Assembly (NCBI GenBank): GCA_015484945.1
Contig: WFUO01000053.1
Location: 1 to 60,719, forward strand
Length of the DNA stretch: 60,719 nucleotides
Source of the DNA: Gammaproteobacteria bacterium
GTDB taxonomy: Bacteria > Pseudomonadota > Gammaproteobacteria > WFUO01
Reading direction: 5' to 3'
The notes beneath the pieces are model-generated. The model was not told the DNA's origin. It saw only the letters and a list, made by a program, of their open reading frames with translations, and ran no database searches. The translations under genes and the position numbers were made by a program. This document shows positions 1 through 60,719 of this stretch, in pieces. Each line of letters opens with the position of its first letter. Position 1 is the stretch's first letter.

Positions 1-305
1 CCCGCACCCTTGTCGTGCAGGATGCCGAGGTAGTACCAGGCGCTGACATCCCCCTCGCGCGCCAGCCTTTGCAGCAAACGCCGCGTCTGCACGAAGCGGC
101 CATGCGCGAACAGCCGCAGGGCTTGGCGCAGGCGCGCATAGGCGGAACCGGCATCAACACGCTGCCGCGGCAGGTCCGGTGCCTGATAGACCGGCGTTGC
201 TGACAGGACGGGCTGCAGCCGCTCACCGATGCGCATGCCGGCCAGCGCCGGCAGTGTGGCCCCCAGAAACAGCACAGCCGCGAGTTTGCGTGATACTACT
301 GCCAT
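1..305 (-). CDS. Secreted Sel1/TPR-like repeat protein (3' end cut by window)
   Basis: Reading the minus strand from an ATG at 305 gives an open frame that runs off the window edge. The first ~23 residues are a signal peptide (MAVVSRK, then a hydrophobic run ending LPALAG). Further in, the segment DVSAWYYLGILHDKGAG has the spacing and residues of a Sel1-like (TPR-subclass) repeat, with a helix (FVQTRRLLQRLAREG) before it. Such proteins usually act as periplasmic protein-protein interaction scaffolds. Only about 101 residues are visible, so the repeat number and function cannot be given. The family call rests on one repeat. Confidence 0.6.
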   Translation of the reverse strand, partial: MAVVSRKLAAVLFLGATLPALAGMRIGERLQPVLSATPVYQAPDLPRQRVDAGSAYARLRQALRLFAHGRFVQTRRLLQRLAREGDVSAWYYLGILHDKGA

Positions 306-524
306 GGGCTTTCCCCCGTGGTCTGGTCTCGATCACTGGATCGGCAGGCCAAGTGACAACTTGAACAGCGTGGCGTGAACTGCCTGCAACATGAAGCACA
401 AGGAGGATTTCACGCTGGCCACGGAGAGGCCGGGATGGACGTTCTGTCAGCAGGCCAGGGCGGCGGCATCGACGGTTGCTAGCGGGCGCGCCCGAGTCGG
501 GGCCCGGCTGGCGGCGGCCTTCGC

Positions 525-1154
525 TCACGTTCTCAGCAACACATCACGCAGGTCATTGAGACGCCCGTGAAAAAAATGCCCCGCGCCTGGCAGGGTTTCG
601 AGCCGCGCCTCTGAAAATCCGCCGGCCATGGCGCGCACCTGCTCGTATGGCACGATCTCGTCGGCATCGCCGTGGATGATCAGCCAGGGGCAGCCGGGCG
701 GATCGATACGCCCGAAGTCGAACAGGTTCACGGCCGGGGCGACCGTCACCAGCCGTTCGGCGCCTGTGCGGGCCGCGGCTGCGGCCGCGATATAGCCGCC
801 AAACGAGAAGCCGGCCAGCCACAATGGCGCATCGGGCCGTTGCCCCCGCACCCAGGCCACGACCGCCAGCAGATCGTCGATCTCGCCCACGCCATCGGCG
901 TATTCACCCTGGCTGTGACCAACGCCACGAAAATTGAAACGCAGACTGTCCGCGCCCAGCTGATTGAAGGTGCGCGCCAGGGTATGCACGACCTTGTTGG
1001 TCAGCGCGCCGCCATGCTGCGGGTGCGGGTGACAGATAACCGCGACCGGCCCGGCCGGTTCGGCGGCCGGCTCACACAGGCATTCGAGACGCCCGGCCGG
1101 GCCAGTGACGGAAAACGGGTTGCCGTCACACGCAGCGTCGAATCGGGCCATCAT
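525..1154 (-). CDS. Alpha/beta hydrolase, COG2945-like serine hydrolase
   Basis: About 209 residues starting at the ATG at 1154 (or the adjacent ATG at 1151), which directly follows the TGA of the upstream gene. Visible motifs are the HPHPQHGG oxyanion segment near the N-terminus, RFNFRGVGHSQG, the nucleophile elbow GFSFGGY (catalytic Ser), HGDADEIVPYEQV (acid) and GAGHFFHG (catalytic His). This order is typical of small cytoplasmic alpha/beta hydrolases of the COG2945 type, whose substrate is generally unknown. It is probably translated together with the preceding 185-residue gene. The fold assignment is secure; no substrate can be inferred. Confidence 0.85.
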   Translation of the reverse strand: MMARFDAACDGNPFSVTGPAGRLECLCEPAAEPAGPVAVICHPHPQHGGALTNKVVHTLARTFNQLGADSLRFNFRGVGHSQGEYADGVGEIDDLLAVVAWVRGQRPDAPLWLAGFSFGGYIAAAAAARTGAERLVTVAPAVNLFDFGRIDPPGCPWLIIHGDADEIVPYEQVRAMAGGFSEARLETLPGAGHFFHGRLNDLRDVLLRT

Positions 1155-1155
1155 G

Positions 1156-1713
1156 TCACCGGGGTTGATAGCCCAGCTCGCGCGCCAGAGCCGAGTTTTC
1201 GGCCAGGAAGGCGGCGCGCGCATAGCGCTGCTCGGCCAGCAGTTCCTCGAGCTTGCCACGCAGTTTGGCGATCTGCCCGATGAGCTTGTTCACCTGCGCC
1301 GGAGAGCGCTTCTTCAAAAACGGCATCAGCGCCCTGGCCAGGTCGTTGTGGATCCTGAGTTCACGGTTATAGTCGGCCACCCGGCGTTTGAAGTCGGTGA
1401 TCGCCTGATCCAGTTGCCGCGAGCGCCCGCTCTGCTCCCATTCCCGGGCGTAGGCCGTCTTGTCGAGCTTGCGCCGGTCATCGCGGCGCAACTGCTGTTC
1501 ACGGCCAAGGATGCGGTACTGGCGGCCGAGCTTGCGGCGGCGCGCCTCGATGCGCTCCCGCAATGCAAGCAGATGACGGAACTGTTGCTCGTAACCGGCC
1601 AGGCTGACGACGAACTGGCGCAGGGGACGGATGCTGTGCTGGTCGTATTCGCCATTGCCGGCCATGACCGCCAGCGACACCAGCAACAGTAACAGGAGGA
1701 TCGGTAGTCTCAC
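1156..1713 (-). CDS. Secreted coiled-coil protein of unknown function
   Basis: A 185-residue protein starting with GTG at 1713. It has a strongly hydrophobic N-terminal signal (MRLPILLLLLLVSLAVMAG) followed by an almost wholly charged, Arg/Glu/Leu-rich sequence with heptad-like spacing, for example around RRKLGRQYRILGREQQLRR and LRGKLEELLAEQRYARA. This suggests a periplasmic helical, coiled-coil protein. Its TGA touches the start of the alpha/beta hydrolase, so the two are probably cotranscribed. I do not recognise a family. Confidence 0.65.
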   Translation of the reverse strand: MRLPILLLLLLVSLAVMAGNGEYDQHSIRPLRQFVVSLAGYEQQFRHLLALRERIEARRRKLGRQYRILGREQQLRRDDRRKLDKTAYAREWEQSGRSRQLDQAITDFKRRVADYNRELRIHNDLARALMPFLKKRSPAQVNKLIGQIAKLRGKLEELLAEQRYARAAFLAENSALARELGYQPR

Positions 1714-1776
1714 GATGGATTCCGTGGTCCCGGTAGTACGCCGCCCGCGGGCGGCATGTGCGCATGCAAACCCGGT

Positions 1777-2013
1777 TCAGCGCTCGTTCTCGAGCTCCAT
1801 TTCCTGCTTGCGGCGGCCAAGCCATTCGGTGTACATGGACAGATCCAGCCATGCCCATTCCTCGGCGCTGACCTTGACGGTGCGGCCGTCCATGTATTCG
1901 ATGACGACCCTGGCCAGGTTACCATCGACATACAACAGGGCCTTGACCCGGATCAGCTGGCCCGTCAGATTGATGTAGTAGTAACCTGGAACCGGTTTCT
2001 GCTTCACAGCCAT
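1777..2013 (-). CDS. Small conserved-looking hypothetical protein
   Basis: A 78-residue protein with an ATG at 2013 preceded by a strong GGAGGAG ribosome binding site. It begins MAVKQKPVPGYYYINLTGQ, has a beta-rich core (LLYVDGNLARVVIEYMDGR) and a charged C-terminal helix (GRRKQEMELENER). The strong ribosome binding site and coherent composition support a real gene. It is probably the first gene of the short minus-strand group that includes the coiled-coil protein and the hydrolase. No signal peptide is visible and I do not recognise a family. Confidence 0.6.
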   Translation of the reverse strand: MAVKQKPVPGYYYINLTGQLIRVKALLYVDGNLARVVIEYMDGRTVKVSAEEWAWLDLSMYTEWLGRRKQEMELENER

Positions 2014-2260
2014 CTCACTCCTCCACGCTTTTTTTCAACCCCGATGCCGTGGTATCGGGCATCTTCCTGCATTGGAGCGCCCTTATCATTGTAAACGGTC
2101 ACATATCCCGTCCGGCATCGATCCCGTACCTGCAAGTTTACCTTTATTTACATTTCAGCCCAAGCGAAAAATCCCCATTTACCCGACTTTTAACATGGTA
2201 ACCCATTGTTTCTGTTACGTTTATTCAAGGCGCACCGGCCAGCATCCAGATTCGGCGGCC

Positions 2261-2287
2261 CGTAACCGTTACCCGGTTACGGTTACG
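2261..2287. repeat. Palindrome downstream of nrdJb
   Basis: CGTAACCGT at 2261-2269 is the exact reverse complement of ACGGTTACG at 2279-2287, with a 9-nt spacer. It lies 16 bp past the nrdJb stop. On the minus strand it is not followed by a T-run, so it is not a classical intrinsic terminator; it could be a transcript-end hairpin or a protein site. The rest of 2014-2303 holds nothing else I can name. Confidence 0.45.
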
Positions 2288-2303
2288 AAACCCACCCCGG
2301 CGA

Positions 2304-3014
2304 TCAGCCGCATTTCGAGTCACCGCAATTCAGGCAGGTCAGACAGCCGTCCATCTGGATCACGGCCTTGGTCTGACACTTCGCGCAGAGCTGGGCATTG
2401 TCTGGAAAATCGCCAGGATCCGCGCTCTCGGCCTCATCGACCATCGCCTCGTACTGGGCGCGTTTCTCATCGACCAGCTTCTGCTGGTGCTCATCCAGCC
2501 CTTCGTCCTTGAGCAGTCCGATCATGCGCATGTGGCATTCGATCGCATCACCGATCTCGGCTACCAGCGAGGGCATGTACTTGCCGCCCTTCTTGAAGTA
2601 ACCCCCCTTGGGGTCGAACACGGAACGCAATTCCTCGACCAGGAAGGTCACATCGCCACCCTTGCGGAACACCGCCGAGATGATGCGCGTGAGCGCCACG
2701 ATCCACTGGAAGTGGTCCATGTTCTTGGAGTTGATAAAGATCTCGAATGGCCTGCGCAGCTCGTTCTCGGTGCCGGGATTGAGAATGATATCGTTGATGG
2801 TCACGTACAGCGAATGTTCGGACAGCGGCGTCTTGATCTTGTAGGTTGAACCGAGCAGCATCTCGGGCCGCTCCAGCTTCTCGGTCAGTTGCACGACCTT
2901 GGCGTCCGGCTCTGCCACCGGCGCGGGCTGGCCGGTGGCGTTCTCCGCCGGCGCCTGCTCGTCTTCCTTCACGACACCGTAATCCACAATCTTCTTTTCT
3001 ATCTTGATGGTCAT
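2304..3014 (-). CDS. nrdJb: Class II ribonucleotide reductase, C-terminal subunit NrdJb
   Basis: A 236-residue product starting at ATG 3014, which has AGGAGA upstream; an in-frame ATG at 3050 lacks this. It corresponds to the C-terminal part of adenosylcobalamin-dependent RNR. It contains the segment TYKIKTPLSEHSLYVTIND, a TSCPD-like domain with INSKNMDHFQW, and a zinc-ribbon-like cysteine tail (CAKCQTKAV and CLTCLNCGDSKCG) that can serve as the redox tail reducing the active-site disulfide. In Pseudomonas and relatives NrdJ is likewise split into NrdJa and NrdJb. It lies 51 bp downstream of nrdJa on the same strand, so the two are one operon. It would provide dNTPs independently of oxygen. 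Confidence 0.85.
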   Translation of the reverse strand: MTIKIEKKIVDYGVVKEDEQAPAENATGQPAPVAEPDAKVVQLTEKLERPEMLLGSTYKIKTPLSEHSLYVTINDIILNPGTENELRRPFEIFINSKNMDHFQWIVALTRIISAVFRKGGDVTFLVEELRSVFDPKGGYFKKGGKYMPSLVAEIGDAIECHMRMIGLLKDEGLDEHQQKLVDEKRAQYEAMVDEAESADPGDFPDNAQLCAKCQTKAVIQMDGCLTCLNCGDSKCG

Positions 3015-3065
3015 TGGCTTGTCTCCTGCCGCCGTGTCCGCCGGCGGCAATGTCGTCCAGTGGTT

Positions 3066-6000
3066 TCAGAATTTCCCGTAATAACCCTCTTTCAGGGCAT
3101 CGTAGAGATTCGCCGCGGTATGGATCTCGCCGTCATACTCGATCTCCTCGTTGCCCTTGACCTCGACCACCGAGCCGTCCTCGAGTGTGAAGCGGTAGGT
3201 GGTGTTCTCGAGATCCTGCTCCTTGACCAGCACGCCCTGGAACACCTCGGGATTGAAACGGAAGGTCGTGCAGCCCTTGAGCCCCTGCTTGTAGGCATAC
3301 AGATAGATGTCCTTGAAATCGTCGAACGGAAATTCGGTCGGCACGTTGGCGGTCTTGGAGATCGACGAGTCGATCCATTTTTGCGCCGCGGCCTGCACAT
3401 CGACATGCTCGCGCGGGGTGATGTCATCGGCCGAGATGAAATAGTCCGGCAGTTTTTCGTCCTCGTTCTCGGCGAACGGCATGGCCTTGTCGTTGACCAG
3501 CTCGCGGTAGGCGAGCAACTCGAACGAATAGACATCGACCTTTTCCTTGGTCTTCTTGCCCTCGCGGATCACGTTGCGCGAATAGTGATGAGCGAAACTC
3601 GGCTCGATGCCGTTGCTGGCGTTGTTGGCCAGCGACAGCGAGATCGTGCCGGTGGGCGCGATCGAGCTGTGGTGCGTGAAGCGCGCGCCAGTCTCTTCCA
3701 GGGCCTTGACAAGGTCGGGATCGACCTCGGCCACCTGCTGCATGTAGCGGCTGTAGCGCGCATGCAGCACCTTGCCCTTGACCTTGTCGCCGACCTTGTA
3801 GCCGTCGCGCTTCATCTCCGGGCGCCTGCGCAGCATCTCGCCTGTTACCTCGAATTCCTCTTCCATGATCGGCGCCGGTCCCTTCTCGCGCGCCAGATCC
3901 AGCGCCGTGTGCCAACCTGTCAGGGCCAGCTCGCGGCTGATCCGTTCGGTCAGCTCCAGCGACTTGCGCGAGCCGTACTTCAGGCCCAGCATGGTCATGG
4001 TCGAACCCAGACCGAGGAAACCCATGCCGTGACGCCGCTTGCGCAGGATCTCGTCGCGCTGGCCTTCCAGCGGCAGGCCGTTGATCTCGACCACGTTGTC
4101 GAGCATGCGCGTGAACACCGACACCACCTTGCGGTATTCGTCCCAGTCGAACCAGGCCTTGTCGGTGAACGGCTCGCGTACGAAACGGGTCAGGTTGACC
4201 GAGCCGAGCAGACACGAACCATACGGTGGCAGCGGTTGCTCACCGCAGTTGTGCGCATGCAGCCCATTGGCGTCGAAGGTGTTGATGCCCGGTACCTGGA
4301 CATCATAGACATCTTCCACGCCATCCGGCGTCAGCCCGCTCACCGTGGCCACGAACCGTTCACGGTTCAGGCGCCGCCGGTACGCGCCGAGCAACCGCTT
4401 CAGCCGCGTTGCCTTGTCGCAATCTGCAAAACCCACGAGTTCCTGGAAACGTTGCAGATTCTCTCCACTGACGACCAACTCGTGCTGCACCTGAACGCCA
4501 TACCCGGCCTTGCCCTCCTTGCCATCTGGCAGGACGGCGGATGGTGCCTGCCGGCGGTCGCGATAGATACGGGAATTGATGCCAAGGCGCAACAACATGC
4601 GCTGCACAGCCTCCAGGCGCGGCAGGTCGGATTGCGCCAGGCGCACGCTGACGCCCCTGGCCTGACCATCCTGTACCGAGCCGTTGGCATCGAAGAAGCC
4701 ACGCAGAAAACCCCGGTAACAGTCGCTCGAGGCCTTCTCCAGTTCAGGCGTGATCGCCTTGTCACCGGGCCGCATGCCCACCGCTTTGGCCAGGCGCCCG
4801 AGCGCCGCCAGTGACAGGCGGAACTCGTTGCGTCCGGGAACTGCCTGCCAGCCGTGAAAATCCGCCCGATGCGGCAGTGTTCCTGCCGCCCTGAGCGCCT
4901 CGGCCATCACCGCTTCGACACCGCCCGGCACGCCGGCCACCGCCCCGTTGGCCACGGCCGCGGACTTCCATACGGAAAGCACCGCCTCGTCTGAGTTGAG
5001 CGCGCCATCACCCACCAGCAGCCCGAGCAAATAACCTTCTTCGCGGGTAAAGCGACCCGGCCAGGAAGCATCCCGTCGATGATCGTTCAGCAACACCTTG
5101 TCTCCCGCCCGCAGACGACCCGCTTCACACCATTCCGTCTCGACGGCATGACGGGTGTAGCGCACCACCTTCCGTACCCGATGGTCGGTAGTCAGTCTCA
5201 GCCGATGGCCTTCAGCAGTGGCAAGCCGCACGACCTCCTTGGTGGCCGTGCGGAAGAAGCCCTGTTCGCCAGAGGCGAAATCCACACCATCGATACGCGC
5301 CTGGAAAGGCTTGCCGACGAGTTCCCGAACCTGGCGCGGCCCTGCCGATGTATGCACCCAGGTATCCGCGGTCACACAGGGGTTGGTGGCGCGAATGTTC
5401 TCGCAGAACCAGTTGTTGTTCATTTCATTGACCTTGTCAATCAGAATGAACCCCGGTTCGGCGAAATCGTAGGTCGAGGCCATGATCATGTCCCACAGCC
5501 GGCGCGCGCGGATGGTGCGGTAGATCTTGCAGGCGACCTGCCCGTCACCGTTGACGACATACTTGTCCTTGATCGGCCAGTCGCGCCAGATGATCCTGGT
5601 ACTGTCACTGAGGTCGATGTCGTCGGCCTCGGCCTCCTTCTCGGTCAGTGGAAAGGCCAGGTGCCAGTCGGCATCGTTCTCGACCGCTCGCATAAACTCC
5701 TCGGTGATCAGCAATGACAGGTTGAACTGGCGCAGGCGGCCGTCCTCGCGCTTGGCGCGGATGAAGTCCATGACGTCGGGGTGGCCGACATCGAAGGTTG
5801 CCATCTGCGCGCCGCGCCGGCCGCCGGCCGACGATACCGTAAAGCACATCTTGTCGTAGATATCCATGAACGACAGCGGGCCCGAAGTATAGGCGCCGGC
5901 GCCGGAGACGTAGGCGCCTTTTGGCCGTAAGGTGCTGAATTCATAGCCAATTCCGCAACCGGCTTTCAATGTGAGGCCGGCCTCGTGCACCTTTTCCAGG

Positions 6001-6350
6001 ATGTCGTCCATGGAATCGTGGATCGACCCGGACACCGTGCAGTTGATCGTCGAGGTGGCCGGCTTGTGCTCCCAGGCGCCGGCATTGGATGTGATGCGCC
6101 CGGCCGGGATGGCGCCGTGCCGCAATGCCCAGAGAAACTGCTCGTACCAGCGTTCCCGCAGCTCCGGTGTCGTCTCCACCTCGGCCAGCGCACGCGCCAC
6201 ACGCCGGTAGGTATCGTCGATGGTCTCGTCGATGACCTCGCCGTCCTTGGTCTTGAGGCGGTATTTCTTGTCCCAGATGTCCATCGAGGCCGGCTGGAAC
6301 GGGATATTCGTGACGCTGGTATCGACGGGCTTCAGATGCGCGGATTTCAT
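3066..6350 (-). CDS. nrdJa: Class II (B12-dependent) ribonucleotide reductase NrdJa with intein
   Basis: A 1094-residue precursor for the catalytic subunit of adenosylcobalamin-dependent RNR, reducing ribonucleotides to deoxyribonucleotides. N-extein motifs include SNAGAWEHKPATSTINCTVSG (first redox Cys region), AGCGIGYEFSTLRP and SSAGGRRGAQM. C-extein motifs include CGEQPLPPYGSCLLGSVNL, RRHGMGFLGLGS and the phosphate-binding SIAPTGTISLSLANN. An intein occupies residues 325-701; removing it leaves a 717-residue enzyme. The N-P-C-G-E active-site string typical of the family is rebuilt only after splicing. NrdJb lies just downstream. NrdR-like boxes upstream suggest repression when dNTP/ATP levels are high. 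Confidence 0.93.
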   Translation of the reverse strand: MKSAHLKPVDTSVTNIPFQPASMDIWDKKYRLKTKDGEVIDETIDDTYRRVARALAEVETTPELRERWYEQFLWALRHGAIPAGRITSNAGAWEHKPATSTINCTVSGSIHDSMDDILEKVHEAGLTLKAGCGIGYEFSTLRPKGAYVSGAGAYTSGPLSFMDIYDKMCFTVSSAGGRRGAQMATFDVGHPDVMDFIRAKREDGRLRQFNLSLLITEEFMRAVENDADWHLAFPLTEKEAEADDIDLSDSTRIIWRDWPIKDKYVVNGDGQVACKIYRTIRARRLWDMIMASTYDFAEPGFILIDKVNEMNNNWFCENIRATNPCVTADTWVHTSAGPRQVRELVGKPFQARIDGVDFASGEQGFFRTATKEVVRLATAEGHRLRLTTDHRVRKVVRYTRHAVETEWCEAGRLRAGDKVLLNDHRRDASWPGRFTREEGYLLGLLVGDGALNSDEAVLSVWKSAAVANGAVAGVPGGVEAVMAEALRAAGTLPHRADFHGWQAVPGRNEFRLSLAALGRLAKAVGMRPGDKAITPELEKASSDCYRGFLRGFFDANGSVQDGQARGVSVRLAQSDLPRLEAVQRMLLRLGINSRIYRDRRQAPSAVLPDGKEGKAGYGVQVQHELVVSGENLQRFQELVGFADCDKATRLKRLLGAYRRRLNRERFVATVSGLTPDGVEDVYDVQVPGINTFDANGLHAHNCGEQPLPPYGSCLLGSVNLTRFVREPFTDKAWFDWDEYRKVVSVFTRMLDNVVEINGLPLEGQRDEILRKRRHGMGFLGLGSTMTMLGLKYGSRKSLELTERISRELALTGWHTALDLAREKGPAPIMEEEFEVTGEMLRRRPEMKRDGYKVGDKVKGKVLHARYSRYMQQVAEVDPDLVKALEETGARFTHHSSIAPTGTISLSLANNASNGIEPSFAHHYSRNVIREGKKTKEKVDVYSFELLAYRELVNDKAMPFAENEDEKLPDYFISADDITPREHVDVQAAAQKWIDSSISKTANVPTEFPFDDFKDIYLYAYKQGLKGCTTFRFNPEVFQGVLVKEQDLENTTYRFTLEDGSVVEVKGNEEIEYDGEIHTAANLYDALKEGYYGKF
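4248..5378 (-). other. In-frame LAGLIDADG intein inside NrdJa (377 aa)
   Basis: The intein runs from Cys325 to Asn701 of the precursor. Block A is CVTADTWVHTSAG, with Cys1 following Asn-Pro. Block B is HRLRLTTDHRV, with the conserved T-x-x-H. The end is FDANGLHAHN followed by Cys+1, i.e. the classical His-Asn/Cys splice junction. Between them lie two LAGLIDADG-type blocks, GYLLGLLVGDGAL (intein residues ~115-127) and FLRGFFDANGSV (~224-235), so the homing endonuclease looks complete. All splicing residues are intact, so self-splicing is expected. The host site is the most conserved point of the gene. Confidence 0.93.
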
Positions 6351-6453
6351 GGATGGTGGATCTCCCTGTATTTGTCGTTTTCCGGATCCGGACGGTGCTG
6401 GCGAACGTCCCGATGACTCCCCCGGTGCAGCGAATGGATCGAATCTGCATCGG

Positions 6454-6469
6454 ATACAACATATTGTGC
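6454..6469. promoter_or_regulatory. Weak NrdR-box-like palindrome
   Basis: The core ACAACATATTGT at 6456-6467 is palindromic in its ACAA/TTGT arms and resembles the NrdR box (ACAC-AT-rich-GTGT). It lies about 105 bp upstream of the nrdJa start. NrdR normally binds two boxes about 31-32 bp apart; a possible degenerate partner (TACAATATTA, about 6519-6528) is roughly 64 bp away. This is suggestive only. Confidence 0.4.
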
Positions 6470-6620
6470 CTTGATCCGTCTAATGTATTGTCCGGACCCG
6501 CCCCTGTCAACCCCAAAATACAATATTAACATTTGTTTAACTTGTTATATTTCAATAACTTACAAGTTTATCAATAATTTCAACAACCTAAGCCGCAGTC
6601 TCCGGCTGTACAAACCCTGT

Positions 6621-6636
6621 ACACAATATATTGTGG
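6621..6636. promoter_or_regulatory. NrdR box-like operator
   Basis: ACACAATATATTGTGG matches the 16-bp NrdR-box pattern, with ACAC at the left, an AT-rich centre and TTGTG at the right. NrdR is the ATP-cone repressor that controls RNR operons in most bacteria. The box is 271 bp upstream of nrdJa and about 150 bp upstream of vapB. Control of nrdJ is the likely role, but the distance implies a far-upstream promoter. Confidence 0.5.
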
Positions 6637-6732
6637 TTTGGAAGCACCACAGACCGATGGGTTTTGCGTCGCGACGACACCCTCAACACATGGCCACGAC
6701 CATGATTGACAGGCCATGGTGAATCTGCTCCA

Positions 6733-6762
6733 ATGTGTATAAATATTTACATTTATACACAT
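6733..6762. promoter_or_regulatory. Palindromic operator of vapBC
   Basis: ATGTGTATAAAT (6733-6744) and ATTTATACACAT (6751-6762) are perfect 12-bp inverted arms around a 6-nt spacer. The site contains TATAAAT/TATACA sequences that could serve as a -10 element and sits immediately before vapB. VapB-family antitoxins repress their own operon by binding such palindromes. The palindrome overlaps a possible upstream ATG at 6761, which favours the start at 6773. Confidence 0.7.
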
Positions 6763-6772
6763 GAGACTTCTG

Positions 6773-6967
6773 ATGCGTACGAACATAGTCATCGATGACG
6801 ATCTGATGAACGACGCCCTTAAACTGTCGGGCGCAAGAACCAAGCGCGAGGCGGTTGAAATGGGCCTGAAGGCATTGATCAAACTCAAGCAACAGGAAAA
6901 TATCCGTCGTTACCGGGGCAAGCTGCACTGGGATGGCAATCTGGACGAAATGCGAAAGGACAAATGA
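6773..6967 (+). CDS. vapB: VapB-type antitoxin
   Basis: A 64-residue protein from ATG 6773 (beginning MRTNIVIDDDL); an in-frame ATG four codons earlier lies inside the operator. The N-terminus forms a short ribbon-helix-helix-type DNA-binding unit (IVIDDDLMNDALKLSGARTKREAVE), typical of VapB antitoxins of PIN-domain toxins. The C-terminal tail (KLHWDGNLDEMRKDK) is the usual toxin-wrapping part, with the W-x-G-x-L-D-E-M-R pattern. Its stop overlaps the toxin start (ATGA), which gives translational coupling. It is expected to neutralise VapC and repress the operon. Confidence 0.85.
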   Translation: MRTNIVIDDDLMNDALKLSGARTKREAVEMGLKALIKLKQQENIRRYRGKLHWDGNLDEMRKDK

Positions 6968-7362
6968 TCATCGTTGATTCGAGCGTCTGGATTGGCTATT
7001 TCAACGGTGAGACAACACCTGAAACGGAGACACTCGATCGGTTACTTGGCCGGGCGCCAATCGCCCTGGGTGACCTCATCCTGACAGAGGTTCTGCAAGG
7101 TTTCCGGCATGACAGGGATTACCGGACGGCAAGGGATCTGCTGACCACATTGGAAACATTCAGTCTCGTCAGCCAGGAAATCGCCATCAAAAGCGCAGAA
7201 AACTATCGCTATCTCCGGCGCCTGGGTATCAGTATCAGAAAAACCATCGACACCATCATCGCCACCTTCTGTATCGAAAACGGCTTCACACTGCTTCACG
7301 CAGACAAGGACTTCGAACCTTTCGCCACACACCTTGATCTCAGGGTCATGACGGGAGCATGA
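6964..7362 (+). CDS. vapC: VapC-type PIN-domain ribonuclease toxin
   Basis: A 132-residue PIN-domain protein. The acidic residues that bind metal in PIN nucleases are visible at Asp5 (IIVDSSVWIGYF), Glu42 (ILTEVLQGF), Asp96 (RKTIDTIIATFC) and Asp114/Asp116 (LHADKDFEPFA). VapC toxins cut tRNA or rRNA and stop growth when VapB is degraded. The target of this one cannot be told from sequence. The start overlaps vapB by 4 bp. The length is complete and no active-site residue is missing, so the module looks functional. Confidence 0.88.
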   Translation: MIIVDSSVWIGYFNGETTPETETLDRLLGRAPIALGDLILTEVLQGFRHDRDYRTARDLLTTLETFSLVSQEIAIKSAENYRYLRRLGISIRKTIDTIIATFCIENGFTLLHADKDFEPFATHLDLRVMTGA

Positions 7363-7482
7363 ATAAGTATTCGCTCACCGATGCCCGTACACGGCACAAG
7401 CCATGAGATTGAGGAAAACAACAAAAATCATTTCGACTCAGCCTGCCATGCCATCAACCCACCACAACCTGTCCTGTGGGGT

Positions 7483-7510
7483 CTTGAAATCCGCCTGGCG
7501 GCCTCCATGT
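7483..7510 (+). promoter_or_regulatory. Sigma-32-like heat-shock promoter of hsp20
   Basis: CTTGAAA at 7483-7489 and CTCCATGT at 7503-7510 are separated by 13 bp. The heat-shock consensus is CTTGAAA, 11-16 bp, CCCCATnT, so the -35 is perfect and the -10 differs at one position. It lies about 70 bp upstream of the hsp20 start codon. The match is strong and the context is right. Confidence 0.75.
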
Positions 7511-7580
7511 TGGTGGCATGAAGATGGGGCCGGCAGGCCGGCAGCACAGAATTCACAATCATACATACAGGAGAGCAAGC

Positions 7581-8021
7581 ATGAGCAATCTGGTAAAACG
7601 TGATCCCTGGCAGCTCTTCAACGAGCTCAGCCACATTTTCGACAGCCGTCTGTTCAACCCGAGCCAGGGTGATGGCAGCGTCACCGCAAGCGACTGGGTA
7701 CCGGCTGTGGACATCAAGGAAGACGACAAGCAGTTCACCATCATCGCCGATATCCCGGGCGTCGATCCGAAGGATATCGACGTGCACATGGAAAACGGCG
7801 TACTGACCATCAGTGGCGAGAAATATGCCGAGAAGGAAGAAGAGGCGAAAGGCTACAAGCGGACCGAGCGTGTGAAGGGCAGTTTCCTGCGCCGCTTCAC
7901 GTTGCCGGATACGGCCGATGCCGACAAGATCCAGGCGCACAGCGAGCATGGCGTGCTGAAGGTCATCATTCCGAAGCACGAGAAGGTTCAGCCGCGCAAG
8001 ATCGAGGTTGTCAGCCACTGA
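7581..8021 (+). CDS. hsp20: Small heat-shock protein, Hsp20/alpha-crystallin family
   Basis: A 146-residue protein from ATG 7581 with an AGGAGAG ribosome binding site. The N-terminal segment (LVKRDPWQLFNELSHIFDSRLF) is typical of bacterial class A Hsp20. The alpha-crystallin domain spans about residues 45-135, with DWVPAVDIKEDDKQF, ENGVLTISGEK, the GSFLRRFTLP strand and the A-x-x-x-x-G-V-L signature (EHGVLKVIIPK). It is an ATP-independent holdase that binds unfolding proteins in the cytoplasm. A sigma-32-like promoter lies just upstream. A Deg-type periplasmic protease follows on the same strand, making this a small protein-quality locus. Confidence 0.93.
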   Translation: MSNLVKRDPWQLFNELSHIFDSRLFNPSQGDGSVTASDWVPAVDIKEDDKQFTIIADIPGVDPKDIDVHMENGVLTISGEKYAEKEEEAKGYKRTERVKGSFLRRFTLPDTADADKIQAHSEHGVLKVIIPKHEKVQPRKIEVVSH

Positions 8022-8044
8022 TCAGGCGCCGAAGCCTCGTGCAG

Positions 8045-8077
8045 ACGCCGCCCAACCCGATTCCGGGCGGGCGGCGT
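8045..8077 (+). terminator. Hairpin between hsp20 and the Deg protease
   Basis: ACGCCGCCC (8045-8053) pairs perfectly with GGGCGGCGT (8069-8077) around a 15-nt loop, followed only by TTG. The T-tract is weak, so it may attenuate rather than stop transcription into the protease gene, letting the heat-shock promoter feed both. Confidence 0.45.
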
Positions 8078-8114
8078 TTGCCTGTCGAGAACGACCAAAC
8101 GGAGTAAATCACCG

Positions 8115-9491
8115 ATGCACAGACTGATCCGGTTCACCGTCATTGCCTTGATCCTGGCCGCTACGCCGTTGCGCGCGGCCGTGACCGCCGTACCGCCCCA
8201 GATCGGCGGCGAAAGAATGCCATCGCTGGCGCCGATGCTGAAGAATGTGATTCCCACGGTGGTCAATATCTCCACCGAGGGCACGGTGGCGGTGCGCGAT
8301 CCGTTCTTCGGTGATCCGTTCTTCTCCAATCCCGAATTCCGCCGCCGTTTCGGCCTGCCGTCCATGCCACGCATGCGCCGCACGCGCAGCCTTGGCTCGG
8401 GGGTGATCATCGACGCCGACAAGGGTTATATCGTTACCAACAATCATGTCATCGCGCGCGCCCACACCATCACCGTCACCCTGCGCGATGGCCGGCGCTA
8501 CAAGGCCAAACTGGTGGGCGCCGATCCGGGCTCTGACATCGCCGTGATCCGCATCGACGCGCCCAGACTCAAGGCCATCCGCATGGGTGATTCGGGCAAG
8601 CTGCGGGTGGGTGACTTCGTGGTCGCGATCGGTAACCCGTTCGGGCTGGGGCAGTCGGTAACCTCGGGCATCGTCAGCGGCCTGGGCCGCACCGGTCTGG
8701 GCATCGAGGGCTACGAAAACTTCATTCAGACCGACGCCTCGATCAATCCCGGCAACTCCGGCGGCGCGCTGGTGAACCTGCGCGGCGAACTGGTGGGCAT
8801 CAATACCGCGATCCTGTCACGCAGTGGCGGCAACATCGGCATCGGCTTCGCGATACCGGTCAATATGGCGCGCAAGATCATCGCCCAACTCATTGAACAT
8901 GGCAACGTGCGGCGCGGTTTCCTGGGCGTGCACATCCAGGATCTGACCTCGGATCTGGCCAGCGCCTTCGGCCTGGATACCCGGATCGGCGCGGTCGTGG
9001 CACGCGTTGTACCGGGTTCGGCGGCCGAGAAGGCCGGCATCAAGGTGGGTGACGTGATCACCGAGATCAATGGCAAGAAGGTCACCAGTTCGGCCATGCT
9101 GCGCAACAGCATCGGCCTGCTGCGGGTGGGTTCGAAGCTTCGTCTGAAGATCTACCGCAACGGCCGCTACATCGAGGTCGAAGCGGTGCTGAAGGCGCCG
9201 CGCACGGTGACTGCGCGCGCGGATATCCTGCATCCTTCGCTGACCGGCGCAACCCTGACCGACGAATACGACACGGCGCGCTATCGTGGCGTGCGCGGCG
9301 TACTGGTCAAGGATGTGCGGCCGGGCAGCCCGGCCTGGCGCGCCGGTTTGCGATCGGATGACATCATCGTCATGGCCAACCGCCGGCGGGTTCGCTCGAT
9401 GGCCGAGCTGGAACGCGCGCTGCGGGGCAAACGCCAGCTGTTGCTCAACATCCGCCGGGGCGACGGGGCGTTGTTCATCCTGATCCGCTAG
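8115..9491 (+). CDS. degQ: Periplasmic Deg/HtrA serine protease with two PDZ domains
   Basis: A 458-residue protein with a signal peptide (MHRLIRFTVIALILAATPLRA). The trypsin-like domain carries His111 (VTNNHVI), Asp141 (GSDIAVIRI) and Ser215 (NPGNSGGALVN), the complete catalytic triad. Two PDZ domains follow, with binding loops near RGFLGVHIQDLT and the C-terminal repeat RGVLVKDVRPGSPAWRAGL. Length and domain order fit the DegP/DegQ family, which degrades or refolds damaged envelope proteins. It lies 93 bp after hsp20, with a weak hairpin between them. DegP and DegQ cannot be told apart safely here. Confidence 0.93.
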   Translation: MHRLIRFTVIALILAATPLRAAVTAVPPQIGGERMPSLAPMLKNVIPTVVNISTEGTVAVRDPFFGDPFFSNPEFRRRFGLPSMPRMRRTRSLGSGVIIDADKGYIVTNNHVIARAHTITVTLRDGRRYKAKLVGADPGSDIAVIRIDAPRLKAIRMGDSGKLRVGDFVVAIGNPFGLGQSVTSGIVSGLGRTGLGIEGYENFIQTDASINPGNSGGALVNLRGELVGINTAILSRSGGNIGIGFAIPVNMARKIIAQLIEHGNVRRGFLGVHIQDLTSDLASAFGLDTRIGAVVARVVPGSAAEKAGIKVGDVITEINGKKVTSSAMLRNSIGLLRVGSKLRLKIYRNGRYIEVEAVLKAPRTVTARADILHPSLTGATLTDEYDTARYRGVRGVLVKDVRPGSPAWRAGLRSDDIIVMANRRRVRSMAELERALRGKRQLLLNIRRGDGALFILIR

Positions 9492-9509
9492 CCGGTGTCG
9501 CGTGCTGCT

Positions 9510-12503
9510 TCAGGTCGTTAGCCGGCGGTAGATGTCGGAGACGCGCAGCGGCAGTTTGCGTACGTCATCGACGACGGTGTAGTTGACCGCGCCGTACATG
9601 TGCGGCAGGTAGTCGTGCGCCTGGCTATCGATGGTGATGCAGAATGGATGGATGCCGCTGCGGCGGGCCTCGATCAGGGCCATGCGGGTATCCTCGATGC
9701 CGTATTCGCCCCGGTAGCCGTCGAAGTCGTCCGGCTTGCCGTCGGACAGCGTGATCAGCAGCCGGGTGCGGGCCTCGACCTGTTCGAGCAGGTGGGTGAG
9801 ATGGCGTATCGTGACACCCATGCGGGTGTAGTCGCGCGGGGTGATGTTGCAGATGCGCTGGTGCACGGTGTCATCGTAGGCGTCGTCGAAGCGCTTGATC
9901 CGGTACAGCTCGCAACGTTTGCGCGTCATGCCTGAAAAACCGTAGATCGCATAGCGGTCGCCGAGCGTTTCCAGCGCCTCGCACAACAGGATCAGTGACT
10001 CGCGCTCGGCGTCGTTGATCCAGCCCTTGGTGGAACCGCTCATGTCGATCATGAACATCACCGCGATGTTGCGCTCCAGCTTGTGCCGCTTGGTGAACAG
10101 GCGGTCAGTCATCTCCATGCCGCTGCGCACGTCGGCGTGTGCCTCGACCAGGGCGTCGATGTCGATGTCGTCTCCGTGCAGTTGGCGCTTGAGCAGTTTC
10201 TCCTCGCCGCGCAGGGCCTCGAAGGTACGGCGGATATCCTTGACCAGCGCGCTGTAGCGGCGCAGGGTGTCGTGGAAGAAGGCATCCGGCTGCGGGCTGA
10301 TGTCGATCTCGCGCAGTACGCACCAGTTCTTGCGGTAGTGCCCGCGTTTGCAGTCCCATTCGTTGTAGTGCCAGGCCCCTTCTTCGTGATAGGCGCCCTT
10401 CCAGACGTCCTGACTGGGATCGGACTCGGCTTCGGCAGGCGACCAGGCGCCATCACCGGCCGGCACCAGGTACTCGGGCGGGATGTCGCCGAAGTCCTGA
10501 ACGATGGAAGTCATCAGGCTTTCGATCTCGGCCGTGGGCGGCACCACGCGGCCGTCGTATTCGAGCTCGAACACCGGCTGTTCGTCGGTGGATTCGGGGG
10601 CCTGGCGGAGACGGAAACGCTTCGATCCGGCGTTCGTCTCCGGTTCCGGTTCGGGCGCTTCGGGACCGATCTCGTTTTGAAGACGCGCAAGCAGGGTCTG
10701 CCATTCGTTCTTCTGCCTTGCGATGCGCGCCGCGCGCGCCCGCGCCACCTGTTGCGGACGCAGCCCGCCCTCCCAGACCAGCGGGTCCGGCGCCACGCCG
10801 GTGGCGATTGCCGCGTCGAGCAGCCGGGCGCTATCGGCGGCGTTGCTGCCCGCCTGCTGAAGCTCGGCGGCGATATGTTCCCATCCGGTTGGCACCAGCG
10901 CCTGTCCGAGCTGCGCTTCCAGTGCGCGCATCTCGCGCCGGATGCCAGGCAGGTCACGCGCCAGTAACGCATCGGTACGAATACTCTCGAGCCGGTGCAG
11001 GCAGGCCATCGCCAGACCGGCATCCCCGGCATTGGCCAGCACCGCTTCCAGATCTAGATTGAACAGGCCATACCAGCCCAATGCCCACTGATGGACCAGC
11101 ATGGCCTTGTAGAGGGTGAAATTCTGCGCGCGATCCGGCAGCCGGGACAACGTCTCGGGCAGGCATACGGTTTCGCTGTCACTCCAGGCCTGATCCGCGC
11201 TGTCGATCTGCAGCTTGCGGCCGTGCAGGCCATGCACGAACTTTTCCAGCAGGCCCGCGACATCTTCCAGGCGGCAGCCGGTATCGCTGTCACGCAGCCC
11301 GGCGGCGAATTCGTCCACCGCCTGCAGGCGTTTCATTCCGGCATGCAGACCATTGACGTCGTAGGCATCCATGGCGTCGATCAGCCAGGCCTCGACGCCG
11401 GCCTCGTCCATGTGCGTGAACGCGCGCGCCGCGTGACTGGCGAACTGGTAGGCCATTTCGGCGTTGGTGCGCGCGGTGATGTCCACCCAGCGGAATACGA
11501 AGTCCTGCTGCGCGCGGGTACAGTCTGCCAGCGCGCGCGCCGGCCCCGAGGCGGTGCGACGCGACGACAGGATGGGGTCGAGCGGTACGTCGAGGCGTTC
11601 CTCGATGCGTTCGGCGCTCAGCGGCGGCAGGCCGTCGGCGGCCTGCAGGTGATCCTCGTCATCGTGCCAGCAAGCGGCTGTGGCGGCAACGAGCTCGCGC
11701 CCGTCGGCGCTTGTCAGCCCGATCTCGAGGCTGCGCGTACGCCGGCCGGGAAACGCGTCGCGCAACATTTGCGCGAGGCTGTCCACGCTCCACGAACGGT
11801 CCTGCAACGACAGCCACACACCCCGGCAGTGCGGGCTGGCCAGACGCGGCAGACCCGCGACCAGCGGGGTCAGGTCACAATCGATGTCCCACGACTGACT
11901 GCCAGGCCCGCGTTGCCAGGCACGCGGGCGCACGATCATGAGATCGAAATCACGCTGTTCACGCAGGCAGCGTTCAAACACCGCGGTGGCGTTGTCATGC
12001 AGCCACTCGACATCGGGCGAGTCGATATGACGCTGAGCGAGCGCCAGCAATTGCCCGTCGGCCTCCACGTGCACGACGCTGGCCCCCGTGTCCAGTGCCG
12101 CGCCGGTGACGCTGCCGCTGCCGGCAAACAGGTTGAGCACCCGCAGTTCGCCGAGGTGATAACAGCCCGACAACTGCTCGCGCACCCACCGCCGGCAAGC
12201 GATCAGCTCTGGTTCCACCCCGGTGCTGCCGTCGTCACGCAGTTGTACGGTCATTTCCTGTCCGTCGAGCCGCATCGACCAGCTGCGTGGCAGCGCCGGA
12301 TCGCCCGCCTGCCAGCGGCCCGCGGCGCCAACCCGATGCCAGGACCAGTCGGCCTGCCATTCCTGCATGGCCGGCTCGCCGGTGGCGCGCGCATCGGGAC
12401 GATCGACCACATAGGGGCCGAGACGCTCGAGACGCCGGCCATGACCGAAATCGAGCAGGCTGTAGTCGTCCAGCGTGGCCGGCAGGCAAATACGTTCGCT
12501 CAT
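9510..12503 (-). CDS. cbbO: CbbO-like VWA protein fused to an N-terminal methyltransferase-like domain
   Basis: A 997-residue protein from ATG 12503 (GAGGGGGG upstream). Residues ~1-310 resemble the COG1092-type SAM methyltransferase fold: DFGHGRRLERLGPYVVDRP, motif I VLNLFAGSGS (122-131), an acidic EAD (147-149) and motif IV DLMIVRPRAW (187-196), where the usual D-P-P is replaced by R-P-R. The rest follows the CbbO/NorD pattern and ends in a von Willebrand A domain with an intact MIDAS (DMSGS, about residue 818), later GFSG and TLSDGKPDD. CbbO couples the CbbQ AAA+ motor to RuBisCO. The nearby cbbQ supports that role. Standard CbbO lacks the front domain. Confidence 0.82.
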   Translation of the reverse strand: MSERICLPATLDDYSLLDFGHGRRLERLGPYVVDRPDARATGEPAMQEWQADWSWHRVGAAGRWQAGDPALPRSWSMRLDGQEMTVQLRDDGSTGVEPELIACRRWVREQLSGCYHLGELRVLNLFAGSGSVTGAALDTGASVVHVEADGQLLALAQRHIDSPDVEWLHDNATAVFERCLREQRDFDLMIVRPRAWQRGPGSQSWDIDCDLTPLVAGLPRLASPHCRGVWLSLQDRSWSVDSLAQMLRDAFPGRRTRSLEIGLTSADGRELVAATAACWHDDEDHLQAADGLPPLSAERIEERLDVPLDPILSSRRTASGPARALADCTRAQQDFVFRWVDITARTNAEMAYQFASHAARAFTHMDEAGVEAWLIDAMDAYDVNGLHAGMKRLQAVDEFAAGLRDSDTGCRLEDVAGLLEKFVHGLHGRKLQIDSADQAWSDSETVCLPETLSRLPDRAQNFTLYKAMLVHQWALGWYGLFNLDLEAVLANAGDAGLAMACLHRLESIRTDALLARDLPGIRREMRALEAQLGQALVPTGWEHIAAELQQAGSNAADSARLLDAAIATGVAPDPLVWEGGLRPQQVARARAARIARQKNEWQTLLARLQNEIGPEAPEPEPETNAGSKRFRLRQAPESTDEQPVFELEYDGRVVPPTAEIESLMTSIVQDFGDIPPEYLVPAGDGAWSPAEAESDPSQDVWKGAYHEEGAWHYNEWDCKRGHYRKNWCVLREIDISPQPDAFFHDTLRRYSALVKDIRRTFEALRGEEKLLKRQLHGDDIDIDALVEAHADVRSGMEMTDRLFTKRHKLERNIAVMFMIDMSGSTKGWINDAERESLILLCEALETLGDRYAIYGFSGMTRKRCELYRIKRFDDAYDDTVHQRICNITPRDYTRMGVTIRHLTHLLEQVEARTRLLITLSDGKPDDFDGYRGEYGIEDTRMALIEARRSGIHPFCITIDSQAHDYLPHMYGAVNYTVVDDVRKLPLRVSDIYRRLTT

Positions 12504-12643
12504 ACCCCCCTCGCGCGGCGTTCGTACGCCTGCCCCGGCAGGCAACGGCTTTCCGGCCGCCTTTTAAAGCTATCCATGGAGTGGCCGTAACAGTCTGTAA
12601 CGCAACGAGTATGTCGATTCATAACCGCAGGTGCCCGCAAAAC

Positions 12644-13030
12644 ATGGCCACACTCCAGCATATCATCCTGATCGAGGACGAACCCGACATCCAGACCGTG
12701 GTCCGCATGGCGCTGGAGATGATGGGCGGCTACCAGGTAACCACGTTCGATTCCGGCGAGGCGGCCGTGGCCGGCATCGACGGGCTGCGGCCCGACCTGA
12801 TCCTGCTGGATGTGATGATGCCGGGCATGGATGGTCCGACGACGCTTGGCCATCTGCGCGCCAAGCCGGCACTCGCCGACACGCCGGTGGTGTTCATGAC
12901 CGCCAAGGTGCAGCCGCAGGAGATCCAGACCTACCGTGATCTGGGCGCCATGGACGTGATCGCCAAACCCTTCGACCCGATGACGCTGGCCGACCAGGTG
13001 CGCGAGATCTGGGAACGCCATACGGCGTAG
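12644..13030 (+). CDS. Single-domain response regulator (CheY-like)
   Basis: A 128-residue receiver domain without an output domain. Visible residues are the acidic pocket (LIEDEPD), the phospho-acceptor Asp in DLILLDVMMPGMDGP, the conserved Thr in VVFMTAKVQ and the Lys in VIAKPFDPMT. It would relay phosphate in a phosphorelay or switch a protein partner; no histidine kinase lies nearby. The start is placed at ATG 12644 (MATLQHIILIEDE); the frame is open further upstream but overlaps the cbbO start region. It sits on the opposite strand between cbbO and cbbQ. Its link to RuBisCO activation is only positional. Confidence 0.9.
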   Translation: MATLQHIILIEDEPDIQTVVRMALEMMGGYQVTTFDSGEAAVAGIDGLRPDLILLDVMMPGMDGPTTLGHLRAKPALADTPVVFMTAKVQPQEIQTYRDLGAMDVIAKPFDPMTLADQVREIWERHTA

Positions 13031-13203
13031 GCCCCGCACCCTGCCGCGCCGTTTGTCAGTGGCCAGCCGGCATCGAACAGGCGGCGCAAGGATTTTCCGG
13101 CTATCAGTACGGGTTGGCGGCTGTGCGTGGCCGGAAACCGCTATTGCCGGTTTCCCGCTGTCCCTGTGCACCTGCGCGCGCCGCATGGGTTGCCCGCCAG
13201 CGA

Positions 13204-14016
13204 TCAGAAAACCGAGGCGCTGAGCTCATTGACCGCGCCGAGCATTTCCGGGTCGTCGGTCAGGGCCTCAGAGATGGCGCTGCGGCAGGCATGCACCGGG
13301 TCGATGCCCGAAGCAATCAGCTTGGCGGCATGCACCAGCAGGCGCGTGCTGGCGCCCTCTTCCAGACCGCTGCCTTTGAGATTGCGGGTCATGTGGGCAA
13401 AACGCACCAGGCGCTCGGCCATGGCTTCATCGACGCCGGACTCGGCCATGATGATCTCGCGTTCGAGGGCCTGGCCCGGGTAATCGAACTCCAGCGCCAC
13501 GAAACGCTGGCGGGTGCTCTGCTTGAGATCCTTGAGCACACTCTGGTAACCGGGGTTGTAGGAGATCGCCAGACAGAACTCCGGCGGCGCCTCGAGCAGC
13601 TCGCCGAGTTTTTCGATCGGCAACACGCGACGGTCGTCGGCCAGCGGATGAATGACCACGGTGGTATCCTTGCGCGCCTCGACGATCTCGTCCAGGTAGC
13701 AGATGCCGCCGCAACGCACCGCGCGCGCCAGCGGCCCGTCCACCCAGACGGTCTCGCCGCCGCTGACCAGATAGCGCCCGACCAGATCCGACGCCGTCAG
13801 GTCGTCGTGGCACGACACGGTGATCAACGGCCGCTGCAAACGCCAGGCCATGTACTCCATGAACCGGGTCTTGCCACAACCGGTCGGCCCCTTGAGCAAT
13901 ACCGGCAGGCCATTGCGCCATGCCGCCTCGAAGATCGCCACCTCGTTGCCCACCGGGGCGTAGTATGGCTCTTTCTCGATCAGGTATTCTTCCGGTTTCA
14001 GTACGCTTGCCTGCAC
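13204..14016 (-). CDS. cbbQ: CbbQ-type MoxR AAA+ ATPase (RuBisCO activase motor)
   Basis: A 270-residue protein. I place the start at GTG 14016, which has an AGGAGGT ribosome binding site, giving (V)[18 protein letters not shown]; the frame extends eight codons further with no such site. Walker A is GPTGCGKT, Walker B is [10 protein letters not shown], sensor 1 lies near [10 protein letters not shown], and an arginine-finger region is at [14 protein letters not shown]. CbbQ hexamers partner CbbO to remodel inhibited RuBisCO; NirQ/NorQ relatives activate nitric oxide reductase. With a CbbO-like gene downstream the Cbb assignment is favoured, but RuBisCO is not in the window and NorQ is a possible alternative. 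Confidence 0.85.
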
Positions 14017-14295
14017 GCGACCTCCTGCGGCTGCCTTCAAAAATCCCAGTGTTTCACTCGCATATTTACCGTACCGGGCCGCTGTCCGCTCTGCAACATA
14101 AATAAGTTATATAGACATTCTATTTGCTTATTTGAAAATTCGATTGTCCAGCAGTACTTTACGCTGGCAGAGCCGAATAAAGCAGAGTAGGGTATAGGCT
14201 CCCGAATTTTCCCGGATGGCGGTCCTGACAACAGCTATTTCTATACGCCCTCCGGCCGGATTTCAAAAAGCAACATCCTTAATGGAGGAGTATCG

Positions 14296-15582
14296 ATGTC
14301 GGAGATAGTCGCTAGCAACGAGACCATCCTGGTCGTCGGCGGCGGTATCAGCGGCATGACCGCGGCCCTCGAGGCAGCCGAGTGTGGCAAGCAGGTGATC
14401 CTGCTTGAAAAGACCCCGGCCCTGGGCGGACGCGTCAGCCAGCTTTACCGTTATTTCCCGAAACTGTGCCATCCGACCTGTGGTCTGGAGATCAACCTGC
14501 GCCGTGTCAAGGCCAACCCGAATCTCAGGGTGCTGACCATGGCCGAGGTCACCGCGGTCTCGGGCGATGCCGGCAACTACAGCGTCAAGGTCAGGATCAG
14601 CCCGCGCTACGTCAACGAGAACTGCACCGCCTGTGGCGAATGCGAAAAGGCCGTCGAGGCCGAATTCGACGACGAGTTCAACTACGGGCTGGGCAAGCGC
14701 AAGGGCGCGTATCTGCCACACAAAATGGCCTTCCCGCAGCGCTATGTGATCGACCCGGCCATCATCGGTACCGCTGATGCCGACAAGGCAAAAGAGGCCT
14801 GCAAGTATGGCGCCATCGATCTCGACATGCAGGAACAGGAGATCGAGCTGACCGTGGGCGCGATCATCTGGGCCACCGGCTGGCGCCCCTACGATGCGGC
14901 CAGGATCCAGCCCTATGGCTACGACCGCATCGCCAATGTCATCACCAGCGTCGAGTTCGAACGCATGGCCGATCCGTACGGCCCCACCGGCGGCAAGCTG
15001 CTGCGCCCGTCGGATGGCAAGGAGGCGAAGGACATCGCCTTCATCCAGTGCGCCGGTTCGCGTGACCGCAACCACCTCAAGCACTGCTCGCGCATCTGCT
15101 GCATGGCCAGCCTCAAGCAGTCCACCTACGTGACCGAGAAACACGGCGAGGACGGCAAGGCGACCATCTACTATATCGATATCCGCGCCATCGACCGTAT
15201 CGATGACTTCTACCGCAAGGTCAAGGAAAACCCGAACGTTTCGTTCATCAAGTCCAAGGTGGCCAACATCGTCGAAGACAAGGAGACCGGCAACCCGGTG
15301 CTGCGCGGCGTGGACACCGAGGGCTATCACCGCTACGAGAACCCACACGATCTGGTCGTTCTGGCCGTGGGCATGGAACCCAGCGTTCCGGCCGACGCCT
15401 TCCCGGTCGATGTCGAGATCAACGAGGAAGGGTTCATTGAAGCAAGTCCTGACAATGGCGCGGTATTCGCCGCCGGCTGCTCGTCCGACGCACTGGACGT
15501 CAACCGCGCGGTTCAGAGCGCCACGGCCAGTGCGTTGCGCGCCATTCAGGTCATCAACCGCGCTGCAGGAACGGAGGGTTAA
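14296..15582 (+). CDS. qmoA: QmoA-type flavoprotein (HdrA-like subunit of quinone-interacting oxidoreductase)
   Basis: A 428-residue protein with a GGAGGAG ribosome binding site. The N-terminal FAD-binding Rossmann motif is ILVVGGGISGM, followed by LLEKTPALGGRVSQL. Cysteine motifs include CHPTCGLEINLRRV, CTACGECEKA and IQCAGSRDRN...CSRICCMASLKQ, as in HdrA/QmoA. The C-terminal FAD contact is VFAAGCSSDALDVNRAVQSA. QmoA is a cytoplasmic subunit of the Qmo complex that links APS reductase to the quinone pool; in sulfur oxidisers it would take electrons from AprBA. It is the first gene of the four-gene operon ending at the terminator at 19377. Confidence 0.93.
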   Translation: MSEIVASNETILVVGGGISGMTAALEAAECGKQVILLEKTPALGGRVSQLYRYFPKLCHPTCGLEINLRRVKANPNLRVLTMAEVTAVSGDAGNYSVKVRISPRYVNENCTACGECEKAVEAEFDDEFNYGLGKRKGAYLPHKMAFPQRYVIDPAIIGTADADKAKEACKYGAIDLDMQEQEIELTVGAIIWATGWRPYDAARIQPYGYDRIANVITSVEFERMADPYGPTGGKLLRPSDGKEAKDIAFIQCAGSRDRNHLKHCSRICCMASLKQSTYVTEKHGEDGKATIYYIDIRAIDRIDDFYRKVKENPNVSFIKSKVANIVEDKETGNPVLRGVDTEGYHRYENPHDLVVLAVGMEPSVPADAFPVDVEINEEGFIEASPDNGAVFAAGCSSDALDVNRAVQSATASALRAIQVINRAAGTEG

Positions 15583-15587
15583 TCGAC

Positions 15588-17804
15588 ATGTCAGACGAAA
15601 AGAAAACCGGTTGCTACATCTGCAAGGGCTGCGGTATCGGCGAACGCCTGAACACCTCGCAGATGGCCACCATCGCCGAGCGCGAGGCGCGCGCCAACAT
15701 CGTGCGTGAACACGATTTCCTGTGCAGCGCCGAAGGCGTGGCCATGATCCAGAACGACATCGACAACGAGGGGGTCAACCACATCGCCATCGTTGCCTGC
15801 TCGCGCCGCGCCAAGACCGAGGCGTTCAACTTCGACGGCGTGGCCATCTCGCGTGGCAATATCCGTGAAGGTGTAATCTGGGTGCGCCCGGACACCGACG
15901 AGGCGCAGGAAACCACCCAGGAAATGGCCGAGGACTACACCCGCATGGCGGTGTTCGAGGTCAACGCCATGAACGTGCCCAAGCCCAGCGGCGAGGCCGA
16001 GGGCCAGACCAACATCCTCATCGTTGGCGGCGGCCTGTCCGGCATGACTGCGGCCATCGAGGCCTCCAAGGCCGGCTACAAGTGCACCATCGTCGAGAAA
16101 AGCGGCGCCCTGGGCGGTCACGCGGCCCAGGCCTGGAAGCGCATTCCGCAACACGCGCCGTACAAGGACCCGGAAGACACCGGCATCGACGAGATGATCG
16201 CCGCAATCGAGGCCGATCCCAACATCGAGGTATGCCTGAACTCGCGGGTCACGCGCACCAGTGGCGCGCCCGGCCGTTTCTCGGCAGACATCAGCACCGA
16301 GTCCGGCGATACCAAGACCGAAAACTTCGGTGCCATCATCCAGGCCTCGGGCTACACCGATCACGATGTCAGCCATATCGACAAGCTCGGCTACGGCAAT
16401 GCCGATGTCATCACCCAGGCCGAACTGGAGGCCCTGGCGCGCGAGGCCAATGGCGGCCCGATCAAGCGCCCGTCGGATGGCAAGGAAGTCGCCAACGTGG
16501 TGTTCATCCAGTGCGCCGGCCAGCGTTCCGACGAGGAAGGCCACCTGCCCTACTGCTCGGGTCACTGCTGCCTGACCTCGATCAAGCAGGCCATGTATTT
16601 CAAGGATCAGAACCCCGACATCGACACCACCATCCTGTACGACGACCTGCGCACACCCGGTGCCGGCGGCGAGGACTTCTACCGCTCGGGCCAGGACAAG
16701 CAGGTCATCTTCACCAAGGGTGCCGTCAACCAGATCTCCTCGTCCGGCAACGGCGCCAAGGTCAACTTCAAGGACCGCATCCTCGACGAGGATGTCGAGA
16801 TCGAGGCCGATCTGGTCGTGCTGGCCACCGGCATGGTGCCCAACAGCGGCGTCAACATCGACGAGGTGCCGCAGGACGAGCCGGGCCAGTTCGAGGTCAG
16901 TGTCGATTCCATCCTCAACCTGACCTACCGTCAGGGCAAGGACGTACCGCAGCTCAAATACGGGTTCAGTGATTCGCACTTCATCTGCTTCCCGTACGAA
17001 ACTCGCCGCACCGGCATCTACACCGCCGGACCGGTGCGCCGGCCGATGGACGACCAGCAGGCCATCGAGGACGCCACCGGCGCCGCGCTCAAGGCCATCC
17101 AGGCGGCCGAGAACGCGCAACTGGGCCGTGCCGCCCACCCGCGTTCCGGCGACCTGAGCTATCCCAGCTTCCGCCGCGAGGGTTGCACGCAGTGCAAGCG
17201 CTGCACGGTGGAATGCCCGTTCGGCGCCATCGACGAGGATGAGGAACGGTATCCGAAGTTCAACGAAGGTCGCTGCCGCCGTTGCGGTACCTGTATGGGC
17301 GCCTGCCCGGTGCGCGTGATCTCGTTCGAGAACTATTCGGTGGATACCATTGGCCAGCAGATCAAGAACATCGACATCCCTGACGAGTTCGACGAAAAAC
17401 CGCGCATCCTGGTACTGGCATGCGAGAACGATGCCTACCCGGCGCTCGACATGGCCGGCATGGCCGGGGTCGAATACTCGGCCTTCGCCCGCGTCATCCC
17501 GGTACGCTGTCTCGGCTCCACCAACCTGATCTGGGTGACGGACGCGCTCAACAGCGGTTACGACGGGTGCGTGCTGATGGGCTGCCAGAAAGGTGAAAAC
17601 TATCAGTGCCACTTCGTCAAGGGGTCTGAAATGGCCCACTACCGCATGAGCAAGGTCGATGACACCCTGCAGTCCCTGAGCCTTGAACCGGAACGCGTCG
17701 CCACCTATGAGGTGGCCATCACCGACATCGAACGCGCGCCCCAGCTGATCAACGACATGGCGGAAACCATCGAGCGGATCGGCATGAGCCCGTTCAAGTT
17801 CTGA
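15588..17804 (+). CDS. qmoB: QmoB-type HdrA/MvhD-like flavo-iron-sulfur protein
   Basis: A 738-residue protein 5 bp after qmoA. It begins with a CYICKGCGIG cysteine motif. An FAD domain follows (NILIVGGGLSGMTAA, about residues 140-155; VEKSGALGGHAAQAW), then IQCAGQRSDEEG with CSGHCCLTSIKQ. Two [4Fe-4S] ferredoxin motifs (CTQCKRCTVECPFGAI and CRRCGTCMGACPVRV) lie near residue 530-580. The C-terminus is an MvhD-like domain (ILVLACENDAYP, VRCLGSTN, GCQKGENYQCHFVKG). This order matches QmoB. It would pass electrons between AprBA, QmoA and the HdrCB-like membrane-side module. Confidence 0.93.
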   Translation: MSDEKKTGCYICKGCGIGERLNTSQMATIAEREARANIVREHDFLCSAEGVAMIQNDIDNEGVNHIAIVACSRRAKTEAFNFDGVAISRGNIREGVIWVRPDTDEAQETTQEMAEDYTRMAVFEVNAMNVPKPSGEAEGQTNILIVGGGLSGMTAAIEASKAGYKCTIVEKSGALGGHAAQAWKRIPQHAPYKDPEDTGIDEMIAAIEADPNIEVCLNSRVTRTSGAPGRFSADISTESGDTKTENFGAIIQASGYTDHDVSHIDKLGYGNADVITQAELEALAREANGGPIKRPSDGKEVANVVFIQCAGQRSDEEGHLPYCSGHCCLTSIKQAMYFKDQNPDIDTTILYDDLRTPGAGGEDFYRSGQDKQVIFTKGAVNQISSSGNGAKVNFKDRILDEDVEIEADLVVLATGMVPNSGVNIDEVPQDEPGQFEVSVDSILNLTYRQGKDVPQLKYGFSDSHFICFPYETRRTGIYTAGPVRRPMDDQQAIEDATGAALKAIQAAENAQLGRAAHPRSGDLSYPSFRREGCTQCKRCTVECPFGAIDEDEERYPKFNEGRCRRCGTCMGACPVRVISFENYSVDTIGQQIKNIDIPDEFDEKPRILVLACENDAYPALDMAGMAGVEYSAFARVIPVRCLGSTNLIWVTDALNSGYDGCVLMGCQKGENYQCHFVKGSEMAHYRMSKVDDTLQSLSLEPERVATYEVAITDIERAPQLINDMAETIERIGMSPFKF

Positions 17805-17815
17805 GGAGCAGAGAC

Positions 17816-18442
17816 ATGAGCAACATGAATACCGCAATGATCGAAAAATACCGCAACAACTTCCTCAAGGAAGTCGAAGCGAACGTCGAGGAAGGCGAAT
17901 GGGTCAAGATGTGCATGCAGTGCGGCGTCTGCTCGGGTTCCTGCCCGCTGGGGCCGTACTGGGATCATCCACCGCAGGAGATCTTCATGATGATCCGCGC
18001 CGGCAAGCGCGAGGAAGTGCTGAGTTCCTCATCGATGTGGATGTGCACCTCGTGCTACAACTGCATCGCGCGCTGCCCGCGCGGCCTGCCCATCACGCAC
18101 ATCATGCACGGCCTGGCTCACTACGCCGACCGTCTCGGCCTGGCGCCCAAGGAACAACCGACGCGCAAGTTCGCCAAGCATTTCTGGGACAACCTGACCA
18201 AGAAGGGCCGTGTGAACGAACTCAAGCTGGGCCTCAAGCTGTACTTCATGAACGGTTTTGGCGAAGGCATAAAGACCGCCATGAAGATGAAGGACGTTGG
18301 CCTTGGCATGTGGAAGAGCAAGCGCCTGAGTATCGGCGAGCTCTGGGGTGGCCATTCCATCAAGGACACCAAGGGCTTGCACGCCATCCTCAACAAGGCG
18401 CGTGAAATCGAAGAAGCAAAAGCCAAGAAGTTCGAAGGCTGA
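17816..18442 (+). CDS. hdrC: HdrC-like iron-sulfur protein of the Qmo-type complex
   Basis: A 208-residue soluble protein with two [4Fe-4S] motifs, CMQCGVCSGSCPLGP near residue 40 and CTSCYNCIARCPRGLPI near residue 80, followed by a helical C-terminal half. No membrane segments are visible. Canonical QmoC fuses such a domain to a cytochrome b-like membrane part; here that part is absent and a separate HdrB-like gene follows. QmoAB combined with HdrCB is an arrangement known from several sulfur oxidisers. The spacing to qmoB is 11 bp, so the two are cotranscribed. Confidence 0.88.
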   Translation: MSNMNTAMIEKYRNNFLKEVEANVEEGEWVKMCMQCGVCSGSCPLGPYWDHPPQEIFMMIRAGKREEVLSSSSMWMCTSCYNCIARCPRGLPITHIMHGLAHYADRLGLAPKEQPTRKFAKHFWDNLTKKGRVNELKLGLKLYFMNGFGEGIKTAMKMKDVGLGMWKSKRLSIGELWGGHSIKDTKGLHAILNKAREIEEAKAKKFEG

Positions 18443-18453
18443 GGACACAGACA

Positions 18454-19353
18454 ATGGCTAAGAAAGAATATTCATTTTACCCCGGCTGTTCATCACAGAA
18501 GGCGGCCTCCGCCTCCAACTACCAGGTGTCGATCGACTCGATGTGCGATGTGCTCGACATCCAGCTCAACGAGATCCCGGACTGGAATTGCTGCTCGGCA
18601 TCCATCGGCTATGCCGGTGGTGGCGAACTGCCGCGTCTGGCGCTGTCGGCGCGCAACATGGCGCTGTCCGAGCAGGCGCATCCCGACCAGGACATCGTCG
18701 CCACGTGCGCGGCCTGCTGGCTGGCCACCAAGGAAACCCAGGAACGCCTGCACGATGACAGCGCGCTGATGGAGGAAACCAACCAGGCGCTGGCCGAGGC
18801 CGGCCTCAAGGTCAAGGCCGACAAGAACATCCGCCACATGGTCGAGGTGCTGATAGAGGACATCGGCTACGACGAGCTGGGCAGCAAGGTGCAGAAACCG
18901 CTGGAAGGCATCAAGATCGCCGGCTATGTCGGCTGCCAGACCAACCGCCCGTTCGGTATCGCCGGTGAGTCGTTCGAGAACCCCAAGTATCTCGACAAGC
19001 TGGTCGAGACCATGGGCGCCGATCCGGTCGAGAACTACGACCGCAAGGTATCCTGCTGCGGTGGCGCGCTGGCCTTCTCGGAACCCGAAAAGAGCCAGGC
19101 GCTGATCAAGGAGATCATCGAGGCTGCCTACGATGGCGGCGCGGACATGATCGTCACACCTTGCCCGGTATGCCAGATGAACGTGGAGGTCTATCAGAAT
19201 CATATCAACAAGACCTACAACACCAAGTTCAACATGCCGGTCGTCTATTACTCCACACTGATGTCGGTGGCCTACGGCAAGTCGGCCAAGGAGGCAGGGC
19301 TCGACGGCCAGGTCATTCGCGCCAAAAAGCTGGAGGAGATCGCCGGCAAGTAA
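18454..19353 (+). CDS. hdrB: HdrB-like CCG-domain protein of the Qmo-type complex
   Basis: A 299-residue protein with two CCG cysteine-rich domains. The first uses YPGCSSQ, WNCCSASIGYAGG and CAACW; the second uses GYVGCQTN, SCCGGALAFSEP and TPCPVCQMNVEVYQ. In HdrB such motifs bind the non-cubane [4Fe-4S] clusters that act on disulfides; in the Qmo context the substrate side is thought to face quinone or another carrier. All cysteines expected from the family are present. It is the last gene of the operon, 11 bp after hdrC, and is followed by a strong terminator. Confidence 0.88.
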   Translation: MAKKEYSFYPGCSSQKAASASNYQVSIDSMCDVLDIQLNEIPDWNCCSASIGYAGGGELPRLALSARNMALSEQAHPDQDIVATCAACWLATKETQERLHDDSALMEETNQALAEAGLKVKADKNIRHMVEVLIEDIGYDELGSKVQKPLEGIKIAGYVGCQTNRPFGIAGESFENPKYLDKLVETMGADPVENYDRKVSCCGGALAFSEPEKSQALIKEIIEAAYDGGADMIVTPCPVCQMNVEVYQNHINKTYNTKFNMPVVYYSTLMSVAYGKSAKEAGLDGQVIRAKKLEEIAGK

Positions 19354-19376
19354 CACCGGCCGGCAAAAAGAAAAAA

Positions 19377-19401
19377 GGCCCGCGCAAGCGGGCCTTTTTT
19401 T
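19377..19401 (+). terminator. Rho-independent terminator of the qmoAB-hdrCB operon
   Basis: GGCCCGC (19377-19383) pairs with GCGGGCC (19388-19394) around GCAA, followed by seven T. A run of A before the stem (19371-19376) pairs with the T-run, so it could also stop transcription from the other side. Confidence 0.93.
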
Positions 19402-19541
19402 GTTTCATTGAAAACGAGCCAAAGCACGGGCCACATGGCTTCCGGCGTTCCCGTATCCGTCCGCCCGCCACTTGCCCCAGGTCATGCAAAGCGGACTGAG
19501 AATGGACTACAGTAAGAAAGCAACGTAGCGGGGAACAGCGC

Positions 19542-20531
19542 ATGAAAATCGTCGTCTATCACAGCAAGGCGTACGACATCGAGTTTCTCGACCGCGCCAA
19601 TGCGCGGCATGGATTCGATATCGAATATGTGGACATGACACTGAGCCAACACACACTGCGGCTTGCACAGGGCGCCGAATGTGTGTGCCTGTTCGTCAAC
19701 GACCCTGTGGATGCCGGCATCGCGCGCCAACTGGCAGATGCCGGGGTACGCCTGATCGCGTTGCGCTGCGCGGGCTTCAACAATGTCGATCTCGAGGCCT
19801 GCCGCGAGCATGGCATCACCGTCGTGCACGTGCCGGCCTATTCGCCCTGGGCCGTGGCCGAGCACAGCATCGGCCTGATGCTGGCTCTCAACCGTGGCCT
19901 GCACAAGGCCTACTGCCGGGTGCGCGAGGGCAATTTCGCGCTCAAGGGGCTGCTTGGTTTCGATATGCACGGCAAGATGGTGGGCATCATCGGCACCGGG
20001 CGCATCGGCAGCGTGGCAGCGCGTATCCTGCATGGGATGGGATGCCACCTGCTGGCCCACGATCCGGTTCACAACCCGGAATGCATCGAACTGGGCGTGC
20101 GCTATACCACGCTCGAGACCCTGTACCGGGAATCCGACATCATCACCCTGCATTGCCCGCTGACGCCCGAGACCCGACATCTGATCGACGCCGACAGTCT
20201 GGCACAGATGAAGGATGGCGTGATGCTGATCAATACCAGCCGTGGCGCGGTCATCGACACACTGGCCGTACTCGATGCCCTCAAGCGGCGCAAGATCGGC
20301 TACCTCGGGCTGGATGTCTATGAACAGGAGGCCGGTCTGTTCTTCGAGGATCTGTCCGACGAGATCATCCAGGACGACTGTCTCGAACGCCTGCTGACCT
20401 TTCCGAATGTGCTGATCACCAGCCACCAGGGCTATTTCACCCGCGATGCGATGGAACGCATCGCCGAGACCACGCTGCACAACATCGCCTGCTTCGCGCG
20501 CGGCGAACGCTCCGGCAACGAACTGACCTGA
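19542..20531 (+). CDS. ldhA: D-2-hydroxyacid dehydrogenase (D-lactate dehydrogenase-like)
   Basis: A 329-residue NAD-dependent enzyme of the D-isomer-specific 2-hydroxyacid dehydrogenase family. The NAD-binding motif VGIIGTGRIGSVAA is at residues ~147-160. The catalytic Arg lies in NTSRGAVIDTLAVLDAL, the Glu in GLDVYEQEAGLFFEDLS and the His in VLITSHQGYFTRDAM. The YEQE...FFEDLS region and RCAGFNNVDL are characteristic of fermentative D-lactate dehydrogenases such as LdhA, converting pyruvate and NADH to D-lactate. It is a stand-alone gene after the hdrB terminator. The exact substrate is inferred from family resemblance. Confidence 0.85.
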   Translation: MKIVVYHSKAYDIEFLDRANARHGFDIEYVDMTLSQHTLRLAQGAECVCLFVNDPVDAGIARQLADAGVRLIALRCAGFNNVDLEACREHGITVVHVPAYSPWAVAEHSIGLMLALNRGLHKAYCRVREGNFALKGLLGFDMHGKMVGIIGTGRIGSVAARILHGMGCHLLAHDPVHNPECIELGVRYTTLETLYRESDIITLHCPLTPETRHLIDADSLAQMKDGVMLINTSRGAVIDTLAVLDALKRRKIGYLGLDVYEQEAGLFFEDLSDEIIQDDCLERLLTFPNVLITSHQGYFTRDAMERIAETTLHNIACFARGERSGNELT

Positions 20532-20653
20532 ACAGGTTCCGGAACTTACATCTACCTGACAAATGATACCGGAAACCCGGATTGCCATTTCATCTGCATC
20601 CCCCGGCATATTATCATGGGCTGGTTAGCAGCCTGATATTGGAGGATACTATC

Positions 20654-20890
20654 ATGAAAAAGACCAGATATTTCGCTGCCACCATTACCGCACTGGTGCT
20701 GGCAGGCTGTAGTGGAACCCCATCGCCGGAGGATCTGAAAAACGACCCCAAACTGATGGAGAAGATCAATGCCGAATGCAGAAAACTCGGCCCCCAGGCC
20801 ATGAACGAGGAAAAATGCATCAACGTCCTCAAGGCCATGGCGCTGAAATCAAAAGAACGCCTTGAATCATTGAAACGCAAGCAGAAATAA
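20654..20890 (+). CDS. Small EexN-like lipoprotein
   Basis: A 78-residue protein from ATG 20654, with GGAGGATA upstream. The signal peptide ends in a lipobox (LVLAGC), so it should be lipidated and anchored in the envelope. The mature part (PSPEDLKNDPKLMEKINAEC, then an R-K-L-G segment and EKCINVLKAMALKSKE) resembles EexN-family entry-exclusion lipoproteins, with the D-P-x-L and two-cysteine pattern. No conjugation genes are nearby, so an exclusion role cannot be assumed. The match is by pattern only. Confidence 0.65.
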   Translation: MKKTRYFAATITALVLAGCSGTPSPEDLKNDPKLMEKINAECRKLGPQAMNEEKCINVLKAMALKSKERLESLKRKQK

Positions 20891-21029
20891 CCTGAACCAC
20901 TACTAATATCCCGCTTTTCCACATGCCGGGCACAGCCCGGCAACCGCCATGGCCGCGGTTTTCGGGTGCAATCTCAACATGTTATGATGGCCTGTATTCT
21001 CTACAGGGGTGCAGTCTTTGCATCGGGCC

Positions 21030-21677
21030 ATGAACCACCCACAGCCGGTCAGCTCTTCCAGCATCGCGCAGGGGCTTTGCGCCAGCGGACTGGAATGCAT
21101 CCGCGGCGACAACATCCTGTTCAGTGATCTCGATCTGGCGGTCGGGCCTGGCGAGATATTGCTCGTCAATGGCGACAACGGCAGCGGCAAAACCAGCCTG
21201 TTGCGCATCCTGTGCGGCCTGGCCCTGCCCGAGCGCGGACGGGTGCTTTGGAACGGAGCGCCTATCGAAAAGGTACGTAACGAGTTTCACCGCGCACTGT
21301 GCTACATCGGTCACCTGCACGCCATCAAGGGCGAGCTGAGCGTGGCCGAGAACCTGCGTCTGGCCGCCATGCTGGGCGGCAACCGCATTGCGGACACCGA
21401 CACGGTGCTCGGACGCATCGGCCTGACGGGTATGCAAGACCGGCCATGCGCGGCGCTGTCGGCCGGACAGCGCCGGCGCGTGGCGCTGGCGCGGCTGCTG
21501 ACCGGAAACGCCCGGTTGTGGATCCTCGACGAACCGTTCACCGCGCTGGACGCCCAGGGCCGCGCCTTGATCGAATCGCTGCTGCGCGAGCACGCCGGCC
21601 AGGGGGGCATGGCCATCATGACCTCGCATCATCCGGTGGCGTTGACCGGCACCCGGCTGCGAATACTGGAGTTGTGA
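21030..21677 (+). CDS. ccmA: Heme exporter ATPase CcmA
   Basis: About 215 residues from ATG 21030; an in-frame ATG at 21009 is also possible. ABC-ATPase motifs are Walker A NGDNGSGKTSLLR, signature LSAGQRRRVALARL, Walker B LWILDEPFTALD and switch His in MTSHHPV. With CcmB and CcmC it forms the transporter that releases holo-CcmE after heme loading in System I cytochrome c maturation. It is the first gene of a complete ccmABCDEFGHI operon whose genes mostly overlap or abut. Confidence 0.93.
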   Translation: MNHPQPVSSSSIAQGLCASGLECIRGDNILFSDLDLAVGPGEILLVNGDNGSGKTSLLRILCGLALPERGRVLWNGAPIEKVRNEFHRALCYIGHLHAIKGELSVAENLRLAAMLGGNRIADTDTVLGRIGLTGMQDRPCAALSAGQRRRVALARLLTGNARLWILDEPFTALDAQGRALIESLLREHAGQGGMAIMTSHHPVALTGTRLRILEL

Positions 21678-21679
21678 AC

Positions 21680-22363
21680 GTGAAGGCCGTGACCACTGGC
21701 CAGGCCTTCCGCCTGCTGTTGATGCGCGATCTGCGGATCGCCTACCGTCATCGCGCGGAGCTGGCCAATCCGCTGATCTTTTTCCTTATTCTGGTAAGCC
21801 TGTTCCCGCTTGCCATCGGCCCGGACCCGGCCACGCTCGGACGCCTGGCCCCGGCGGTGCTGTGGGTCGGCGCGCTACTGGCCACGCTGCTGTCACTCGA
21901 CGGCCTGTTCCGTTCGGATTTCGATGACGGCGCACTGGAACAACTGCTGCTCAGCCCGCACCCGGCTGCGCTGCTGACTGCGGCACGCATCCTTGCCCAC
22001 TGGTTGACCACCGGCCTGCCGCTGCTGCTGCTTGCGCCATTGCTGGCGCTGATGCTGCATCTGCCGCAAGCGGCCCTGCCGGTGTTGCTATACAGCTTGC
22101 TGCTCGGCACGCCGACGCTGAGCCTGGTGGGCGCGATCGGCATCGCCCTGACCGTGGGTCTGCGCCGGGGCGGTATGCTGCTGTCCCTGTTGGTGCTGCC
22201 GCTCTATATTCCGGTGCTGATCGCCGCCACCAGCGCCGTGACGGCCGCCGCCAGCGGGTTGCCGTACGCCGGTCAGCTGTACTTTCTTGCCGCATTGCTG
22301 GTACTGTCGCTGACGCTGTCACCACTGGCTACCAGCGCGGCACTGCGGATCAGCCTGAGGTGA
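21680..22363 (+). CDS. ccmB: Heme exporter membrane protein CcmB
   Basis: About 227 residues with six hydrophobic segments. The start is probably GTG 21680, placed 8 nt after GGAG; a GTG at 21674 overlapping the ccmA stop is the alternative. Sequence features match CcmB: LLMRDLRIAYRHRAELANPLIFF at the N-terminus, SDFDDGALEQLLLSP in the cytoplasmic loop and LVLPLYIPVLIAATSAV. It forms the membrane channel of CcmABCD. Length is normal for the family. Confidence 0.92.
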   Translation: MKAVTTGQAFRLLLMRDLRIAYRHRAELANPLIFFLILVSLFPLAIGPDPATLGRLAPAVLWVGALLATLLSLDGLFRSDFDDGALEQLLLSPHPAALLTAARILAHWLTTGLPLLLLAPLLALMLHLPQAALPVLLYSLLLGTPTLSLVGAIGIALTVGLRRGGMLLSLLVLPLYIPVLIAATSAVTAAASGLPYAGQLYFLAALLVLSLTLSPLATSAALRISLR

Positions 22364-22405
22364 CGTGATGAACGAATCCCCGTCCTGCGAGGTCCAAGGC
22401 TTCCG

Positions 22406-23173
22406 ATGACTGTGTTGCAAACACTGCGAAACTTTTACCACCGCTGCGCCTCGCCACGGCATTTCTATCACATTGCCGGGCGGGCGCTGCCATGGCTGGC
22501 CGTGTGCGCGGCGCTGTTGATTGCCGCCGGGGTGTTCGGCGGCCTGGTGCTGGCGCCGACGCATTACGATCAGGGCGAGGTGTACCGGATCATCTATCTC
22601 CATGTACCCGCCGCCTCACTGTCGCTGATGATCTATGCGTTCATGGCCACCGCGGCCGGCATCGGCCTGATCTGGAAGATCAAAATGGCAGACATCATGG
22701 CCGCCAGCGCCGCGCCGATCGGCGCCTCGATGACCCTGTTGGCGCTGGCCACCGGGTCGCTGTGGGGCAAGCCTACCTGGGGTACCTGGTGGCTGTGGGA
22801 CGCACGTATGACTTCGGAGCTGGTGCTGCTGTTCCTGTATCTGGGTTTCATCGCCCTGCAACGCGCCATCGAGGATCGGCGCACGGCCTCGCACGCCAGC
22901 GCCATCCTCGCCCTGGCCGGTGTGGTCAATGTTCCGATCGTCAAGTTCTCGGTCGATCCCGAGCTGGGTTTCCGCACCCTGCATCAGGGTTCCACGGCCA
23001 TGTTCGACAGCCAGCAGATGGCGCCCTCGATGGCCGTACCACTGCTGCTGAACATCGCTGGATTCGTGTTCTTCTTTCTCACCGTGTTACTGCTGCGCGC
23101 GCGCAACGAGGTACTCGAACGTGAACGACGCGCAAGCTGGGTGCGCAAATTGCTGGAGCAAACAGATGACTGA
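22406..23173 (+). CDS. ccmC: Heme-handling protein CcmC
   Basis: A 255-residue integral membrane protein with six hydrophobic segments. The tryptophan-rich heme-handling motif is WGTWWLWDARMTSEL. The flanking histidines are in YLHVPAA and in FRTLHQGS. CcmC loads heme onto CcmE on the periplasmic side. The stop overlaps the ccmD start. Confidence 0.94.
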   Translation: MTVLQTLRNFYHRCASPRHFYHIAGRALPWLAVCAALLIAAGVFGGLVLAPTHYDQGEVYRIIYLHVPAASLSLMIYAFMATAAGIGLIWKIKMADIMAASAAPIGASMTLLALATGSLWGKPTWGTWWLWDARMTSELVLLFLYLGFIALQRAIEDRRTASHASAILALAGVVNVPIVKFSVDPELGFRTLHQGSTAMFDSQQMAPSMAVPLLLNIAGFVFFFLTVLLLRARNEVLERERRASWVRKLLEQTDD

Positions 23174-23327
23174 ATTTTTCGCCATGGGCGGCAAGGCCGT
23201 GTATGTCTGGACCGCCTACGCGCTGGGCGCCGGCATCATCGCCTGGAACATCACTGTGCCGCTGCGCAGGCGGCGCCGGATCCTCCACCGCCTGCGCCGG
23301 CTGCAGGCCCGGGAGCGGCAACGATGA
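23166..23327 (+). CDS. ccmD: Heme exporter small subunit CcmD
   Basis: A 53-residue protein overlapping the end of ccmC by 8 bp and the start of ccmE by 4 bp. It has one membrane segment (VYVWTAYALGAGIIAWNITV) and a basic C-terminal tail rich in arginine (LRRRRRILHRLRRLQ), the standard CcmD pattern. It stabilises the CcmABC-CcmE complex. Confidence 0.9.
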   Translation: MTEFFAMGGKAVYVWTAYALGAGIIAWNITVPLRRRRRILHRLRRLQARERQR

Positions 23328-23782
23328 GCCTGCTGCCTGCCAACAGCACGCGGCGCAAGCGCCTGGCCCTGGTGCTGTTTCTGGTGTTTGGCGTTGGGAG
23401 TGCCGTGATTCTTGGCATGAAGGCCCTGCAACAAAACATCAACGTCTATTACAGCCCCAGCGAGGTCGCTGCCGGCAAGGCGCCGGCCACACGCAGCTTC
23501 CGCCTTGGCGGCATGGTCGTGCCTGGCAGCATCCGCCGTCTGGGCGATGGCGTCACGGTGGAATTCGAGGTCACCGACACCGCCAACAAGGCGACGATTC
23601 GCTATCGCGGCATCCTGCCCGACCTGTTCCGCGAGGGCCAGGGCATCATGGCCCAGGGAAGATTCAACCGTGACGGCGTGTTCGTGGCCACCGAGGTACT
23701 GGCCAAGCATGACGAAAAATACGTGCCGCCGGCCGTGCAAAAGGCCATCGACAAGGCGCGTCGGCAGGACCGGACACGCTGA
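23324..23782 (+). CDS. ccmE: Periplasmic heme chaperone CcmE
   Basis: A 152-residue protein with an N-terminal membrane anchor (LALVLFLVFGVGSAVILGM) and an OB-fold domain. The covalent heme-binding His129 and Tyr133 are in the H-x-x-x-Y motif (AKHDEKYVPP). It carries heme from CcmC to CcmF/H. The stop overlaps the ccmF start by 1 bp (TGATG). Confidence 0.94.
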   Translation: MSLLPANSTRRKRLALVLFLVFGVGSAVILGMKALQQNINVYYSPSEVAAGKAPATRSFRLGGMVVPGSIRRLGDGVTVEFEVTDTANKATIRYRGILPDLFREGQGIMAQGRFNRDGVFVATEVLAKHDEKYVPPAVQKAIDKARRQDRTR

Positions 23783-25716
23783 TGGTCGGGCAACTCGGGC
23801 AGTTTGCGTTGATCGTGGCCTTGTGTCTGTCCATCGTCCAGGCACTGCTGCCGTTGTATGGCGCCCATTACGGACACACAGGCCTGATGGCGATGGCGCG
23901 ACCCGCCGCGCGGGTGCAATTCGTGTTTCTTCTGCTGGCCTTTGGACTGCTGACCTGGTTGTTCATCGTCAACGATTTTTCGATCCGCTACGTGGCCTCC
24001 AATTCCAACACCCATCTGCCGCTCGTGTACCGCATCTCTGCCGTCTGGGGCGCGCACGAGGGTTCTCTGCTGTTGTGGGCGCTGATCCTGTCACTGTGGA
24101 GCGTGGCCGTGAGCTTCTTCAGCCGCCACTTGCCGCTCGTCGTCACCGCGCGCGTACTGGGCATCATGGGCTTGATCAGCATCGGTTTTCTGCTGTTCAT
24201 CCTGGTGACTTCAAACCCGTTCCGGCCACTGGCCGATGCCGCCACGGGCATATTGTTCCGTGTGCGCGAAGGGCGCGACCTGAACCCGCTGTTGCAGGAC
24301 CCCGGCCTGATCCTGCATCCACCGATCCTGTATATGGGCTATGTCGGCTTCAGTGTCGCCTTCGCGTTTGCGATCGCGGCATTGCTCGGCGGGAAGCTGG
24401 ACGCGGCCTGGGCACGCTGGTCGCGCCCGTGGACCACCACCGCGTGGGTGTTCCTGACGCTGGGCATCACGCTCGGCAGCTGGTGGGCCTACTACGAGCT
24501 CGGCTGGGGCGGCTGGTGGTTCTGGGATCCGGTCGAGAACGCCTCGTTCATGCCCTGGCTGGTCGGTACCGCACTGATTCATTCGCTGGCGGTAACCGAA
24601 AAACGCGGTGTATTCCAGAGCTGGACCGTGATGCTGGCCCTGCTCGCCTTCTCGCTCAGCCTGCTGGGCACTTTCCTGGTGCGCTCGGGCGTGCTGGTGT
24701 CGGTGCACGCCTTCGCCTCCGATCCTGCGCGTGGCATCTTCATCCTTGCCTTCCTGGCCCTGGTGGTCGGCGGCTCGCTGACCCTGTATGCCGCCCGTGC
24801 CGGCCAGATTCGCGGCCATGGCCGCTTCGGGCTGTCATCACGCGAAACCGTGCTGCTGCTCAACAACATCCTGCTCGTGGTCGCCGCCGCGTCGGTACTG
24901 ATCGGCACGCTTTATCCCCTGGTCTATACTGCCCTGGGGCTGGGCACCCTGTCGGTCGGCAAACAATATTTCAATCTGGTGTTCAGCCTCATCATGCTGC
25001 CCCTGGTGTTCCTGACCGCGATCGGCCCGGTGATGCGCTGGAAGTCCCAGCGTCTGGCAGACCTGCTGCGTGAGATGCTGCCGGTATTCACGCTCGGTAT
25101 CGTCATCGGCCTGGCGCTGTGGCTTGCCACCGATATCGGGCCCGGCATGTCCATGATCACGACCCTGGCGGCCTGGGTATTGCTGGCCAACCTGGACATC
25201 CTCCGCAAGCGCCTGGTCAAACGGCTGCGCCTGCCGCTCAACGTGGTCGGAATGTCACTGGCTCATGCCGGACTGGCCGTGTTTCTCATCGGTGTCTCGT
25301 TCACCACTCACTTCAGCGAGGAACAGACGGTGCGCATGCAAAAAGGCAGCCAGCACCTCATCAAGGGATACCGTTTCGTGTTCGATGGCACGCGCAGGGT
25401 CAGGGGCCCTAACTACGTTGCCGACGAGGGCACGCTGCGTGTGTTCCGTGACGGGCGGCTGATCGCCACGCTGCACCCCCAGAAGCGCCTGTATTTCTCC
25501 CAGGGCAAACCGATGACCGAGGCTGCCATCGATGCCGGTTTCACGCGTGACCTGTTTGTTGCCCTGGGTGACCGCCTGGCGAAGAACACCTGGATACTGC
25601 GCCTCCAGTACAAGCCCTTCATCCGCTGGATCTGGGGTGGCGCGCTGCTGATGGCCCTGGGCGGCACCCTTGCCGCCAGCGACCGGCGTTACCGCCGTCC
25701 GCAAGGGGAGGATTGA
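23782..25716 (+). CDS. ccmF: Cytochrome c heme lyase subunit CcmF
   Basis: A 644-residue polytopic membrane protein. The WWD domain reads WGGWWFWDPVENASFMPWL, preceded by LGSWWAYYELG; histidines for the heme sites are near VYRISAVWGAHEGSLLLW and ALIHSLAV. This is the heme lyase that joins heme to apocytochromes. Length is standard. The region after about residue 500 is the periplasmic loop, followed by a last membrane span (FIRWIWGGALLMALGG). Confidence 0.95.
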   Translation: MVGQLGQFALIVALCLSIVQALLPLYGAHYGHTGLMAMARPAARVQFVFLLLAFGLLTWLFIVNDFSIRYVASNSNTHLPLVYRISAVWGAHEGSLLLWALILSLWSVAVSFFSRHLPLVVTARVLGIMGLISIGFLLFILVTSNPFRPLADAATGILFRVREGRDLNPLLQDPGLILHPPILYMGYVGFSVAFAFAIAALLGGKLDAAWARWSRPWTTTAWVFLTLGITLGSWWAYYELGWGGWWFWDPVENASFMPWLVGTALIHSLAVTEKRGVFQSWTVMLALLAFSLSLLGTFLVRSGVLVSVHAFASDPARGIFILAFLALVVGGSLTLYAARAGQIRGHGRFGLSSRETVLLLNNILLVVAAASVLIGTLYPLVYTALGLGTLSVGKQYFNLVFSLIMLPLVFLTAIGPVMRWKSQRLADLLREMLPVFTLGIVIGLALWLATDIGPGMSMITTLAAWVLLANLDILRKRLVKRLRLPLNVVGMSLAHAGLAVFLIGVSFTTHFSEEQTVRMQKGSQHLIKGYRFVFDGTRRVRGPNYVADEGTLRVFRDGRLIATLHPQKRLYFSQGKPMTEAAIDAGFTRDLFVALGDRLAKNTWILRLQYKPFIRWIWGGALLMALGGTLAASDRRYRRPQGED

Positions 25717-25717
25717 A

Positions 25718-26245
25718 ATGAACCGTTACCTGCTTCCGGTGATGGTGTTCGTACTGATCGTGGCGGTACTGGCCTGGGGACTGGCGCACGATCCGCGCAA
25801 GCTCAGTTCACCGCTGATCGGCAAGCCCCTGCCGGCATTCGACGCTCCACGCCTGCTCAGGCCGGAACAACAGATCACGCACAAAGACCTGCTCGGACGC
25901 GCAGGTCTGGTCAATGTGTGGGCCTCATGGTGTGCGGCCTGCCGCCAGGAGCACCCTGTACTGGTGGCCTTCTCACGTCAACACCGGTTCCCGGTTTACG
26001 GCCTCAACTACAAGGACCGGCGTGAGGACGCGCGGCGCTGGCTGGACGCGCTGGGCAATCCCTATCGCGCCGTCATCACCGATCCGCGCGGCATGATCGG
26101 TATCGATTGGGGCGTATATGGCGTACCCGAAACCTTCGTCATCGACAAACGCGGCATCATTCGTCACAAGCACATCGGTCCGCTCACCGACAAGGTAATG
26201 CGCGACACCATTCTGCCGCTACTCGACAAGCTGGAGGCCGAATAG
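25718..26245 (+). CDS. ccmG: Thioredoxin-like CcmG/DsbE
   Basis: A 175-residue protein from ATG 25718 with an N-terminal membrane anchor. The thioredoxin fold has the active site WASWCAACRQEHPVL and the cis-Pro region GVYGVPETFVIDK. CcmG reduces apocytochrome CxxCH thiols before heme attachment. The active site is W-C-A-A-C, where many orthologues have W-C-P-T-C or similar; both cysteines are intact. The frame also opens upstream inside ccmF, but the ATG after GGGGAGGATTGAA fits best. Confidence 0.92.
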   Translation: MNRYLLPVMVFVLIVAVLAWGLAHDPRKLSSPLIGKPLPAFDAPRLLRPEQQITHKDLLGRAGLVNVWASWCAACRQEHPVLVAFSRQHRFPVYGLNYKDRREDARRWLDALGNPYRAVITDPRGMIGIDWGVYGVPETFVIDKRGIIRHKHIGPLTDKVMRDTILPLLDKLEAE

Positions 26246-26710
26246 ATGCACTGGCGCGCAATCACGCTACTGCTGCTGGCAACCATCTGGGCGATGCCCG
26301 CCACGGCGGCCGAAAAGATGGTACAGTTCGACACACCCGGGCAGGAACAGCGTTACTACCGTCTCATCGATCAGCTGCGTTGCCTGGTATGCCAGAACCA
26401 GAATATCGCCGACTCCAATGCCGACCTGGCCAGGGATCTTCGCCGTATTGTGCAAAACAAGATCCGCCGTGGTGAGAGTGACCGCCAGATACTCGACTAC
26501 CTGGTGGCTCGCTATGGTGATTTCGTGCTCTACAATCCCAGGCTCAAGCCCGCCACCTGGCTGTTGTGGTTTGGTCCGTTCGTACTGCTGATCATCGCTG
26601 TACTGATATTGCTGCGCATCATTCGTCACCGTCAGGATACCGTGGTGTCACTGAGCAATGACGATGAACGCCGCATCGAGGAACTGCTGAAACGGGACCA
26701 TCGCTCATGA
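26246..26710 (+). CDS. ccmH: CcmH (CcmL-type) thiol-oxidoreductase subunit of the heme lyase
   Basis: A 154-residue protein with a signal peptide (ending MPATAAE), the redox motif LRCLVCQNQNIADSNADLA, and a C-terminal membrane anchor (WLLWFGPFVLLIIAVLILLRII). It resolves mixed disulfides between CcmG and the apocytochrome. It abuts ccmG and overlaps ccmI by 4 bp. Confidence 0.94.
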   Translation: MHWRAITLLLLATIWAMPATAAEKMVQFDTPGQEQRYYRLIDQLRCLVCQNQNIADSNADLARDLRRIVQNKIRRGESDRQILDYLVARYGDFVLYNPRLKPATWLLWFGPFVLLIIAVLILLRIIRHRQDTVVSLSNDDERRIEELLKRDHRS

Positions 26711-27942
26711 CGACATTCATCATACTGGCGTTACTGATGCTCGTGTTCGCACTGCTGCCGCTGGTACGGCCTTTGCTGCGCGCCAGGCACAACGCCACAC
26801 CCACCCCGAGTGACGCCAATGTCGCCATCTATCGCCAACACCTCGACGAACTGCAACAGGATCTCGACAACGGCCTGATCGACCGTTCACAGTACGAGAC
26901 GGCCGAGACCGAACTCAAACAACGTCTGCTCGACGACACGCGGCAAGCAAATCCGGACGCCACCGCCCACTTCCCGGCCAGCCGTATCGCCCTCGGCCTG
27001 ATCATCGGCCTGCCGCTGCTCGCCAGCACCCTGTACCTGTGGCTGGGCGATCCACGTACACTGGACCCAGGCAACATTCGCATGGCCGGTCAACCGTCGT
27101 CCGGGGCAAATGCGCGTCGCGAACTGCCGCCCATCGATGTGATGGCAGATCGCCTGGAACGCAAACTCGAGAAAAAACCCGATCTGCGCGGCTGGCTGCT
27201 GCTGGCAGACACCCGCCGCCGCCTGCGCCAATATGACCGTGCCGCGTCGGCCTACGACCAGGCCCTGAAACTCAAACCAAACGACCCCGACATCCTCGTT
27301 GCGCGCACAGACGCACGCGCGGCTGCGAATGGCGGCATCATCGACGCCCGGGGATACCGCGACTTGCAAAGGGTATTGAAAGCGCGGCCGCGTCATGCCC
27401 AGGCTCTGTGGCTGGCGGGCAACTGGGCGTATCAGCACAAACGCTACCGGCTGGCGATCGACTACTGGCAGCGCCTGCGCCGGTTATTACCCGCCGATAG
27501 CGAGGATGCCCGCGCCAACCTTGCGAATATCAACGCGGCACGCAAAAAACTGGGTCTGCCGCCCGCAAGGCGCGGGGCAGCACCAACCGCGCCTGCCAGC
27601 GGTGTCATTACCGGTACGATCACGATCACGCCACGGCTTGCAGCGCGGCTGCCAAAAACGGCCACACTGTTCGTCCTCGCACGCGCTGTGAATGGCCCGC
27701 GCATGCCACTGGCGGTCTATCGGATGCCACTGCGCAAGCTGCCCGTCGCCTTCCGTCTAGACGACAGCATGGCCATGCGGCCGTCACTCAGGCTGTCCGC
27801 TTATCGGCGGGTGATTGTCGTGGCGCGCATATCCAGCTCCGGGCGCGCGTTCGCCTCGCCAGGCGACCTGGAAGGACGCAGCAAGGTGTTGAGCCTGCCG
27901 GTCAGCCGGCCTGTGAAAATCATCATCGACCGGGTACGTTGA
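26707..27942 (+). CDS. ccmI: CcmI apocytochrome c chaperone (TPR)
   Basis: A 411-residue protein with an N-terminal membrane segment and a second one at about residue 95-113 (IALGLIIGLPLLASTLYLWL). Between them is the CcmI signature NVAIYRQHLDELQQDLDNG. A TPR region follows (GWLLLADTRRRLRQYDRAAS, LKLKPNDPDILVARTDA, HAQALWLAGNWAYQHKRYR). The C-terminal ~130 residues form a beta-rich domain (GVITGTITITPRLAARLP). It holds apocytochromes for the heme lyase. It is the last gene of the ccm operon. Confidence 0.92.
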   Translation: MTTFIILALLMLVFALLPLVRPLLRARHNATPTPSDANVAIYRQHLDELQQDLDNGLIDRSQYETAETELKQRLLDDTRQANPDATAHFPASRIALGLIIGLPLLASTLYLWLGDPRTLDPGNIRMAGQPSSGANARRELPPIDVMADRLERKLEKKPDLRGWLLLADTRRRLRQYDRAASAYDQALKLKPNDPDILVARTDARAAANGGIIDARGYRDLQRVLKARPRHAQALWLAGNWAYQHKRYRLAIDYWQRLRRLLPADSEDARANLANINAARKKLGLPPARRGAAPTAPASGVITGTITITPRLAARLPKTATLFVLARAVNGPRMPLAVYRMPLRKLPVAFRLDDSMAMRPSLRLSAYRRVIVVARISSSGRAFASPGDLEGRSKVLSLPVSRPVKIIIDRVR

Positions 27943-27992
27943 CAAGACATTGAGGTCACGGACCATCCGGCCGCTGATCTGAGCACTAGGAA

Positions 27993-28457
27993 TCAAACGG
28001 CCTCTTTCAGGCACGCCAGCGCCTCGTCCGCGCATAACCGCAGGGCCTGCATGAAACGGCGCGCGAACAACTGACGGGTCTGCATGGATGCCGAGCCCTT
28101 GAATCCGAGCTGATACATTTGCAAACGCATTATCCGCCCATGCAACGAGTCAGCGCTTGCGACGTGAATCTCACGGCGCATGAACCCATCACGCATGAAA
28201 CGATAGTAACTGAAAGCCCTGAGCCGGTTCACGATCACCGTAGGCGAGCGCCATTGGCGTTCCTCACGGTCATAACGCGCACTCACCAGTTCACCCACCT
28301 GTTTTCCGAGACCCTCGATATTGTCACGGAACAGGCGCAACGGCTCGCCCGGCACACGCACGAACGTGCCGCTGTCGCAGTCTTCACGATAGATACTGAT
28401 AACCGGAATTCCATTCTGGTCCGAAAAGACCGGAACAAGAACATCTGTTTGCTGCAT
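27993..28457 (-). CDS. Hypothetical protein, unknown function
   Basis: A 154-residue cytoplasmic-looking protein with an ATG at 28457. It has a beta-rich first half (TDVLVPVFSDQNGIPVIS, YREDCDSGTFVRVPG) and a helical, basic second half (RLRAFSYYRFMRDGFMRRE, LFARRFMQALRLCADEALA). It is convergent with ccmI and has no obvious operon partner. I do not recognise a family. Confidence 0.6.
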   Translation of the reverse strand: MQQTDVLVPVFSDQNGIPVISIYREDCDSGTFVRVPGEPLRLFRDNIEGLGKQVGELVSARYDREERQWRSPTVIVNRLRAFSYYRFMRDGFMRREIHVASADSLHGRIMRLQMYQLGFKGSASMQTRQLFARRFMQALRLCADEALACLKEAV

Positions 28458-28613
28458 TGCGCTTCCCCTTATCAGCCGCCTCCCGCGGCGGCCTGAACAT
28501 CAGGGCAGCGATACTATTCCAATTCGGCGGATGCGTCCATCATTTCACAAAAAATTCACATTCCCACACGACTGACATATCGGTGTGCCACAGCAGACAC
28601 CTGAAGGATGCCC

Positions 28614-29513
28614 TCACTCGCCCATATTGTCGTAAACGTCGTTTTTGGCCTCGTGTTCGGCAATAGCGATCTTGCGCCGCAGCTCGATGACCTCCTTGCG
28701 CTCCTCGACCCGCTTCTCCACCGCGCCCTCGACAAGCTCGATGGTGTGCTCGCCGAACAGCACCTGACGCATCATACGGTAGGCAAATTTCAGGCGTTCC
28801 ACCTCGTCGTCGATGATCAGATCGAATTCATGATCCTCGATCTTGTAGATGTTACGGAAATTCTTTGACAGCAGAAAATCCTTGAACCGGTCCATGTCAT
28901 AACTGCACATAAAGAAGAACTGCAGGCTCATCTCGGACGGTTTTCCAACCGTCGGACCGCTGGAGCGCTTTTTCAGGATCATCTGGTACCAGCCATGATT
29001 CAAATCATCATATTCCTCGACACCCTGCTCCCGGCGGTAGTTGCGAATCGTCGTCTTGCGGATGGAGCAATGACCCTGGCAATGGTTCTCCTTGACAAGG
29101 AAATATTTCTGTTCATCCACGGGTGAGCCAATCGGGCGCAGCGCCATCAGGCCAACCGGGTAGTAACGGCAGGCAGCGGGTCGATCTTCATAAACCGTGC
29201 AACCCTTTTCTTCGTCCATGAACAGGCATACGGCATCTTCATCGGTCTTCATCTTGATGCCTGGCAGGCCATGCGCATCCAGTTCCACCGGCACCGTATG
29301 CTCGCGCAGGAATTCCGTGGAGGTCATGCCCAGACGCTTTTTCAAACGAATCACATCATAGGGTGTCAGCGGCAGATCGGCCTGTTTGCAGCATTCATTG
29401 AAACAGGAAATACCGGGATGACAATTGAAAGTGATTTCGCTGTCGAGCTTCAGTTCCTCGGGTACGAGACTGCTCTTGAACGGAATCTCGAAATCGGTTT
29501 TTTTCTCACTCAT
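28614..29513 (-). CDS. YkgJ-family cysteine-cluster protein
   Basis: A 299-residue protein with the YkgJ/UPF0153 cysteine arrangement. There is a first group in FNCHPGISCFNECCKQADLPL and a second at VCLFMDEEKGCTVYEDRPAAC, followed by RYYPVG. A further pair is at NHCQGHCSIRK. Such clusters are thought to bind zinc or an iron-sulfur centre. The C-terminal half is charged and helical. It lies downstream of aprA on the same strand, separated by a terminator, so cotranscription is unlikely. Function in this family is poorly known. Confidence 0.8.
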   Translation of the reverse strand: MSEKKTDFEIPFKSSLVPEELKLDSEITFNCHPGISCFNECCKQADLPLTPYDVIRLKKRLGMTSTEFLREHTVPVELDAHGLPGIKMKTDEDAVCLFMDEEKGCTVYEDRPAACRYYPVGLMALRPIGSPVDEQKYFLVKENHCQGHCSIRKTTIRNYRREQGVEEYDDLNHGWYQMILKKRSSGPTVGKPSEMSLQFFFMCSYDMDRFKDFLLSKNFRNIYKIEDHEFDLIIDDEVERLKFAYRMMRQVLFGEHTIELVEGAVEKRVEERKEVIELRRKIAIAEHEAKNDVYDNMGE

Positions 29514-29621
29514 GGTCTCGGCCTGGCAAGGGATATCAATGGGGTGCCTATTCTACACGCTATCGACCTGTATAAAAACCATACAGAACAGCCATACAGA
29601 ACAGCCTGACTGTTATCCTGG

Positions 29622-29652
29622 AAAAAAATCCGGGGGCCTTTGGCCCCCGGAT
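29622..29652 (-). terminator. Rho-independent terminator downstream of aprA
   Basis: On the minus strand an 11-bp perfect stem (ATCCGGGGGCC at 29652-29642 with its complement at 29638-29628) closes an AAA loop and is followed by seven T (29628-29622). It lies 25 bp past the aprA stop. Confidence 0.93.
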
Positions 29653-29676
29653 CACTAGCACCATTGCTGTTCGTGC

Positions 29677-31599
29677 TTACTTGAACAGCTTGGTCTTGTC
29701 CACGATATCGACGTGTTCGACCTTCTTGCAGGTCCAGGTTTTGGTCTTCCTGTCGTATGTCGAGTTGACGAAGCACTTCCAGTTTTCTTCGTCGATGAAG
29801 TTCTTGTCCATACGATAGTAGAAACCCGGATACCGCGTTTCCTCACGGAACTGGATGTGCTTGAGGTGAGCTTCCGCCGTCAGAATGCGGTGGTAGTTCT
29901 CCCAGGCACGCAGCAGTTCGTGCAGGTCCTTGGCGCGCATCTTGTCGGCGTCTTCCTTGAGCATTTCCAGCTTCTCTTCACAAACCTTGAGCATGTGCTC
30001 GTTGGTCTGGTACATGGTCGCGACACCCGCACAGTATTCGTCCATGATCTTCTGCAGGCGGAACTGCAGCATCTTGGGCGTGATGTAGTTCGGGTTCACG
30101 TCGATGGCCGTGGTGTAGTCCTTGTGCTCGAGATAGTTCATGACCGGCTTGTAGATTTCCTTGACCAGGTCTTCGACACTGTCTTCGAGCTCCGGCTTGT
30201 AGTCCTTGTTGTCCATGACGTACTTGACCATGGCCTTGGCCGCGATACGTCCTTCGGCATGCGAACCGGACGAGAACTTGTGGCCGGAGGCGCCCACGCC
30301 GTCGCCAGCGGTGAACAGGCCGTTGACGGTGGTCATCGAGCGGTAGCCCCAGTGCCAGGATTCCGGCGCGCCAACGTCTTCCGGACCGGATACCCAGATA
30401 CCGCAGCAGCCCGAGTGAGAACCCAGCAGGTACGGCTCGGTCGGCATCAGCTCGGACGGCTTCTTCTCCGGCTCGATGTTCTCACCGGCCCAGACACCGG
30501 CCTGACCGATACACATGTCGAGGAAGTCTTCCCAGGCCTCGGCTTCGAGGTGCTTGATTTCCTTCGGCGTCATGGTTTCGGCCAGCTTGGCCAGGGCGGT
30601 CGGGGTGTCCATGTAGATGGGACCACGGCCTTCGCGCATTTCCTTCATCATCAGGTGGTTGCGCAGGCAGGACGCCGGAACGGCCGCCTGGCCATAGGGC
30701 GGATAGTCGTCCAGGAGTTCCTTGTTGGTCTCCATATAGACTTCGCCAAACGCGTTGGTGGCCTTGGCCTTGAACAGCAGGAACCAGGCGCCTACCGGAC
30801 CGTAACCGTCCTTGAAGCGGGCGGGTACGAAACGGTTTTCCATCATGGTCAGCTCGGCGCCGGCCTCTGCGGCCATGGCATAGGTGGAACCGGCGTTCCA
30901 GACCGGATACCAGGCGCGGCCCGTGCCTTCACCCACCGAACGCGGACGGAAGATGTTGACGCAGCCACCTGCCACCAGCAGGATGGCCTTGGCCTTGTAA
31001 ACGAAGACCTTGTCTTCGCGCACCGAGAAACCGACGGCGCCGGCGATCTTGGTGGGATCGTTCTTGTCGTTGACCAGCTTGACGATGAAGATACGCTCGT
31101 CGATGTTTTCCATGCCCAGGGCCTTCTTGGCGGCCTCGGCGACGATCCACTTGTAGGATTCACCGTTGATCATGATCTGCCACTTGCCCGAACGCACCGG
31201 CTTACCGCCTTCGACCAGCGGCTTGCCTTCATCGCCCGGCTGTTTCCAGATCGGCAGACCCCATTCCTCGAACAGGTGTACCGAGTCATCCACGTGACGG
31301 CCCAGGTCGTAGGCCAGGTCATCACGGGTGATGCCCATCAGGTCGTTGGAAACCATGCGCGCATAGTCAGCCGGATCGTTTTCACCCAGGTAGGTGTTGA
31401 TGGCCGACAGCCCCTGGGCAACGGCGCCCGAGCGGTCCAGCGCCGCCTTGTCCACCAGCTTGACGGTGATGTCGCCGCCGGCGGCCTTGATCCACGGACC
31501 GAGTTCGTAGGCCGCGCCACACGCAGCCATGCCGCCGCCAATGATGAGAATATCGACTTCTTCTTCGACGACTTCAGGATTTCCGAATTCTCCTGCCAT
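29677..31599 (-). CDS. aprA: Adenylylsulfate (APS) reductase alpha subunit AprA
   Basis: A 640-residue flavoprotein of the fumarate reductase/succinate dehydrogenase flavoprotein superfamily. The FAD motif DILIIGGGMAACGAAYELG is at residues ~13-31. Typical AprA segments are ALDRSGAVAQGLSAINTYLG, GRAWYPVWNAGSTYAMAAEA, MMENRFVPARFKDGYGPVGA, LLGSHSGCCGIWVSGPEDVG and RSMTTVNGLFTAGDGVGASG. It interconverts APS and sulfite plus AMP in the cytoplasm; with Soe, Qmo and Sat nearby, the oxidative direction is likely. It is cotranscribed with aprB upstream (55 bp gap). Confidence 0.96.
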   Translation of the reverse strand: MAGEFGNPEVVEEEVDILIIGGGMAACGAAYELGPWIKAAGGDITVKLVDKAALDRSGAVAQGLSAINTYLGENDPADYARMVSNDLMGITRDDLAYDLGRHVDDSVHLFEEWGLPIWKQPGDEGKPLVEGGKPVRSGKWQIMINGESYKWIVAEAAKKALGMENIDERIFIVKLVNDKNDPTKIAGAVGFSVREDKVFVYKAKAILLVAGGCVNIFRPRSVGEGTGRAWYPVWNAGSTYAMAAEAGAELTMMENRFVPARFKDGYGPVGAWFLLFKAKATNAFGEVYMETNKELLDDYPPYGQAAVPASCLRNHLMMKEMREGRGPIYMDTPTALAKLAETMTPKEIKHLEAEAWEDFLDMCIGQAGVWAGENIEPEKKPSELMPTEPYLLGSHSGCCGIWVSGPEDVGAPESWHWGYRSMTTVNGLFTAGDGVGASGHKFSSGSHAEGRIAAKAMVKYVMDNKDYKPELEDSVEDLVKEIYKPVMNYLEHKDYTTAIDVNPNYITPKMLQFRLQKIMDEYCAGVATMYQTNEHMLKVCEEKLEMLKEDADKMRAKDLHELLRAWENYHRILTAEAHLKHIQFREETRYPGFYYRMDKNFIDEENWKCFVNSTYDRKTKTWTCKKVEHVDIVDKTKLFK

Positions 31600-31654
31600 T
31601 TTTGAGTACCTCTTGAATTTATCTCTATAAATGTTGTTTCAGTCCGGATCGCGC

Positions 31655-32122
31655 TTACTTGCGGATCAGTTCAGACGGATCGCCCGGCTTCTGCACACCA
31701 CCCAGGTTGAAGAAACCCGGTTCGCCGATCTTGGAGATGTCGGCTTCCGGCTTGCCGGCATACGGTTCGATGGAACCTTCGGCCGTGGTGCGGATCGGGA
31801 ACTTGAAGCGCTTCATGTTGCCGTTGCGGAACTTGATGGTCCACATGATGGAGTCAGTACCGCGCAACGGCTGTACAGAGGCACCCAGAGGTACGATATC
31901 AGCATAGTGGCGGGCTTCGATGGCCTGCTGGGGGCAGATCTTGACGCAGGAATAGCATTCCCAGCACTGCTCGGGCTCCTGGTTGAAGGCCTTCATGGCG
32001 TGACCCGTTTCCGAGCCATCCTTGTCGAGCTTCATCAGGTCGTGCGGGCAGATATACATGCAAGCCGTCTTGTCCTGACCCTTGCAACCATCACACTTGT
32101 CGGTGCGTACGAAAGTAGGCAT
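31655..32122 (-). CDS. aprB: APS reductase beta subunit AprB
   Basis: A 155-residue ferredoxin-like protein. Its two [4Fe-4S] motifs are CDGCKGQDKTACMYICPHD and CWECYSCVKICPQQAIEAR. The C-terminal extension (IMWTIKFRNGNMKRFKFPI onward) wraps AprA in known structures. It carries electrons between AprA FAD and the membrane partner, here most likely QmoAB-HdrCB. It has a good GGAGAG ribosome binding site and is first in the aprBA operon. No AprM gene is seen nearby, consistent with Qmo serving as the membrane link. Confidence 0.96.
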   Translation of the reverse strand: MPTFVRTDKCDGCKGQDKTACMYICPHDLMKLDKDGSETGHAMKAFNQEPEQCWECYSCVKICPQQAIEARHYADIVPLGASVQPLRGTDSIMWTIKFRNGNMKRFKFPIRTTAEGSIEPYAGKPEADISKIGEPGFFNLGGVQKPGDPSELIRK

Positions 32123-32539
32123 GTTTACTCTCTCCTAAATTTCCGCGGTTTTTGCTTGTGCCGGCCGGGGCCGGCGTCTCATGAGACTTTCGTTAGAAAG
32201 TTTTCCTTTTACCTGCCACGCTGTTATCGCGGATTTCAGCCCGGCAAGATAAATTCAGCCCCGCGTTGGCGCGCCTTGACGCACCCTCGGGAGCTGTAAC
32301 CATATAGCGTTCACCGAAGAATGCAAAACAGTTTTATTCTTGATGGGTATAAAACCGGCTTATCAAAACTTTTGTTTGATTTTTATTTAAAAACAGTTAC
32401 TTACTAAAAGAGAATGAGAATGACTCCGATTTGGCTTGTATATTAGCATTTAATAATATTATGGCTCTCTCAATTTTGTTGATTGGCTATAGTTAACGGA
32501 TCTCCTGTACAGTTCGCCGACTCTTTCACTAGGTTAAAG
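32123..32539. other. AT-rich divergent promoter region between aprBA and soeABC
   Basis: About 417 bp separate aprB (minus) and soeA (plus). The half nearer soeA (about 32320-32500) is unusually rich in A+T for this genome, with several TATA-like and ATAATATTAT sequences, so promoters for both operons are expected here. I cannot assign a specific -35/-10 pair with confidence. No RNA gene or ORF is seen. Confidence 0.5.
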
Positions 32540-35467
32540 ATGACAGTCATTATGAGCAGCCCAAAACCGATTCACGACCCTGTCAAACAGCCCGAAGGCC
32601 GTATCGAGGTCAAGAACACGACCTGTTACATGTGCGCCTGCCGTTGCGGTATCCGCGTCACCCTGCGCGACGGTGAGGTACGCTACATCCAGGGCAACCC
32701 GGATCATCCCCTCAACAAGGGCATCATCTGCGCCAAGGGTTCTTCCGGGATCATGAAACAGTATTCGCCCGCGCGCCTGACCAAGCCCTTGCTGCGCCGT
32801 CCGGGCGCCGAACGCGGTGACAATGTGTTCGACGAGATCAGCTGGGACGAGGCCTTCAGCATCATGGAAGAACGCCTGTCGCGCATCCGCAGCACCGACC
32901 CCAAGCAGTTCGCTCTGTTCACCGGCCGCGACCAGATGCAGGCGCTCACCGGCCTGTTCGCCAAGCAGTTCGGCACGCCCAACTACGCCGCCCACGGCGG
33001 CTTCTGCTCCGTCAACATGGCCGCCGGAATGATTTACTCCATCGGCGGTTCGTTCTGGGAGTTCGGCGGCCCGGACCTCGACCGCTCGAAACTGTTCGTG
33101 ATGATCGGCACCGCCGAGGACCATCATTCCAACCCGATGAAGATGGCGCTGTCGAAGTTCAAGCGCCAGGGCGGCAAGTTCATCTCAATCAACCCGGTGC
33201 GCACCGGTTATTCGGCCATCGCGGATGAATGGATACCGATCAAGCCGGGCACCGATGCCGCCCTGTTGCTGGCCCTGATCCACGAGATCATCCGCACCGG
33301 CTTGTACGACCGTGAGTTCCTGATCGACTACACCAACGCCGCCGAGCTGGTGAACATGAACGAGAACGACGACGAATACGGCATGTTCGTGCGCGCCGAG
33401 GTACCCGAGCAGGAAGGCTGCTTCGATCCGCAGAACAAACTGTGGTGGGATATCGAGAAGGATCAGGCCATCGTCGCGCGGCGTGACATCGATCACGACC
33501 CGCGCCTGCTGGGTGAATTCAAATTGCCGGACGGCACGCCGGTCAAGCCCGCCATGCAGCTGTTGCAGGAACGGGTGCAGGAATACACCCCGGAATGGGC
33601 CGAGAACATCACCGGTATTCCGGCCGATACCATCCGGCGCCTGGCGCACGAGATGGGCATCACGGCGCGCGACGAAAAGATCGAGCTGCCGATCGCATGG
33701 ACCGATGTCTGGGGCCGTGAACACGAAACCGTAACCGGCAACCCGGTCTCGTTTCATGCCATGCGTGGCCTGGCCGCGCATTCCAACGGCTTCCAGACCA
33801 TCCGCGCGCTGTCGGTCCTGATGACCCTGTTGGGCACCATCGACCGGCCGGGCGGTTTTCGTCACAAGGCGCCGTTCCCGCGCCCGATCCCGCCCTGTCC
33901 CAAGCCGCCCAAGGGCTGGGGCGACATCAAGCCCGACACGCCGCTCAACGGCATGCCGCTGGGCTGGCCGGCCGACCCGGACGACCTGTTCGTGGACGAG
34001 GACGGCGAGGCGATCCGTATCGACAAGGCCTTCTCGTGGGAATACCCGCTGTCGGTGCACGGCCTGATGCACAACGCCATCACCAATGCCTGGCGTGGCG
34101 ACCCGTACCGCATCGACACGCTGCTGATCTTCATGGCCAACATGGCCTGGAACTCGAGCATGAACACCGAAGAGGTGCGCAAGATGCTCAACGACAAGGA
34201 CGAGAACGGTGAATACAAGATCCCGTTCCTGATCGTCGCCGATGCATTCCAGTCCGAGATGGTGGCCTATGCCGACCTGGTGCTGCCGGATACAACCTAC
34301 CTGGAACGCCACGACGTGATGTCCATGCTCGACCGGCCGATTTCCGAATACGATGGTCCGGTCGATTCGGTGCGCATCCCGGTGGTGCCGCCGACAGGCG
34401 ACTGCAAGCCCTTCCAGGAGGTGCTGATCGAGCTGGGCTCGCGCCTCAAGCTGCCCGCGTTCACGCGCGAGGACGGCAGCCGCAAGTTCCGCGACTATCC
34501 GGACTTCATCGTCAACTACGAAACCGAACCCGGTTCGGGAATCGGCTTCCTGGCCGGCTGGCGCGGCAAGGGTGGCGAGAAGTTCATGAAGGGCGAGCCC
34601 AACCCGGACCAGTGGAAGATGTACGAGAAGAACAACTGCGTGTTCCACTACGAGCTGCCGCGCTCCTACCAGTACATGCGCAACTGGAACCTTGGCTATC
34701 TCGAATGGGCCCAGGAACACCGCCTGACCCGCTACGCCGAACCGATCAACTGCCACATCTATTCGGAAGTGCTGCAGAAGTTCCGCATGGCGGCCCAGAA
34801 CAAGGGTATCAGCAGGAAGCCCCCGCAGCGGCTGCGCAAGCGCATCGAGACCTACTTCGACCCGCTGCCCTTCTACTATGAGCCGCTGGAATCGCAGCTG
34901 TCGGACAAGCACAAATACCCGCTCAACGCGGTCACACAGCGTCCGATGGCCATGTACCATTCATGGGACTCGCAGAACGCCTGGCTGCGCCAGATCCATG
35001 CGCACAACTATCTGTATGTGAATCCGAAGGTCGGCGAGGCCAACGGCTTCAGTGACGGCGACTGGGTATGGGTGGAATCCATGTGGGGCAAGGTGCGCTG
35101 TATGTGCCGCTTCTCCAACGCCGTCGAGCCGGGCACGGTCTGGACCTGGAACGCCATCGGCAAGGCGTCCGGGGCCTGGAACCTGGATCCCAACGCCAAC
35201 GAGTCGAAGAAGGGCTTCCTGCTCAACCACCTGATTTCGGAAGAGCTGCCAGCCAATGCCGACGGTGGCGAACATCTGTCCAACTCCGACCCGGTCACCG
35301 GCCAGGCCGGCTGGTACGACGTGCGCGTGCGCGTGTACAAGGCCGGCGACGACGAGCCGCAGGAGAGTTTCCCGCAGTTCGACCCGGTCGCGCCGGTACC
35401 CGGCGAACGGCGTGAACGGCCGAAATGGCTGGCCTGGTTCGCCGGTGGCACCAAGGGCAAGCGTTAA
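32540..35467 (+). CDS. soeA: Sulfite dehydrogenase (quinone) molybdopterin subunit SoeA
   Basis: About 975 residues. The open frame extends upstream to a TTG, but the first ATG (32540, after AGGTTAAAG) is preferred. The N-terminal [4Fe-4S] motif is CYMCACRCGIRV with a fourth Cys in GIICAKGSSG, and there is no Tat signal, so it acts in the cytoplasm. Mo-bisMGD family segments include GGFCSVNMAAGMIYSIGGSF, NPVRTGYSAIADEWIPIKPG and DLVLPDTTYLERHD. It oxidises sulfite directly to sulfate, passing electrons via SoeB to SoeC and quinone. The soeABC order and divergence from aprBA support the call over other DMSO-reductase-family enzymes. Confidence 0.9.
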   Translation: MTVIMSSPKPIHDPVKQPEGRIEVKNTTCYMCACRCGIRVTLRDGEVRYIQGNPDHPLNKGIICAKGSSGIMKQYSPARLTKPLLRRPGAERGDNVFDEISWDEAFSIMEERLSRIRSTDPKQFALFTGRDQMQALTGLFAKQFGTPNYAAHGGFCSVNMAAGMIYSIGGSFWEFGGPDLDRSKLFVMIGTAEDHHSNPMKMALSKFKRQGGKFISINPVRTGYSAIADEWIPIKPGTDAALLLALIHEIIRTGLYDREFLIDYTNAAELVNMNENDDEYGMFVRAEVPEQEGCFDPQNKLWWDIEKDQAIVARRDIDHDPRLLGEFKLPDGTPVKPAMQLLQERVQEYTPEWAENITGIPADTIRRLAHEMGITARDEKIELPIAWTDVWGREHETVTGNPVSFHAMRGLAAHSNGFQTIRALSVLMTLLGTIDRPGGFRHKAPFPRPIPPCPKPPKGWGDIKPDTPLNGMPLGWPADPDDLFVDEDGEAIRIDKAFSWEYPLSVHGLMHNAITNAWRGDPYRIDTLLIFMANMAWNSSMNTEEVRKMLNDKDENGEYKIPFLIVADAFQSEMVAYADLVLPDTTYLERHDVMSMLDRPISEYDGPVDSVRIPVVPPTGDCKPFQEVLIELGSRLKLPAFTREDGSRKFRDYPDFIVNYETEPGSGIGFLAGWRGKGGEKFMKGEPNPDQWKMYEKNNCVFHYELPRSYQYMRNWNLGYLEWAQEHRLTRYAEPINCHIYSEVLQKFRMAAQNKGISRKPPQRLRKRIETYFDPLPFYYEPLESQLSDKHKYPLNAVTQRPMAMYHSWDSQNAWLRQIHAHNYLYVNPKVGEANGFSDGDWVWVESMWGKVRCMCRFSNAVEPGTVWTWNAIGKASGAWNLDPNANESKKGFLLNHLISEELPANADGGEHLSNSDPVTGQAGWYDVRVRVYKAGDDEPQESFPQFDPVAPVPGERRERPKWLAWFAGGTKGKR

Positions 35468-35496
35468 TTGCACAGCAAACAGATATCGAGAAGACC

Positions 35497-36228
35497 ATGA
35501 CCCAGTTAGCATTGATTATCGATTTGAACGTCTGCGTCGGCTGTCATGCCTGCGTAACCAGCTGCAAGCAGTGGAACACCTCCGGTCCGGCCGGTTACCT
35601 GTCCGACGACAACCCGTACGGCGCCGATCCAACCGGCACCTTCTTCAACCGCGTGCAGTCGTTCGAGATCGGCGAGTACCCGAACACTGAAACGGTACAC
35701 TTCCCCAAGAGCTGCCTGCACTGCGAGGATCCGCCCTGCGTGCCCGTGTGCCCCACCGGCGCCAGCTACAAGCGCGAGCAGGACGGCATCGTGCTGGTGG
35801 ACTACGACAAGTGCATCGGCTGCAAGTACTGTTCATGGGCCTGCCCGTACGGCGCGCGTGAACTGGACGAGCACATGAAGGTCATGAAGAAGTGCACCCT
35901 GTGCGTGGACCGCATCTACGACGAGTCGCTGCCTGAAAACGAACGTCGCCCGGCCTGCGTACTCGCCTGCCCGACCAATGCGCGGCTGTTCGGCGACGTG
36001 CACGACCCGGATTCCGAGGTCTCGGTCAAGATCCGCGAGGAAGGCGGCTACCAGTTGATGCCGGAATGGGGCACCAATCCGGCCAACCACTACCTGCCGC
36101 GCCGCAAGCAGAAGATCACCATCCACGAGGACGAGCTGATTCGCGCCGACAACCCGCTCAGGAAGGAAGGCACGCATCCGCCGCAGGTGATCGAGGAACC
36201 GACCCTCGACGACGTAACGAGCTGGTAA
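35497..36228 (+). CDS. soeB: Sulfite dehydrogenase iron-sulfur subunit SoeB
   Basis: A 243-residue ferredoxin-type protein from ATG 35497, 29 bp after soeA. It has four cysteine groups typical of DmsB/PsrB-like subunits: CVGCHACVTSCKQWN, CLHCEDPPCVPVCPTGA, CIGCKYCSWACPYGA, and CTLCVDRIYDESLPEN with CVLACPTNARLFGD. It carries electrons from SoeA to SoeC. The tandem clusters and gene order make it clear. Confidence 0.92.
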   Translation: MTQLALIIDLNVCVGCHACVTSCKQWNTSGPAGYLSDDNPYGADPTGTFFNRVQSFEIGEYPNTETVHFPKSCLHCEDPPCVPVCPTGASYKREQDGIVLVDYDKCIGCKYCSWACPYGARELDEHMKVMKKCTLCVDRIYDESLPENERRPACVLACPTNARLFGDVHDPDSEVSVKIREEGGYQLMPEWGTNPANHYLPRRKQKITIHEDELIRADNPLRKEGTHPPQVIEEPTLDDVTSW

Positions 36229-36240
36229 TACGCAGCGCGC

Positions 36241-36345
36241 ATTACCCGCAGAGGAAAGAGAAAAGACGAGAGAGGAAAATCGAAAGATACCGGCGGGGCA
36301 CAGCCCCGCCACATTCCCTTGTCTCTTGTATCTTTACATTTGTAA
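36241..36345. repeat. Purine-rich AAGATAC/GTATCTT repeat with GC hairpin between soeB and soeC
   Basis: The 130-bp spacer holds a purine-rich left part (GAGGAAAGAGAAAAGACGAG and onward, ending GAAAGATAC at 36290), a perfect hairpin GGCGGGGC/GCCCCGCC (36292-36299 and 36303-36310) and a right part TTGTCTCTTGTATCTTT. The right part read on the minus strand is AAAGATACAAGAGACAA. The same sequence family recurs at 44439-44528. This looks like a dispersed repeat element inside an operon. Confidence 0.6.
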
Positions 36346-36358
36346 CTGAGGAACAACC

Positions 36359-37354
36359 ATGCATCCGGCATTTTCCGTCATCTTCCTGACCACCCTGATC
36401 GGCGTTGGCCAGGGCCTGTTCCTGGCCCTGTTCACGGCCCAGAGCTATGCCGCGGTGGGCTTCATCAGCATCGACAACCCGCGCCTGTTCTACAGCGTTG
36501 GCAGCCTGCTTTCGCTGGGCTTTCTGATCGCGGGGCTTTTCGCCTCCTTCTTCCACCTCGGCCATCCGGAACGGGCCTGGCGCTCTGCCGCGCGCTGGCG
36601 CACCTCGTGGCTGTCGCGCGAGGTCATCGCCCTGCCGGTGATGATGGGCATCGTGTTCATCTATGGACTGATGCACTACATGGGCTGGAACCCCAACATC
36701 ATCGGCGCCAGTAATCCGCTGCAGGGCCAGTTGACGCTGTTCGTGGGCATCCTGGGCACCATCGTCGCGTTCACCCTGTTCCTGTGCACCGGCATGATCT
36801 ATGCCTGCATCAAGTTCCTGCAGGAATGGCACACGCCGCTGACGGTGATCAACTACATCCTGCTCGGCACTGCCTCGGGTTTCATGTTCGCAACCCTGTA
36901 TGCCGCCTACATGGCGCCCAACCTGGTCACCATGTACGGCACCTGGACCATCATCATCACCCTGGTGGCGCTGGTAACCCGCGTCTGGGCGCTGATCCGC
37001 AACGCGCGCATCAAGCACCGCTCCAGCCTGCAAACCGCCATCGGCGTGCGTCACACCGGCATCGTGCAGAAATCCATGGGCATGATGGGCGGCTCGTTCA
37101 ATACCCGTGAGTACTTCCACGGCACCTCGCCCGAATTCTTCAACCTGATGAAATGGAGCTTTCTGGTACTGGTATTCCCGGCCGCACTGATCCTGCTGTG
37201 GCTCGGGCTCGAGAGCGAAACCAACGGCCACTACAACACCAAGCTGCTGGCGCTGGCGTTTGCCGTACAGTATGCCGGGCTGGTGGCCGAACGCTGGTTC
37301 TTCTTCGCCCAGGCCAAGCATCCGCAGAACCTCTACTACCAGACTGTCGGCTGA
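36359..37354 (+). CDS. soeC: Sulfite dehydrogenase membrane subunit SoeC (DmsC-like)
   Basis: A 331-residue polytopic membrane protein with about eight hydrophobic segments. It belongs to the DmsC/PhsC-like anchor group: GVGQGLFLALFTAQ near the N-terminus, LFASFFHLGHPERAWRSAAR (a family signature) and TSWLSREVIALPVMMG. It anchors SoeAB to the cytoplasmic face and exchanges electrons with quinone. It follows soeB after the repeat-containing spacer and is followed by a terminator. Confidence 0.92.
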   Translation: MHPAFSVIFLTTLIGVGQGLFLALFTAQSYAAVGFISIDNPRLFYSVGSLLSLGFLIAGLFASFFHLGHPERAWRSAARWRTSWLSREVIALPVMMGIVFIYGLMHYMGWNPNIIGASNPLQGQLTLFVGILGTIVAFTLFLCTGMIYACIKFLQEWHTPLTVINYILLGTASGFMFATLYAAYMAPNLVTMYGTWTIIITLVALVTRVWALIRNARIKHRSSLQTAIGVRHTGIVQKSMGMMGGSFNTREYFHGTSPEFFNLMKWSFLVLVFPAALILLWLGLESETNGHYNTKLLALAFAVQYAGLVAERWFFFAQAKHPQNLYYQTVG

Positions 37355-37413
37355 CACCACCACACATCCATCCGCCACCCCCGCAGGTGGCGTGAGACCA
37401 TCCCCTCCTTCAC

Positions 37414-37447
37414 GGCGGGATTCATTTGGATCCCGCCATTTTGTTGA
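37414..37447 (+). terminator. Terminator after soeC
   Basis: GGCGGGAT (37414-37421) pairs with ATCCCGCC (37430-37437) around an 8-nt loop, followed by ATTTTGTTG. It lies 60 bp after the soeC stop. Confidence 0.8.
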
Positions 37448-37593
37448 TCAACGGCAAATCCACTGACGTGGCCTGTCAGGCGGCCAAAAATGCCCCCCCT
37501 GAATTGAAAAGCACCGCCCGGAGAGGTTATCTTTAATATGCGATGGTCGAATAACTGACGCGGCTGGCATGGAACTCCGAGGAACATAAGGAT

Positions 37594-38925
37594 ATGTCTT
37601 ATCAAAAACCTTTTCCCGTTGACCAGGTAAAATGTGGCGGTACCACAAAACGATCCTTCCTTACAGGCACCTTGTATGCAGGCCCGCTGAAATGCTTTGA
37701 CTGGCCGGTCAATAGTTTTGGGTCCGCCTGTCACGCGGACGCCCACCGGATCTATTTTGATGATATCTCCAGAAAGGCGTATTTCTACAAGACCCGGCGT
37801 AACATCAATTTCATACTGGCCGGATATTTTTTACTTACGGGCCTGGCCTTTTTAGATGGCTATGATCAATCACGACATAAGATAGGATTTTTCGTACTGA
37901 CCGGTGCTTTTGTTATTTTCCTTCTGGGCCTGGCGACAAGGGCACTTTTCAGAAAACGGTATGAAAGCAACCTGAAAAATGGTTTCATCTCATACCTTGA
38001 CCGCGACGATCAGACGGTGAACATCTGGCGCGGCAGGAAAAAAGGCTGGGAGACCTATCCCTGGTCATCAATCGATGTCTATTATAAAACGATCGAGCTT
38101 GCAAGTCTGGTCTCAAGACACTCCCGATATGAATCCGAGCTGAAATTCATGTTCGTGGAAAGCGAGAAAAGAATCAAACCGTTGTTCAAACTCCATAGAA
38201 AATATGTGACCGCGACCGGATCGGCGGCCGACTGGTCTGGTATTTGTCAATTCATGAACAAACGCCTGCCGCTGCCAAATACGCCCATGTTATGGAACAC
38301 CATAATGGACACCTATTACTCAGATCTCGAGGCGCATGAATTTGCAAGACAATATGATGAACTGAGGCATGATTATTATCTTGGCCTGTTGAAATTCAAC
38401 AAGTTGATCTGCTTCAGACCAGAGCGGGATGAAAGCTACCTCAACCCGCTGTGCCCCGAATACACCGGCATCAAGCGCTGTGAGGAATACAGGGACATAG
38501 CGCGCGTACGCGTTACAGAGGAATTGCTTGCCTGCCGAATCGCCGGCATACCACCCAAGGCGCGCCTGATCCGCTGGGCGCGCGAAATGCATCTGGATAT
38601 CGATAGTATCAGACCCGATGTGCTGATTACACTAAAAACCCCATCCGGTTATTCTTTTGACAGAAATATAGTGGATGAGCTTTCCAGACGGCTGTTGAAA
38701 GAATACAGATTTGAACTGCATGCGGGAAAAACATTTCATCCAAGAGTAAATGATCCGCCATGGGGTTTATTACCGGAAGACCATGCAGGTGACGATGACT
38801 CTGCAGACTCAAACAAGGTAACCGGACAGACACACCCACACACAGGGTTGATTAGAATTCCCCTGCCAGATGGAGAAACTTTGGCAGATTACTTTTACAA
38901 CGATAAGCGCGGGGAGTACTTCTAG
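37594..38925 (+). CDS. Unknown protein with two membrane segments
   Basis: A 443-residue protein. Two adjacent hydrophobic segments lie at about residues 73-92 and 101-120 (FILAGYFLLTGLAFLDGY and IGFFVLTGAFVIFLLGLATR). They are followed by a soluble, mostly charged region that begins RKRYESNLKNGFISYLDRDD and contains SWSSIDVYY-like beta segments. Base composition is lower in G+C than in neighbours, a hint of horizontal transfer. Its TAG stop is formed by the first bases of the adjacent MITE-like element, so the original C-terminus may have been changed. I do not recognise a family with confidence. Confidence 0.65.
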   Translation: MSYQKPFPVDQVKCGGTTKRSFLTGTLYAGPLKCFDWPVNSFGSACHADAHRIYFDDISRKAYFYKTRRNINFILAGYFLLTGLAFLDGYDQSRHKIGFFVLTGAFVIFLLGLATRALFRKRYESNLKNGFISYLDRDDQTVNIWRGRKKGWETYPWSSIDVYYKTIELASLVSRHSRYESELKFMFVESEKRIKPLFKLHRKYVTATGSAADWSGICQFMNKRLPLPNTPMLWNTIMDTYYSDLEAHEFARQYDELRHDYYLGLLKFNKLICFRPERDESYLNPLCPEYTGIKRCEEYRDIARVRVTEELLACRIAGIPPKARLIRWAREMHLDIDSIRPDVLITLKTPSGYSFDRNIVDELSRRLLKEYRFELHAGKTFHPRVNDPPWGLLPEDHAGDDDSADSNKVTGQTHPHTGLIRIPLPDGETLADYFYNDKRGEYF

Positions 38926-39070
38926 CAGGCTGTTGAAAAACTGCTGCGAAACCCGCCTGCTGCGTTGCGCGCTGCTCGCTTCCTCGCCTATCTGCTTGAT
39001 ATGTCTCGGTCGCTGTGCTGCGTGCGCCTTGCATCCGGGCTTCTCGCGACGTTTTTCAACAGCCTGCTAG
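38922..39070. mobile_element. MITE-like element with 20-bp terminal inverted repeats
   Basis: CTAGCAGGCTGTTGAAAAAC (38922-38941) is the exact reverse complement of 39051-39070. The 149-bp element has no room for a transposase. Its interior (CTGCTGCGAAACCCGCCTGC and onward, with GCGTTGCGCGCTGCTCGC) is G+C-rich. The GCAGGCTGTTGAAAAA end type is common in proteobacterial insertion sequences and derived miniature elements. The end supplies the stop codon of the preceding gene. It is probably mobilised by a related transposase elsewhere. Confidence 0.82.
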
Positions 39071-39229
39071 GCCCGGATATCGGGCCGAAAAGCCGGATTG
39101 TAAATATAAATCGCTGTTGTGTCGTCAATCCCACTAACTGGCTCACTTACCACGTGGCAGCATTCACACATCTTGCCGCTCCATCCCATTTACGCGGTTT
39201 CGCGATAGAAGAAAAATCATACCGCTTTG

Positions 39230-39271
39230 TTGATCTCCATCAATCCCCGCGGTGGCAAAAACCGCTACAGT
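39230..39271 (+). promoter_or_regulatory. FNR-type promoter upstream of the NMO-like gene
   Basis: TTGATCTCCATCAA at 39230-39243 is a perfect match to the FNR/Dnr box (TTGAT, 4 bp, ATCAA). The hexamer TACAGT at 39266-39271 lies at the distance expected for a class II FNR promoter (box centred at about -41.5). Transcription would begin near 39278, which favours the ATG at 39303 over the GTG at 39252. Confidence 0.7.
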
Positions 39272-39302
39272 CGCAGTCTCTCCGGCAACCCTGTGCATCA
39301 CC

Positions 39303-40475
39303 ATGATCGAAACCGATTTTCCGCCGCTCGTCATCAGAGGCCGACGGCTGCTGCCCATCATCCAGGGCGGCATGGGCATCGGTGTCTCCGCTCACCGTCT
39401 GGCCGGGCATGTCGCGCGTGAAGGCGCCATCGGCACCATCGCCAGTGTCGAGCTCAGACGCCTGCATCCCGACTTGATGGCGCGTACCCGGCGCAGCCAT
39501 GACCATGACACGCTGTTTGCCACCAATCTCGTGGCCCTGGACCGCGAGATTCGCATGGCGCGCAGGATCTGCGGTCCCGACGGCTTCCTCGCCGTCAACG
39601 TGATGAAGGCGCTCAAACACGATGTGGAACTGGTCCGGCAGGCCTGCGAGAGTGGCGCCGATGCCATCATCATGGGGGCCGGGCTGCCGCTGGATCTGCC
39701 CGATATCGTTACCGGCTTCGACGACGTGGCGTTGATCCCCATCCTGTCCGAGATCCGTGGCATCCGCGCCGTCATCCGGCGTTGGCAGCGCAAGGGTCGT
39801 CTGCCGGACGCTATCGTCATCGAGCATCCACGCTACGCGGGCGGACACCTTGGCGCCGCGGCGATCGACGACCTGGCCGACAGCCGCTACGACTTTGCCG
39901 GCATCATCACCGCCGCACGGGAACTGTTCGACAGCCTCGGCATCGCGCCTGAACGTATCCCGCTGATCGCCGCCGGCGGCATCAACAGCCATGCCCATGT
40001 GCGCGAGCTGATCGGCATGGGCTATGCCGGGGTGCAGATCGGCACGCCGTTTGCCGTGACCGAGGAAGGCGACGCCCACCCCAACTTCAAGAAGGTACTG
40101 GCCGAGGCCACACCGCAGGACATCGTCACCTTCATGAGCACCGCCGGACTGCCGGCACGCGCGGTGCTCACGCCATGGCTGGAAAAATACCTGCAACGTG
40201 AGGATGCCCTGTGCGCACGCGCCGATCCGGCACGCGCCCGGTGTCCGCGCAATCTCGAATGCCTCAAGCACTGCGGGTTCAAGGATGGCAATCCCCAGGC
40301 CGGCCAGTTCTGTATCGAGACCCAGCTGGCCGCCGCTCAGCGTGGCGACATCAAGCGCGGCCTGTTCTTCCGCGGCGCCGAGGCGCTGCCCTTTGGCAGC
40401 GAGATCCGTCCGGTGCACGACCTGCTGATGCTGCTGCTGACGGGCAAGACGGAAAAACAACAGAGCGTTGCCTGA
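39303..40475 (+). CDS. Nitronate monooxygenase/2-nitropropane dioxygenase-like flavoprotein
   Basis: About 390 residues. The TIM-barrel FMN-binding features of the NMO family are visible: PIIQGGMGIGVSAHRLAGHV at the N-terminus, NVMKAL, GADAIIMGAGLPLDLP, IPLIAAGGINSHAHVRE and GYAGVQIGTPFAVTEEG. It also has a late cysteine group (CPRNLECLKHCGFKDG) that is unusual for simple NMOs. The start follows the predicted FNR promoter; a GTG at 39252 would add 17 residues. A role in detoxifying nitroalkane or nitrogen-oxide by-products during anaerobic respiration is an inference from the FNR box. Confidence 0.8.
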   Translation: MIETDFPPLVIRGRRLLPIIQGGMGIGVSAHRLAGHVAREGAIGTIASVELRRLHPDLMARTRRSHDHDTLFATNLVALDREIRMARRICGPDGFLAVNVMKALKHDVELVRQACESGADAIIMGAGLPLDLPDIVTGFDDVALIPILSEIRGIRAVIRRWQRKGRLPDAIVIEHPRYAGGHLGAAAIDDLADSRYDFAGIITAARELFDSLGIAPERIPLIAAGGINSHAHVRELIGMGYAGVQIGTPFAVTEEGDAHPNFKKVLAEATPQDIVTFMSTAGLPARAVLTPWLEKYLQREDALCARADPARARCPRNLECLKHCGFKDGNPQAGQFCIETQLAAAQRGDIKRGLFFRGAEALPFGSEIRPVHDLLMLLLTGKTEKQQSVA

Positions 40476-40902
40476 ATGGTGTTGACCCGGACATGATCTG
40501 GCAGCCCTGTCCCGGTTGTAGTGGTTCGACTTGACCCGACAAGGCAAGAGTGAGACCCGGCGCCAGTATCGGACGATACGCTATCCGGTCAGCGGCCAGT
40601 CATCCTGGCCCGGTGTCATGTGAATTCTGCGGGCGCGACACAAAGGCGCGGTCTGTTTGGACGCTGGCCTGTCAGATCAGGTCTGAACTACCAGACTGGA
40701 TACACGCCTCTATTGACTGAATTTATGCTGGCATTACAAATCTGAAAGTCGAAACCGTCACAAAAGCCCCCGGATTTTGCGGCGGTTTGCTATAGTGCGG
40801 AAACTGGCAGCCCTGGCTGCAACACCCGCGTCACGGACACCGAATCACCGGCGGACAGGAAGGCCCTGGCCGCCACTGGCTATCGTTAAAGAGGATGTGA
40901 AC
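40476..40902. other. Spacer upstream of sat
   Basis: About 427 bp without a convincing gene. An open frame continues upstream of the sat start but has no family-like sequence. A possible promoter for sat is TTGACT (40713-40718) and TACAAA (40735-40740) with a 16-bp spacer; the -10 matches only four of six positions. Nothing else is evident. Confidence 0.35.
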
Positions 40903-42093
40903 ATGATCAACCCGATTGGATCCGACAAACTCATGCCCCTGTTCGTCTATGACGACAAGCAGCACGAGGCGCTGATGCATGAGGCCGAAACCCTGCCATC
41001 CATACTGATCAGCTCCGCGGCCGCCGGCAACGCGGTGATGATGGGCGGCGGTTACTTTACGCCCCTGAAGGGCTTCATGAACGTAGCCGATGCGATGGGC
41101 TGCGCCGAGAACATGAAGATGACCGACGGCACCTTCTTCCCGGTACCGGTGCTGAACCTGGTCGAGAACGCCGACGCCATCAAGGGCGCCAAGCGCATCG
41201 CCCTGCGCGACCCCAATGTCGAGGGCAACCCGGTGATCGCCATCCAGGACGTCGAGGCCATCGAGGAGATCAGCGACGAACAGATGCAGTTCATGACCGA
41301 GAAGGTCTATCGCACCACCGATATGGAGCACCCCGGCGTGGCCGCGTTCAACAGCGTTGGCCGCATGGCCATCTCGGGTCCGATCCAGGTGCTCAACTTC
41401 AGCTACTTCATTCTCGATTTCCCGGACACCTTCCGTACCGCGGTCGAGATCCGCAACGAGATCGCCGAACGCGGCTGGAACAAGGTAGTCGCGTTCCAGA
41501 CCCGCAACCCGATGCACCTGGCCCATGAAGAGCTGTGCCACATGGCCATGGAACGCACCGGCGCCGATGGCCTGGTCATCCACATGCTGCTCGGCAAGCT
41601 CAAGCCGGGCGATATCCCCGCACCGGTGCGCGACGCCGCGATCCGCAAGATGGTAGAGCTGTACTTCCCGCCGAACTCGGTCATGGTCACCGGCTACGGC
41701 TTCGACATGCTCTATGCCGGCCCGCGCGAGGCTGTGCTGCACGCCTATTTCCGCCAGAACATGGGCGCCACGCATTTCATCATCGGCCGCGACCATGCCG
41801 GCGTGGGCGACTACTACGGCGCCTTCGACGCACAGACCATCTTCGACGAGGAAGTGCCGCCTGGTGCGTTGCAAATAGAAATCTTCCGCGCCGACCACAC
41901 GGCCTGGTCGAAGAAACTGAACAAGGTCGTCATGATGCGCGAGGCGCCGGATCACACCAAGGACGACTTCGTGCTGCTCTCCGGCACCAAGGTGCGCGAG
42001 ATGCTCGGCCAGGGCATCGCGCCGCCCAAGGAGTTCTCGCGCCCGGAAGTCGCACAGATCCTGATCGACTACTACCAGAGCCTGAACGACTGA
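40903..42093 (+). CDS. sat: Dissimilatory ATP sulfurylase Sat
   Basis: A 396-residue enzyme from ATG 40903, preceded by GAGGATG. The nucleotide-binding motif QTRNPMHLAH is at residues 199-208 and GRDHAGVGDYYG lies near 290. It converts APS and pyrophosphate to ATP and sulfate, the last step of the indirect sulfite oxidation pathway begun by AprBA. Length and motifs fit the single-chain form used by sulfur oxidisers and sulfate reducers, not CysDN. It is monocistronic and ends in a strong terminator. Confidence 0.95.
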   Translation: MINPIGSDKLMPLFVYDDKQHEALMHEAETLPSILISSAAAGNAVMMGGGYFTPLKGFMNVADAMGCAENMKMTDGTFFPVPVLNLVENADAIKGAKRIALRDPNVEGNPVIAIQDVEAIEEISDEQMQFMTEKVYRTTDMEHPGVAAFNSVGRMAISGPIQVLNFSYFILDFPDTFRTAVEIRNEIAERGWNKVVAFQTRNPMHLAHEELCHMAMERTGADGLVIHMLLGKLKPGDIPAPVRDAAIRKMVELYFPPNSVMVTGYGFDMLYAGPREAVLHAYFRQNMGATHFIIGRDHAGVGDYYGAFDAQTIFDEEVPPGALQIEIFRADHTAWSKKLNKVVMMREAPDHTKDDFVLLSGTKVREMLGQGIAPPKEFSRPEVAQILIDYYQSLND

Positions 42094-42119
42094 GCCTGTT
42101 ACAGGCCAGGCACCGAAGA

Positions 42120-42142
42120 AGCCCGCTGCACGCGGGCTTTTT
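42120..42142 (+). terminator. Terminator after sat
   Basis: AGCCCGC (42120-42126) pairs with GCGGGCT (42132-42138) around TGCAC, followed by a run of T (42138-42142). It is 26 bp past the sat stop. Confidence 0.9.
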
Positions 42143-42304
42143 CATTGATATCCGCTTTGCAGCCGGCATGCTCCACCGGGCCAGGGCACACGTCACAGGC
42201 ACCCTGGCGCCAATTATTTCCCGCCAATGTGCAACTTATTTCAATCGTGACACTCCAAGGCTTACGGGCAGCCAAGCCCGCAACAGACCAAAGGAGTTGA
42301 CCCA

Positions 42305-42610
42305 ATGAAATCGACCAGAAAACCCATCACTGCCGTCATCGGATCGGCCTTCGTCAGTTCTGCCCTGATCATGGGCGCGGCACAGGCCAGGAACGCCAAC
42401 CCCTTCGCCATGAACGAACTGTCAACAGGCTATACCCTGGCACAAGGTGACAAACCCGCCGAAAAGGACGTCAGGAAGGGCAAGGAAGGCAATTGTGGCG
42501 AGGGCAAGTGCGGCGCCAACAAGAGCAAGATGAAACCCGGTGAAGGCAAGTGCGGCGCCAACAAGGACAAGATGAAGGACCATGAGGGAAAATGTGGCGG
42601 CATGAAATAA
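42305..42610 (+). CDS. HvfA-like RiPP metallophore precursor with EGKCG repeats
   Basis: A 101-residue secreted precursor with a strong AAGGAG ribosome binding site. The signal peptide is residues 1-28 (ending MGAAQA). After it comes NPFAMNELSTGY, a segment typical of HvfA-type precursors. The C-terminal part carries E-G-N-C-G (61-65) and three E-G-K-C-G units (66-70, 80-84, 94-98), the last three at an exact 14-residue period. In known HvfA families, E-G-K-C-G cysteines are converted by MNIO (DUF692) enzymes into oxazolone/thioamide copper ligands. No MNIO (HvfB) or HvfC partner gene lies next to it here. A terminator follows. Confidence 0.8.
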   Translation: MKSTRKPITAVIGSAFVSSALIMGAAQARNANPFAMNELSTGYTLAQGDKPAEKDVRKGKEGNCGEGKCGANKSKMKPGEGKCGANKDKMKDHEGKCGGMK

Positions 42611-42634
42611 CCTGCTGCAGCTTTCATAAAGACG

Positions 42635-42658
42635 AGGCCCGGCATTGCCGGGCCTTTT
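42635..42658 (+). terminator. Terminator after the HvfA-like gene
   Basis: AGGCCCGGC (42635-42643) pairs with GCCGGGCCT (42647-42655) around ATT, followed by T to 42658. It may also serve the convergent porin gene. Confidence 0.88.
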
Positions 42659-42733
42659 GCACTACATTCCTTTGCCATGGCGAATAACCTTATCGAAGGT
42701 CACCGCCTGTCCATGATGGCAACGTCCAGTAAA

Positions 42734-43807
42734 TCAGAACTTGAAAACAATACCCAGCGAGAACGCGCTTGGGCTGCCACCCAGGTCGGTCTTGATTTCA
42801 TCACCATGGCCGCCATCGGCGCCCTGATACCTGGCATTGGTATCGTTGTTCGTGCGCGTGTAGGCCGCATACCAGGTCGTTTTCTTGTTGAGCTTGCCAA
42901 ACAACCCCAGCGACAAGGAATCTGCGCCCGAAGAGGCAACGCCATCATAATCATTGGCCTTCATGTATTCGGCCTTGATGGTCTTGCCGCCACCGATCTT
43001 GATGGCGCCGTTGATCCCCCAGGCGCTGCGGTTCAGCGAACTGCCGGCCGTATCGGTGTCGATGTTCTCGTATATGAACCCCAGCCTGATATTGTTGATA
43101 CTGTATTTGACGGCCGCGCGCATGCCCTTGACGCCGGTGGCACCACCGAGGCTGTTGTCACCCCAGTTGACATAACCGAACGCGATATACAGCGGACCAC
43201 TCTTGTAGAACGCGGCGGCGCTGAACATGTCAAGATCATTGTTGTCGATACCACCCGAGGCGCTGTCCTTGCCATCAGGCGAGTATTGCAGCATGAGTTT
43301 TACGTCACCAAACCTGTTGACATACATCAGCATGTTCTTGGCGCGGTTATTGACCTTGTTGCCGGTGGTGGCGCCCGCGCCCATGATCTTTCGGCGGTCA
43401 CCGACCGAATCGCCAAAATTACTCCACTTGCTGGCAACGATCTTGAACGGCGTGTCATGGTAACCGAACAGGATGCGACCGAACCCCCCTTTCAGCCCAA
43501 GATAGGTATTACGGCTGGCAAAGGTGCCACTGGCTTCATCGAAGCGTATTTCCTGCTCTATCTGATACAAGCCGGTCAGTCCACTGTCGATCGGTATCGC
43601 GCCCTTGAACCCCAGCCGGGTCGAGTTACTGGAGAGACTGAAATCGTTCTGGCCGTTCGGCGCCGCGCGGTCATTGTCACTCATATCGGCCGACAGATGG
43701 ATCTTGCCATAGACCACCAGCTTCTTGCCGACCACCTCGATGGCATTGGCAGCAACCGGGATCATCAGCGCACCGGCCAGTGCCAGACTCATCATTTTCT
43801 TTTGCAT
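42734..43807 (-). CDS. Outer-membrane porin (Gram-negative porin family)
   Basis: A 357-residue protein from ATG 43807 (GGAG upstream); the open frame runs further back without a signal peptide. It has a signal peptide (MMSLALAGALMIPVAANA), then alternating hydrophobic strands such as LVVYGKIHLSADMS, STRLGFKGAIPID, YLGLKGGFGRILFGYHD and ending in SLGIVFKF with the terminal Phe needed for BAM insertion. The GGFGRILFGYHDTPF turn is typical of the porin_4 family. A four-repeat Pho box upstream suggests induction by phosphate starvation and thus an anion/phosphate role, which is an inference. Confidence 0.9.
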   Translation of the reverse strand: MQKKMMSLALAGALMIPVAANAIEVVGKKLVVYGKIHLSADMSDNDRAAPNGQNDFSLSSNSTRLGFKGAIPIDSGLTGLYQIEQEIRFDEASGTFASRNTYLGLKGGFGRILFGYHDTPFKIVASKWSNFGDSVGDRRKIMGAGATTGNKVNNRAKNMLMYVNRFGDVKLMLQYSPDGKDSASGGIDNNDLDMFSAAAFYKSGPLYIAFGYVNWGDNSLGGATGVKGMRAAVKYSINNIRLGFIYENIDTDTAGSSLNRSAWGINGAIKIGGGKTIKAEYMKANDYDGVASSGADSLSLGLFGKLNKKTTWYAAYTRTNNDTNARYQGADGGHGDEIKTDLGGSPSAFSLGIVFKF

Positions 43808-43891
43808 GCTTGACTCCGTATCGTTGATATCTTGACGGGATGCCCTCACAGCGAGACATCCGCTTACGGAGCGACACAATGCCGAAGCTCC

Positions 43892-43931
43892 ATGACCATT
43901 GGATGAAACGGCGATGAAAGTTTGATGACAG
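43892..43931 (-). promoter_or_regulatory. Pho box (four 11-bp-spaced repeats) of the porin gene
   Basis: On the minus strand the 7-mers CTGTCAT, CTTTCAT, GTTTCAT and TGGTCAT begin exactly 11 bp apart (forward starts 43925, 43914, 43903, 43892). The PhoB consensus is CTGTCAT repeats with 4-bp spacers. The first three match strongly and the fourth partly. The site ends 85 bp upstream of the porin start codon. Confidence 0.72.
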
Positions 43932-44006
43932 CACGACAAGGTGTATCCTGATAACACGCAATCGTTGAGATAACGACACATACAACGACATGAAAGAAAT
44001 GACACC

Positions 44007-44435
44007 ATGAGCGGATTCAACAATACAATGATTCTGATGCCTCTGCTCGCGCAGGGCCTGCTGACCATCGCGGTATGGTTCTGGATGTACTGGACCCGCC
44101 TGCGCGCCATCGCCCGCGAGGGTATCGACCCGCAGCGCGCCGCGACGGCGGTCGAGGCGTCGCAATTGCTCAAGCCCATTGCCGGACCGTCGGACAATTT
44201 CGTCAACCTGTTCGAGGTGCCGGTGCTGTTCTACGTGGCCGGACTGATGCTGTATGTGACGGGCCTGGCCGACAATCTGTACCTGTGGCTGCTATGGGCC
44301 TTCGTGGTCCTGCGTATCATTCACAGCCTGATCCACTGCACCTACAACCGCGTCACCCACCGCTTCGCCGTCTATGCGCTGAGCACCCTGCTGCTGTGGG
44401 TGGTGTGGTTCAGGATGGCCTTCGAATTGTTCTAG
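44007..44435 (+). CDS. MAPEG-family membrane protein
   Basis: A 142-residue protein with four hydrophobic helices. The family pattern is seen in RAATAVEASQLLKPIAGPSD, then DNFVNLFEVPVLFYVAGLML and FVVLRIIHSLIHCTYNRVTH (the R-x-x-H-s-x-x-H-x-x-x-N signature). MAPEG proteins include membrane glutathione transferases and eicosanoid enzymes; bacterial members are mostly uncharacterised. It is divergent from the porin and convergent with the NapC-like gene. Confidence 0.88.
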   Translation: MSGFNNTMILMPLLAQGLLTIAVWFWMYWTRLRAIAREGIDPQRAATAVEASQLLKPIAGPSDNFVNLFEVPVLFYVAGLMLYVTGLADNLYLWLLWAFVVLRIIHSLIHCTYNRVTHRFAVYALSTLLLWVVWFRMAFELF

Positions 44436-44438
44436 TTA

Positions 44439-44528
44439 AGAGACAAGATAAAAGATACAAGAGAAAAGTGGTTGGCCGGTTGACTACCCCTCCACGGCTT
44501 TTATCTTTTATCTTGTATCTTTTCTCTG
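44439..44528. repeat. 30-bp imperfect inverted repeat (AAGATACAAGA family)
   Basis: The left arm (44439-44468) and the reverse complement of the right arm (44498-44527) agree at about 26 of 30 positions. Both are purine-rich with AAGATAAAAGATACAAGAG-like sequence. It lies between the convergent MAPEG and NapC-like genes and could act as a bidirectional terminator. The same sequence type occurs between soeB and soeC. Confidence 0.65.
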
Positions 44529-44536
44529 GTTTGCTT

Positions 44537-45202
44537 TCAATCAGGCGCGACGGACATGCCTTTGTGGCAATCACTGCATTCGCGTTTCTCACGGCGGAAT
44601 TTTTCATGCAGCTTGCCGTCCTTGTCGAAGTCTTCGGCAATCCGGTGGGCAATGCCCATATGGCAGTCGATGCAGGTCTTGCCATCCCTGGCCGATGCGG
44701 CATGCTTGCGCGCCGCCAGCCGTGATTGCTTCTTCAGCGCCATGGCCTTGAAACTGTGGCAGTTGCGGCATTCGCGCGAATCGGTTTCCTTCATCATGCG
44801 CCATACCCGTTTCGAGAGATACAGGCGCCGTTTGAGAAATTTCTCGCGCGTGTCGATGGTGCCGACGATCTTGTGGTAGAGCTCGTTGGTGGCGCTGATC
44901 TTGCGCGCGACCATGTGCACCCATTCACGCGGCACATGACAGTCCGGGCAGGTGGCCTTGACCCCGGTGGGATTGGAATAGTGAATGGTTTTGCGGTATT
45001 CCTTGTACACGTTGTCGCGCATTTCGTGACATGAAATACAGAATGCCTCGTTATTGGTCATCTCCATGGCCATGTTGAACCCGCCCCAGAACAGGATGCC
45101 GGTGACGAACATGATCATGGATGCCGGACAGGGATGTTCCTTCGCATATCGGAACATGCCGCCAATCTTGCGCCGCAGGAAGCCCTTTTTCTTTTCGCTC
45201 AT
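44537..45202 (-). CDS. napC: NapC/NirT-family multiheme cytochrome c with five CxxCH motifs
   Basis: A 221-residue protein with one N-terminal membrane anchor (MIMFVTGILFWGGFNMAM). Heme motifs are CISCH (55-59), CPDCH (85-89), CRNCH (145-149), CIDCH (177-181) and CSDCH (209-213). NapC-family quinol dehydrogenases normally have four; the fifth lies in the C-terminal tail. It would take electrons from quinol and deliver them to the periplasmic partners of the operon. It is the last gene of the nine-gene minus-strand operon and overlaps napF by 4 bp. Confidence 0.88.
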   Translation of the reverse strand: MSEKKKGFLRRKIGGMFRYAKEHPCPASMIMFVTGILFWGGFNMAMEMTNNEAFCISCHEMRDNVYKEYRKTIHYSNPTGVKATCPDCHVPREWVHMVARKISATNELYHKIVGTIDTREKFLKRRLYLSKRVWRMMKETDSRECRNCHSFKAMALKKQSRLAARKHAASARDGKTCIDCHMGIAHRIAEDFDKDGKLHEKFRREKRECSDCHKGMSVAPD

Positions 45203-45783
45203 ACGTTTTTCGTTTCCTTTTTCCAGGCCGTGATCAGGATGGCCGGGGGCTGCATGATGCAGGCCTCACGGCACAGGCCACAGCCGCTACAACGTTCGGC
45301 CTTGATGACCGGACGCTCACCCTCCCATCCCAGCGCACCATCGATCGGGCAACTGTCACGGCAGGCGCCGCACTCGGGCCCCTGATAGGGCAGACACTGT
45401 CCAGTGTCGATACTGGCCAGCGCCAGGCGTGGCCAGTAACGCCTGCCACCCTCTATCTCCGGCAAAGCCAGCGCGCCGGGCTCGCAGGCCGCAACACAGG
45501 GCCAGTCCTCACACAGGTGGCAACCATGATTGAGCAGATCCAGTGCCGGGGTGCCGGCCACGCTGGCACCCAGCCTGGCGGACAGGCCAAAGACCACGTC
45601 ATGCGGACAGGCCTTTTCACATTCGCCACAGCGCGTGCAGGCCAGCAGGAACTCCAGTTCGTCCAGTGCCCAGGGTGGACGTATCCAGTGCGCGGCCCGG
45701 GCTTCGGCCTTGCGCGCGGCCTCCTTGACGACGGTCTCGCCGGTCTTCTTCAGGCCGCGCCGGAAGAATTCACGCCGTTCCAC
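45199..45783 (-). CDS. napF: NapF-like four-cluster ferredoxin
   Basis: A 194-residue protein starting with GTG at 45783. It starts MERREFFRRGL and carries four cysteine groups: CTRCGECEKACPHDVV, CHLCEDWPCVAACEPGAL, CGACRDSCPIDGALG and CSGCGLCREACIMQPP. No signal peptide is convincing, so it may be cytoplasmic like NapF, which is linked to NapA maturation or electron supply. It overlaps the upstream polyferredoxin gene by 14 bp and the NapC-like gene by 4 bp. Confidence 0.82.
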   Translation of the reverse strand: MERREFFRRGLKKTGETVVKEAARKAEARAAHWIRPPWALDELEFLLACTRCGECEKACPHDVVFGLSARLGASVAGTPALDLLNHGCHLCEDWPCVAACEPGALALPEIEGGRRYWPRLALASIDTGQCLPYQGPECGACRDSCPIDGALGWEGERPVIKAERCSGCGLCREACIMQPPAILITAWKKETKNV

Positions 45784-47377
45784 AACTCGCCCCCAGCATG
45801 CGCATGACCATCGGCTGCATCAGCATCCACAGGTTGAAAAGGCTCACCACGGCCACGAACAGCAGCATTGGCAGCATGGCCAGGCGCAGACCGTCCGGCC
45901 GGTCCGTTACCAGACTCGCCAGACGTTTGCGCACCACCCGCACCGCGAGCCAGAAACCGGCCAGGATCAGCATGGCCTGCAAGGCAAACAACAGGTTCTG
46001 CGGGATCAGCGGGTTCAGGTGACGAATATGGATTTCTATGCTGCTCAATGGCCGCGCGCCAATACCCAGTGGATTTGCCAGCACAGACCAGAAGCCCTGG
46101 CTCTCGCGCACCAGATGATTGATGTTGTGCGCGATGTGATAGCAGAAGGCCAGCGGCAGGGTGGCCAGTGCCATCGCGGAAAACAGCCGTGCGCCATGGG
46201 TAATGCCGGTCAGGCGCCGCGTGACCGTCACGGCCAGCAGATACAGCAGAACGGGAACCAGCATGCTGGCGGCCATCAACACGCTAAATCCGGCGATCAC
46301 CCCGCTGCGTTCGCCCAGCCAGGTGGAAACTCCGGTGACCCAGGTATCCCAGAATGGCAGCATGGTCACGCCATGAAAGCTGGTCAGCGCCAGCAGGCCG
46401 AGCAGGAACCAGGCTTCGTCGTTGTGCGGTCGCACGTCGCTGAGCACCTCTTCGGCCACCGGCCGCAAGCGCCACGCGACGTTGTGATGCGGGCAGCTCT
46501 GCGTGCAGTTGCCGCACGACGTGCAATAGGTGTTCTGCTGCAATCGGCCAACGACCAGGTGGGTTGGACAGGGCTCGACCCGGTCATTGCCGTGATAGCA
46601 TTCGAGCGTCGTGCAGCGGGCGCAGATGTCGGGATCAATGGGACGCACCGCGACCGGCGATAGCCCTGCATAGAAACCGATCGTGCGCCCGACCGGGCAG
46701 AAGTAACGACAGAAGGCCTTGCGCTCAAAGATCGCCAGCGACAGCGTGGCGAGCACCACCATCAGCAGCGCCAGCAGGGCCGTGACATAGGGGTTGGTCG
46801 TCACCCCGACCCCCAGCTCGAGCCAGGTGAGGCCGATGAACATCATCAGCGCCGGCCATACGCTGCGCAATGGCCTGGGCACCTTGAGACCCAGGCCCAG
46901 CGCATGCTGCCGCCGCCAGAACAGCCTGCCCTTGACCAGCAGATTGGCCAGCGTGTCCCAGGGACACACGGCGCACCAGGCCGTGCCGACGAAGAAGATC
47001 GCAATCACCAGCCCCGCCCACCAGATCGTCCAGGTCAGCGTGGTGGCGAGGTTGCGCTCAGGTATCGGCGTTCCCGACAGGCCGGCATAGATGACGACGA
47101 GAAAAAACGCCAGCATCACCAGCTTCATTGTCATGAGCACAACCGGGCTGGCGGTCAGCCGGCGAACGATGCCGCCAGCCACCGGCACCCTGGCCAGACT
47201 GACGCCATTGGCCCCGGTGACCCCGGGCTCTCGCCGCAGCAGCACCCATGCGATGCCGGCCAGCATGCCGGCCAGCACCAGGTTGACCCATACATCCGGC
47301 AGGCCCGGGTGCATGGTCGGGCCCGTCTGTTCGATCGTCAACCAACGCCAGTCGGGAAGCCAGATCATTGGTATCAA
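45770..47377 (-). CDS. NosR/NapH-like polytopic polyferredoxin
   Basis: A 535-residue membrane protein starting at TTG 47377 (GAGG 7 nt upstream), with an ATG at 47368 as the alternative. It has about ten hydrophobic segments. Cysteine motifs WCAVCPWDTLANL and CRYFCPVGRTIGFYAG are the C-x-x-x-C-P type of NapH/NosR. They are followed by [4Fe-4S] groups CARCTTLECYHGNDRVEPCP and CTSCGNCTQSCPHHN. It has no NosR-type FMN domain. It is a second membrane polyferredoxin in this operon, in addition to NapH. Its stop overlaps napF. Confidence 0.78.
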   Translation of the reverse strand: MIPMIWLPDWRWLTIEQTGPTMHPGLPDVWVNLVLAGMLAGIAWVLLRREPGVTGANGVSLARVPVAGGIVRRLTASPVVLMTMKLVMLAFFLVVIYAGLSGTPIPERNLATTLTWTIWWAGLVIAIFFVGTAWCAVCPWDTLANLLVKGRLFWRRQHALGLGLKVPRPLRSVWPALMMFIGLTWLELGVGVTTNPYVTALLALLMVVLATLSLAIFERKAFCRYFCPVGRTIGFYAGLSPVAVRPIDPDICARCTTLECYHGNDRVEPCPTHLVVGRLQQNTYCTSCGNCTQSCPHHNVAWRLRPVAEEVLSDVRPHNDEAWFLLGLLALTSFHGVTMLPFWDTWVTGVSTWLGERSGVIAGFSVLMAASMLVPVLLYLLAVTVTRRLTGITHGARLFSAMALATLPLAFCYHIAHNINHLVRESQGFWSVLANPLGIGARPLSSIEIHIRHLNPLIPQNLLFALQAMLILAGFWLAVRVVRKRLASLVTDRPDGLRLAMLPMLLFVAVVSLFNLWMLMQPMVMRMLGASCGTA

Positions 47378-47946
47378 GTGCGTTCCTCGGCATGATGGCG
47401 GCTGGTCTGCAGACGCTGCAAACGCCGGCGCTGGATAACATTCACGCTCACCAGCAGCAGGACAATGACGATCACGGTGATGCCCAACGGGCCAACCGGT
47501 GACGGGTTGCCGATGCGAATCGGAAAATCGATCGTGTACGGCTCGCCATCGGCCTGGAATCTGGCCGTGATGATATAGTCGCCGGCCTTGTTGAACACGA
47601 AACCCTGACGATAGACATTGTCGTCAGGGTCCTGGGTGCCGATCACTTCGGGATCGGGCGCAAACCAGCGGTCGTCACGCACCAGAAAGGTCACCTTGCC
47701 GGCGAATGGCTTGCCATCCTTGATACGGCGCAGATACAGATTGACCCGGCCGCGTTCCTTCGGCCGGGGGAAAGCCGGAAACGCCATGAAGGTTGCGTAG
47801 TACTTGCCGATCCGTGTCTCGACCTGCATGCTCGGCGGGGTATTGGAATCCTCGTTGAGGCTGTAGGCCGGCCGGCCGAGCACGTGATGGGCTTGCGCGT
47901 CAAAGCCCAGCAGCAACAGGAACAACAGTATCAGGCGTCTTCTCAT
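47374..47946 (-). CDS. Membrane-anchored periplasmic FixH/YtkA-like protein
   Basis: A 190-residue protein from ATG 47946. It has a signal peptide (MRRRLILLFLLLLGFDAQA), a beta-sandwich-like periplasmic domain beginning HHVLGRPAYSLNED, and a C-terminal membrane helix (LGITVIVIVLLLVSVNVI). The layout resembles FixH or YtkA-like proteins, some of which handle copper, but the match is by architecture only. It overlaps both neighbours by 4 bp. Its conserved place inside the operon suggests an assembly or metal-handling role, which is an inference. Confidence 0.6.
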   Translation of the reverse strand: MRRRLILLFLLLLGFDAQAHHVLGRPAYSLNEDSNTPPSMQVETRIGKYYATFMAFPAFPRPKERGRVNLYLRRIKDGKPFAGKVTFLVRDDRWFAPDPEVIGTQDPDDNVYRQGFVFNKAGDYIITARFQADGEPYTIDFPIRIGNPSPVGPLGITVIVIVLLLVSVNVIQRRRLQRLQTSRHHAEERT

Positions 47947-48572
47947 TGGCGTTTTCTCCGGATGCCTATGCCATGTTTTGCCACGGTCCCCTCGGAGCGA
48001 TCGACGATCCTGATTGCGAGGCTGGGTTCCGGGCAGACTTCCACGCACAGCCCGCAACCGACACATCCCCGCTTGACGACGGGACGGTAGATATTGCCGG
48101 CCTTGAAGCCGATTGCATGCTCACCCAATGGACAGATACTGACACAGGCACCACAGATACCACGATCGACCCACGGATAACAGGCCACGCGGTCGATCTG
48201 GGCCACGCCCATGTCGATCTTGCGTATCGGCGTCTCCTGCAAGGCATCGGTCGGACAATGCTTCATGCACAGCCCGCACAGTATGCAGCCCTTGATCGAT
48301 GGATCGATATAGGGCGTGTTGCTGCGGTCTCCGCCCGTCCGGTCATGGAAACGGATCGCCCTGACGGGACAAACCTCGCCGCACAGCCCACAACCGATAC
48401 AGGCGGCATTGAAGGCCTTGTCATCCTTCAATGCCCCCGGGGGCCGGAGATGATTCTGCCGGGGGCGCGCCGTGGCCGGTGACAGCAGGCGCGCCAATCC
48501 GTAGGGCAGGGCAGAGAAGCCGATGATCGCTGTCGTAAAGACTGCCTTGCCGAGAAAGTCCCTGCGCCGCAT
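47943..48572 (-). CDS. napG: Second NapG/MauM-like periplasmic ferredoxin
   Basis: A 209-residue protein from ATG 48572, which overlaps the napH stop (TGATG). The Tat-like leader is MRRRDFLGKAVFTTAI. Four [4Fe-4S] groups follow: CIGCGLCGEVCPVRAI, CILCGLCMKHCPTDAL, CYPWVDRGICGACVSICP and CVGCGLCVEVCPEPSLAI. NapG passes electrons from NapH to NapA. Together with the napG-like gene upstream of napH this operon has two NapG-type proteins. Confidence 0.85.
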   Translation of the reverse strand: MRRRDFLGKAVFTTAIIGFSALPYGLARLLSPATARPRQNHLRPPGALKDDKAFNAACIGCGLCGEVCPVRAIRFHDRTGGDRSNTPYIDPSIKGCILCGLCMKHCPTDALQETPIRKIDMGVAQIDRVACYPWVDRGICGACVSICPLGEHAIGFKAGNIYRPVVKRGCVGCGLCVEVCPEPSLAIRIVDRSEGTVAKHGIGIRRKRQ

Positions 48573-49585
48573 CACGTGCCGCTCCCCTGTGCCTGCTTGC
48601 GGTAAAGCCGACCCAGGTGTCCCGGGCCCTGGAACGGCACGTCCCGCATGCTGACGGTGAACTTCAACGCATCGGTCGGACACACGGCGATGCAGGCGCT
48701 GCAGTTGTTGCATTCCTGACCGAAATCGTCATGCAGCGGATCCAGGCCGAACTGGCAGATCGCATTGCACTTGGCGCAGTCATTGCACGTCTCGACCTTG
48801 CGCCGGATACGAAACAGCCGGAACCGGCCAAGCAGTGAATACAGCGCGCCCCCCGGACAGACATAGCGGCAGAAACCCCGCCGGGTCAGCATCAGATCGA
48901 ACAACAAGGTGAGAATGAAAAACACCGCGCCGACGCCGAAACCCTGCTGGGCAACGGCATAATAGATCTCGCGGCCGATGACGGCGGGCGGATAGATGGC
49001 GGCGAACAGCACTGCGCCGGTGATGTACGACAGCACGATACCGGCAGCCAGAACCAGATATTTCATGCGCCGGTCGAGCCTGCGGCGGCCGATCGGAACA
49101 CCCACCTTGCGCAACCAGCTGGCGAGGTTGTCGTTGAGTTCGTAGATCAGCGTGGCCGGACAGATCCAGCCGCAGAACACACGCCCGAACACCACGGTCA
49201 CGGCCACCGGAATCAGCGCGGTCATGACAAACGGCCAGTACCAGTCCAGTCCGGCCGACACCTGTCCGACCACGGCCAGGGGATCGGACAGTTTGACACC
49301 GAACAACGAGCCCGACCATGTCGTACCCTTGATCGCGTTGAGATCTGTGGCCGGGTCGGTTACGAATGGCCTGGTCAGCCACTCCATCACATCGTACAGA
49401 CGCCTCTCCGGCGCCGACAGCAGGTCATAGGCATGTGCGGCGACATAGGTCTGGTACAGGTGCAGAAACGGCAACAGCACCAGCATCAAAAACACTATGA
49501 CGAGCACCACCCAGCGCAACTTGTTCAGATGTCGCAACGGATAGGCAGGCTTGATATCGGTAGTCGCGGAAACTTCGGCTGACAT
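48572..49585 (-). CDS. napH: NapH-like membrane quinol dehydrogenase
   Basis: A 337-residue protein with about five hydrophobic segments. Conserved motifs are FCGWICPATLIYELND and GFCRYVCPGGALYSLLGR (the C-x-x-x-C-P pair), followed by cytoplasmic-side clusters CNDCAKCNAICQFGLDP and CNNCSACIAVCPTDALKF. NapGH forms a quinol dehydrogenase that feeds NapA. It lies between the two NapG-type genes. Confidence 0.9.
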   Translation of the reverse strand: MSAEVSATTDIKPAYPLRHLNKLRWVVLVIVFLMLVLLPFLHLYQTYVAAHAYDLLSAPERRLYDVMEWLTRPFVTDPATDLNAIKGTTWSGSLFGVKLSDPLAVVGQVSAGLDWYWPFVMTALIPVAVTVVFGRVFCGWICPATLIYELNDNLASWLRKVGVPIGRRRLDRRMKYLVLAAGIVLSYITGAVLFAAIYPPAVIGREIYYAVAQQGFGVGAVFFILTLLFDLMLTRRGFCRYVCPGGALYSLLGRFRLFRIRRKVETCNDCAKCNAICQFGLDPLHDDFGQECNNCSACIAVCPTDALKFTVSMRDVPFQGPGHLGRLYRKQAQGSGT

Positions 49586-49593
49586 CGTTTTAG

Positions 49594-50169
49594 TTATCCT
49601 TCATGCGCGGGAATGATTCGAATCGCCTGTGGCATCTGGATACAGGATCGCTCACACAGGCCGCAGCCCACACAATCCTTGAGCACGTGCGGCTGTTCCA
49701 GACGCCCGACGCGAATGGCGATATCCGGCAGCGGACAGGCGCGGTAACAGACACCGCAGGTCTTGCCCTGCCATGACAGGCACAGGCTACGATCGACCCT
49801 GGCCTTGCCCATCCTGACCTCGCTGATGATGGTGCGCGCCTTGCGTTCGATCCGCCGGATGGCGCCGGTAGGACAGACCTCGCCGCATTTCATGCACAGG
49901 ATACAGGCCTTCTCGCGCGGAATGATATAGGGCGTATCCATCGACGCCAGACCGTTCTGGTACTGGAAGTACTTGATGGTGCGGTTCGGGCACACCTCGC
50001 CGCACTTGCCACAGTGGATACAGCGCTGCAGGAATTCGGATTCCGGCAGCGAACCCGGTGGCCTCAGATAGCGCAACCCGGGCTGGTTGCGCGCCGCCAT
50101 GCCCGTGGTGGGCAACAGGCTGATGAGGGCGCCACCGGCAATGGCCTTGATGAAATGTCTGCGTTTCAT
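49594..50169 (-). CDS. napG: NapG-like periplasmic ferredoxin with Tat signal
   Basis: A 191-residue protein from ATG 50169. The Tat leader is MKRRHFIKAIAGGALISLLP. Four cluster motifs are CIHCGKCGEVCPNRTIKY, CILCMKCGEVCPTGAIRR, CLSWQGKTCGVCYRACPLP and CVGCGLCERSCIQMPQAI. It sits directly downstream of napA and upstream of napH, the usual napAGH order. Confidence 0.9.
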   Translation of the reverse strand: MKRRHFIKAIAGGALISLLPTTGMAARNQPGLRYLRPPGSLPESEFLQRCIHCGKCGEVCPNRTIKYFQYQNGLASMDTPYIIPREKACILCMKCGEVCPTGAIRRIERKARTIISEVRMGKARVDRSLCLSWQGKTCGVCYRACPLPDIAIRVGRLEQPHVLKDCVGCGLCERSCIQMPQAIRIIPAHEG

Positions 50170-50236
50170 GTATGTGCTTCCTGGCTCCTGCCGTCCGGGG
50201 AAGACCGGCCCCGGACGGCAGCACCCTGATTTGGCC

Positions 50237-52936
50237 CTATACCTTCTCGATACGACAGGCCAGTTTCTTGAAGTCCACCTGACCGGAGACCAGATCCCAT
50301 ACGCGGCTGGATACCGAGTTGACCAGCCACTTGTTCTTTCTGGGATCGGCGCTGTCGGCCACCGACAGGTTCCACGGACTGAACATATAACCCCGTGGTA
50401 CGACATTGCGCGCCGGCTTGACCAGGCTGTTGGTGCCCACCTGGGCGCGCGCCTCGAAATGTCCGCGCCGGGTCACCAGGCGCACCTTGTCGCCATCCTT
50501 GATACCCAGATCCTTCGCATCCTGCTCATGGATCTCGACATACATCTCCGGCACCAGCCGGCGCGTGGTCGGACTGCGGTTCGACTTGGCGGTATGGAAG
50601 TGCTCATAGACGACCCCAAGACCCAGCCAGTACGGATACTTGTCCTTGGGCACCTCGTTCCATGGCTTGCCGCGATAGCCCTCGTCCGGCAAATCGGGCG
50701 TCAGCGCCATGTCACGCGCCTGTTTGAGCAACGGAATGTTGTCGATGGTATAGACACCCGGCTTGTGGCCGAACTCCATCAGTTTTTTGGTGATCTCCTC
50801 GCGCTGCGAGTAGTCCTGCTGGCACAGTTTCATGTGCACCTTGCCGTCCTTGGTACGGAAGTAGCCATACGGCCGGTTCTTCCACTGCCCTTCCTGCAGC
50901 ATGTAACGGCGCTTGGTGCCACCCTTCTTTGCAATCTCGTAGGTCGGCGCCGGCCACTGGATACCGCGCAGCTCGGCAAGCTGCTGATAGGGGGATTTCT
51001 TGTCCAGCTTCTCGACCTCGAGGATGCCGGTGAGATCGGTATCGGTGCCGGCCGAGGCCCTGATGATATCGCGGAACACTTCCTCGGCATCGTAGAAACC
51101 GTCTTTCTTGCGCTTCCACGGGAAGATCTTGTCGGCATCCAGGCCGAGCAGATGGGCGATCTCACGGCCCTTGTCGATCACCATGTCCATGTCGGGCCGG
51201 CAACCCTTGGGTGGTTCGGCGCCCTTCTGGCAGATGTTGAGCCGCCGCTCGGAGCTGATATAGATGCCTTCAAACTCGCCCCAGGTGGCCGCCGGGAAGA
51301 TCACGTCGGCATACAGGTTGTTGGGCGCATGCCGGTAGATCTCCTGCACCACGTTGAAGGTCTTCATCAGCGCCGGTCGCACCAGGGTCTGCTGATCCGG
51401 CAGGTCGATGTGCGTCGCATAGACGAAGAACATGGCCTTTACGTCACCCTTGAGTGCGCGCTCCATCATGCCAACCGCCATACCCGGATTCTTCGAGTTC
51501 ATGGCCCTGACCAGATTGGCCTCGGGCACCCGCCACTGTCTGGCCATCCACTTGCGATGCCGGGTGTTGGTCAGCGGTTCGTTGAACGGCAGACGTCCGG
51601 TCAGGCCGCCGGTAAACCGTTCGCCCATCGCGTTGGGCTGGCCGGTCATCGAGAACGGACCACAGCCGGGCTTGGCCAGGTTGCCGGTCAGGGTCAGCAG
51701 ATTGATGATGGAGATGACATTGTTCTGGCCATGGATGTGCTGGTTGTAACCAATGCCCCACATGATGATGACGCCGCCATAACCCTGGCCCGAATGCTTG
51801 CCCTTGCTGCGCGCCAGGCGCTTGCGCGTGGCGTCGGCGAACATCCCGGCCACCTTGCGGATCAGCGATGGAGGAACCTCATGGTTCTTGCCGCCCATGC
51901 GATCCTGCACCTGTTCCGGGCTGTAGTCGGCCAGCACGCCATCGACATACTCCTTCCATCCCGTGGTGTGCGCCTTGAGGAAATCCCAGTCGATCACGTC
52001 CGGGTGCTCCTTGAGCAGAACATGGGCGATGGCATTCAGGAAACTGATATCGCCGTTGAGAATGGGCACGTGCACCGAGTTGTCGGGGTTGATGTCGGCA
52101 TAACCCTTGGCGGTGCCGGTATAGCGCGGATCGACGACAACCGTGGGGATGTTCTTCTTGCGCTTGTAGTCGGCCGCGCGCCAGAAGATGATCGGATGCG
52201 ACTCACGCGCATTGTGACCGAAGTGCATGATCATGTCGCACAGTTCGATGTCCTCGTAGGCCAGTGGCGGCGTATCGGAGCCGAGGGTGGCGAAATAGCC
52301 GGTCACCGCCGACGTCATGCACATGCGCGCGTTGGCCTCGATGGTGTTGGAACCGAGCACGCCTTTCATGAACAGGTTTTCCAGATACTGGCCTTCCATG
52401 GTCAACTGTCCGGAACCATACAGCCCGATGGAATTGCCGCCATATTTCTTGGCGAGATGGGCAATCTTGTGCGCCACCATTTCCGAGGCCTTTTCGTACG
52501 GTACGCGGACGAAGTGCTCGTCGTCGAACGACCCCTTGGTCTTGCTGATATACTCGAGATCGCCATGGCCCGGCTTGTTCCATTCTTCCCAGACATCCTT
52601 GCGCACGTAGGTATCGCCTTCCATGCGATCGACATAGATCGGCTCGGCCGCGGTCAGGCCCTTGATGCACTGCAGGCCATAGTTGGTCGGGTGATCCTTG
52701 TCCGGGCGCATGGACACGATCTTGCCGTTCTCGCTCTGGATGATGGTGCCGCAGCCGACACCGCAGTACGGGCACTGGGCGATCGCCGTCTTGCGCCCGG
52801 TACTGCTTGACCCTTCGGCGGGCGCCGCCTCGAGTTCCGGGTTGTCGGCCACGAACAGGCTGGCGCCAGCCGCCGATCCGGTGATGAATGCACTGCCCTT
52901 GAGGAAGTTTCTGCGTGTAATCTTGAAGCGTTTCAT
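50237..52936 (-). CDS. napA: NapA-like periplasmic molybdopterin oxidoreductase (nitrate reductase family)
   Basis: An 899-residue protein with a Tat signal (ITRRNFLKGSAFITGSAAG). The [4Fe-4S] motif is CPYCGVGC with a fourth Cys in GLQCIKG. The predicted Mo-ligand Cys is in ARMCMTSAVTGYFATLGSD, and GHNARESHPIIFWR follows, where E. coli NapA has an AEMHP-type string. Mo-bisMGD contacts such as GQNNVISIINLLTLTGNLAK and FVYATHIDLPDQ are visible. It is some 70 residues longer than E. coli NapA. Nitrate is the most likely substrate, but no NapB or NapD is encoded nearby, so another oxyanion cannot be excluded. A diheme cytochrome gene precedes it. Confidence 0.82.
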   Translation of the reverse strand: MKRFKITRRNFLKGSAFITGSAAGASLFVADNPELEAAPAEGSSSTGRKTAIAQCPYCGVGCGTIIQSENGKIVSMRPDKDHPTNYGLQCIKGLTAAEPIYVDRMEGDTYVRKDVWEEWNKPGHGDLEYISKTKGSFDDEHFVRVPYEKASEMVAHKIAHLAKKYGGNSIGLYGSGQLTMEGQYLENLFMKGVLGSNTIEANARMCMTSAVTGYFATLGSDTPPLAYEDIELCDMIMHFGHNARESHPIIFWRAADYKRKKNIPTVVVDPRYTGTAKGYADINPDNSVHVPILNGDISFLNAIAHVLLKEHPDVIDWDFLKAHTTGWKEYVDGVLADYSPEQVQDRMGGKNHEVPPSLIRKVAGMFADATRKRLARSKGKHSGQGYGGVIIMWGIGYNQHIHGQNNVISIINLLTLTGNLAKPGCGPFSMTGQPNAMGERFTGGLTGRLPFNEPLTNTRHRKWMARQWRVPEANLVRAMNSKNPGMAVGMMERALKGDVKAMFFVYATHIDLPDQQTLVRPALMKTFNVVQEIYRHAPNNLYADVIFPAATWGEFEGIYISSERRLNICQKGAEPPKGCRPDMDMVIDKGREIAHLLGLDADKIFPWKRKKDGFYDAEEVFRDIIRASAGTDTDLTGILEVEKLDKKSPYQQLAELRGIQWPAPTYEIAKKGGTKRRYMLQEGQWKNRPYGYFRTKDGKVHMKLCQQDYSQREEITKKLMEFGHKPGVYTIDNIPLLKQARDMALTPDLPDEGYRGKPWNEVPKDKYPYWLGLGVVYEHFHTAKSNRSPTTRRLVPEMYVEIHEQDAKDLGIKDGDKVRLVTRRGHFEARAQVGTNSLVKPARNVVPRGYMFSPWNLSVADSADPRKNKWLVNSVSSRVWDLVSGQVDFKKLACRIEKV

Positions 52937-52956
52937 GTCTTTTCTCCTTGGCAGTC

Positions 52957-53694
52957 TTATTTACTGGGTATGGTCCGCAGATAGGCGATGATGTCGTCGA
53001 TCTCGCGGTCGCTCAGGTTCGCCAGCGCATCCGGCCCGCTGAAACCGAGCATGCGGGTATTCGAACGGCCTTTCTTGATGGTCATGCGGATGAAGCCATC
53101 GGTCGCCTTGTTGAGAAACCCGGCCTTGCCGATCGCGGTACCGGTGCCGCCCCGGGCATAGCCATCGCCATTGACGCCATGACAGGTGGCGCAGACCTGA
53201 TCGAACCAGATCTTGCCGAGCCGTGGGTCACCATGCGCCTCGGGCTGTGCATCGACCTGGGCTGAAAGGTTCGGTTCCGTGGTGTGCGAGCGCAGATAGG
53301 CCAGGATGGCCTCGATACCTGAACGGCCGAGATGCGCGAATGGCGGCATGCCGGTACCCGGGCGGCCATCACGAATCGTACCCTTGATGAACTTGTCGGA
53401 CGCGTAACGCAAAAATTCCGGATTGGTCAGCGAGGGTGCGACGCCCGGCTTGCCGATTGCATCGGCCTGATGACAGAACTGGCAGTTCTGCTTGTAAAGC
53501 TTCTCCCCCTTGGCCACCATTTCCGGACTGGGCTTGATCACCACCCCCCGGCTGGCCGGTTTTTCGGCCTTCTTCTCCGGCACGGCCTTTGTGGCCTTTT
53601 TCTTATCCTGGCCCTGGTCGCCGCCACCCGAGCAACCGGCCACGGCCAGCGACGCGGCCATGACGAGGGTCAGGCTCAGTTGTTTGATTCTCAT
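52957..53694 (-). CDS. Diheme cytochrome c lipoprotein, possible NapB substitute
   Basis: A 245-residue protein with a lipobox (LAVAGC) and a lysine-rich linker, followed by two cytochrome c domains. Heme motifs are CQFCHQADAIG (about residue 72) and CATCHGVNGDG (about 172). Each domain has a later Met that could be the axial ligand (GTGMPPFAHLG, and NTRMLGFSGPD). It is first in the operon, 20 bp before napA, behind an FNR-type promoter. Classical NapB has a different small fold. An electron-carrier role to NapA is inferred from position. Confidence 0.85.
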   Translation of the reverse strand: MRIKQLSLTLVMAASLAVAGCSGGGDQGQDKKKATKAVPEKKAEKPASRGVVIKPSPEMVAKGEKLYKQNCQFCHQADAIGKPGVAPSLTNPEFLRYASDKFIKGTIRDGRPGTGMPPFAHLGRSGIEAILAYLRSHTTEPNLSAQVDAQPEAHGDPRLGKIWFDQVCATCHGVNGDGYARGGTGTAIGKAGFLNKATDGFIRMTIKKGRSNTRMLGFSGPDALANLSDREIDDIIAYLRTIPSK

Positions 53695-53740
53695 TCCGCC
53701 GTCCTCCGTGTGTCATATGAAATATCAGTAATTCAGCAAT

Positions 53741-53782
53741 AATTTATACACGGTGATCCTGTGCTGCCTTGATATGGATCAA
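53741..53782 (-). promoter_or_regulatory. FNR-type promoter of the Nap-like operon
   Basis: TTGATATGGATCAA (53769-53782) is a perfect FNR-box palindrome. On the minus strand an AT-rich -10 region (TATAAATT, 53748-53741) follows at the spacing of a class II FNR promoter. The box centre is 81 bp from the start codon of the first gene. Expression under low oxygen is therefore expected; Dnr/NnrR proteins bind the same pattern. Confidence 0.78.
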
Positions 53783-53924
53783 CTGTCCGCGCATTGCCTT
53801 CCCGCCGTGCCAGCCATGACGCCTGCCTGGCATGTTTCATAACCATAGTCAGTGACGGCTGCTTTGGCCACACGGCTTGTGTGGAATGGAAAATGGTTAC
53901 AATAACGGGGCATCGGCAGGGACA

Positions 53925-53968
53925 TTGATCTGTATCAGGGTACGCGGGATCACCGGATGGCGTATAAT
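53925..53968 (+). promoter_or_regulatory. FNR-type promoter of moaA
   Basis: TTGATCTGTATCAG (53925-53938) matches nine of ten defined FNR-box bases. A perfect -10 hexamer TATAAT lies at 53963-53968, within 2 bp of the class II spacing. Transcription would start at about 53973-53975, i.e. at or next to the moaA ATG. Confidence 0.62.
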
Positions 53969-53974
53969 CGCCCC

Positions 53975-54961
53975 ATGATGAATCGTCAGCTCACAGACCG
54001 TTTTGGCCGTACGATCGACTATGTCCGCCTGTCGGTGACCGACCGTTGCGACCTGCGCTGCTTCTATTGCATGCCCAAGGGGTTCCGCGATTTCGAGGAA
54101 CCGGAACACTGGCTGCGATTCGACGAGATAGAGCGCGTGATCGCCGCTTTCGGCCGTCTGGGCACCCGGCGTATCCGCATCACCGGGGGCGAGCCGCTGG
54201 TCCGCAAGAACCTGCCTGATCTGTCCCGGCGGCTGGCCGCCCTGCCCGGCATCGAGGACCTGTCGCTGTCAACCAATGCCACACGCCTGGCCAGACATGC
54301 GGCTGAACTGCATGCCAGCGGCATACGCCGAATCAATGTCAGTCTCGACACGTTGCGCCCCGAACGCTTCAAGGCCATCACCGGCGGCAAGCTGAACAAG
54401 GTGCTGGATGGCCTGATGGCCGCCAAACACGCCGGTTTCAGCCCCATCAAGATCAACATGGTGGCGATGAAGGGCGTCAATGACGATGAAATCGACAGCA
54501 TGGTCGATTTCTGTATCGAGCATGGCTTCACGCTGCGCTTCATCGAGACCATGCCGGTCGGCGACACCGGACGCGAAGCCAGCGACCATTACCTCGACCT
54601 GCAGACCGTCAAACAATCGCTATCCGAAAGATACGAATTGTTGCCCGGCGTCATGCCCGGTGGCGGGCCGGCACGCTACGTTCAGGTGGCCGGCACCGAT
54701 CTGCGCATCGGCTTCATCACGCCGATATCACAACACTTCTGCGAGACCTGCAACCGGGTGCGCCTGTCGGTGGATGGCACGTTGTATATGTGCCTTGGTC
54801 AGGACCACAAATTCGAACTGCGCCCGCTGCTGCGTGCCGGCATCAGCGACGCCGAACTCGAACAGGCCATCGTCGAGGCCATTGGCCTCAAGCCCGAACG
54901 TCACGAGTTCAATGAAAAACCGCAACAGATCGTGCGCTTCATGTCGCATACCGGCGGTTGA
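53975..54961 (+). CDS. moaA: GTP 3',8-cyclase MoaA
   Basis: A 328-residue radical SAM enzyme starting at the ATG at 53975 (or 53978); an in-frame ATG at 53957 precedes the -10 box. The radical SAM motif C-x3-C-x2-C is Cys25, Cys29 and Cys32 (CDLRCFYCMPKG). GGEPL follows, then the C-terminal cluster CETCNRVRLSVDGTLYMC and the terminal Gly-Gly (HTGG). It makes the first precursor of molybdenum cofactor, needed by SoeA and NapA. No other moa gene is adjacent. It is divergent from the Nap-like operon. Confidence 0.95.
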   Translation: MMNRQLTDRFGRTIDYVRLSVTDRCDLRCFYCMPKGFRDFEEPEHWLRFDEIERVIAAFGRLGTRRIRITGGEPLVRKNLPDLSRRLAALPGIEDLSLSTNATRLARHAAELHASGIRRINVSLDTLRPERFKAITGGKLNKVLDGLMAAKHAGFSPIKINMVAMKGVNDDEIDSMVDFCIEHGFTLRFIETMPVGDTGREASDHYLDLQTVKQSLSERYELLPGVMPGGGPARYVQVAGTDLRIGFITPISQHFCETCNRVRLSVDGTLYMCLGQDHKFELRPLLRAGISDAELEQAIVEAIGLKPERHEFNEKPQQIVRFMSHTGG

Positions 54962-55467
54962 TCATGAATACAGATACCAGATAAAAGCAATTCATCCCCT
55001 GGCATCCGCCTCACTGCAGACGGGTTACTGGCTACGCTGTTGTTGATGGTGTGAAACTGACACGAAGGTCGATCAATCCCCCATGACGACCTGGTGATGC
55101 TTCCTGTTACGACAGGCTGCAACCGTGAGATCATCAGGCGTACTGGTTCAGACATGACCTGACAGGACAAGCGAGTAGCCCGAATGGAGGCCGCAAGGCT
55201 GAAATCCGGGGAAACCAACACCCAGGCACCTGCCCAACCCCACATCATGTAAACCGGACAGGCAACCCCGGGATCCGCTTCGCTCCTCCCGGGCTACGTC
55301 ATTTGCTTGTGCCATGTGGCAACGCAAAGAACGCCAGGGCGTAGAAGGCACAAAGGGTTAAACAGTCAGGTCACCGGCAACAACCCTCTGTGGCTCCACG
55401 CCTCCGTGAATGCTGTGTTTTATTTCAGATGCTTTACCCCAACGCCGCCAGCATCGGCCGGAATCGG
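54962..55467. other. 506-bp spacer between moaA and an aldehyde dehydrogenase
   Basis: No ORF with family-like sequence is visible. It contains the inverted GTAGCCCG repeats listed separately. The remainder shows no tRNA fold or promoter that I can support. The genes on both sides converge here. Confidence 0.5.
55175..55297. repeat. Pair of inverted GTAGCCCG repeats
   Basis: GTAGCCCGAATGGAGGCCGC begins at 55175 and ends in ATCCGGGG (to 55211). A second copy runs on the other strand from 55297 back to 55266 (GTAGCCCGGGAGGAGCGAAG, ending CCCGGGG). Each copy is itself partly palindromic. GTAGCCCGG...ATCCGGG elements are common intergenic repeats in Gammaproteobacteria, similar to REP sequences. 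Confidence 0.65.
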
Positions 55468-56892
55468 TCAGAACACGATCATCTTCTCGATCTGCATGTC
55501 GTGCATTGTGTATGGTATGCCACCAACGCCAAGCCCGGATTGGCGCAACCCGGCAAACGGCATCCAGTCCACCCGGAAGGCCGTGTGGTCGTTGACCATC
55601 ACGGCCGAGGCCGCCAGGTGCCGGTAAGCGTGCAGGGCCGTATCGATGTTCGTGCTGAACACGGCTGCCTGGAATGCGTAAGGCAGTGCATTGGCCTGCT
55701 CGATGGCTTTGTCAATGTCATCCCATTCATAGGCGCATACCACGGGCCCGAACACTTCTTGTGTGCTGACCTTTGCATCGGCTGGCGGGTTCAACAAAAC
55801 GGTGGGCTGGTAACAGGTATCGGATATCCGCTGGCCGCCGCACAACAACCCGGCGCCGGCCTCCACGGCTTCCCGCACCCACTGATCGACCCGATCGACC
55901 TCGGTGGGCCGGATCAGCGGCCCGACCTCGGTGGCCTCGATGGTCGGATCACCGACCACCAGCCGGCTGGCGGCATCGGCGATCCGTTGCGCAAGCTCAC
56001 GCGCTATCGAGGCATGGGCGAACACGCGTTGCACCGATACGCAAACCTGACCGGCATGATAGAAACCGCCCTTGACGAGCTTCGGCACAGCGTCGTCGAG
56101 ATCGGCATCGGGAGCCACGATCACCGGCGCCACACCACCATGTTCGAGCGCGCATCGCGCGCCCGGCGCCAGCCTGGAGCGCAACATCCACCCAACCCGG
56201 GCACTGCCAATGAAACTCAAGAATCCCACGCGTGGATCGGTAACCAGCGCCTCGGCAACCGCCAGCTCGTCCACCACCAGGGCCTGACACCAGATATCGG
56301 GCAGACCTGCCTTACGCAACATCTCGACAAAACGGAAACACGACAACGGCGTATCCTCGGCCGGTTTGACGATCACCGGACAACCGACCGCCACGGCTGG
56401 CGCGACCTGGTGGACGATGAGGTTCAATGGGTGATTGAAGGCGCTGATGGCAACCACCACGCCGATCGGTTCATGCATCGTAAACGCCGTGCGCCCAAGC
56501 GAGGCGGTATTGATGCCCATCGGTATCACCTGTCCGGCCTGCGTGCGCAGGGTCTCGATACACAGGCGTATGCCGTCGATGGCGCGCGCGACCTCGATGC
56601 GTGAATCGATCAGCGGCTTGCCGCCTTCCAGTGCCGCCTCGCGCGCCAGATCCTCGGCTTCGGCCTGCATGGCGGTCGCCAGCCTGTCGAGAATGGCGAT
56701 ACGCTCGGGCACCGGCAGCCAGCCACTGCGATCGGCATGCAACGCCGCGGCGGTGGACAGGGCCTGTTCCACGACCGCCGTATCGGCGGCCTCGACCCTG
56801 GCGATGCGCTCGTGATTGAAAGGGGCAAATACATCGATGTACCTGCCGGTGGCTGCCGCGCCGGGCACCATCAGTGAAAGATGTCGTTCCAT
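55468..56892 (-). CDS. Aldehyde dehydrogenase family protein
   Basis: A 474-residue NAD(P)-dependent enzyme. Conserved parts are AISAFNHPLNLIVHQVAPAV (the N-P-x-x-L anchor), VIVKPAEDTPLS, LSFIGSARVGWML, the general-base Glu in CALEHGGVAPVIV, the catalytic Cys in AGQVCVSVQRVFAH and EVFGPVVCAYEW. All key residues are present. It resembles the glyceraldehyde-3-phosphate/lactaldehyde-type ALDHs, but the substrate cannot be fixed. It is monocistronic, or cotranscribed with nothing obvious. Confidence 0.88.
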   Translation of the reverse strand: MERHLSLMVPGAAATGRYIDVFAPFNHERIARVEAADTAVVEQALSTAAALHADRSGWLPVPERIAILDRLATAMQAEAEDLAREAALEGGKPLIDSRIEVARAIDGIRLCIETLRTQAGQVIPMGINTASLGRTAFTMHEPIGVVVAISAFNHPLNLIVHQVAPAVAVGCPVIVKPAEDTPLSCFRFVEMLRKAGLPDIWCQALVVDELAVAEALVTDPRVGFLSFIGSARVGWMLRSRLAPGARCALEHGGVAPVIVAPDADLDDAVPKLVKGGFYHAGQVCVSVQRVFAHASIARELAQRIADAASRLVVGDPTIEATEVGPLIRPTEVDRVDQWVREAVEAGAGLLCGGQRISDTCYQPTVLLNPPADAKVSTQEVFGPVVCAYEWDDIDKAIEQANALPYAFQAAVFSTNIDTALHAYRHLAASAVMVNDHTAFRVDWMPFAGLRQSGLGVGGIPYTMHDMQIEKMIVF

Positions 56893-56977
56893 TACCGGGC
56901 TCCGTTTTGTCTCTTCCAGATACAGCTTAGCAGGTCATGCAAAACAAGCCGTCCGGCCAACCAAGCCTGTCAGAACA

Positions 56978-57331
56978 TCAACCGGCAAGCCGTATGGCCG
57001 CCACGCCGGTCGCAAGCGCGATCTCGACCTCGACCTCACAGTATTCGGGCTGTTCATCGATTGGCGAAGGATCGTCGGCACAACTGCAGCCGGCGATGAC
57101 ACTGGCATAGAACAGCCCGGCCCTGAGCCGCAAAAACTCACCATTGGCTTCTGCAGCAAGAATCGTCACGTCGAGATTGTCGCCCAGCGCCTGGCTGCCC
57201 TGTGTCAAACCCTCCTGCAATGGCAGGCCGGCAAGCCCCAGATCCGCCAGCTCCCGCCTGAAGGTCGCCTCAAAGGTCTGACTGCCCCATGTGCGCGCTG
57301 CTTCCGGTAAACGGATGCTGTCTTGTTTCAT
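56978..57331 (-). CDS. Small conserved-looking hypothetical protein
   Basis: A 117-residue protein from ATG 57331. It starts MKQDSIRLPEAARTWGSQTF and contains the stretch GLFYASVIAGCSCADDPSP, with two close cysteines, before an acidic beta-rich end (EYCEVEVEIALATG). The composition and motif density suggest a real conserved protein, perhaps a small metal- or cluster-binding one. I do not recognise a named family. It is upstream of the aldehyde dehydrogenase on the same strand. Confidence 0.65.
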   Translation of the reverse strand: MKQDSIRLPEAARTWGSQTFEATFRRELADLGLAGLPLQEGLTQGSQALGDNLDVTILAAEANGEFLRLRAGLFYASVIAGCSCADDPSPIDEQPEYCEVEVEIALATGVAAIRLAG

Positions 57332-57361
57332 CCCCAGGCCCTTGCCATCCGGCGGTCATTC

Positions 57362-58627
57362 TCAAAAGGTGTTTTTGGTTCCTGCATGAAATTCGGTTTC
57401 GCCGCTTTCAAGGTTATAGGCCACATCGACACGCAGATCGAGCCTGACGAAACGCTTGAGCTTGACACGAACACCCAGGCCAACGGCGGCCTTCAATCCC
57501 GACAGACCGATATCGCGCACCCGTGGCCACACCCCGCCGATATCGACGAATACGACACCGCGCAGCGAGGCCTTGCCAAACAGCGGTCGCAGGTATTCGA
57601 TGTTGGCCTGCAGGTAGGCCTCACCTTCTAGATCGCTATAGCCACGCAGCGTCCTTGCACCACCCAGTTCGAATGGCGCCTCGCTGAAACCCCCGCCATC
57701 GGCCAGACCGAGTTTCAATTGCAGGTTGAGATTGTGATGCGGCGCACCAAGCCAATGGTAGCGGCGCCAAAACAGCTCGATACGGTTGTAACCGAAATCG
57801 GAACCCAGTTGCCTGATGCCAAAGGTGGCCGTGAGACCATATGCACGACCGGCGCGACTGTAGAGATGGTCATTGACATCAGTAAAACCGATACCGCCCG
57901 TCAGCGCGATGTCCCGCGCATTGTCGTATAATCCTATGGTGCCGGATTCATGGGTATAACGCCTGTCCTGAATGACCACGCCAGCTGTCAACCACCAGCC
58001 CCGGCTTGGTCCTGGTGCCACCAGCCAGCGCATCAGATGCAAGCCCAGGGTGTAATGATCGCGTCGGTAACGGGAGGTCACAGTCGAACCGCTGAGCGTT
58101 TCCACTGGTGTCCGGTCGAACGTCAACGAGGCATCCAGGCCCAGCCAAGTGCCGGCCAGCCTCGGGTTGTTGAAACTGAACCGAAGGCTCTCGTCAATGC
58201 CCGATGTGGCATCACCGGCATCCGAACGCCGGTAACGGAATCTCAGGCTGTGGTTGCGGCCGCCGATATTTTCCCAGCGTATGCGCAGGCCCGGCGAGAG
58301 CCGTGATTCATTGCGCGACAGCAAAGGATAAGCGAGCAGGTAGCGCTTTTCCCTGACGGTGAACAGCAGCACGCCATCCGGCCGCATTTCGGCCCAAACC
58401 GAACGGAACAGACCCAGGTTCATGATGTTCTGGCGCGATCGTTCTATCTCCGCCGCACTGGCCGGCCGCCCCCTGCCAACCACGACCTCCCGCAGCATGA
58501 CGTCGGGCCGCGTGACCCGGTTGCCGGCAAACCGGATATCCTTGACGATCACCGTGGCTGCATGCACGGGTGAGATCGATGACAGGCACAGGATGATAAA
58601 AAAGGCGTGGCATGCGATCCGGTTCAT
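57362..58627 (-). CDS. BamA/TamA-like outer-membrane protein with a single POTRA domain
   Basis: A 421-residue protein with a signal peptide (FIILCLSSISPVHA). One POTRA-like domain follows (VKDIRFAGNRVTRPDVMLRE to LLFTVREKRYL, residues ~25-115). The rest is a 16-strand-like barrel with the BamA-superfamily segment GGARTLRGYSDLEGEAYLQA (the R-G-Y/F loop 6 motif), ending in FHAGTKNTF with a terminal Phe. BamA normally has five POTRAs and TamA three, so this is a short form. It may insert or secrete a specific protein; the substrate is unknown. Confidence 0.82.
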   Translation of the reverse strand: MNRIACHAFFIILCLSSISPVHAATVIVKDIRFAGNRVTRPDVMLREVVVGRGRPASAAEIERSRQNIMNLGLFRSVWAEMRPDGVLLFTVREKRYLLAYPLLSRNESRLSPGLRIRWENIGGRNHSLRFRYRRSDAGDATSGIDESLRFSFNNPRLAGTWLGLDASLTFDRTPVETLSGSTVTSRYRRDHYTLGLHLMRWLVAPGPSRGWWLTAGVVIQDRRYTHESGTIGLYDNARDIALTGGIGFTDVNDHLYSRAGRAYGLTATFGIRQLGSDFGYNRIELFWRRYHWLGAPHHNLNLQLKLGLADGGGFSEAPFELGGARTLRGYSDLEGEAYLQANIEYLRPLFGKASLRGVVFVDIGGVWPRVRDIGLSGLKAAVGLGVRVKLKRFVRLDLRVDVAYNLESGETEFHAGTKNTF

Positions 58628-58651
58628 GACATTCCTTTGTGTTCGGCCTTG

Positions 58652-59455
58652 TCAGCGGCCTGCCAGCAGCATTCTTGCACCCAATACGGCCAACAATAGC
58701 GCAAACAGCTTTTTCAGGACAGATGTCGGCAGCGTATGCGCCAACCGCGCACCCAGGGGCGCGAACACCATGCTGGTGGCAACGATACCCAGAAAGGCCG
58801 GCCAATAGACATAGCCGCTGCTCCAGACCGGCAGTACCCCGGTATCGGAACCGGATGCCATATACCCCGCGGCCCCGGCCAGGGCGATCGGCAGCCCGAT
58901 GGCGGCCGAGGTGCCGACCGCACGGTGGATGGCGACACCACACCAACCCAGAAAGGGCACGCTCAGGGTGCCGCCACCGATACCGACGATCGCCGATACC
59001 GCCCCGATCACCACGCCGGCAACACTCATACCGACAACCCCCGGCAAGCCCCGGTGCGCCGAGACCTTCAGGCCCAGGCCCATCTGCAAGGCAACGAGGC
59101 ATTCAAAACCGCCAAAAAACATCCTCAGGAACGACGTCTCGAGATGATCGGCCAGCATCGCCCCAAGCCAGCTGCCAGTCACGATACCCGGGACGATGCG
59201 CCTGAAGACCTGCCAGTCGATTGCGCCATGTTTGTGATGCGCGCGCATCGACGAGATCGAGGTCACGACAATGGTCGCCAGTGAGGTGCCCAGCGCCAGG
59301 TGCATGATGATGGCGGTATCCAAGCCCTGCGCGCCAAACAGCATGGCCAGCACCGGCACGATGATCAGCCCGCCACCGACGCCGAACAAGCCGGCCAGCA
59401 GGCCGGCCACCGATCCGAGCGCCATCCACGACAGCCATGCCAGCACGCTCATCAC
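58652..59455 (-). CDS. TauE/SafE-family membrane anion exporter
   Basis: A 267-residue membrane protein with about eight hydrophobic segments. Family features are LAGLFGVGGGLIIVPVLAMLF near the N-terminus and the repeated SAIVGIGGGTLSVPFLGWCG, an internal duplication typical of TauE/SafE. Members export sulfite, sulfoacetate or other anions. In this sulfur-oxidation context sulfite efflux is plausible but is an inference. It lies 24 bp upstream of the BamA-like gene on the same strand, so the two may be cotranscribed. Confidence 0.85.
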   Translation of the reverse strand: MMSVLAWLSWMALGSVAGLLAGLFGVGGGLIIVPVLAMLFGAQGLDTAIIMHLALGTSLATIVVTSISSMRAHHKHGAIDWQVFRRIVPGIVTGSWLGAMLADHLETSFLRMFFGGFECLVALQMGLGLKVSAHRGLPGVVGMSVAGVVIGAVSAIVGIGGGTLSVPFLGWCGVAIHRAVGTSAAIGLPIALAGAAGYMASGSDTGVLPVWSSGYVYWPAFLGIVATSMVFAPLGARLAHTLPTSVLKKLFALLLAVLGARMLLAGR

Positions 59456-59500
59456 GGTTTACGCCCGACAACAGGCGATGCACGCAGCAACACCGGCGGC

Positions 59501-60719
59501 CTATCGTATCCAGACGGTCTTGGCGTTCAGAAACTCACGCAGACCCAGTTGCGACAGCTCGCGCCCGTAACCGGAGTCCTTGACGCCACCGAACGGCAGG
59601 CGCGGATCGCTCTTGACCATGCCGTTGACAAAGGCACTGCCGCATTCAAGGCGCAAGGCCAGCCGTTCACCGCGCGCGGCATCCTGCGTCCAGACGCTGC
59701 CGCCAAGCCCGAAACGGCTGCCATTGGCCACTTCGATGGCCTCGTCCTCGTCGGCCACGCGAATCACGATCGCCACCGGCCCGAACAGCTCCTCGCTCCA
59801 GGCGCGCATGCCCGGCCCGACATGGTCGAGTATCGATGCCTGATAATAGGCGCCCGGACCATCTTCCGGCATACAGCCGGTGACGGCCACCGCACCCTCG
59901 CGTATCGAATCGAGCACTTGCTGATGCAGCTCGTCGCGCAGATCGTGACGCGCCATCGGCGCCAGTTGTGTGGATTCGTCCATGGGGTCTCCAGGCATGA
60001 GGGATTCCACGGCGGTACGGAAACGATCGATGAACACATCGGCGATGGCATCGAGCACGATGAAACGCTTGGCCGCGATGCAGCTCTGGCCGCAATTGAG
60101 AAAACGCGAGGCGACCGCCTGCCCGACGGTCAGCTCGAGATCGGCATCGTCGAGCACGATGAAGGGATCGGAACCGCCCAATTCCAGCACCGAGGGCTTC
60201 AAATGCCGGCCGGCCGCCTCGGCCACCGAACGGCCGGCCGGTTCGCTGCCGGTCAGGGTCACGGCGCGCACGCGTGTATCGGCAATCACATCGGCCACCA
60301 TAGAGGCCGGTATCATCAGCGTCCGGAATACATCATCGGGAAAACCGGCTTCGCGAAATACCTGTTCGATCGCCAGCGCACAGCCGGGCACGTTCGAGGC
60401 ATGCTTGAGCAGACCGGCGTTGCCGGCCACCAGGTTTGGCGCGGCAAAGCGGAATACCTGCCAGAACGGAAAGTTCCACGGCATTACCGCCAGTACCGGC
60501 CCCAGTGGCTGCCAGGCCACGTAGCTGCGCCCCGCATCGGTGTCGATGACCTCGTCGGCCAGCATGTCTGCGGCCTGCTCCGCGTAGTAGTCGCACACCC
60601 AGGCACACTTGTCGATCTCGGCGCGCGCCTCGCCGATCAGTTTGCCCATCTCGCGTGTCATCAGCGAAGCATGCTCTTCACGGCGCTCGCGCAGCACAGC
60701 GGCCGCCTTGCGCAACAAC
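59501..60719 (-). CDS. gabD: Succinate-semialdehyde dehydrogenase-like ALDH (N-terminus cut by window)
   Basis: About 406 residues are visible; the reading frame runs off the end of the window, so roughly the first 50 residues are missing. Catalytic features are MPWNFPFWQVFRFAAPNLVA, LTGSEPAGRSVAEAAG, the Glu in LELGGSDPFIVLDDADLE, the nucleophile Cys in NCGQSCIAAKRFIV, EELFGPVAIVIRV and PFGGVKDSGYGRELSQ. This set matches the short-form GabD/Sad succinate-semialdehyde dehydrogenases, which oxidise succinate semialdehyde to succinate. Relatives with other aldehydes exist, so the substrate is likely rather than certain. Confidence 0.88.
   Translation of the reverse strand, partial: LLRKAAAVLRERREEHASLMTREMGKLIGEARAEIDKCAWVCDYYAEQAADMLADEVIDTDAGRSYVAWQPLGPVLAVMPWNFPFWQVFRFAAPNLVAGNAGLLKHASNVPGCALAIEQVFREAGFPDDVFRTLMIPASMVADVIADTRVRAVTLTGSEPAGRSVAEAAGRHLKPSVLELGGSDPFIVLDDADLELTVGQAVASRFLNCGQSCIAAKRFIVLDAIADVFIDRFRTAVESLMPGDPMDESTQLAPMARHDLRDELHQQVLDSIREGAVAVTGCMPEDGPGAYYQASILDHVGPGMRAWSEELFGPVAIVIRVADEDEAIEVANGSRFGLGGSVWTQDAARGERLALRLECGSAFVNGMVKSDPRLPFGGVKDSGYGRELSQLGLREFLNAKTVWIR

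Follow-up and report, generated by a model that had tools for sequence, protein, structure and literature searches.

The gene at positions 9510-12503 (minus strand) of the window, the 60,719-nt contig analysed here, encodes a 997-aa protein in which a methyltransferase-derived N-terminal domain is followed by a helical middle domain, a linker and a VWA domain. Based on sequence and phylogeny, this protein and a MoxR-class AAA+ ATPase encoded nearby represent a third, previously unnamed branch of the NorQ/CbbQ-type MoxR AAA+/VWA machines. The family forms clades of its own and is associated with apr and qmo genes. What the pair acts on, and how, we infer as follows: with a probability of roughly 55%, it is a machine serving APS reductase (AprBA) and its Qmo electron partner, to which the methyltransferase-derived domain was added in a subclade. 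A literature search found no paper naming a MoxR/VWA pair with APS reductase, nor one on a CbbO-methyltransferase fusion.

Architecture and origin of the fusion protein

The fusion frame (9513-12503, minus strand) was unbroken for 997 codons from an ATG at 12503, in agreement with the continuous frame with one start described in the initial annotation; read from an upstream TTG instead, the protein would be 1011 aa long. A survey of other genomes had been proposed with that annotation, and it recovered the same fusion repeatedly. The entire 997-residue architecture was present in five loci of the genome collection (L021-L025; 50-55% identity over residues 1-997), of which L025 is located on the complete chromosome CP070733. 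Additionally, the class survey identified full fused homologues in G155, G121 (a single-contig genome), G204 and G263, as well as fused forms at contig ends in G067 and G185; G045 and G098 appear to equal the genomes of L024 and L023. The assembly of the window is fragmented (65 contigs, 76% complete), as would suit an assembly chimera or a sequencing error, but such an origin of the fusion is extremely improbable, because at least nine other genomes have co-linear homologues of full length and independent assemblies, including CP070733 and G121, show the same architecture at the identity given above. Neither of the two findings that had been named as speaking against a fusion was made: the N-terminal part was not a normal part of CbbO, and the two halves were not genes split by an error.

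Ordinary unfused members of the family were approximately 705 aa long and began at fusion residue 294-295. In the tree of the shared part, nine of ten fused forms grouped in one clade (support 87) and the tenth was located nearby, so a single origin of the fusion is likely; judging from this grouping, the methyltransferase domain most likely joined the adaptor once, in one gammaproteobacterial subclade. Two further long frames, L095 in G258 (~1000 aa) and L096 in G212 (877 aa), were considered as fusions and rejected; their upstream parts were not methyltransferase-like, appear to be out-of-frame readings across the AAA+ gene, and were left out of the fusion count.

An AlphaFold2 (AF2) model of the fusion protein was built on 22 homologues (mean pLDDT 77). 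The conserved helical middle domain (residues 295-612; 10668-11621, minus strand), which marks the start of the unfused members, was modelled with a pLDDT of mostly ~90, and a separate model of residues 291-720 was well folded to approximately residue 610. Against the PDB, Foldseek (E<=0.001) and a profile search gave no match for this domain; it was weakly related to NorD (hhalign probability 93 over 72 columns). The NorD-type VWA domain (residues 709-997; 9513-10379, minus strand) had an intact MIDAS (D820, S822, S824, T893 and D921), with the DMSGS motif at 820, T893 and D921 invariant in the 22 homologues. Its Pfam match to VWA_2 (residues 815-922) was weak and under the gathering score, and the PDB sequence search matched residues 709-995 to NorD with an E of 3e-54. 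Moreover, the AF2 model of the VWA part aligned with the NorD structures 9qh6 (Z 27.6) and 9qhd (Z ~27). With a MoxR-class ATPase gene and a VWA protein carrying an intact MIDAS, the locus holds what generally makes up a MoxR AAA+/VWA pair.

The AAA+ partner and its link to apr and qmo genes

The AAA+ gene (13204-14040, minus strand; CbbQ/NorQ-like, PF07728 and PF08406, CbbQ_C) is the next but one to the fusion gene. Between the two partner genes lies a gene for a single-domain response regulator (12644-13030, start approximate, plus strand; PF00072, E 4e-27); in other loci this place is taken by different genes or is empty, and an Hpt protein is encoded near the pair in L090. Divergent from the pair are the Qmo genes on the plus strand, including qmoA (14296-15582), qmoB (15588-17804; PF02662 FlpD, flavin and ferredoxin domains) and the hdrC-like (17816-18442) and hdrB-like (18454-19353; PF02754 CCG) subunit genes of the Qmo complex. 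The APS reductase genes are located 15-18 kb past the pair on the minus strand, with aprA at 29677-31599 (TIGR02061, 945 bits, above the cut-off) and aprB at 31655-32122, and sat (ATP sulfurylase; 40777-42093, plus strand; PF01747, E 2e-75) lies beyond. AprB carried the KGQDK loop of Qmo-type (lineage II) enzymes, which has been assigned to Qmo docking (PMC2211403). An intergenic promoter scan gave matches at chance level.

Among the 72 family loci, qmoA was linked in 20, aprA in 9 and any apr, qmo or sat gene in 27. Specifically, L031 and L035 showed the order sat-aprB-aprA-ykgJ-AAA+-VWA on one strand, and L061 was the same but cut in the VWA gene. In L049 the order was aprM-like-aprB-aprA-x-x-AAA+-VWA, and L058 was similar. 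A gene for a YkgJ-type CxxCxxCC metal-chelating protein (PF03692) stands beside aprBA in the window (28614-29513, minus strand); in L031, L035 and L061 it separates aprA from the AAA+ gene. This protein is possibly an accessory factor of APS reductase, and its occurrence in apr operons points tentatively to the insertion of a cofactor or metal.

Two trees separated the family from its known relatives. In the AAA+ tree, 46 rows formed one clade (support 99) apart from CbbQ (support 99) and NorQ, and in the VWA tree 68 rows formed one clade (support 100) apart from CbbO (support 100) and NorD. The AAA+ protein was 56-62% identical to RuBisCO-linked CbbQ, 60-64% to most NorQ and up to 84% within its own clade, and the VWA part alone was 28-34% identical to RuBisCO-linked CbbO and 37-41% to NorD. 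NorQ-NorD, the pair that inserts FeB into cNOR (PMC13036017, PMC9976466), is similar in these identities, in the NorD-like VWA model (Z 27) and in an adaptor built of an N-terminal domain, a linker and a C-terminal VWA domain. Unlike NorQ-NorD, the window pair is linked to apr/qmo and not to norCB, its middle domain is weakly related, and its adaptor has a methyltransferase-derived domain of 300 aa in front. The RuBisCO activase CbbQ-CbbO (PMC4660213) shares the MoxR partner, a C-terminal MIDAS VWA adaptor and a weak similarity in the N-terminal region, whereas CbbO is ~770 aa long and the window family has no RuBisCO linkage and occurs in RuBisCO-free genomes.

In 274 gammaproteobacterial genomes, the family was found in 47. 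AprA was present in 40 of these 47 carriers (odds ratio 24, p 6e-18), QmoA was present in 35 (odds ratio 41, p 3e-22), and RuBisCO was also enriched (p 4e-7), all as counts that ignore common descent. Among AprA+ genomes RuBisCO was not associated with the family (p 0.55), whereas among RuBisCO+ genomes Qmo was (p 6e-17). Because the RuBisCO effect vanishes within AprA+ genomes, this enrichment looks secondary to sulfur oxidizers fixing CO2. A further 32 carrier genomes included 27 with AprA, 17 with RuBisCO and 12 with AprA but without RuBisCO, the last among them complete chromosomes of L025 (fused), L043 and L050.

The initial annotation had identified the fusion protein as CbbO and considered that its extra domain might recognise or methylate RuBisCO. 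A CbbQ-like AAA+ partner, a VWA domain and the presence of RuBisCO in the host agree with a CbbQO activase of this kind. However, the same genome has another cbbQO on contig C33, where RuBisCO is followed by separate Q (302 aa) and O (780 aa) genes, and RuBisCO was near none of the 72 family loci as against 10 of 10 CbbO reference loci. Together with the distinct clades, these observations make the CbbO identity highly improbable, and a recognition or methylation of RuBisCO is unsupported because of the missing linkage, the separate cbbQO and the 12 RuBisCO-free AprA+ carriers.

The association has exceptions on both sides. The tie to Apr is not strict: seven of the 47 carriers, of which G098 and G177 are incomplete, had neither AprA nor Qmo (G090, G098, G119, G139, G177, G212 and G217). 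At least five of these (G090, G119, G139, G212 and G217) are nearly complete, and four form one branch, which may serve another target. AprA and QmoA are missing from the genomes of L096, L099, L100 and L101, whose pairs constitute one branch. In addition, 15 Qmo+ genomes were without the family, which is therefore not essential for Qmo. An independent-pairs test on the AprA tree had too few informative pairs. Eight rows of this tree, which was used for the two-lineage picture alone, stood on an extremely long branch and are very probably wrong-frame ORFs from GC-rich sequence. VWA members without an adjacent AAA+ gene were also observed (L103-L110, L102, L048, L056, L059 and L062), some of them second copies beside another form (G062, G125, G146, G155 and G258).

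The methyltransferase-derived N-terminal domain

Residues 1-285 (11649-12503, minus strand) had a methyltransferase fold (2IGT/RlmI-like), as the initial annotation had proposed. Pfam gave a weak match to Methyltrans_SAM (PF10672; residues 57-200, E 7e-4), under the gathering score, while the PDB sequence search matched residues 11-253 to 2IGT with an E of 1e-19. The structure prediction suggested in that annotation gave the same result, with residues 1-282 of the AF2 model aligning to 2IGT at Z 26.9 (rmsd 2.5 over 263 residues, 25% identity). 2IGT is an Agrobacterium SAM-dependent methyltransferase of the RlmI/RlmK-like, PF10672/COG1092 type, and the likeness is in the fold of these residues. 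The glycine-rich SAM loop, correctly noted as retained, was intact (LNLFAGSG, residues 123-130). The R-P-R at residues 192-194 (11922-11930, minus strand), read earlier as standing where D-P-P is expected, aligned with the D-P-P of 2IGT, so the catalytic motif IV (D/N/S-P-P) is absent from the window protein. In the METHYLTRANSFERASE domain, the motif reads TDPPKFGRG in the stand-alone 2IGT, in contrast to VRPRAWQRG in the fused window protein.

In 12 fused forms, motif IV read RPR, RPP (four), DPP (two), SPP, TPP, PVP (two) and NAP, whereas all four stand-alone relatives showed DPP[S/T/A]FGR; a leading D was thus present in all four stand-alone forms but in just 2 of the 12 fused ones (Fisher p 0.008). 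The acidic post-motif-I residue was lost in 4 of the 12 fused forms and kept in the window protein. Positions invariant across six fused forms included an N-terminal DYxLxDFGxGRxLE and a post-motif WD-D stretch. Judged from its coding sequence, the domain evolves under purifying selection; its dN/dS was 0.18 and 0.12 in two close pairs, and in the one pair comparable over the full length it was equal in the domain and in the rest of the protein.

Several genomes carried the methyltransferase without an intact VWA part. In G131 (L083, 8300-10700), the methyltransferase frame was intact as a stand-alone gene with an AAA+ remnant upstream, and after its stop followed an in-frame remnant of the VWA C-terminus. 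G244 and G093 carried a stand-alone methyltransferase gene and no VWA part; the gene was located within the same degP-hsp20 (-nrdJ) neighbourhood or close to it. Because of this pattern, the domain can outlast the AAA+/VWA pair, keeping the catalytic motif when alone. The methyltransferase-domain tree was compatible both with stand-alone forms that descend from fused ones and with the reverse; a single fused clade had an AU p of 0.33.

In the window, the fused domain most likely serves in binding, either of the target or of an adenosine ligand such as SAM, and not in catalysis, because the catalytic motif decayed in most members. That the domain is still an active methyltransferase on the target or a neighbour appears unlikely. 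The retained SAM loop and acidic residue of the window protein, the purifying selection and the persistence of stand-alone L083-L085 with DPP-F-G-R where the VWA gene is lost or a remnant would agree with activity, but the R-P-R of the window, the rarity of D at motif IV and the loss of the acidic residue in other fused forms argue against it, as does the motif loop (residues 196-209), which was modelled with a pLDDT below 50. Some fused forms may be active: D-P-P is retained in L023 and L088 and S-P-P-Y is found in L022, which makes residual methyltransferase activity possible for these three. For the window protein, the role of a nucleotide or SAM sensor, raised in the initial annotation, is possible alongside that of a binding domain.

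Proposed role and alternative targets

To our knowledge, few MoxR/VWA machines have a known target, namely RuBisCO, NO reductase, fumarate reductase and lysine decarboxylase. AprA, which we take to be a member of the fumarate reductase flavoprotein family, gave a match to PF00890, and AprBA is related to fumarate reductase FrdAB. In RavA the C-terminal domain is different. Likened by description and not by sequence, RavA-ViaA is a MoxR/VWA pair in which the VWA domain binds a flavoprotein of AprA's family, FrdA (PMC10585395). In NorQD, a finger of the VWA domain is placed in the AAA+ pore and an ATP-driven pull acts on the linker (PMC13036017). By analogy, the AAA+ ring of the window pair would grip the VWA domain of one adaptor, as in NorQD and RavA-ViaA, while the target is bound via the MIDAS and N-terminal domains. 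Through the ATP-driven pull, a cofactor might then be inserted or matured, an inhibited active site freed or the activity adjusted, and the bound and remodelled target would be AprBA or its complex with Qmo. The 2IGT-like methyltransferase would have been added ahead of the adaptor, with its catalytic motif decaying later in most members. More tentatively, APS reductase may need, or be regulated by, a dedicated MoxR/VWA machine in which one lineage's pseudo-methyltransferase senses an adenosine ligand, either SAM or the APS/AMP handled by APS reductase.

On present data, either AprBA or Qmo may be the target, though the Qmo-free AprA+ carriers favour AprBA. The Qmo/Hdr electron complex instead of AprBA is a rather doubtful candidate. 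The divergent qmoAB-hdrCB genes adjoin the pair in the 20 qmoA-linked loci and the strongest association was with QmoA, but the family also occurs in AprA+ genomes without Qmo (G039, G044, G179 and G184), and in L049, L058 and L115 the AAA+ gene is located by lineage-I aprBA with aprM-like genes. NrdJ, the B12-dependent ribonucleotide reductase encoded near the pair in 14 loci, is a very unlikely target. Within Qmo+ genomes the family showed no association with nrdJ (p 0.51), whereas within nrdJ+ genomes the family was associated with Qmo (p 1e-14); moreover, in L083 and L085, which have lost the pair, the nrdJ-TSCPD-hsp20-degP gene order persists.

If AprBA and its Qmo partner are indeed served by the pair, APS reductase, which is central to the sulfur cycle, would have its own ATP-driven maturation machine, and sulfite oxidation in sulfur bacteria, symbionts among them, would gain a missing step of maturation or control through the third NorQ/CbbQ-type branch. 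This would also account for a possible need for accessory genes when APS reductase or Qmo enzymes are produced or compared. Automatic CbbQ/CbbO labels in sulfur oxidizers can mislead, and this bears on any count that takes such labels as signs of CO2 fixation.

The nrdJ gene of the window (3066-6350, minus strand) carried an intein-like insert, giving 1094 aa against ~710 aa in relatives; none was present in L023, and an insert of similar size was found in L024.

Follow-up and report, generated by a model that had tools for sequence, protein, structure and literature searches.

The small gene at positions 42305–42610 encodes, judging from its sequence, a member of the HvfA/oxazolin (captophorin, EGKCG-type) family of metallophore precursors, and is an unlinked paralogue of a second precursor whose maturation machinery is encoded in the same genome. 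The window analysed, 60,719 nucleotides in length, is an entire contig (C53); the draft genome to which it belongs comprises 1.81 Mb in 65 contigs and is estimated to be 76% complete with contamination of 0. Neither MNIO (PF05114) nor HvfC (NF050145) was found in this 60.7-kb stretch; both are encoded, once each, on another contig (C35). The features of the locus are as follows.

40903–42093, plus strand: sat (ATP sulfurylase), upstream neighbour, outside the system (PF01747, 253 bits; PF14306, 124 bits)
42115–42143, no strand assigned: hairpin between sat and hvfA, −21.2 kcal/mol, T-rich 3′ arm
42291–42296, plus strand: AAGGAG, resembling a ribosome-binding site, 8 nt before the ATG of the precursor gene
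42305–42610, plus strand: hvfA-type precursor gene, open reading frame with ATG start, 101 aa (P0001)
42305–42388, plus strand: Sec-type signal peptide, residues 1–28, consisting of MKSTRKP, hydrophobic ITAVIGSAFVSSALIMGA and an AQA cleavage-like site (by eye)
42398–42433, plus strand: conserved leader motif NPFAMNELSTGY, residues 32–43 (family pattern NPF..xLSxGY)
42485–42499, plus strand: EGNCG unit, residues 61–65, abutting the first EGKCG
42500–42514, plus strand: EGKCG unit 1, residues 66–70
42500–42583, plus strand: 42-bp tandem repeat, two copies, 34/42 identical
42542–42556, plus strand: EGKCG unit 2, residues 80–84
42584–42598, plus strand: EGKCG unit 3, residues 94–98
42634–42656, no strand assigned: terminator-like hairpin between hvfA and the convergent porin, −20.5 kcal/mol
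42734–43807, minus strand: Gram-negative porin, convergent downstream neighbour, outside the system (PF13609, 134 bits)

With NF050137, an NCBIfam domain model of the HvfA metallophore family, P0001 scored 44.6 bits (cut-off 19.5). This bears out the sequence-only reading's description of an HvfA-type precursor in which three EGKCG units accompany one EGNCG. By the full-length equivalog model, NF050188, P0001 reached 35.8 bits where 95 are required; since the HvfA encoded with the enzymes on C35 likewise fell short (40.5 bits), this narrow model is uninformative here, and family membership is assigned through NF050137. When the mature part was shuffled 200,000 times, not one sequence had two or more EG[KN]CG units. 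All four cysteines of P0001 lie within intact or near-intact MNIO motifs. The closest homologues outside the genome scored 69 bits (E = 1e-18), and alignment with operon-encoded relatives showed the same signal peptide layout. Beyond the leader motif the core, which bears the EGNCG and EGKCG units, is basic and is expected to be disordered. The bufferins (BufA1, with DUF2282, and BufA2) are comparable in their Sec signal, thiooxazole chemistry and the copper role given to them in the literature, but Pfam and NCBIfam profile searches found no DUF2282 or Buf2 match in P0001, which sets it apart from BufA1, and its core is of the EGKCG type.

The maturation genes lie together on C35, in the order hvfA–hvfB–hvfC–hvfX. 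The only PF05114 match in the genome (C35:73811–74596) is there, its HvfB product scoring 453.6 bits with NF003818 (cut-off 360), as are the only HvfC (NF050145, 320 bits, cut-off 142) and an HvfX (NF050144, 206 bits, cut-off 80) whose gene begins about 240 bp after hvfC. Genome-wide, EGKCG-type coding sites and NF050137 matches occurred in just two genes, those of P0001 and of the C35 HvfA, a protein of 138 aa with eight EGKCG units; P0001 has four units, counting its EGNCG. Both precursors carry the leader signature NPFAM-ELS-GY, the C35 counterpart of NPFAMNELSTGY being NPFAMTELSSGY, and their leaders are moderately alike (41% over 46 residues). The gene had been called an orphan, which holds insofar as the enzymes are not adjacent; it is nevertheless the second of two precursors, the other of which heads the C35 hvfABC locus. 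The sequence-only reading had also proposed searching the genome for DUF692/MNIO and HvfC genes, and held that its account would fail were no MNIO gene present; one of each was recovered, both on C35.

The gene probably has its own transcription unit. The hairpin at 42115–42143 is likely to be the sat terminator, acting bidirectionally, and as a terminator it implies that hvfA probably has its own promoter; with hairpins on both sides, the precursor gene is likely to form a single-gene transcript. A consensus scan flagged just the hairpin at 42634–42656, on the minus strand, and did not report that at 42115–42143; nor did it yield a sigma-70-like site for the precursor gene. Comparison with the C35 operon gave no common promoter element beyond a 10-bp match, and the sole upstream RNA element match, a Trp_leader on the opposite strand at 22 bits (threshold 41 bits), was taken as chance.

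The neighbours were correctly described as sat and a porin, with no hvfB or hvfC alongside. A conserved sat–precursor unit was considered and rejected: among the 80 best-matching sat loci of related genomes, examined with flanks of up to 6 kb (some shorter), none had an EGKCG open reading frame, making sat an incidental neighbour and leaving unsupported the suggestion that the copper peptide has a special tie to sulfur oxidation. Since no blue copper protein (PF00127) was found in the genome, no cupredoxin link could be drawn. Elsewhere in the window, at 44537–53694 on the minus strand, a group of genes looks like a system for periplasmic nitrate reduction; named by eye, its contents include a molybdoenzyme (50237–52936), several 4Fe-4S proteins, a NapC/NirT-like multihaem cytochrome and a dihaem-type cytochrome.

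The chemistry to be expected of such a precursor has been revised. Oxazolone and thioamide groups, as earlier invoked for these EGKCG units, are outdated, the modification having been reassigned to 5-thiooxazole (PMC13419390, PMC13097082), while NCBIfam names still follow the earlier assignment. In H. influenzae, HvfB with HvfC turns each EGKCG cysteine of HvfA into a 5-thiooxazole, at a loss of 4 Da per cysteine, and acts much better on HvfA that retains its Sec signal (PMC13419390). FonBC tolerates many motif changes, including A, R and T at position 3; N is not among the position-3 residues reported in the section consulted (PMC13097082). The EGNCG motif is, for its part, repeatedly present in MNIO-adjacent precursors of two related genomes (G093 and G214).

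Unit starts in P0001 are spaced by 5, 14 and 14 residues. The 14-residue period noted earlier thus stands for the last three units, but not its interpretation as evenly spaced metal sites: it is the yield of a local 42-bp repeat, and relatives vary. Among 39 HvfA-like proteins spacings were mostly 5, and the others ranged from 9 to beyond 20 without settling on any one value; a spacing of 14 was seen 15 times, and two equal successive spacings greater than 5 occurred in 12/39. Regular spacing is thus best taken as a common by-product of repeat duplication, with no sign of special geometry.

Detached precursors are common in related genomes, as in published surveys. In a sample of the class, 87/369 genomes had a P0001-like gene, and an MNIO gene was present in 79/80 of those searched; 2–4 MNIO genes were found in many related genomes. 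For 30/94 precursor matches, in 29/80 genomes, the 5 kb to either side on the contig contained no MNIO, although some of these matches are at contig ends. Adjacency of MNIO and HvfC to HvfA-type precursors is therefore typical rather than universal, in agreement with PMC12452194, which records stand-alone precursor genes, up to four Buf_EGKCG genes per genome, and genomes with several precursors and one MNIO/PME1 pair; its authors propose that a single MNIO, together with its partner, acts on several related precursors.

Several of these related genomes hold precursors of other kinds. Two detached precursors, L129:7235–10493 (G204) and L130:9928–10338 (G121), belong to different families and to one leader clade (support 99/97), and have in common a short pair of units at the C-terminus, EGKCG-x-SHMK-x-NEGKCGG, together with a long acidic/basic spacer; that of G204 directly follows the gene of a copper-type P-ATPase, a position in keeping with a role in copper handling. 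A further detached precursor-like type, with the pattern EGKCG...AVCGIY.(V/I)GS.H...D.(K/M)CGGH..VE.LCGGAR, is found at L132:5835–9755 (G080) and L134:5404–10170 (G359), in both cases downstream of the same two secreted or outer-membrane-like genes (without NCBIfam match), and is possibly a conserved stand-alone locus; in G080 an ECF-sigma-like gene, named by eye, lies nearby. In the HvfA-like precursors of L036 and L043, EGKCG units are separated by a segment that resembles an EF-hand (DxDGDGxxSxDE), and EF-hand matches in this family are recorded in PMC12452194.

Gene-order and family searches with the P0001 locus gave matches in its own genome alone. A tree of the leader region (55 columns) left P0001 unplaced and showed no particular closeness between its leader and that of the C35 precursor. 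In one family (f132: L127, L016, L017 and L143), hvfA occurs as tandem pairs in 4/4 genomes, directly upstream of hvfB in 3/3 checked for MNIO, and by the leader tree the pairs arose through duplication inside that lineage. A special descent of P0001 from the first copy of these pairs, considered for their 'GDKP' after the leader motif, is unsupported: all 8 f132 leader copies fell in one supported clade (98/95) with P0001 outside it, and orthology through the shared 'GDKP' is accordingly not claimed.

These observations are consistent with a scheme in which the gene would be transcribed alone, as a second, stand-alone HvfA/oxazolin (captophorin) precursor, and the signal/leader region of P0001 would be bound by the genome's single HvfB–HvfC complex, encoded on C35. 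The complex would oxidise up to four cysteines of the EGNCG and EGKCG units to 5-thiooxazoles, after which the peptide would leave via Sec, chelate excess Cu(I) in the periplasm, and add its copper capacity to that of the operon-encoded precursor. We put the probability of this scheme as a whole at roughly 70%; recognition in trans, thiooxazole formation, export and copper binding are argued by analogy with characterised relatives. The earlier statement that the enzymes must act in trans is rendered plausible by the presence of HvfB, HvfC and HvfX on C35, while the modification is something we infer only. The leader motif common to both precursors makes recognition by one HvfC the simplest reading, and modification in trans would be the most economical. 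In support, two related genomes (G121 and G080, each complete on one contig) combine an unlinked and a linked precursor with a single MNIO. Counting against the scheme, P0001 has one adjacent pair of units (EGNCG-EGKCG), its other two being isolated by 9 residues; isolated units are, however, present in many natural MNIO-linked precursors. In PMC13097082, FonA shortened to a single unit was unmodified in vitro whereas two units were modified, and the EGNCG-EGKCG pair could accordingly be a better substrate than the isolated units. The moderate likeness of the leaders, the unplaced position of P0001 in the leader tree and the 76% completeness of the genome are further caveats.

The chief competing possibility is that P0001 is exported without being modified by HvfBC, either binding metal weakly through free thiols, serving some other purpose, or representing a decaying duplicate. 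The physical separation of gene and enzymes and the smaller number of motifs (four, against eight in the operon copy) speak for this, and PMC12452194 lists it as an alternative for extra precursors; but every cysteine is held within an MNIO motif, the leader motif is conserved, and a decaying duplicate would be expected to have lost its frame, signal peptide or motifs. We consider it unlikely. That P0001 is modified but functionally separate, with its own regulation and a wide unit spacing giving it a metal affinity or trigger distinct from that of the operon precursor, appears more doubtful still.

The other alternatives concern the assembly. A dedicated second MNIO for P0001 could lie in the missing quarter of a genome in 65 contigs, and the 2–4 MNIO genes of many relatives make this conceivable; with about 42 kb to the left and 18 kb to the right of the precursor free of MNIO, such an enzyme would still be unlinked, and the known C35 HvfB is already of the right subfamily, so that we judge it very improbable. 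Least credible is a binning artefact, in which C53 and C35 would stem from separate organisms, the one carrying the precursor having no MNIO. The genome is a fragmented draft, but the contamination estimate is 0 and, as noted, an MNIO gene accompanies precursor-like matches in 79/80 genomes searched. The GC content of the window matches that of C35, and its tetranucleotide correlation with three 20-kb C35 pieces (r = 0.88–0.95) exceeds that seen with regions taken from other genomes (0.57–0.84), which speaks against misbinning.

Set beside known systems, the preferred reading of P0001, as a stand-alone precursor served by the C35 enzymes, describes a phenomenon already known, namely a detached HvfA-type precursor with its enzymes elsewhere in the genome (PMC12452194). 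The hvfABCX system of Haemophilus influenzae shares with it the Sec signal, repeated EGKCG and the HvfB, HvfC and HvfX families, but P0001 is encoded outside the operon, has four mostly isolated units and falls below the NF050188 cut-off. Fontiphorin (FonA) and gonophorin, the 'captophorins' of PMC13097082, are alike in their EGKCG motif and in having an MNIO/PME1 pair in the genome; FonA differs in having seven modified sites and a gene within its cluster. From the stand-alone Buf_EGKCG/oxazolin precursors of PMC12452194, likewise encoded away from MNIO, P0001 shows no essential difference, and it adds a further example from an uncharacterised gammaproteobacterial sulfur oxidiser. Should the less probable, separate-function reading prove true, one HvfBC pair would supply two distinct metallophores. 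As assembled, with two precursors and one enzyme pair, the genome offers a clean test of whether a single HvfBC serves several, distant precursors; beyond its value as a test case, P0001 adds one more ordinary member to a large family of copper peptides.
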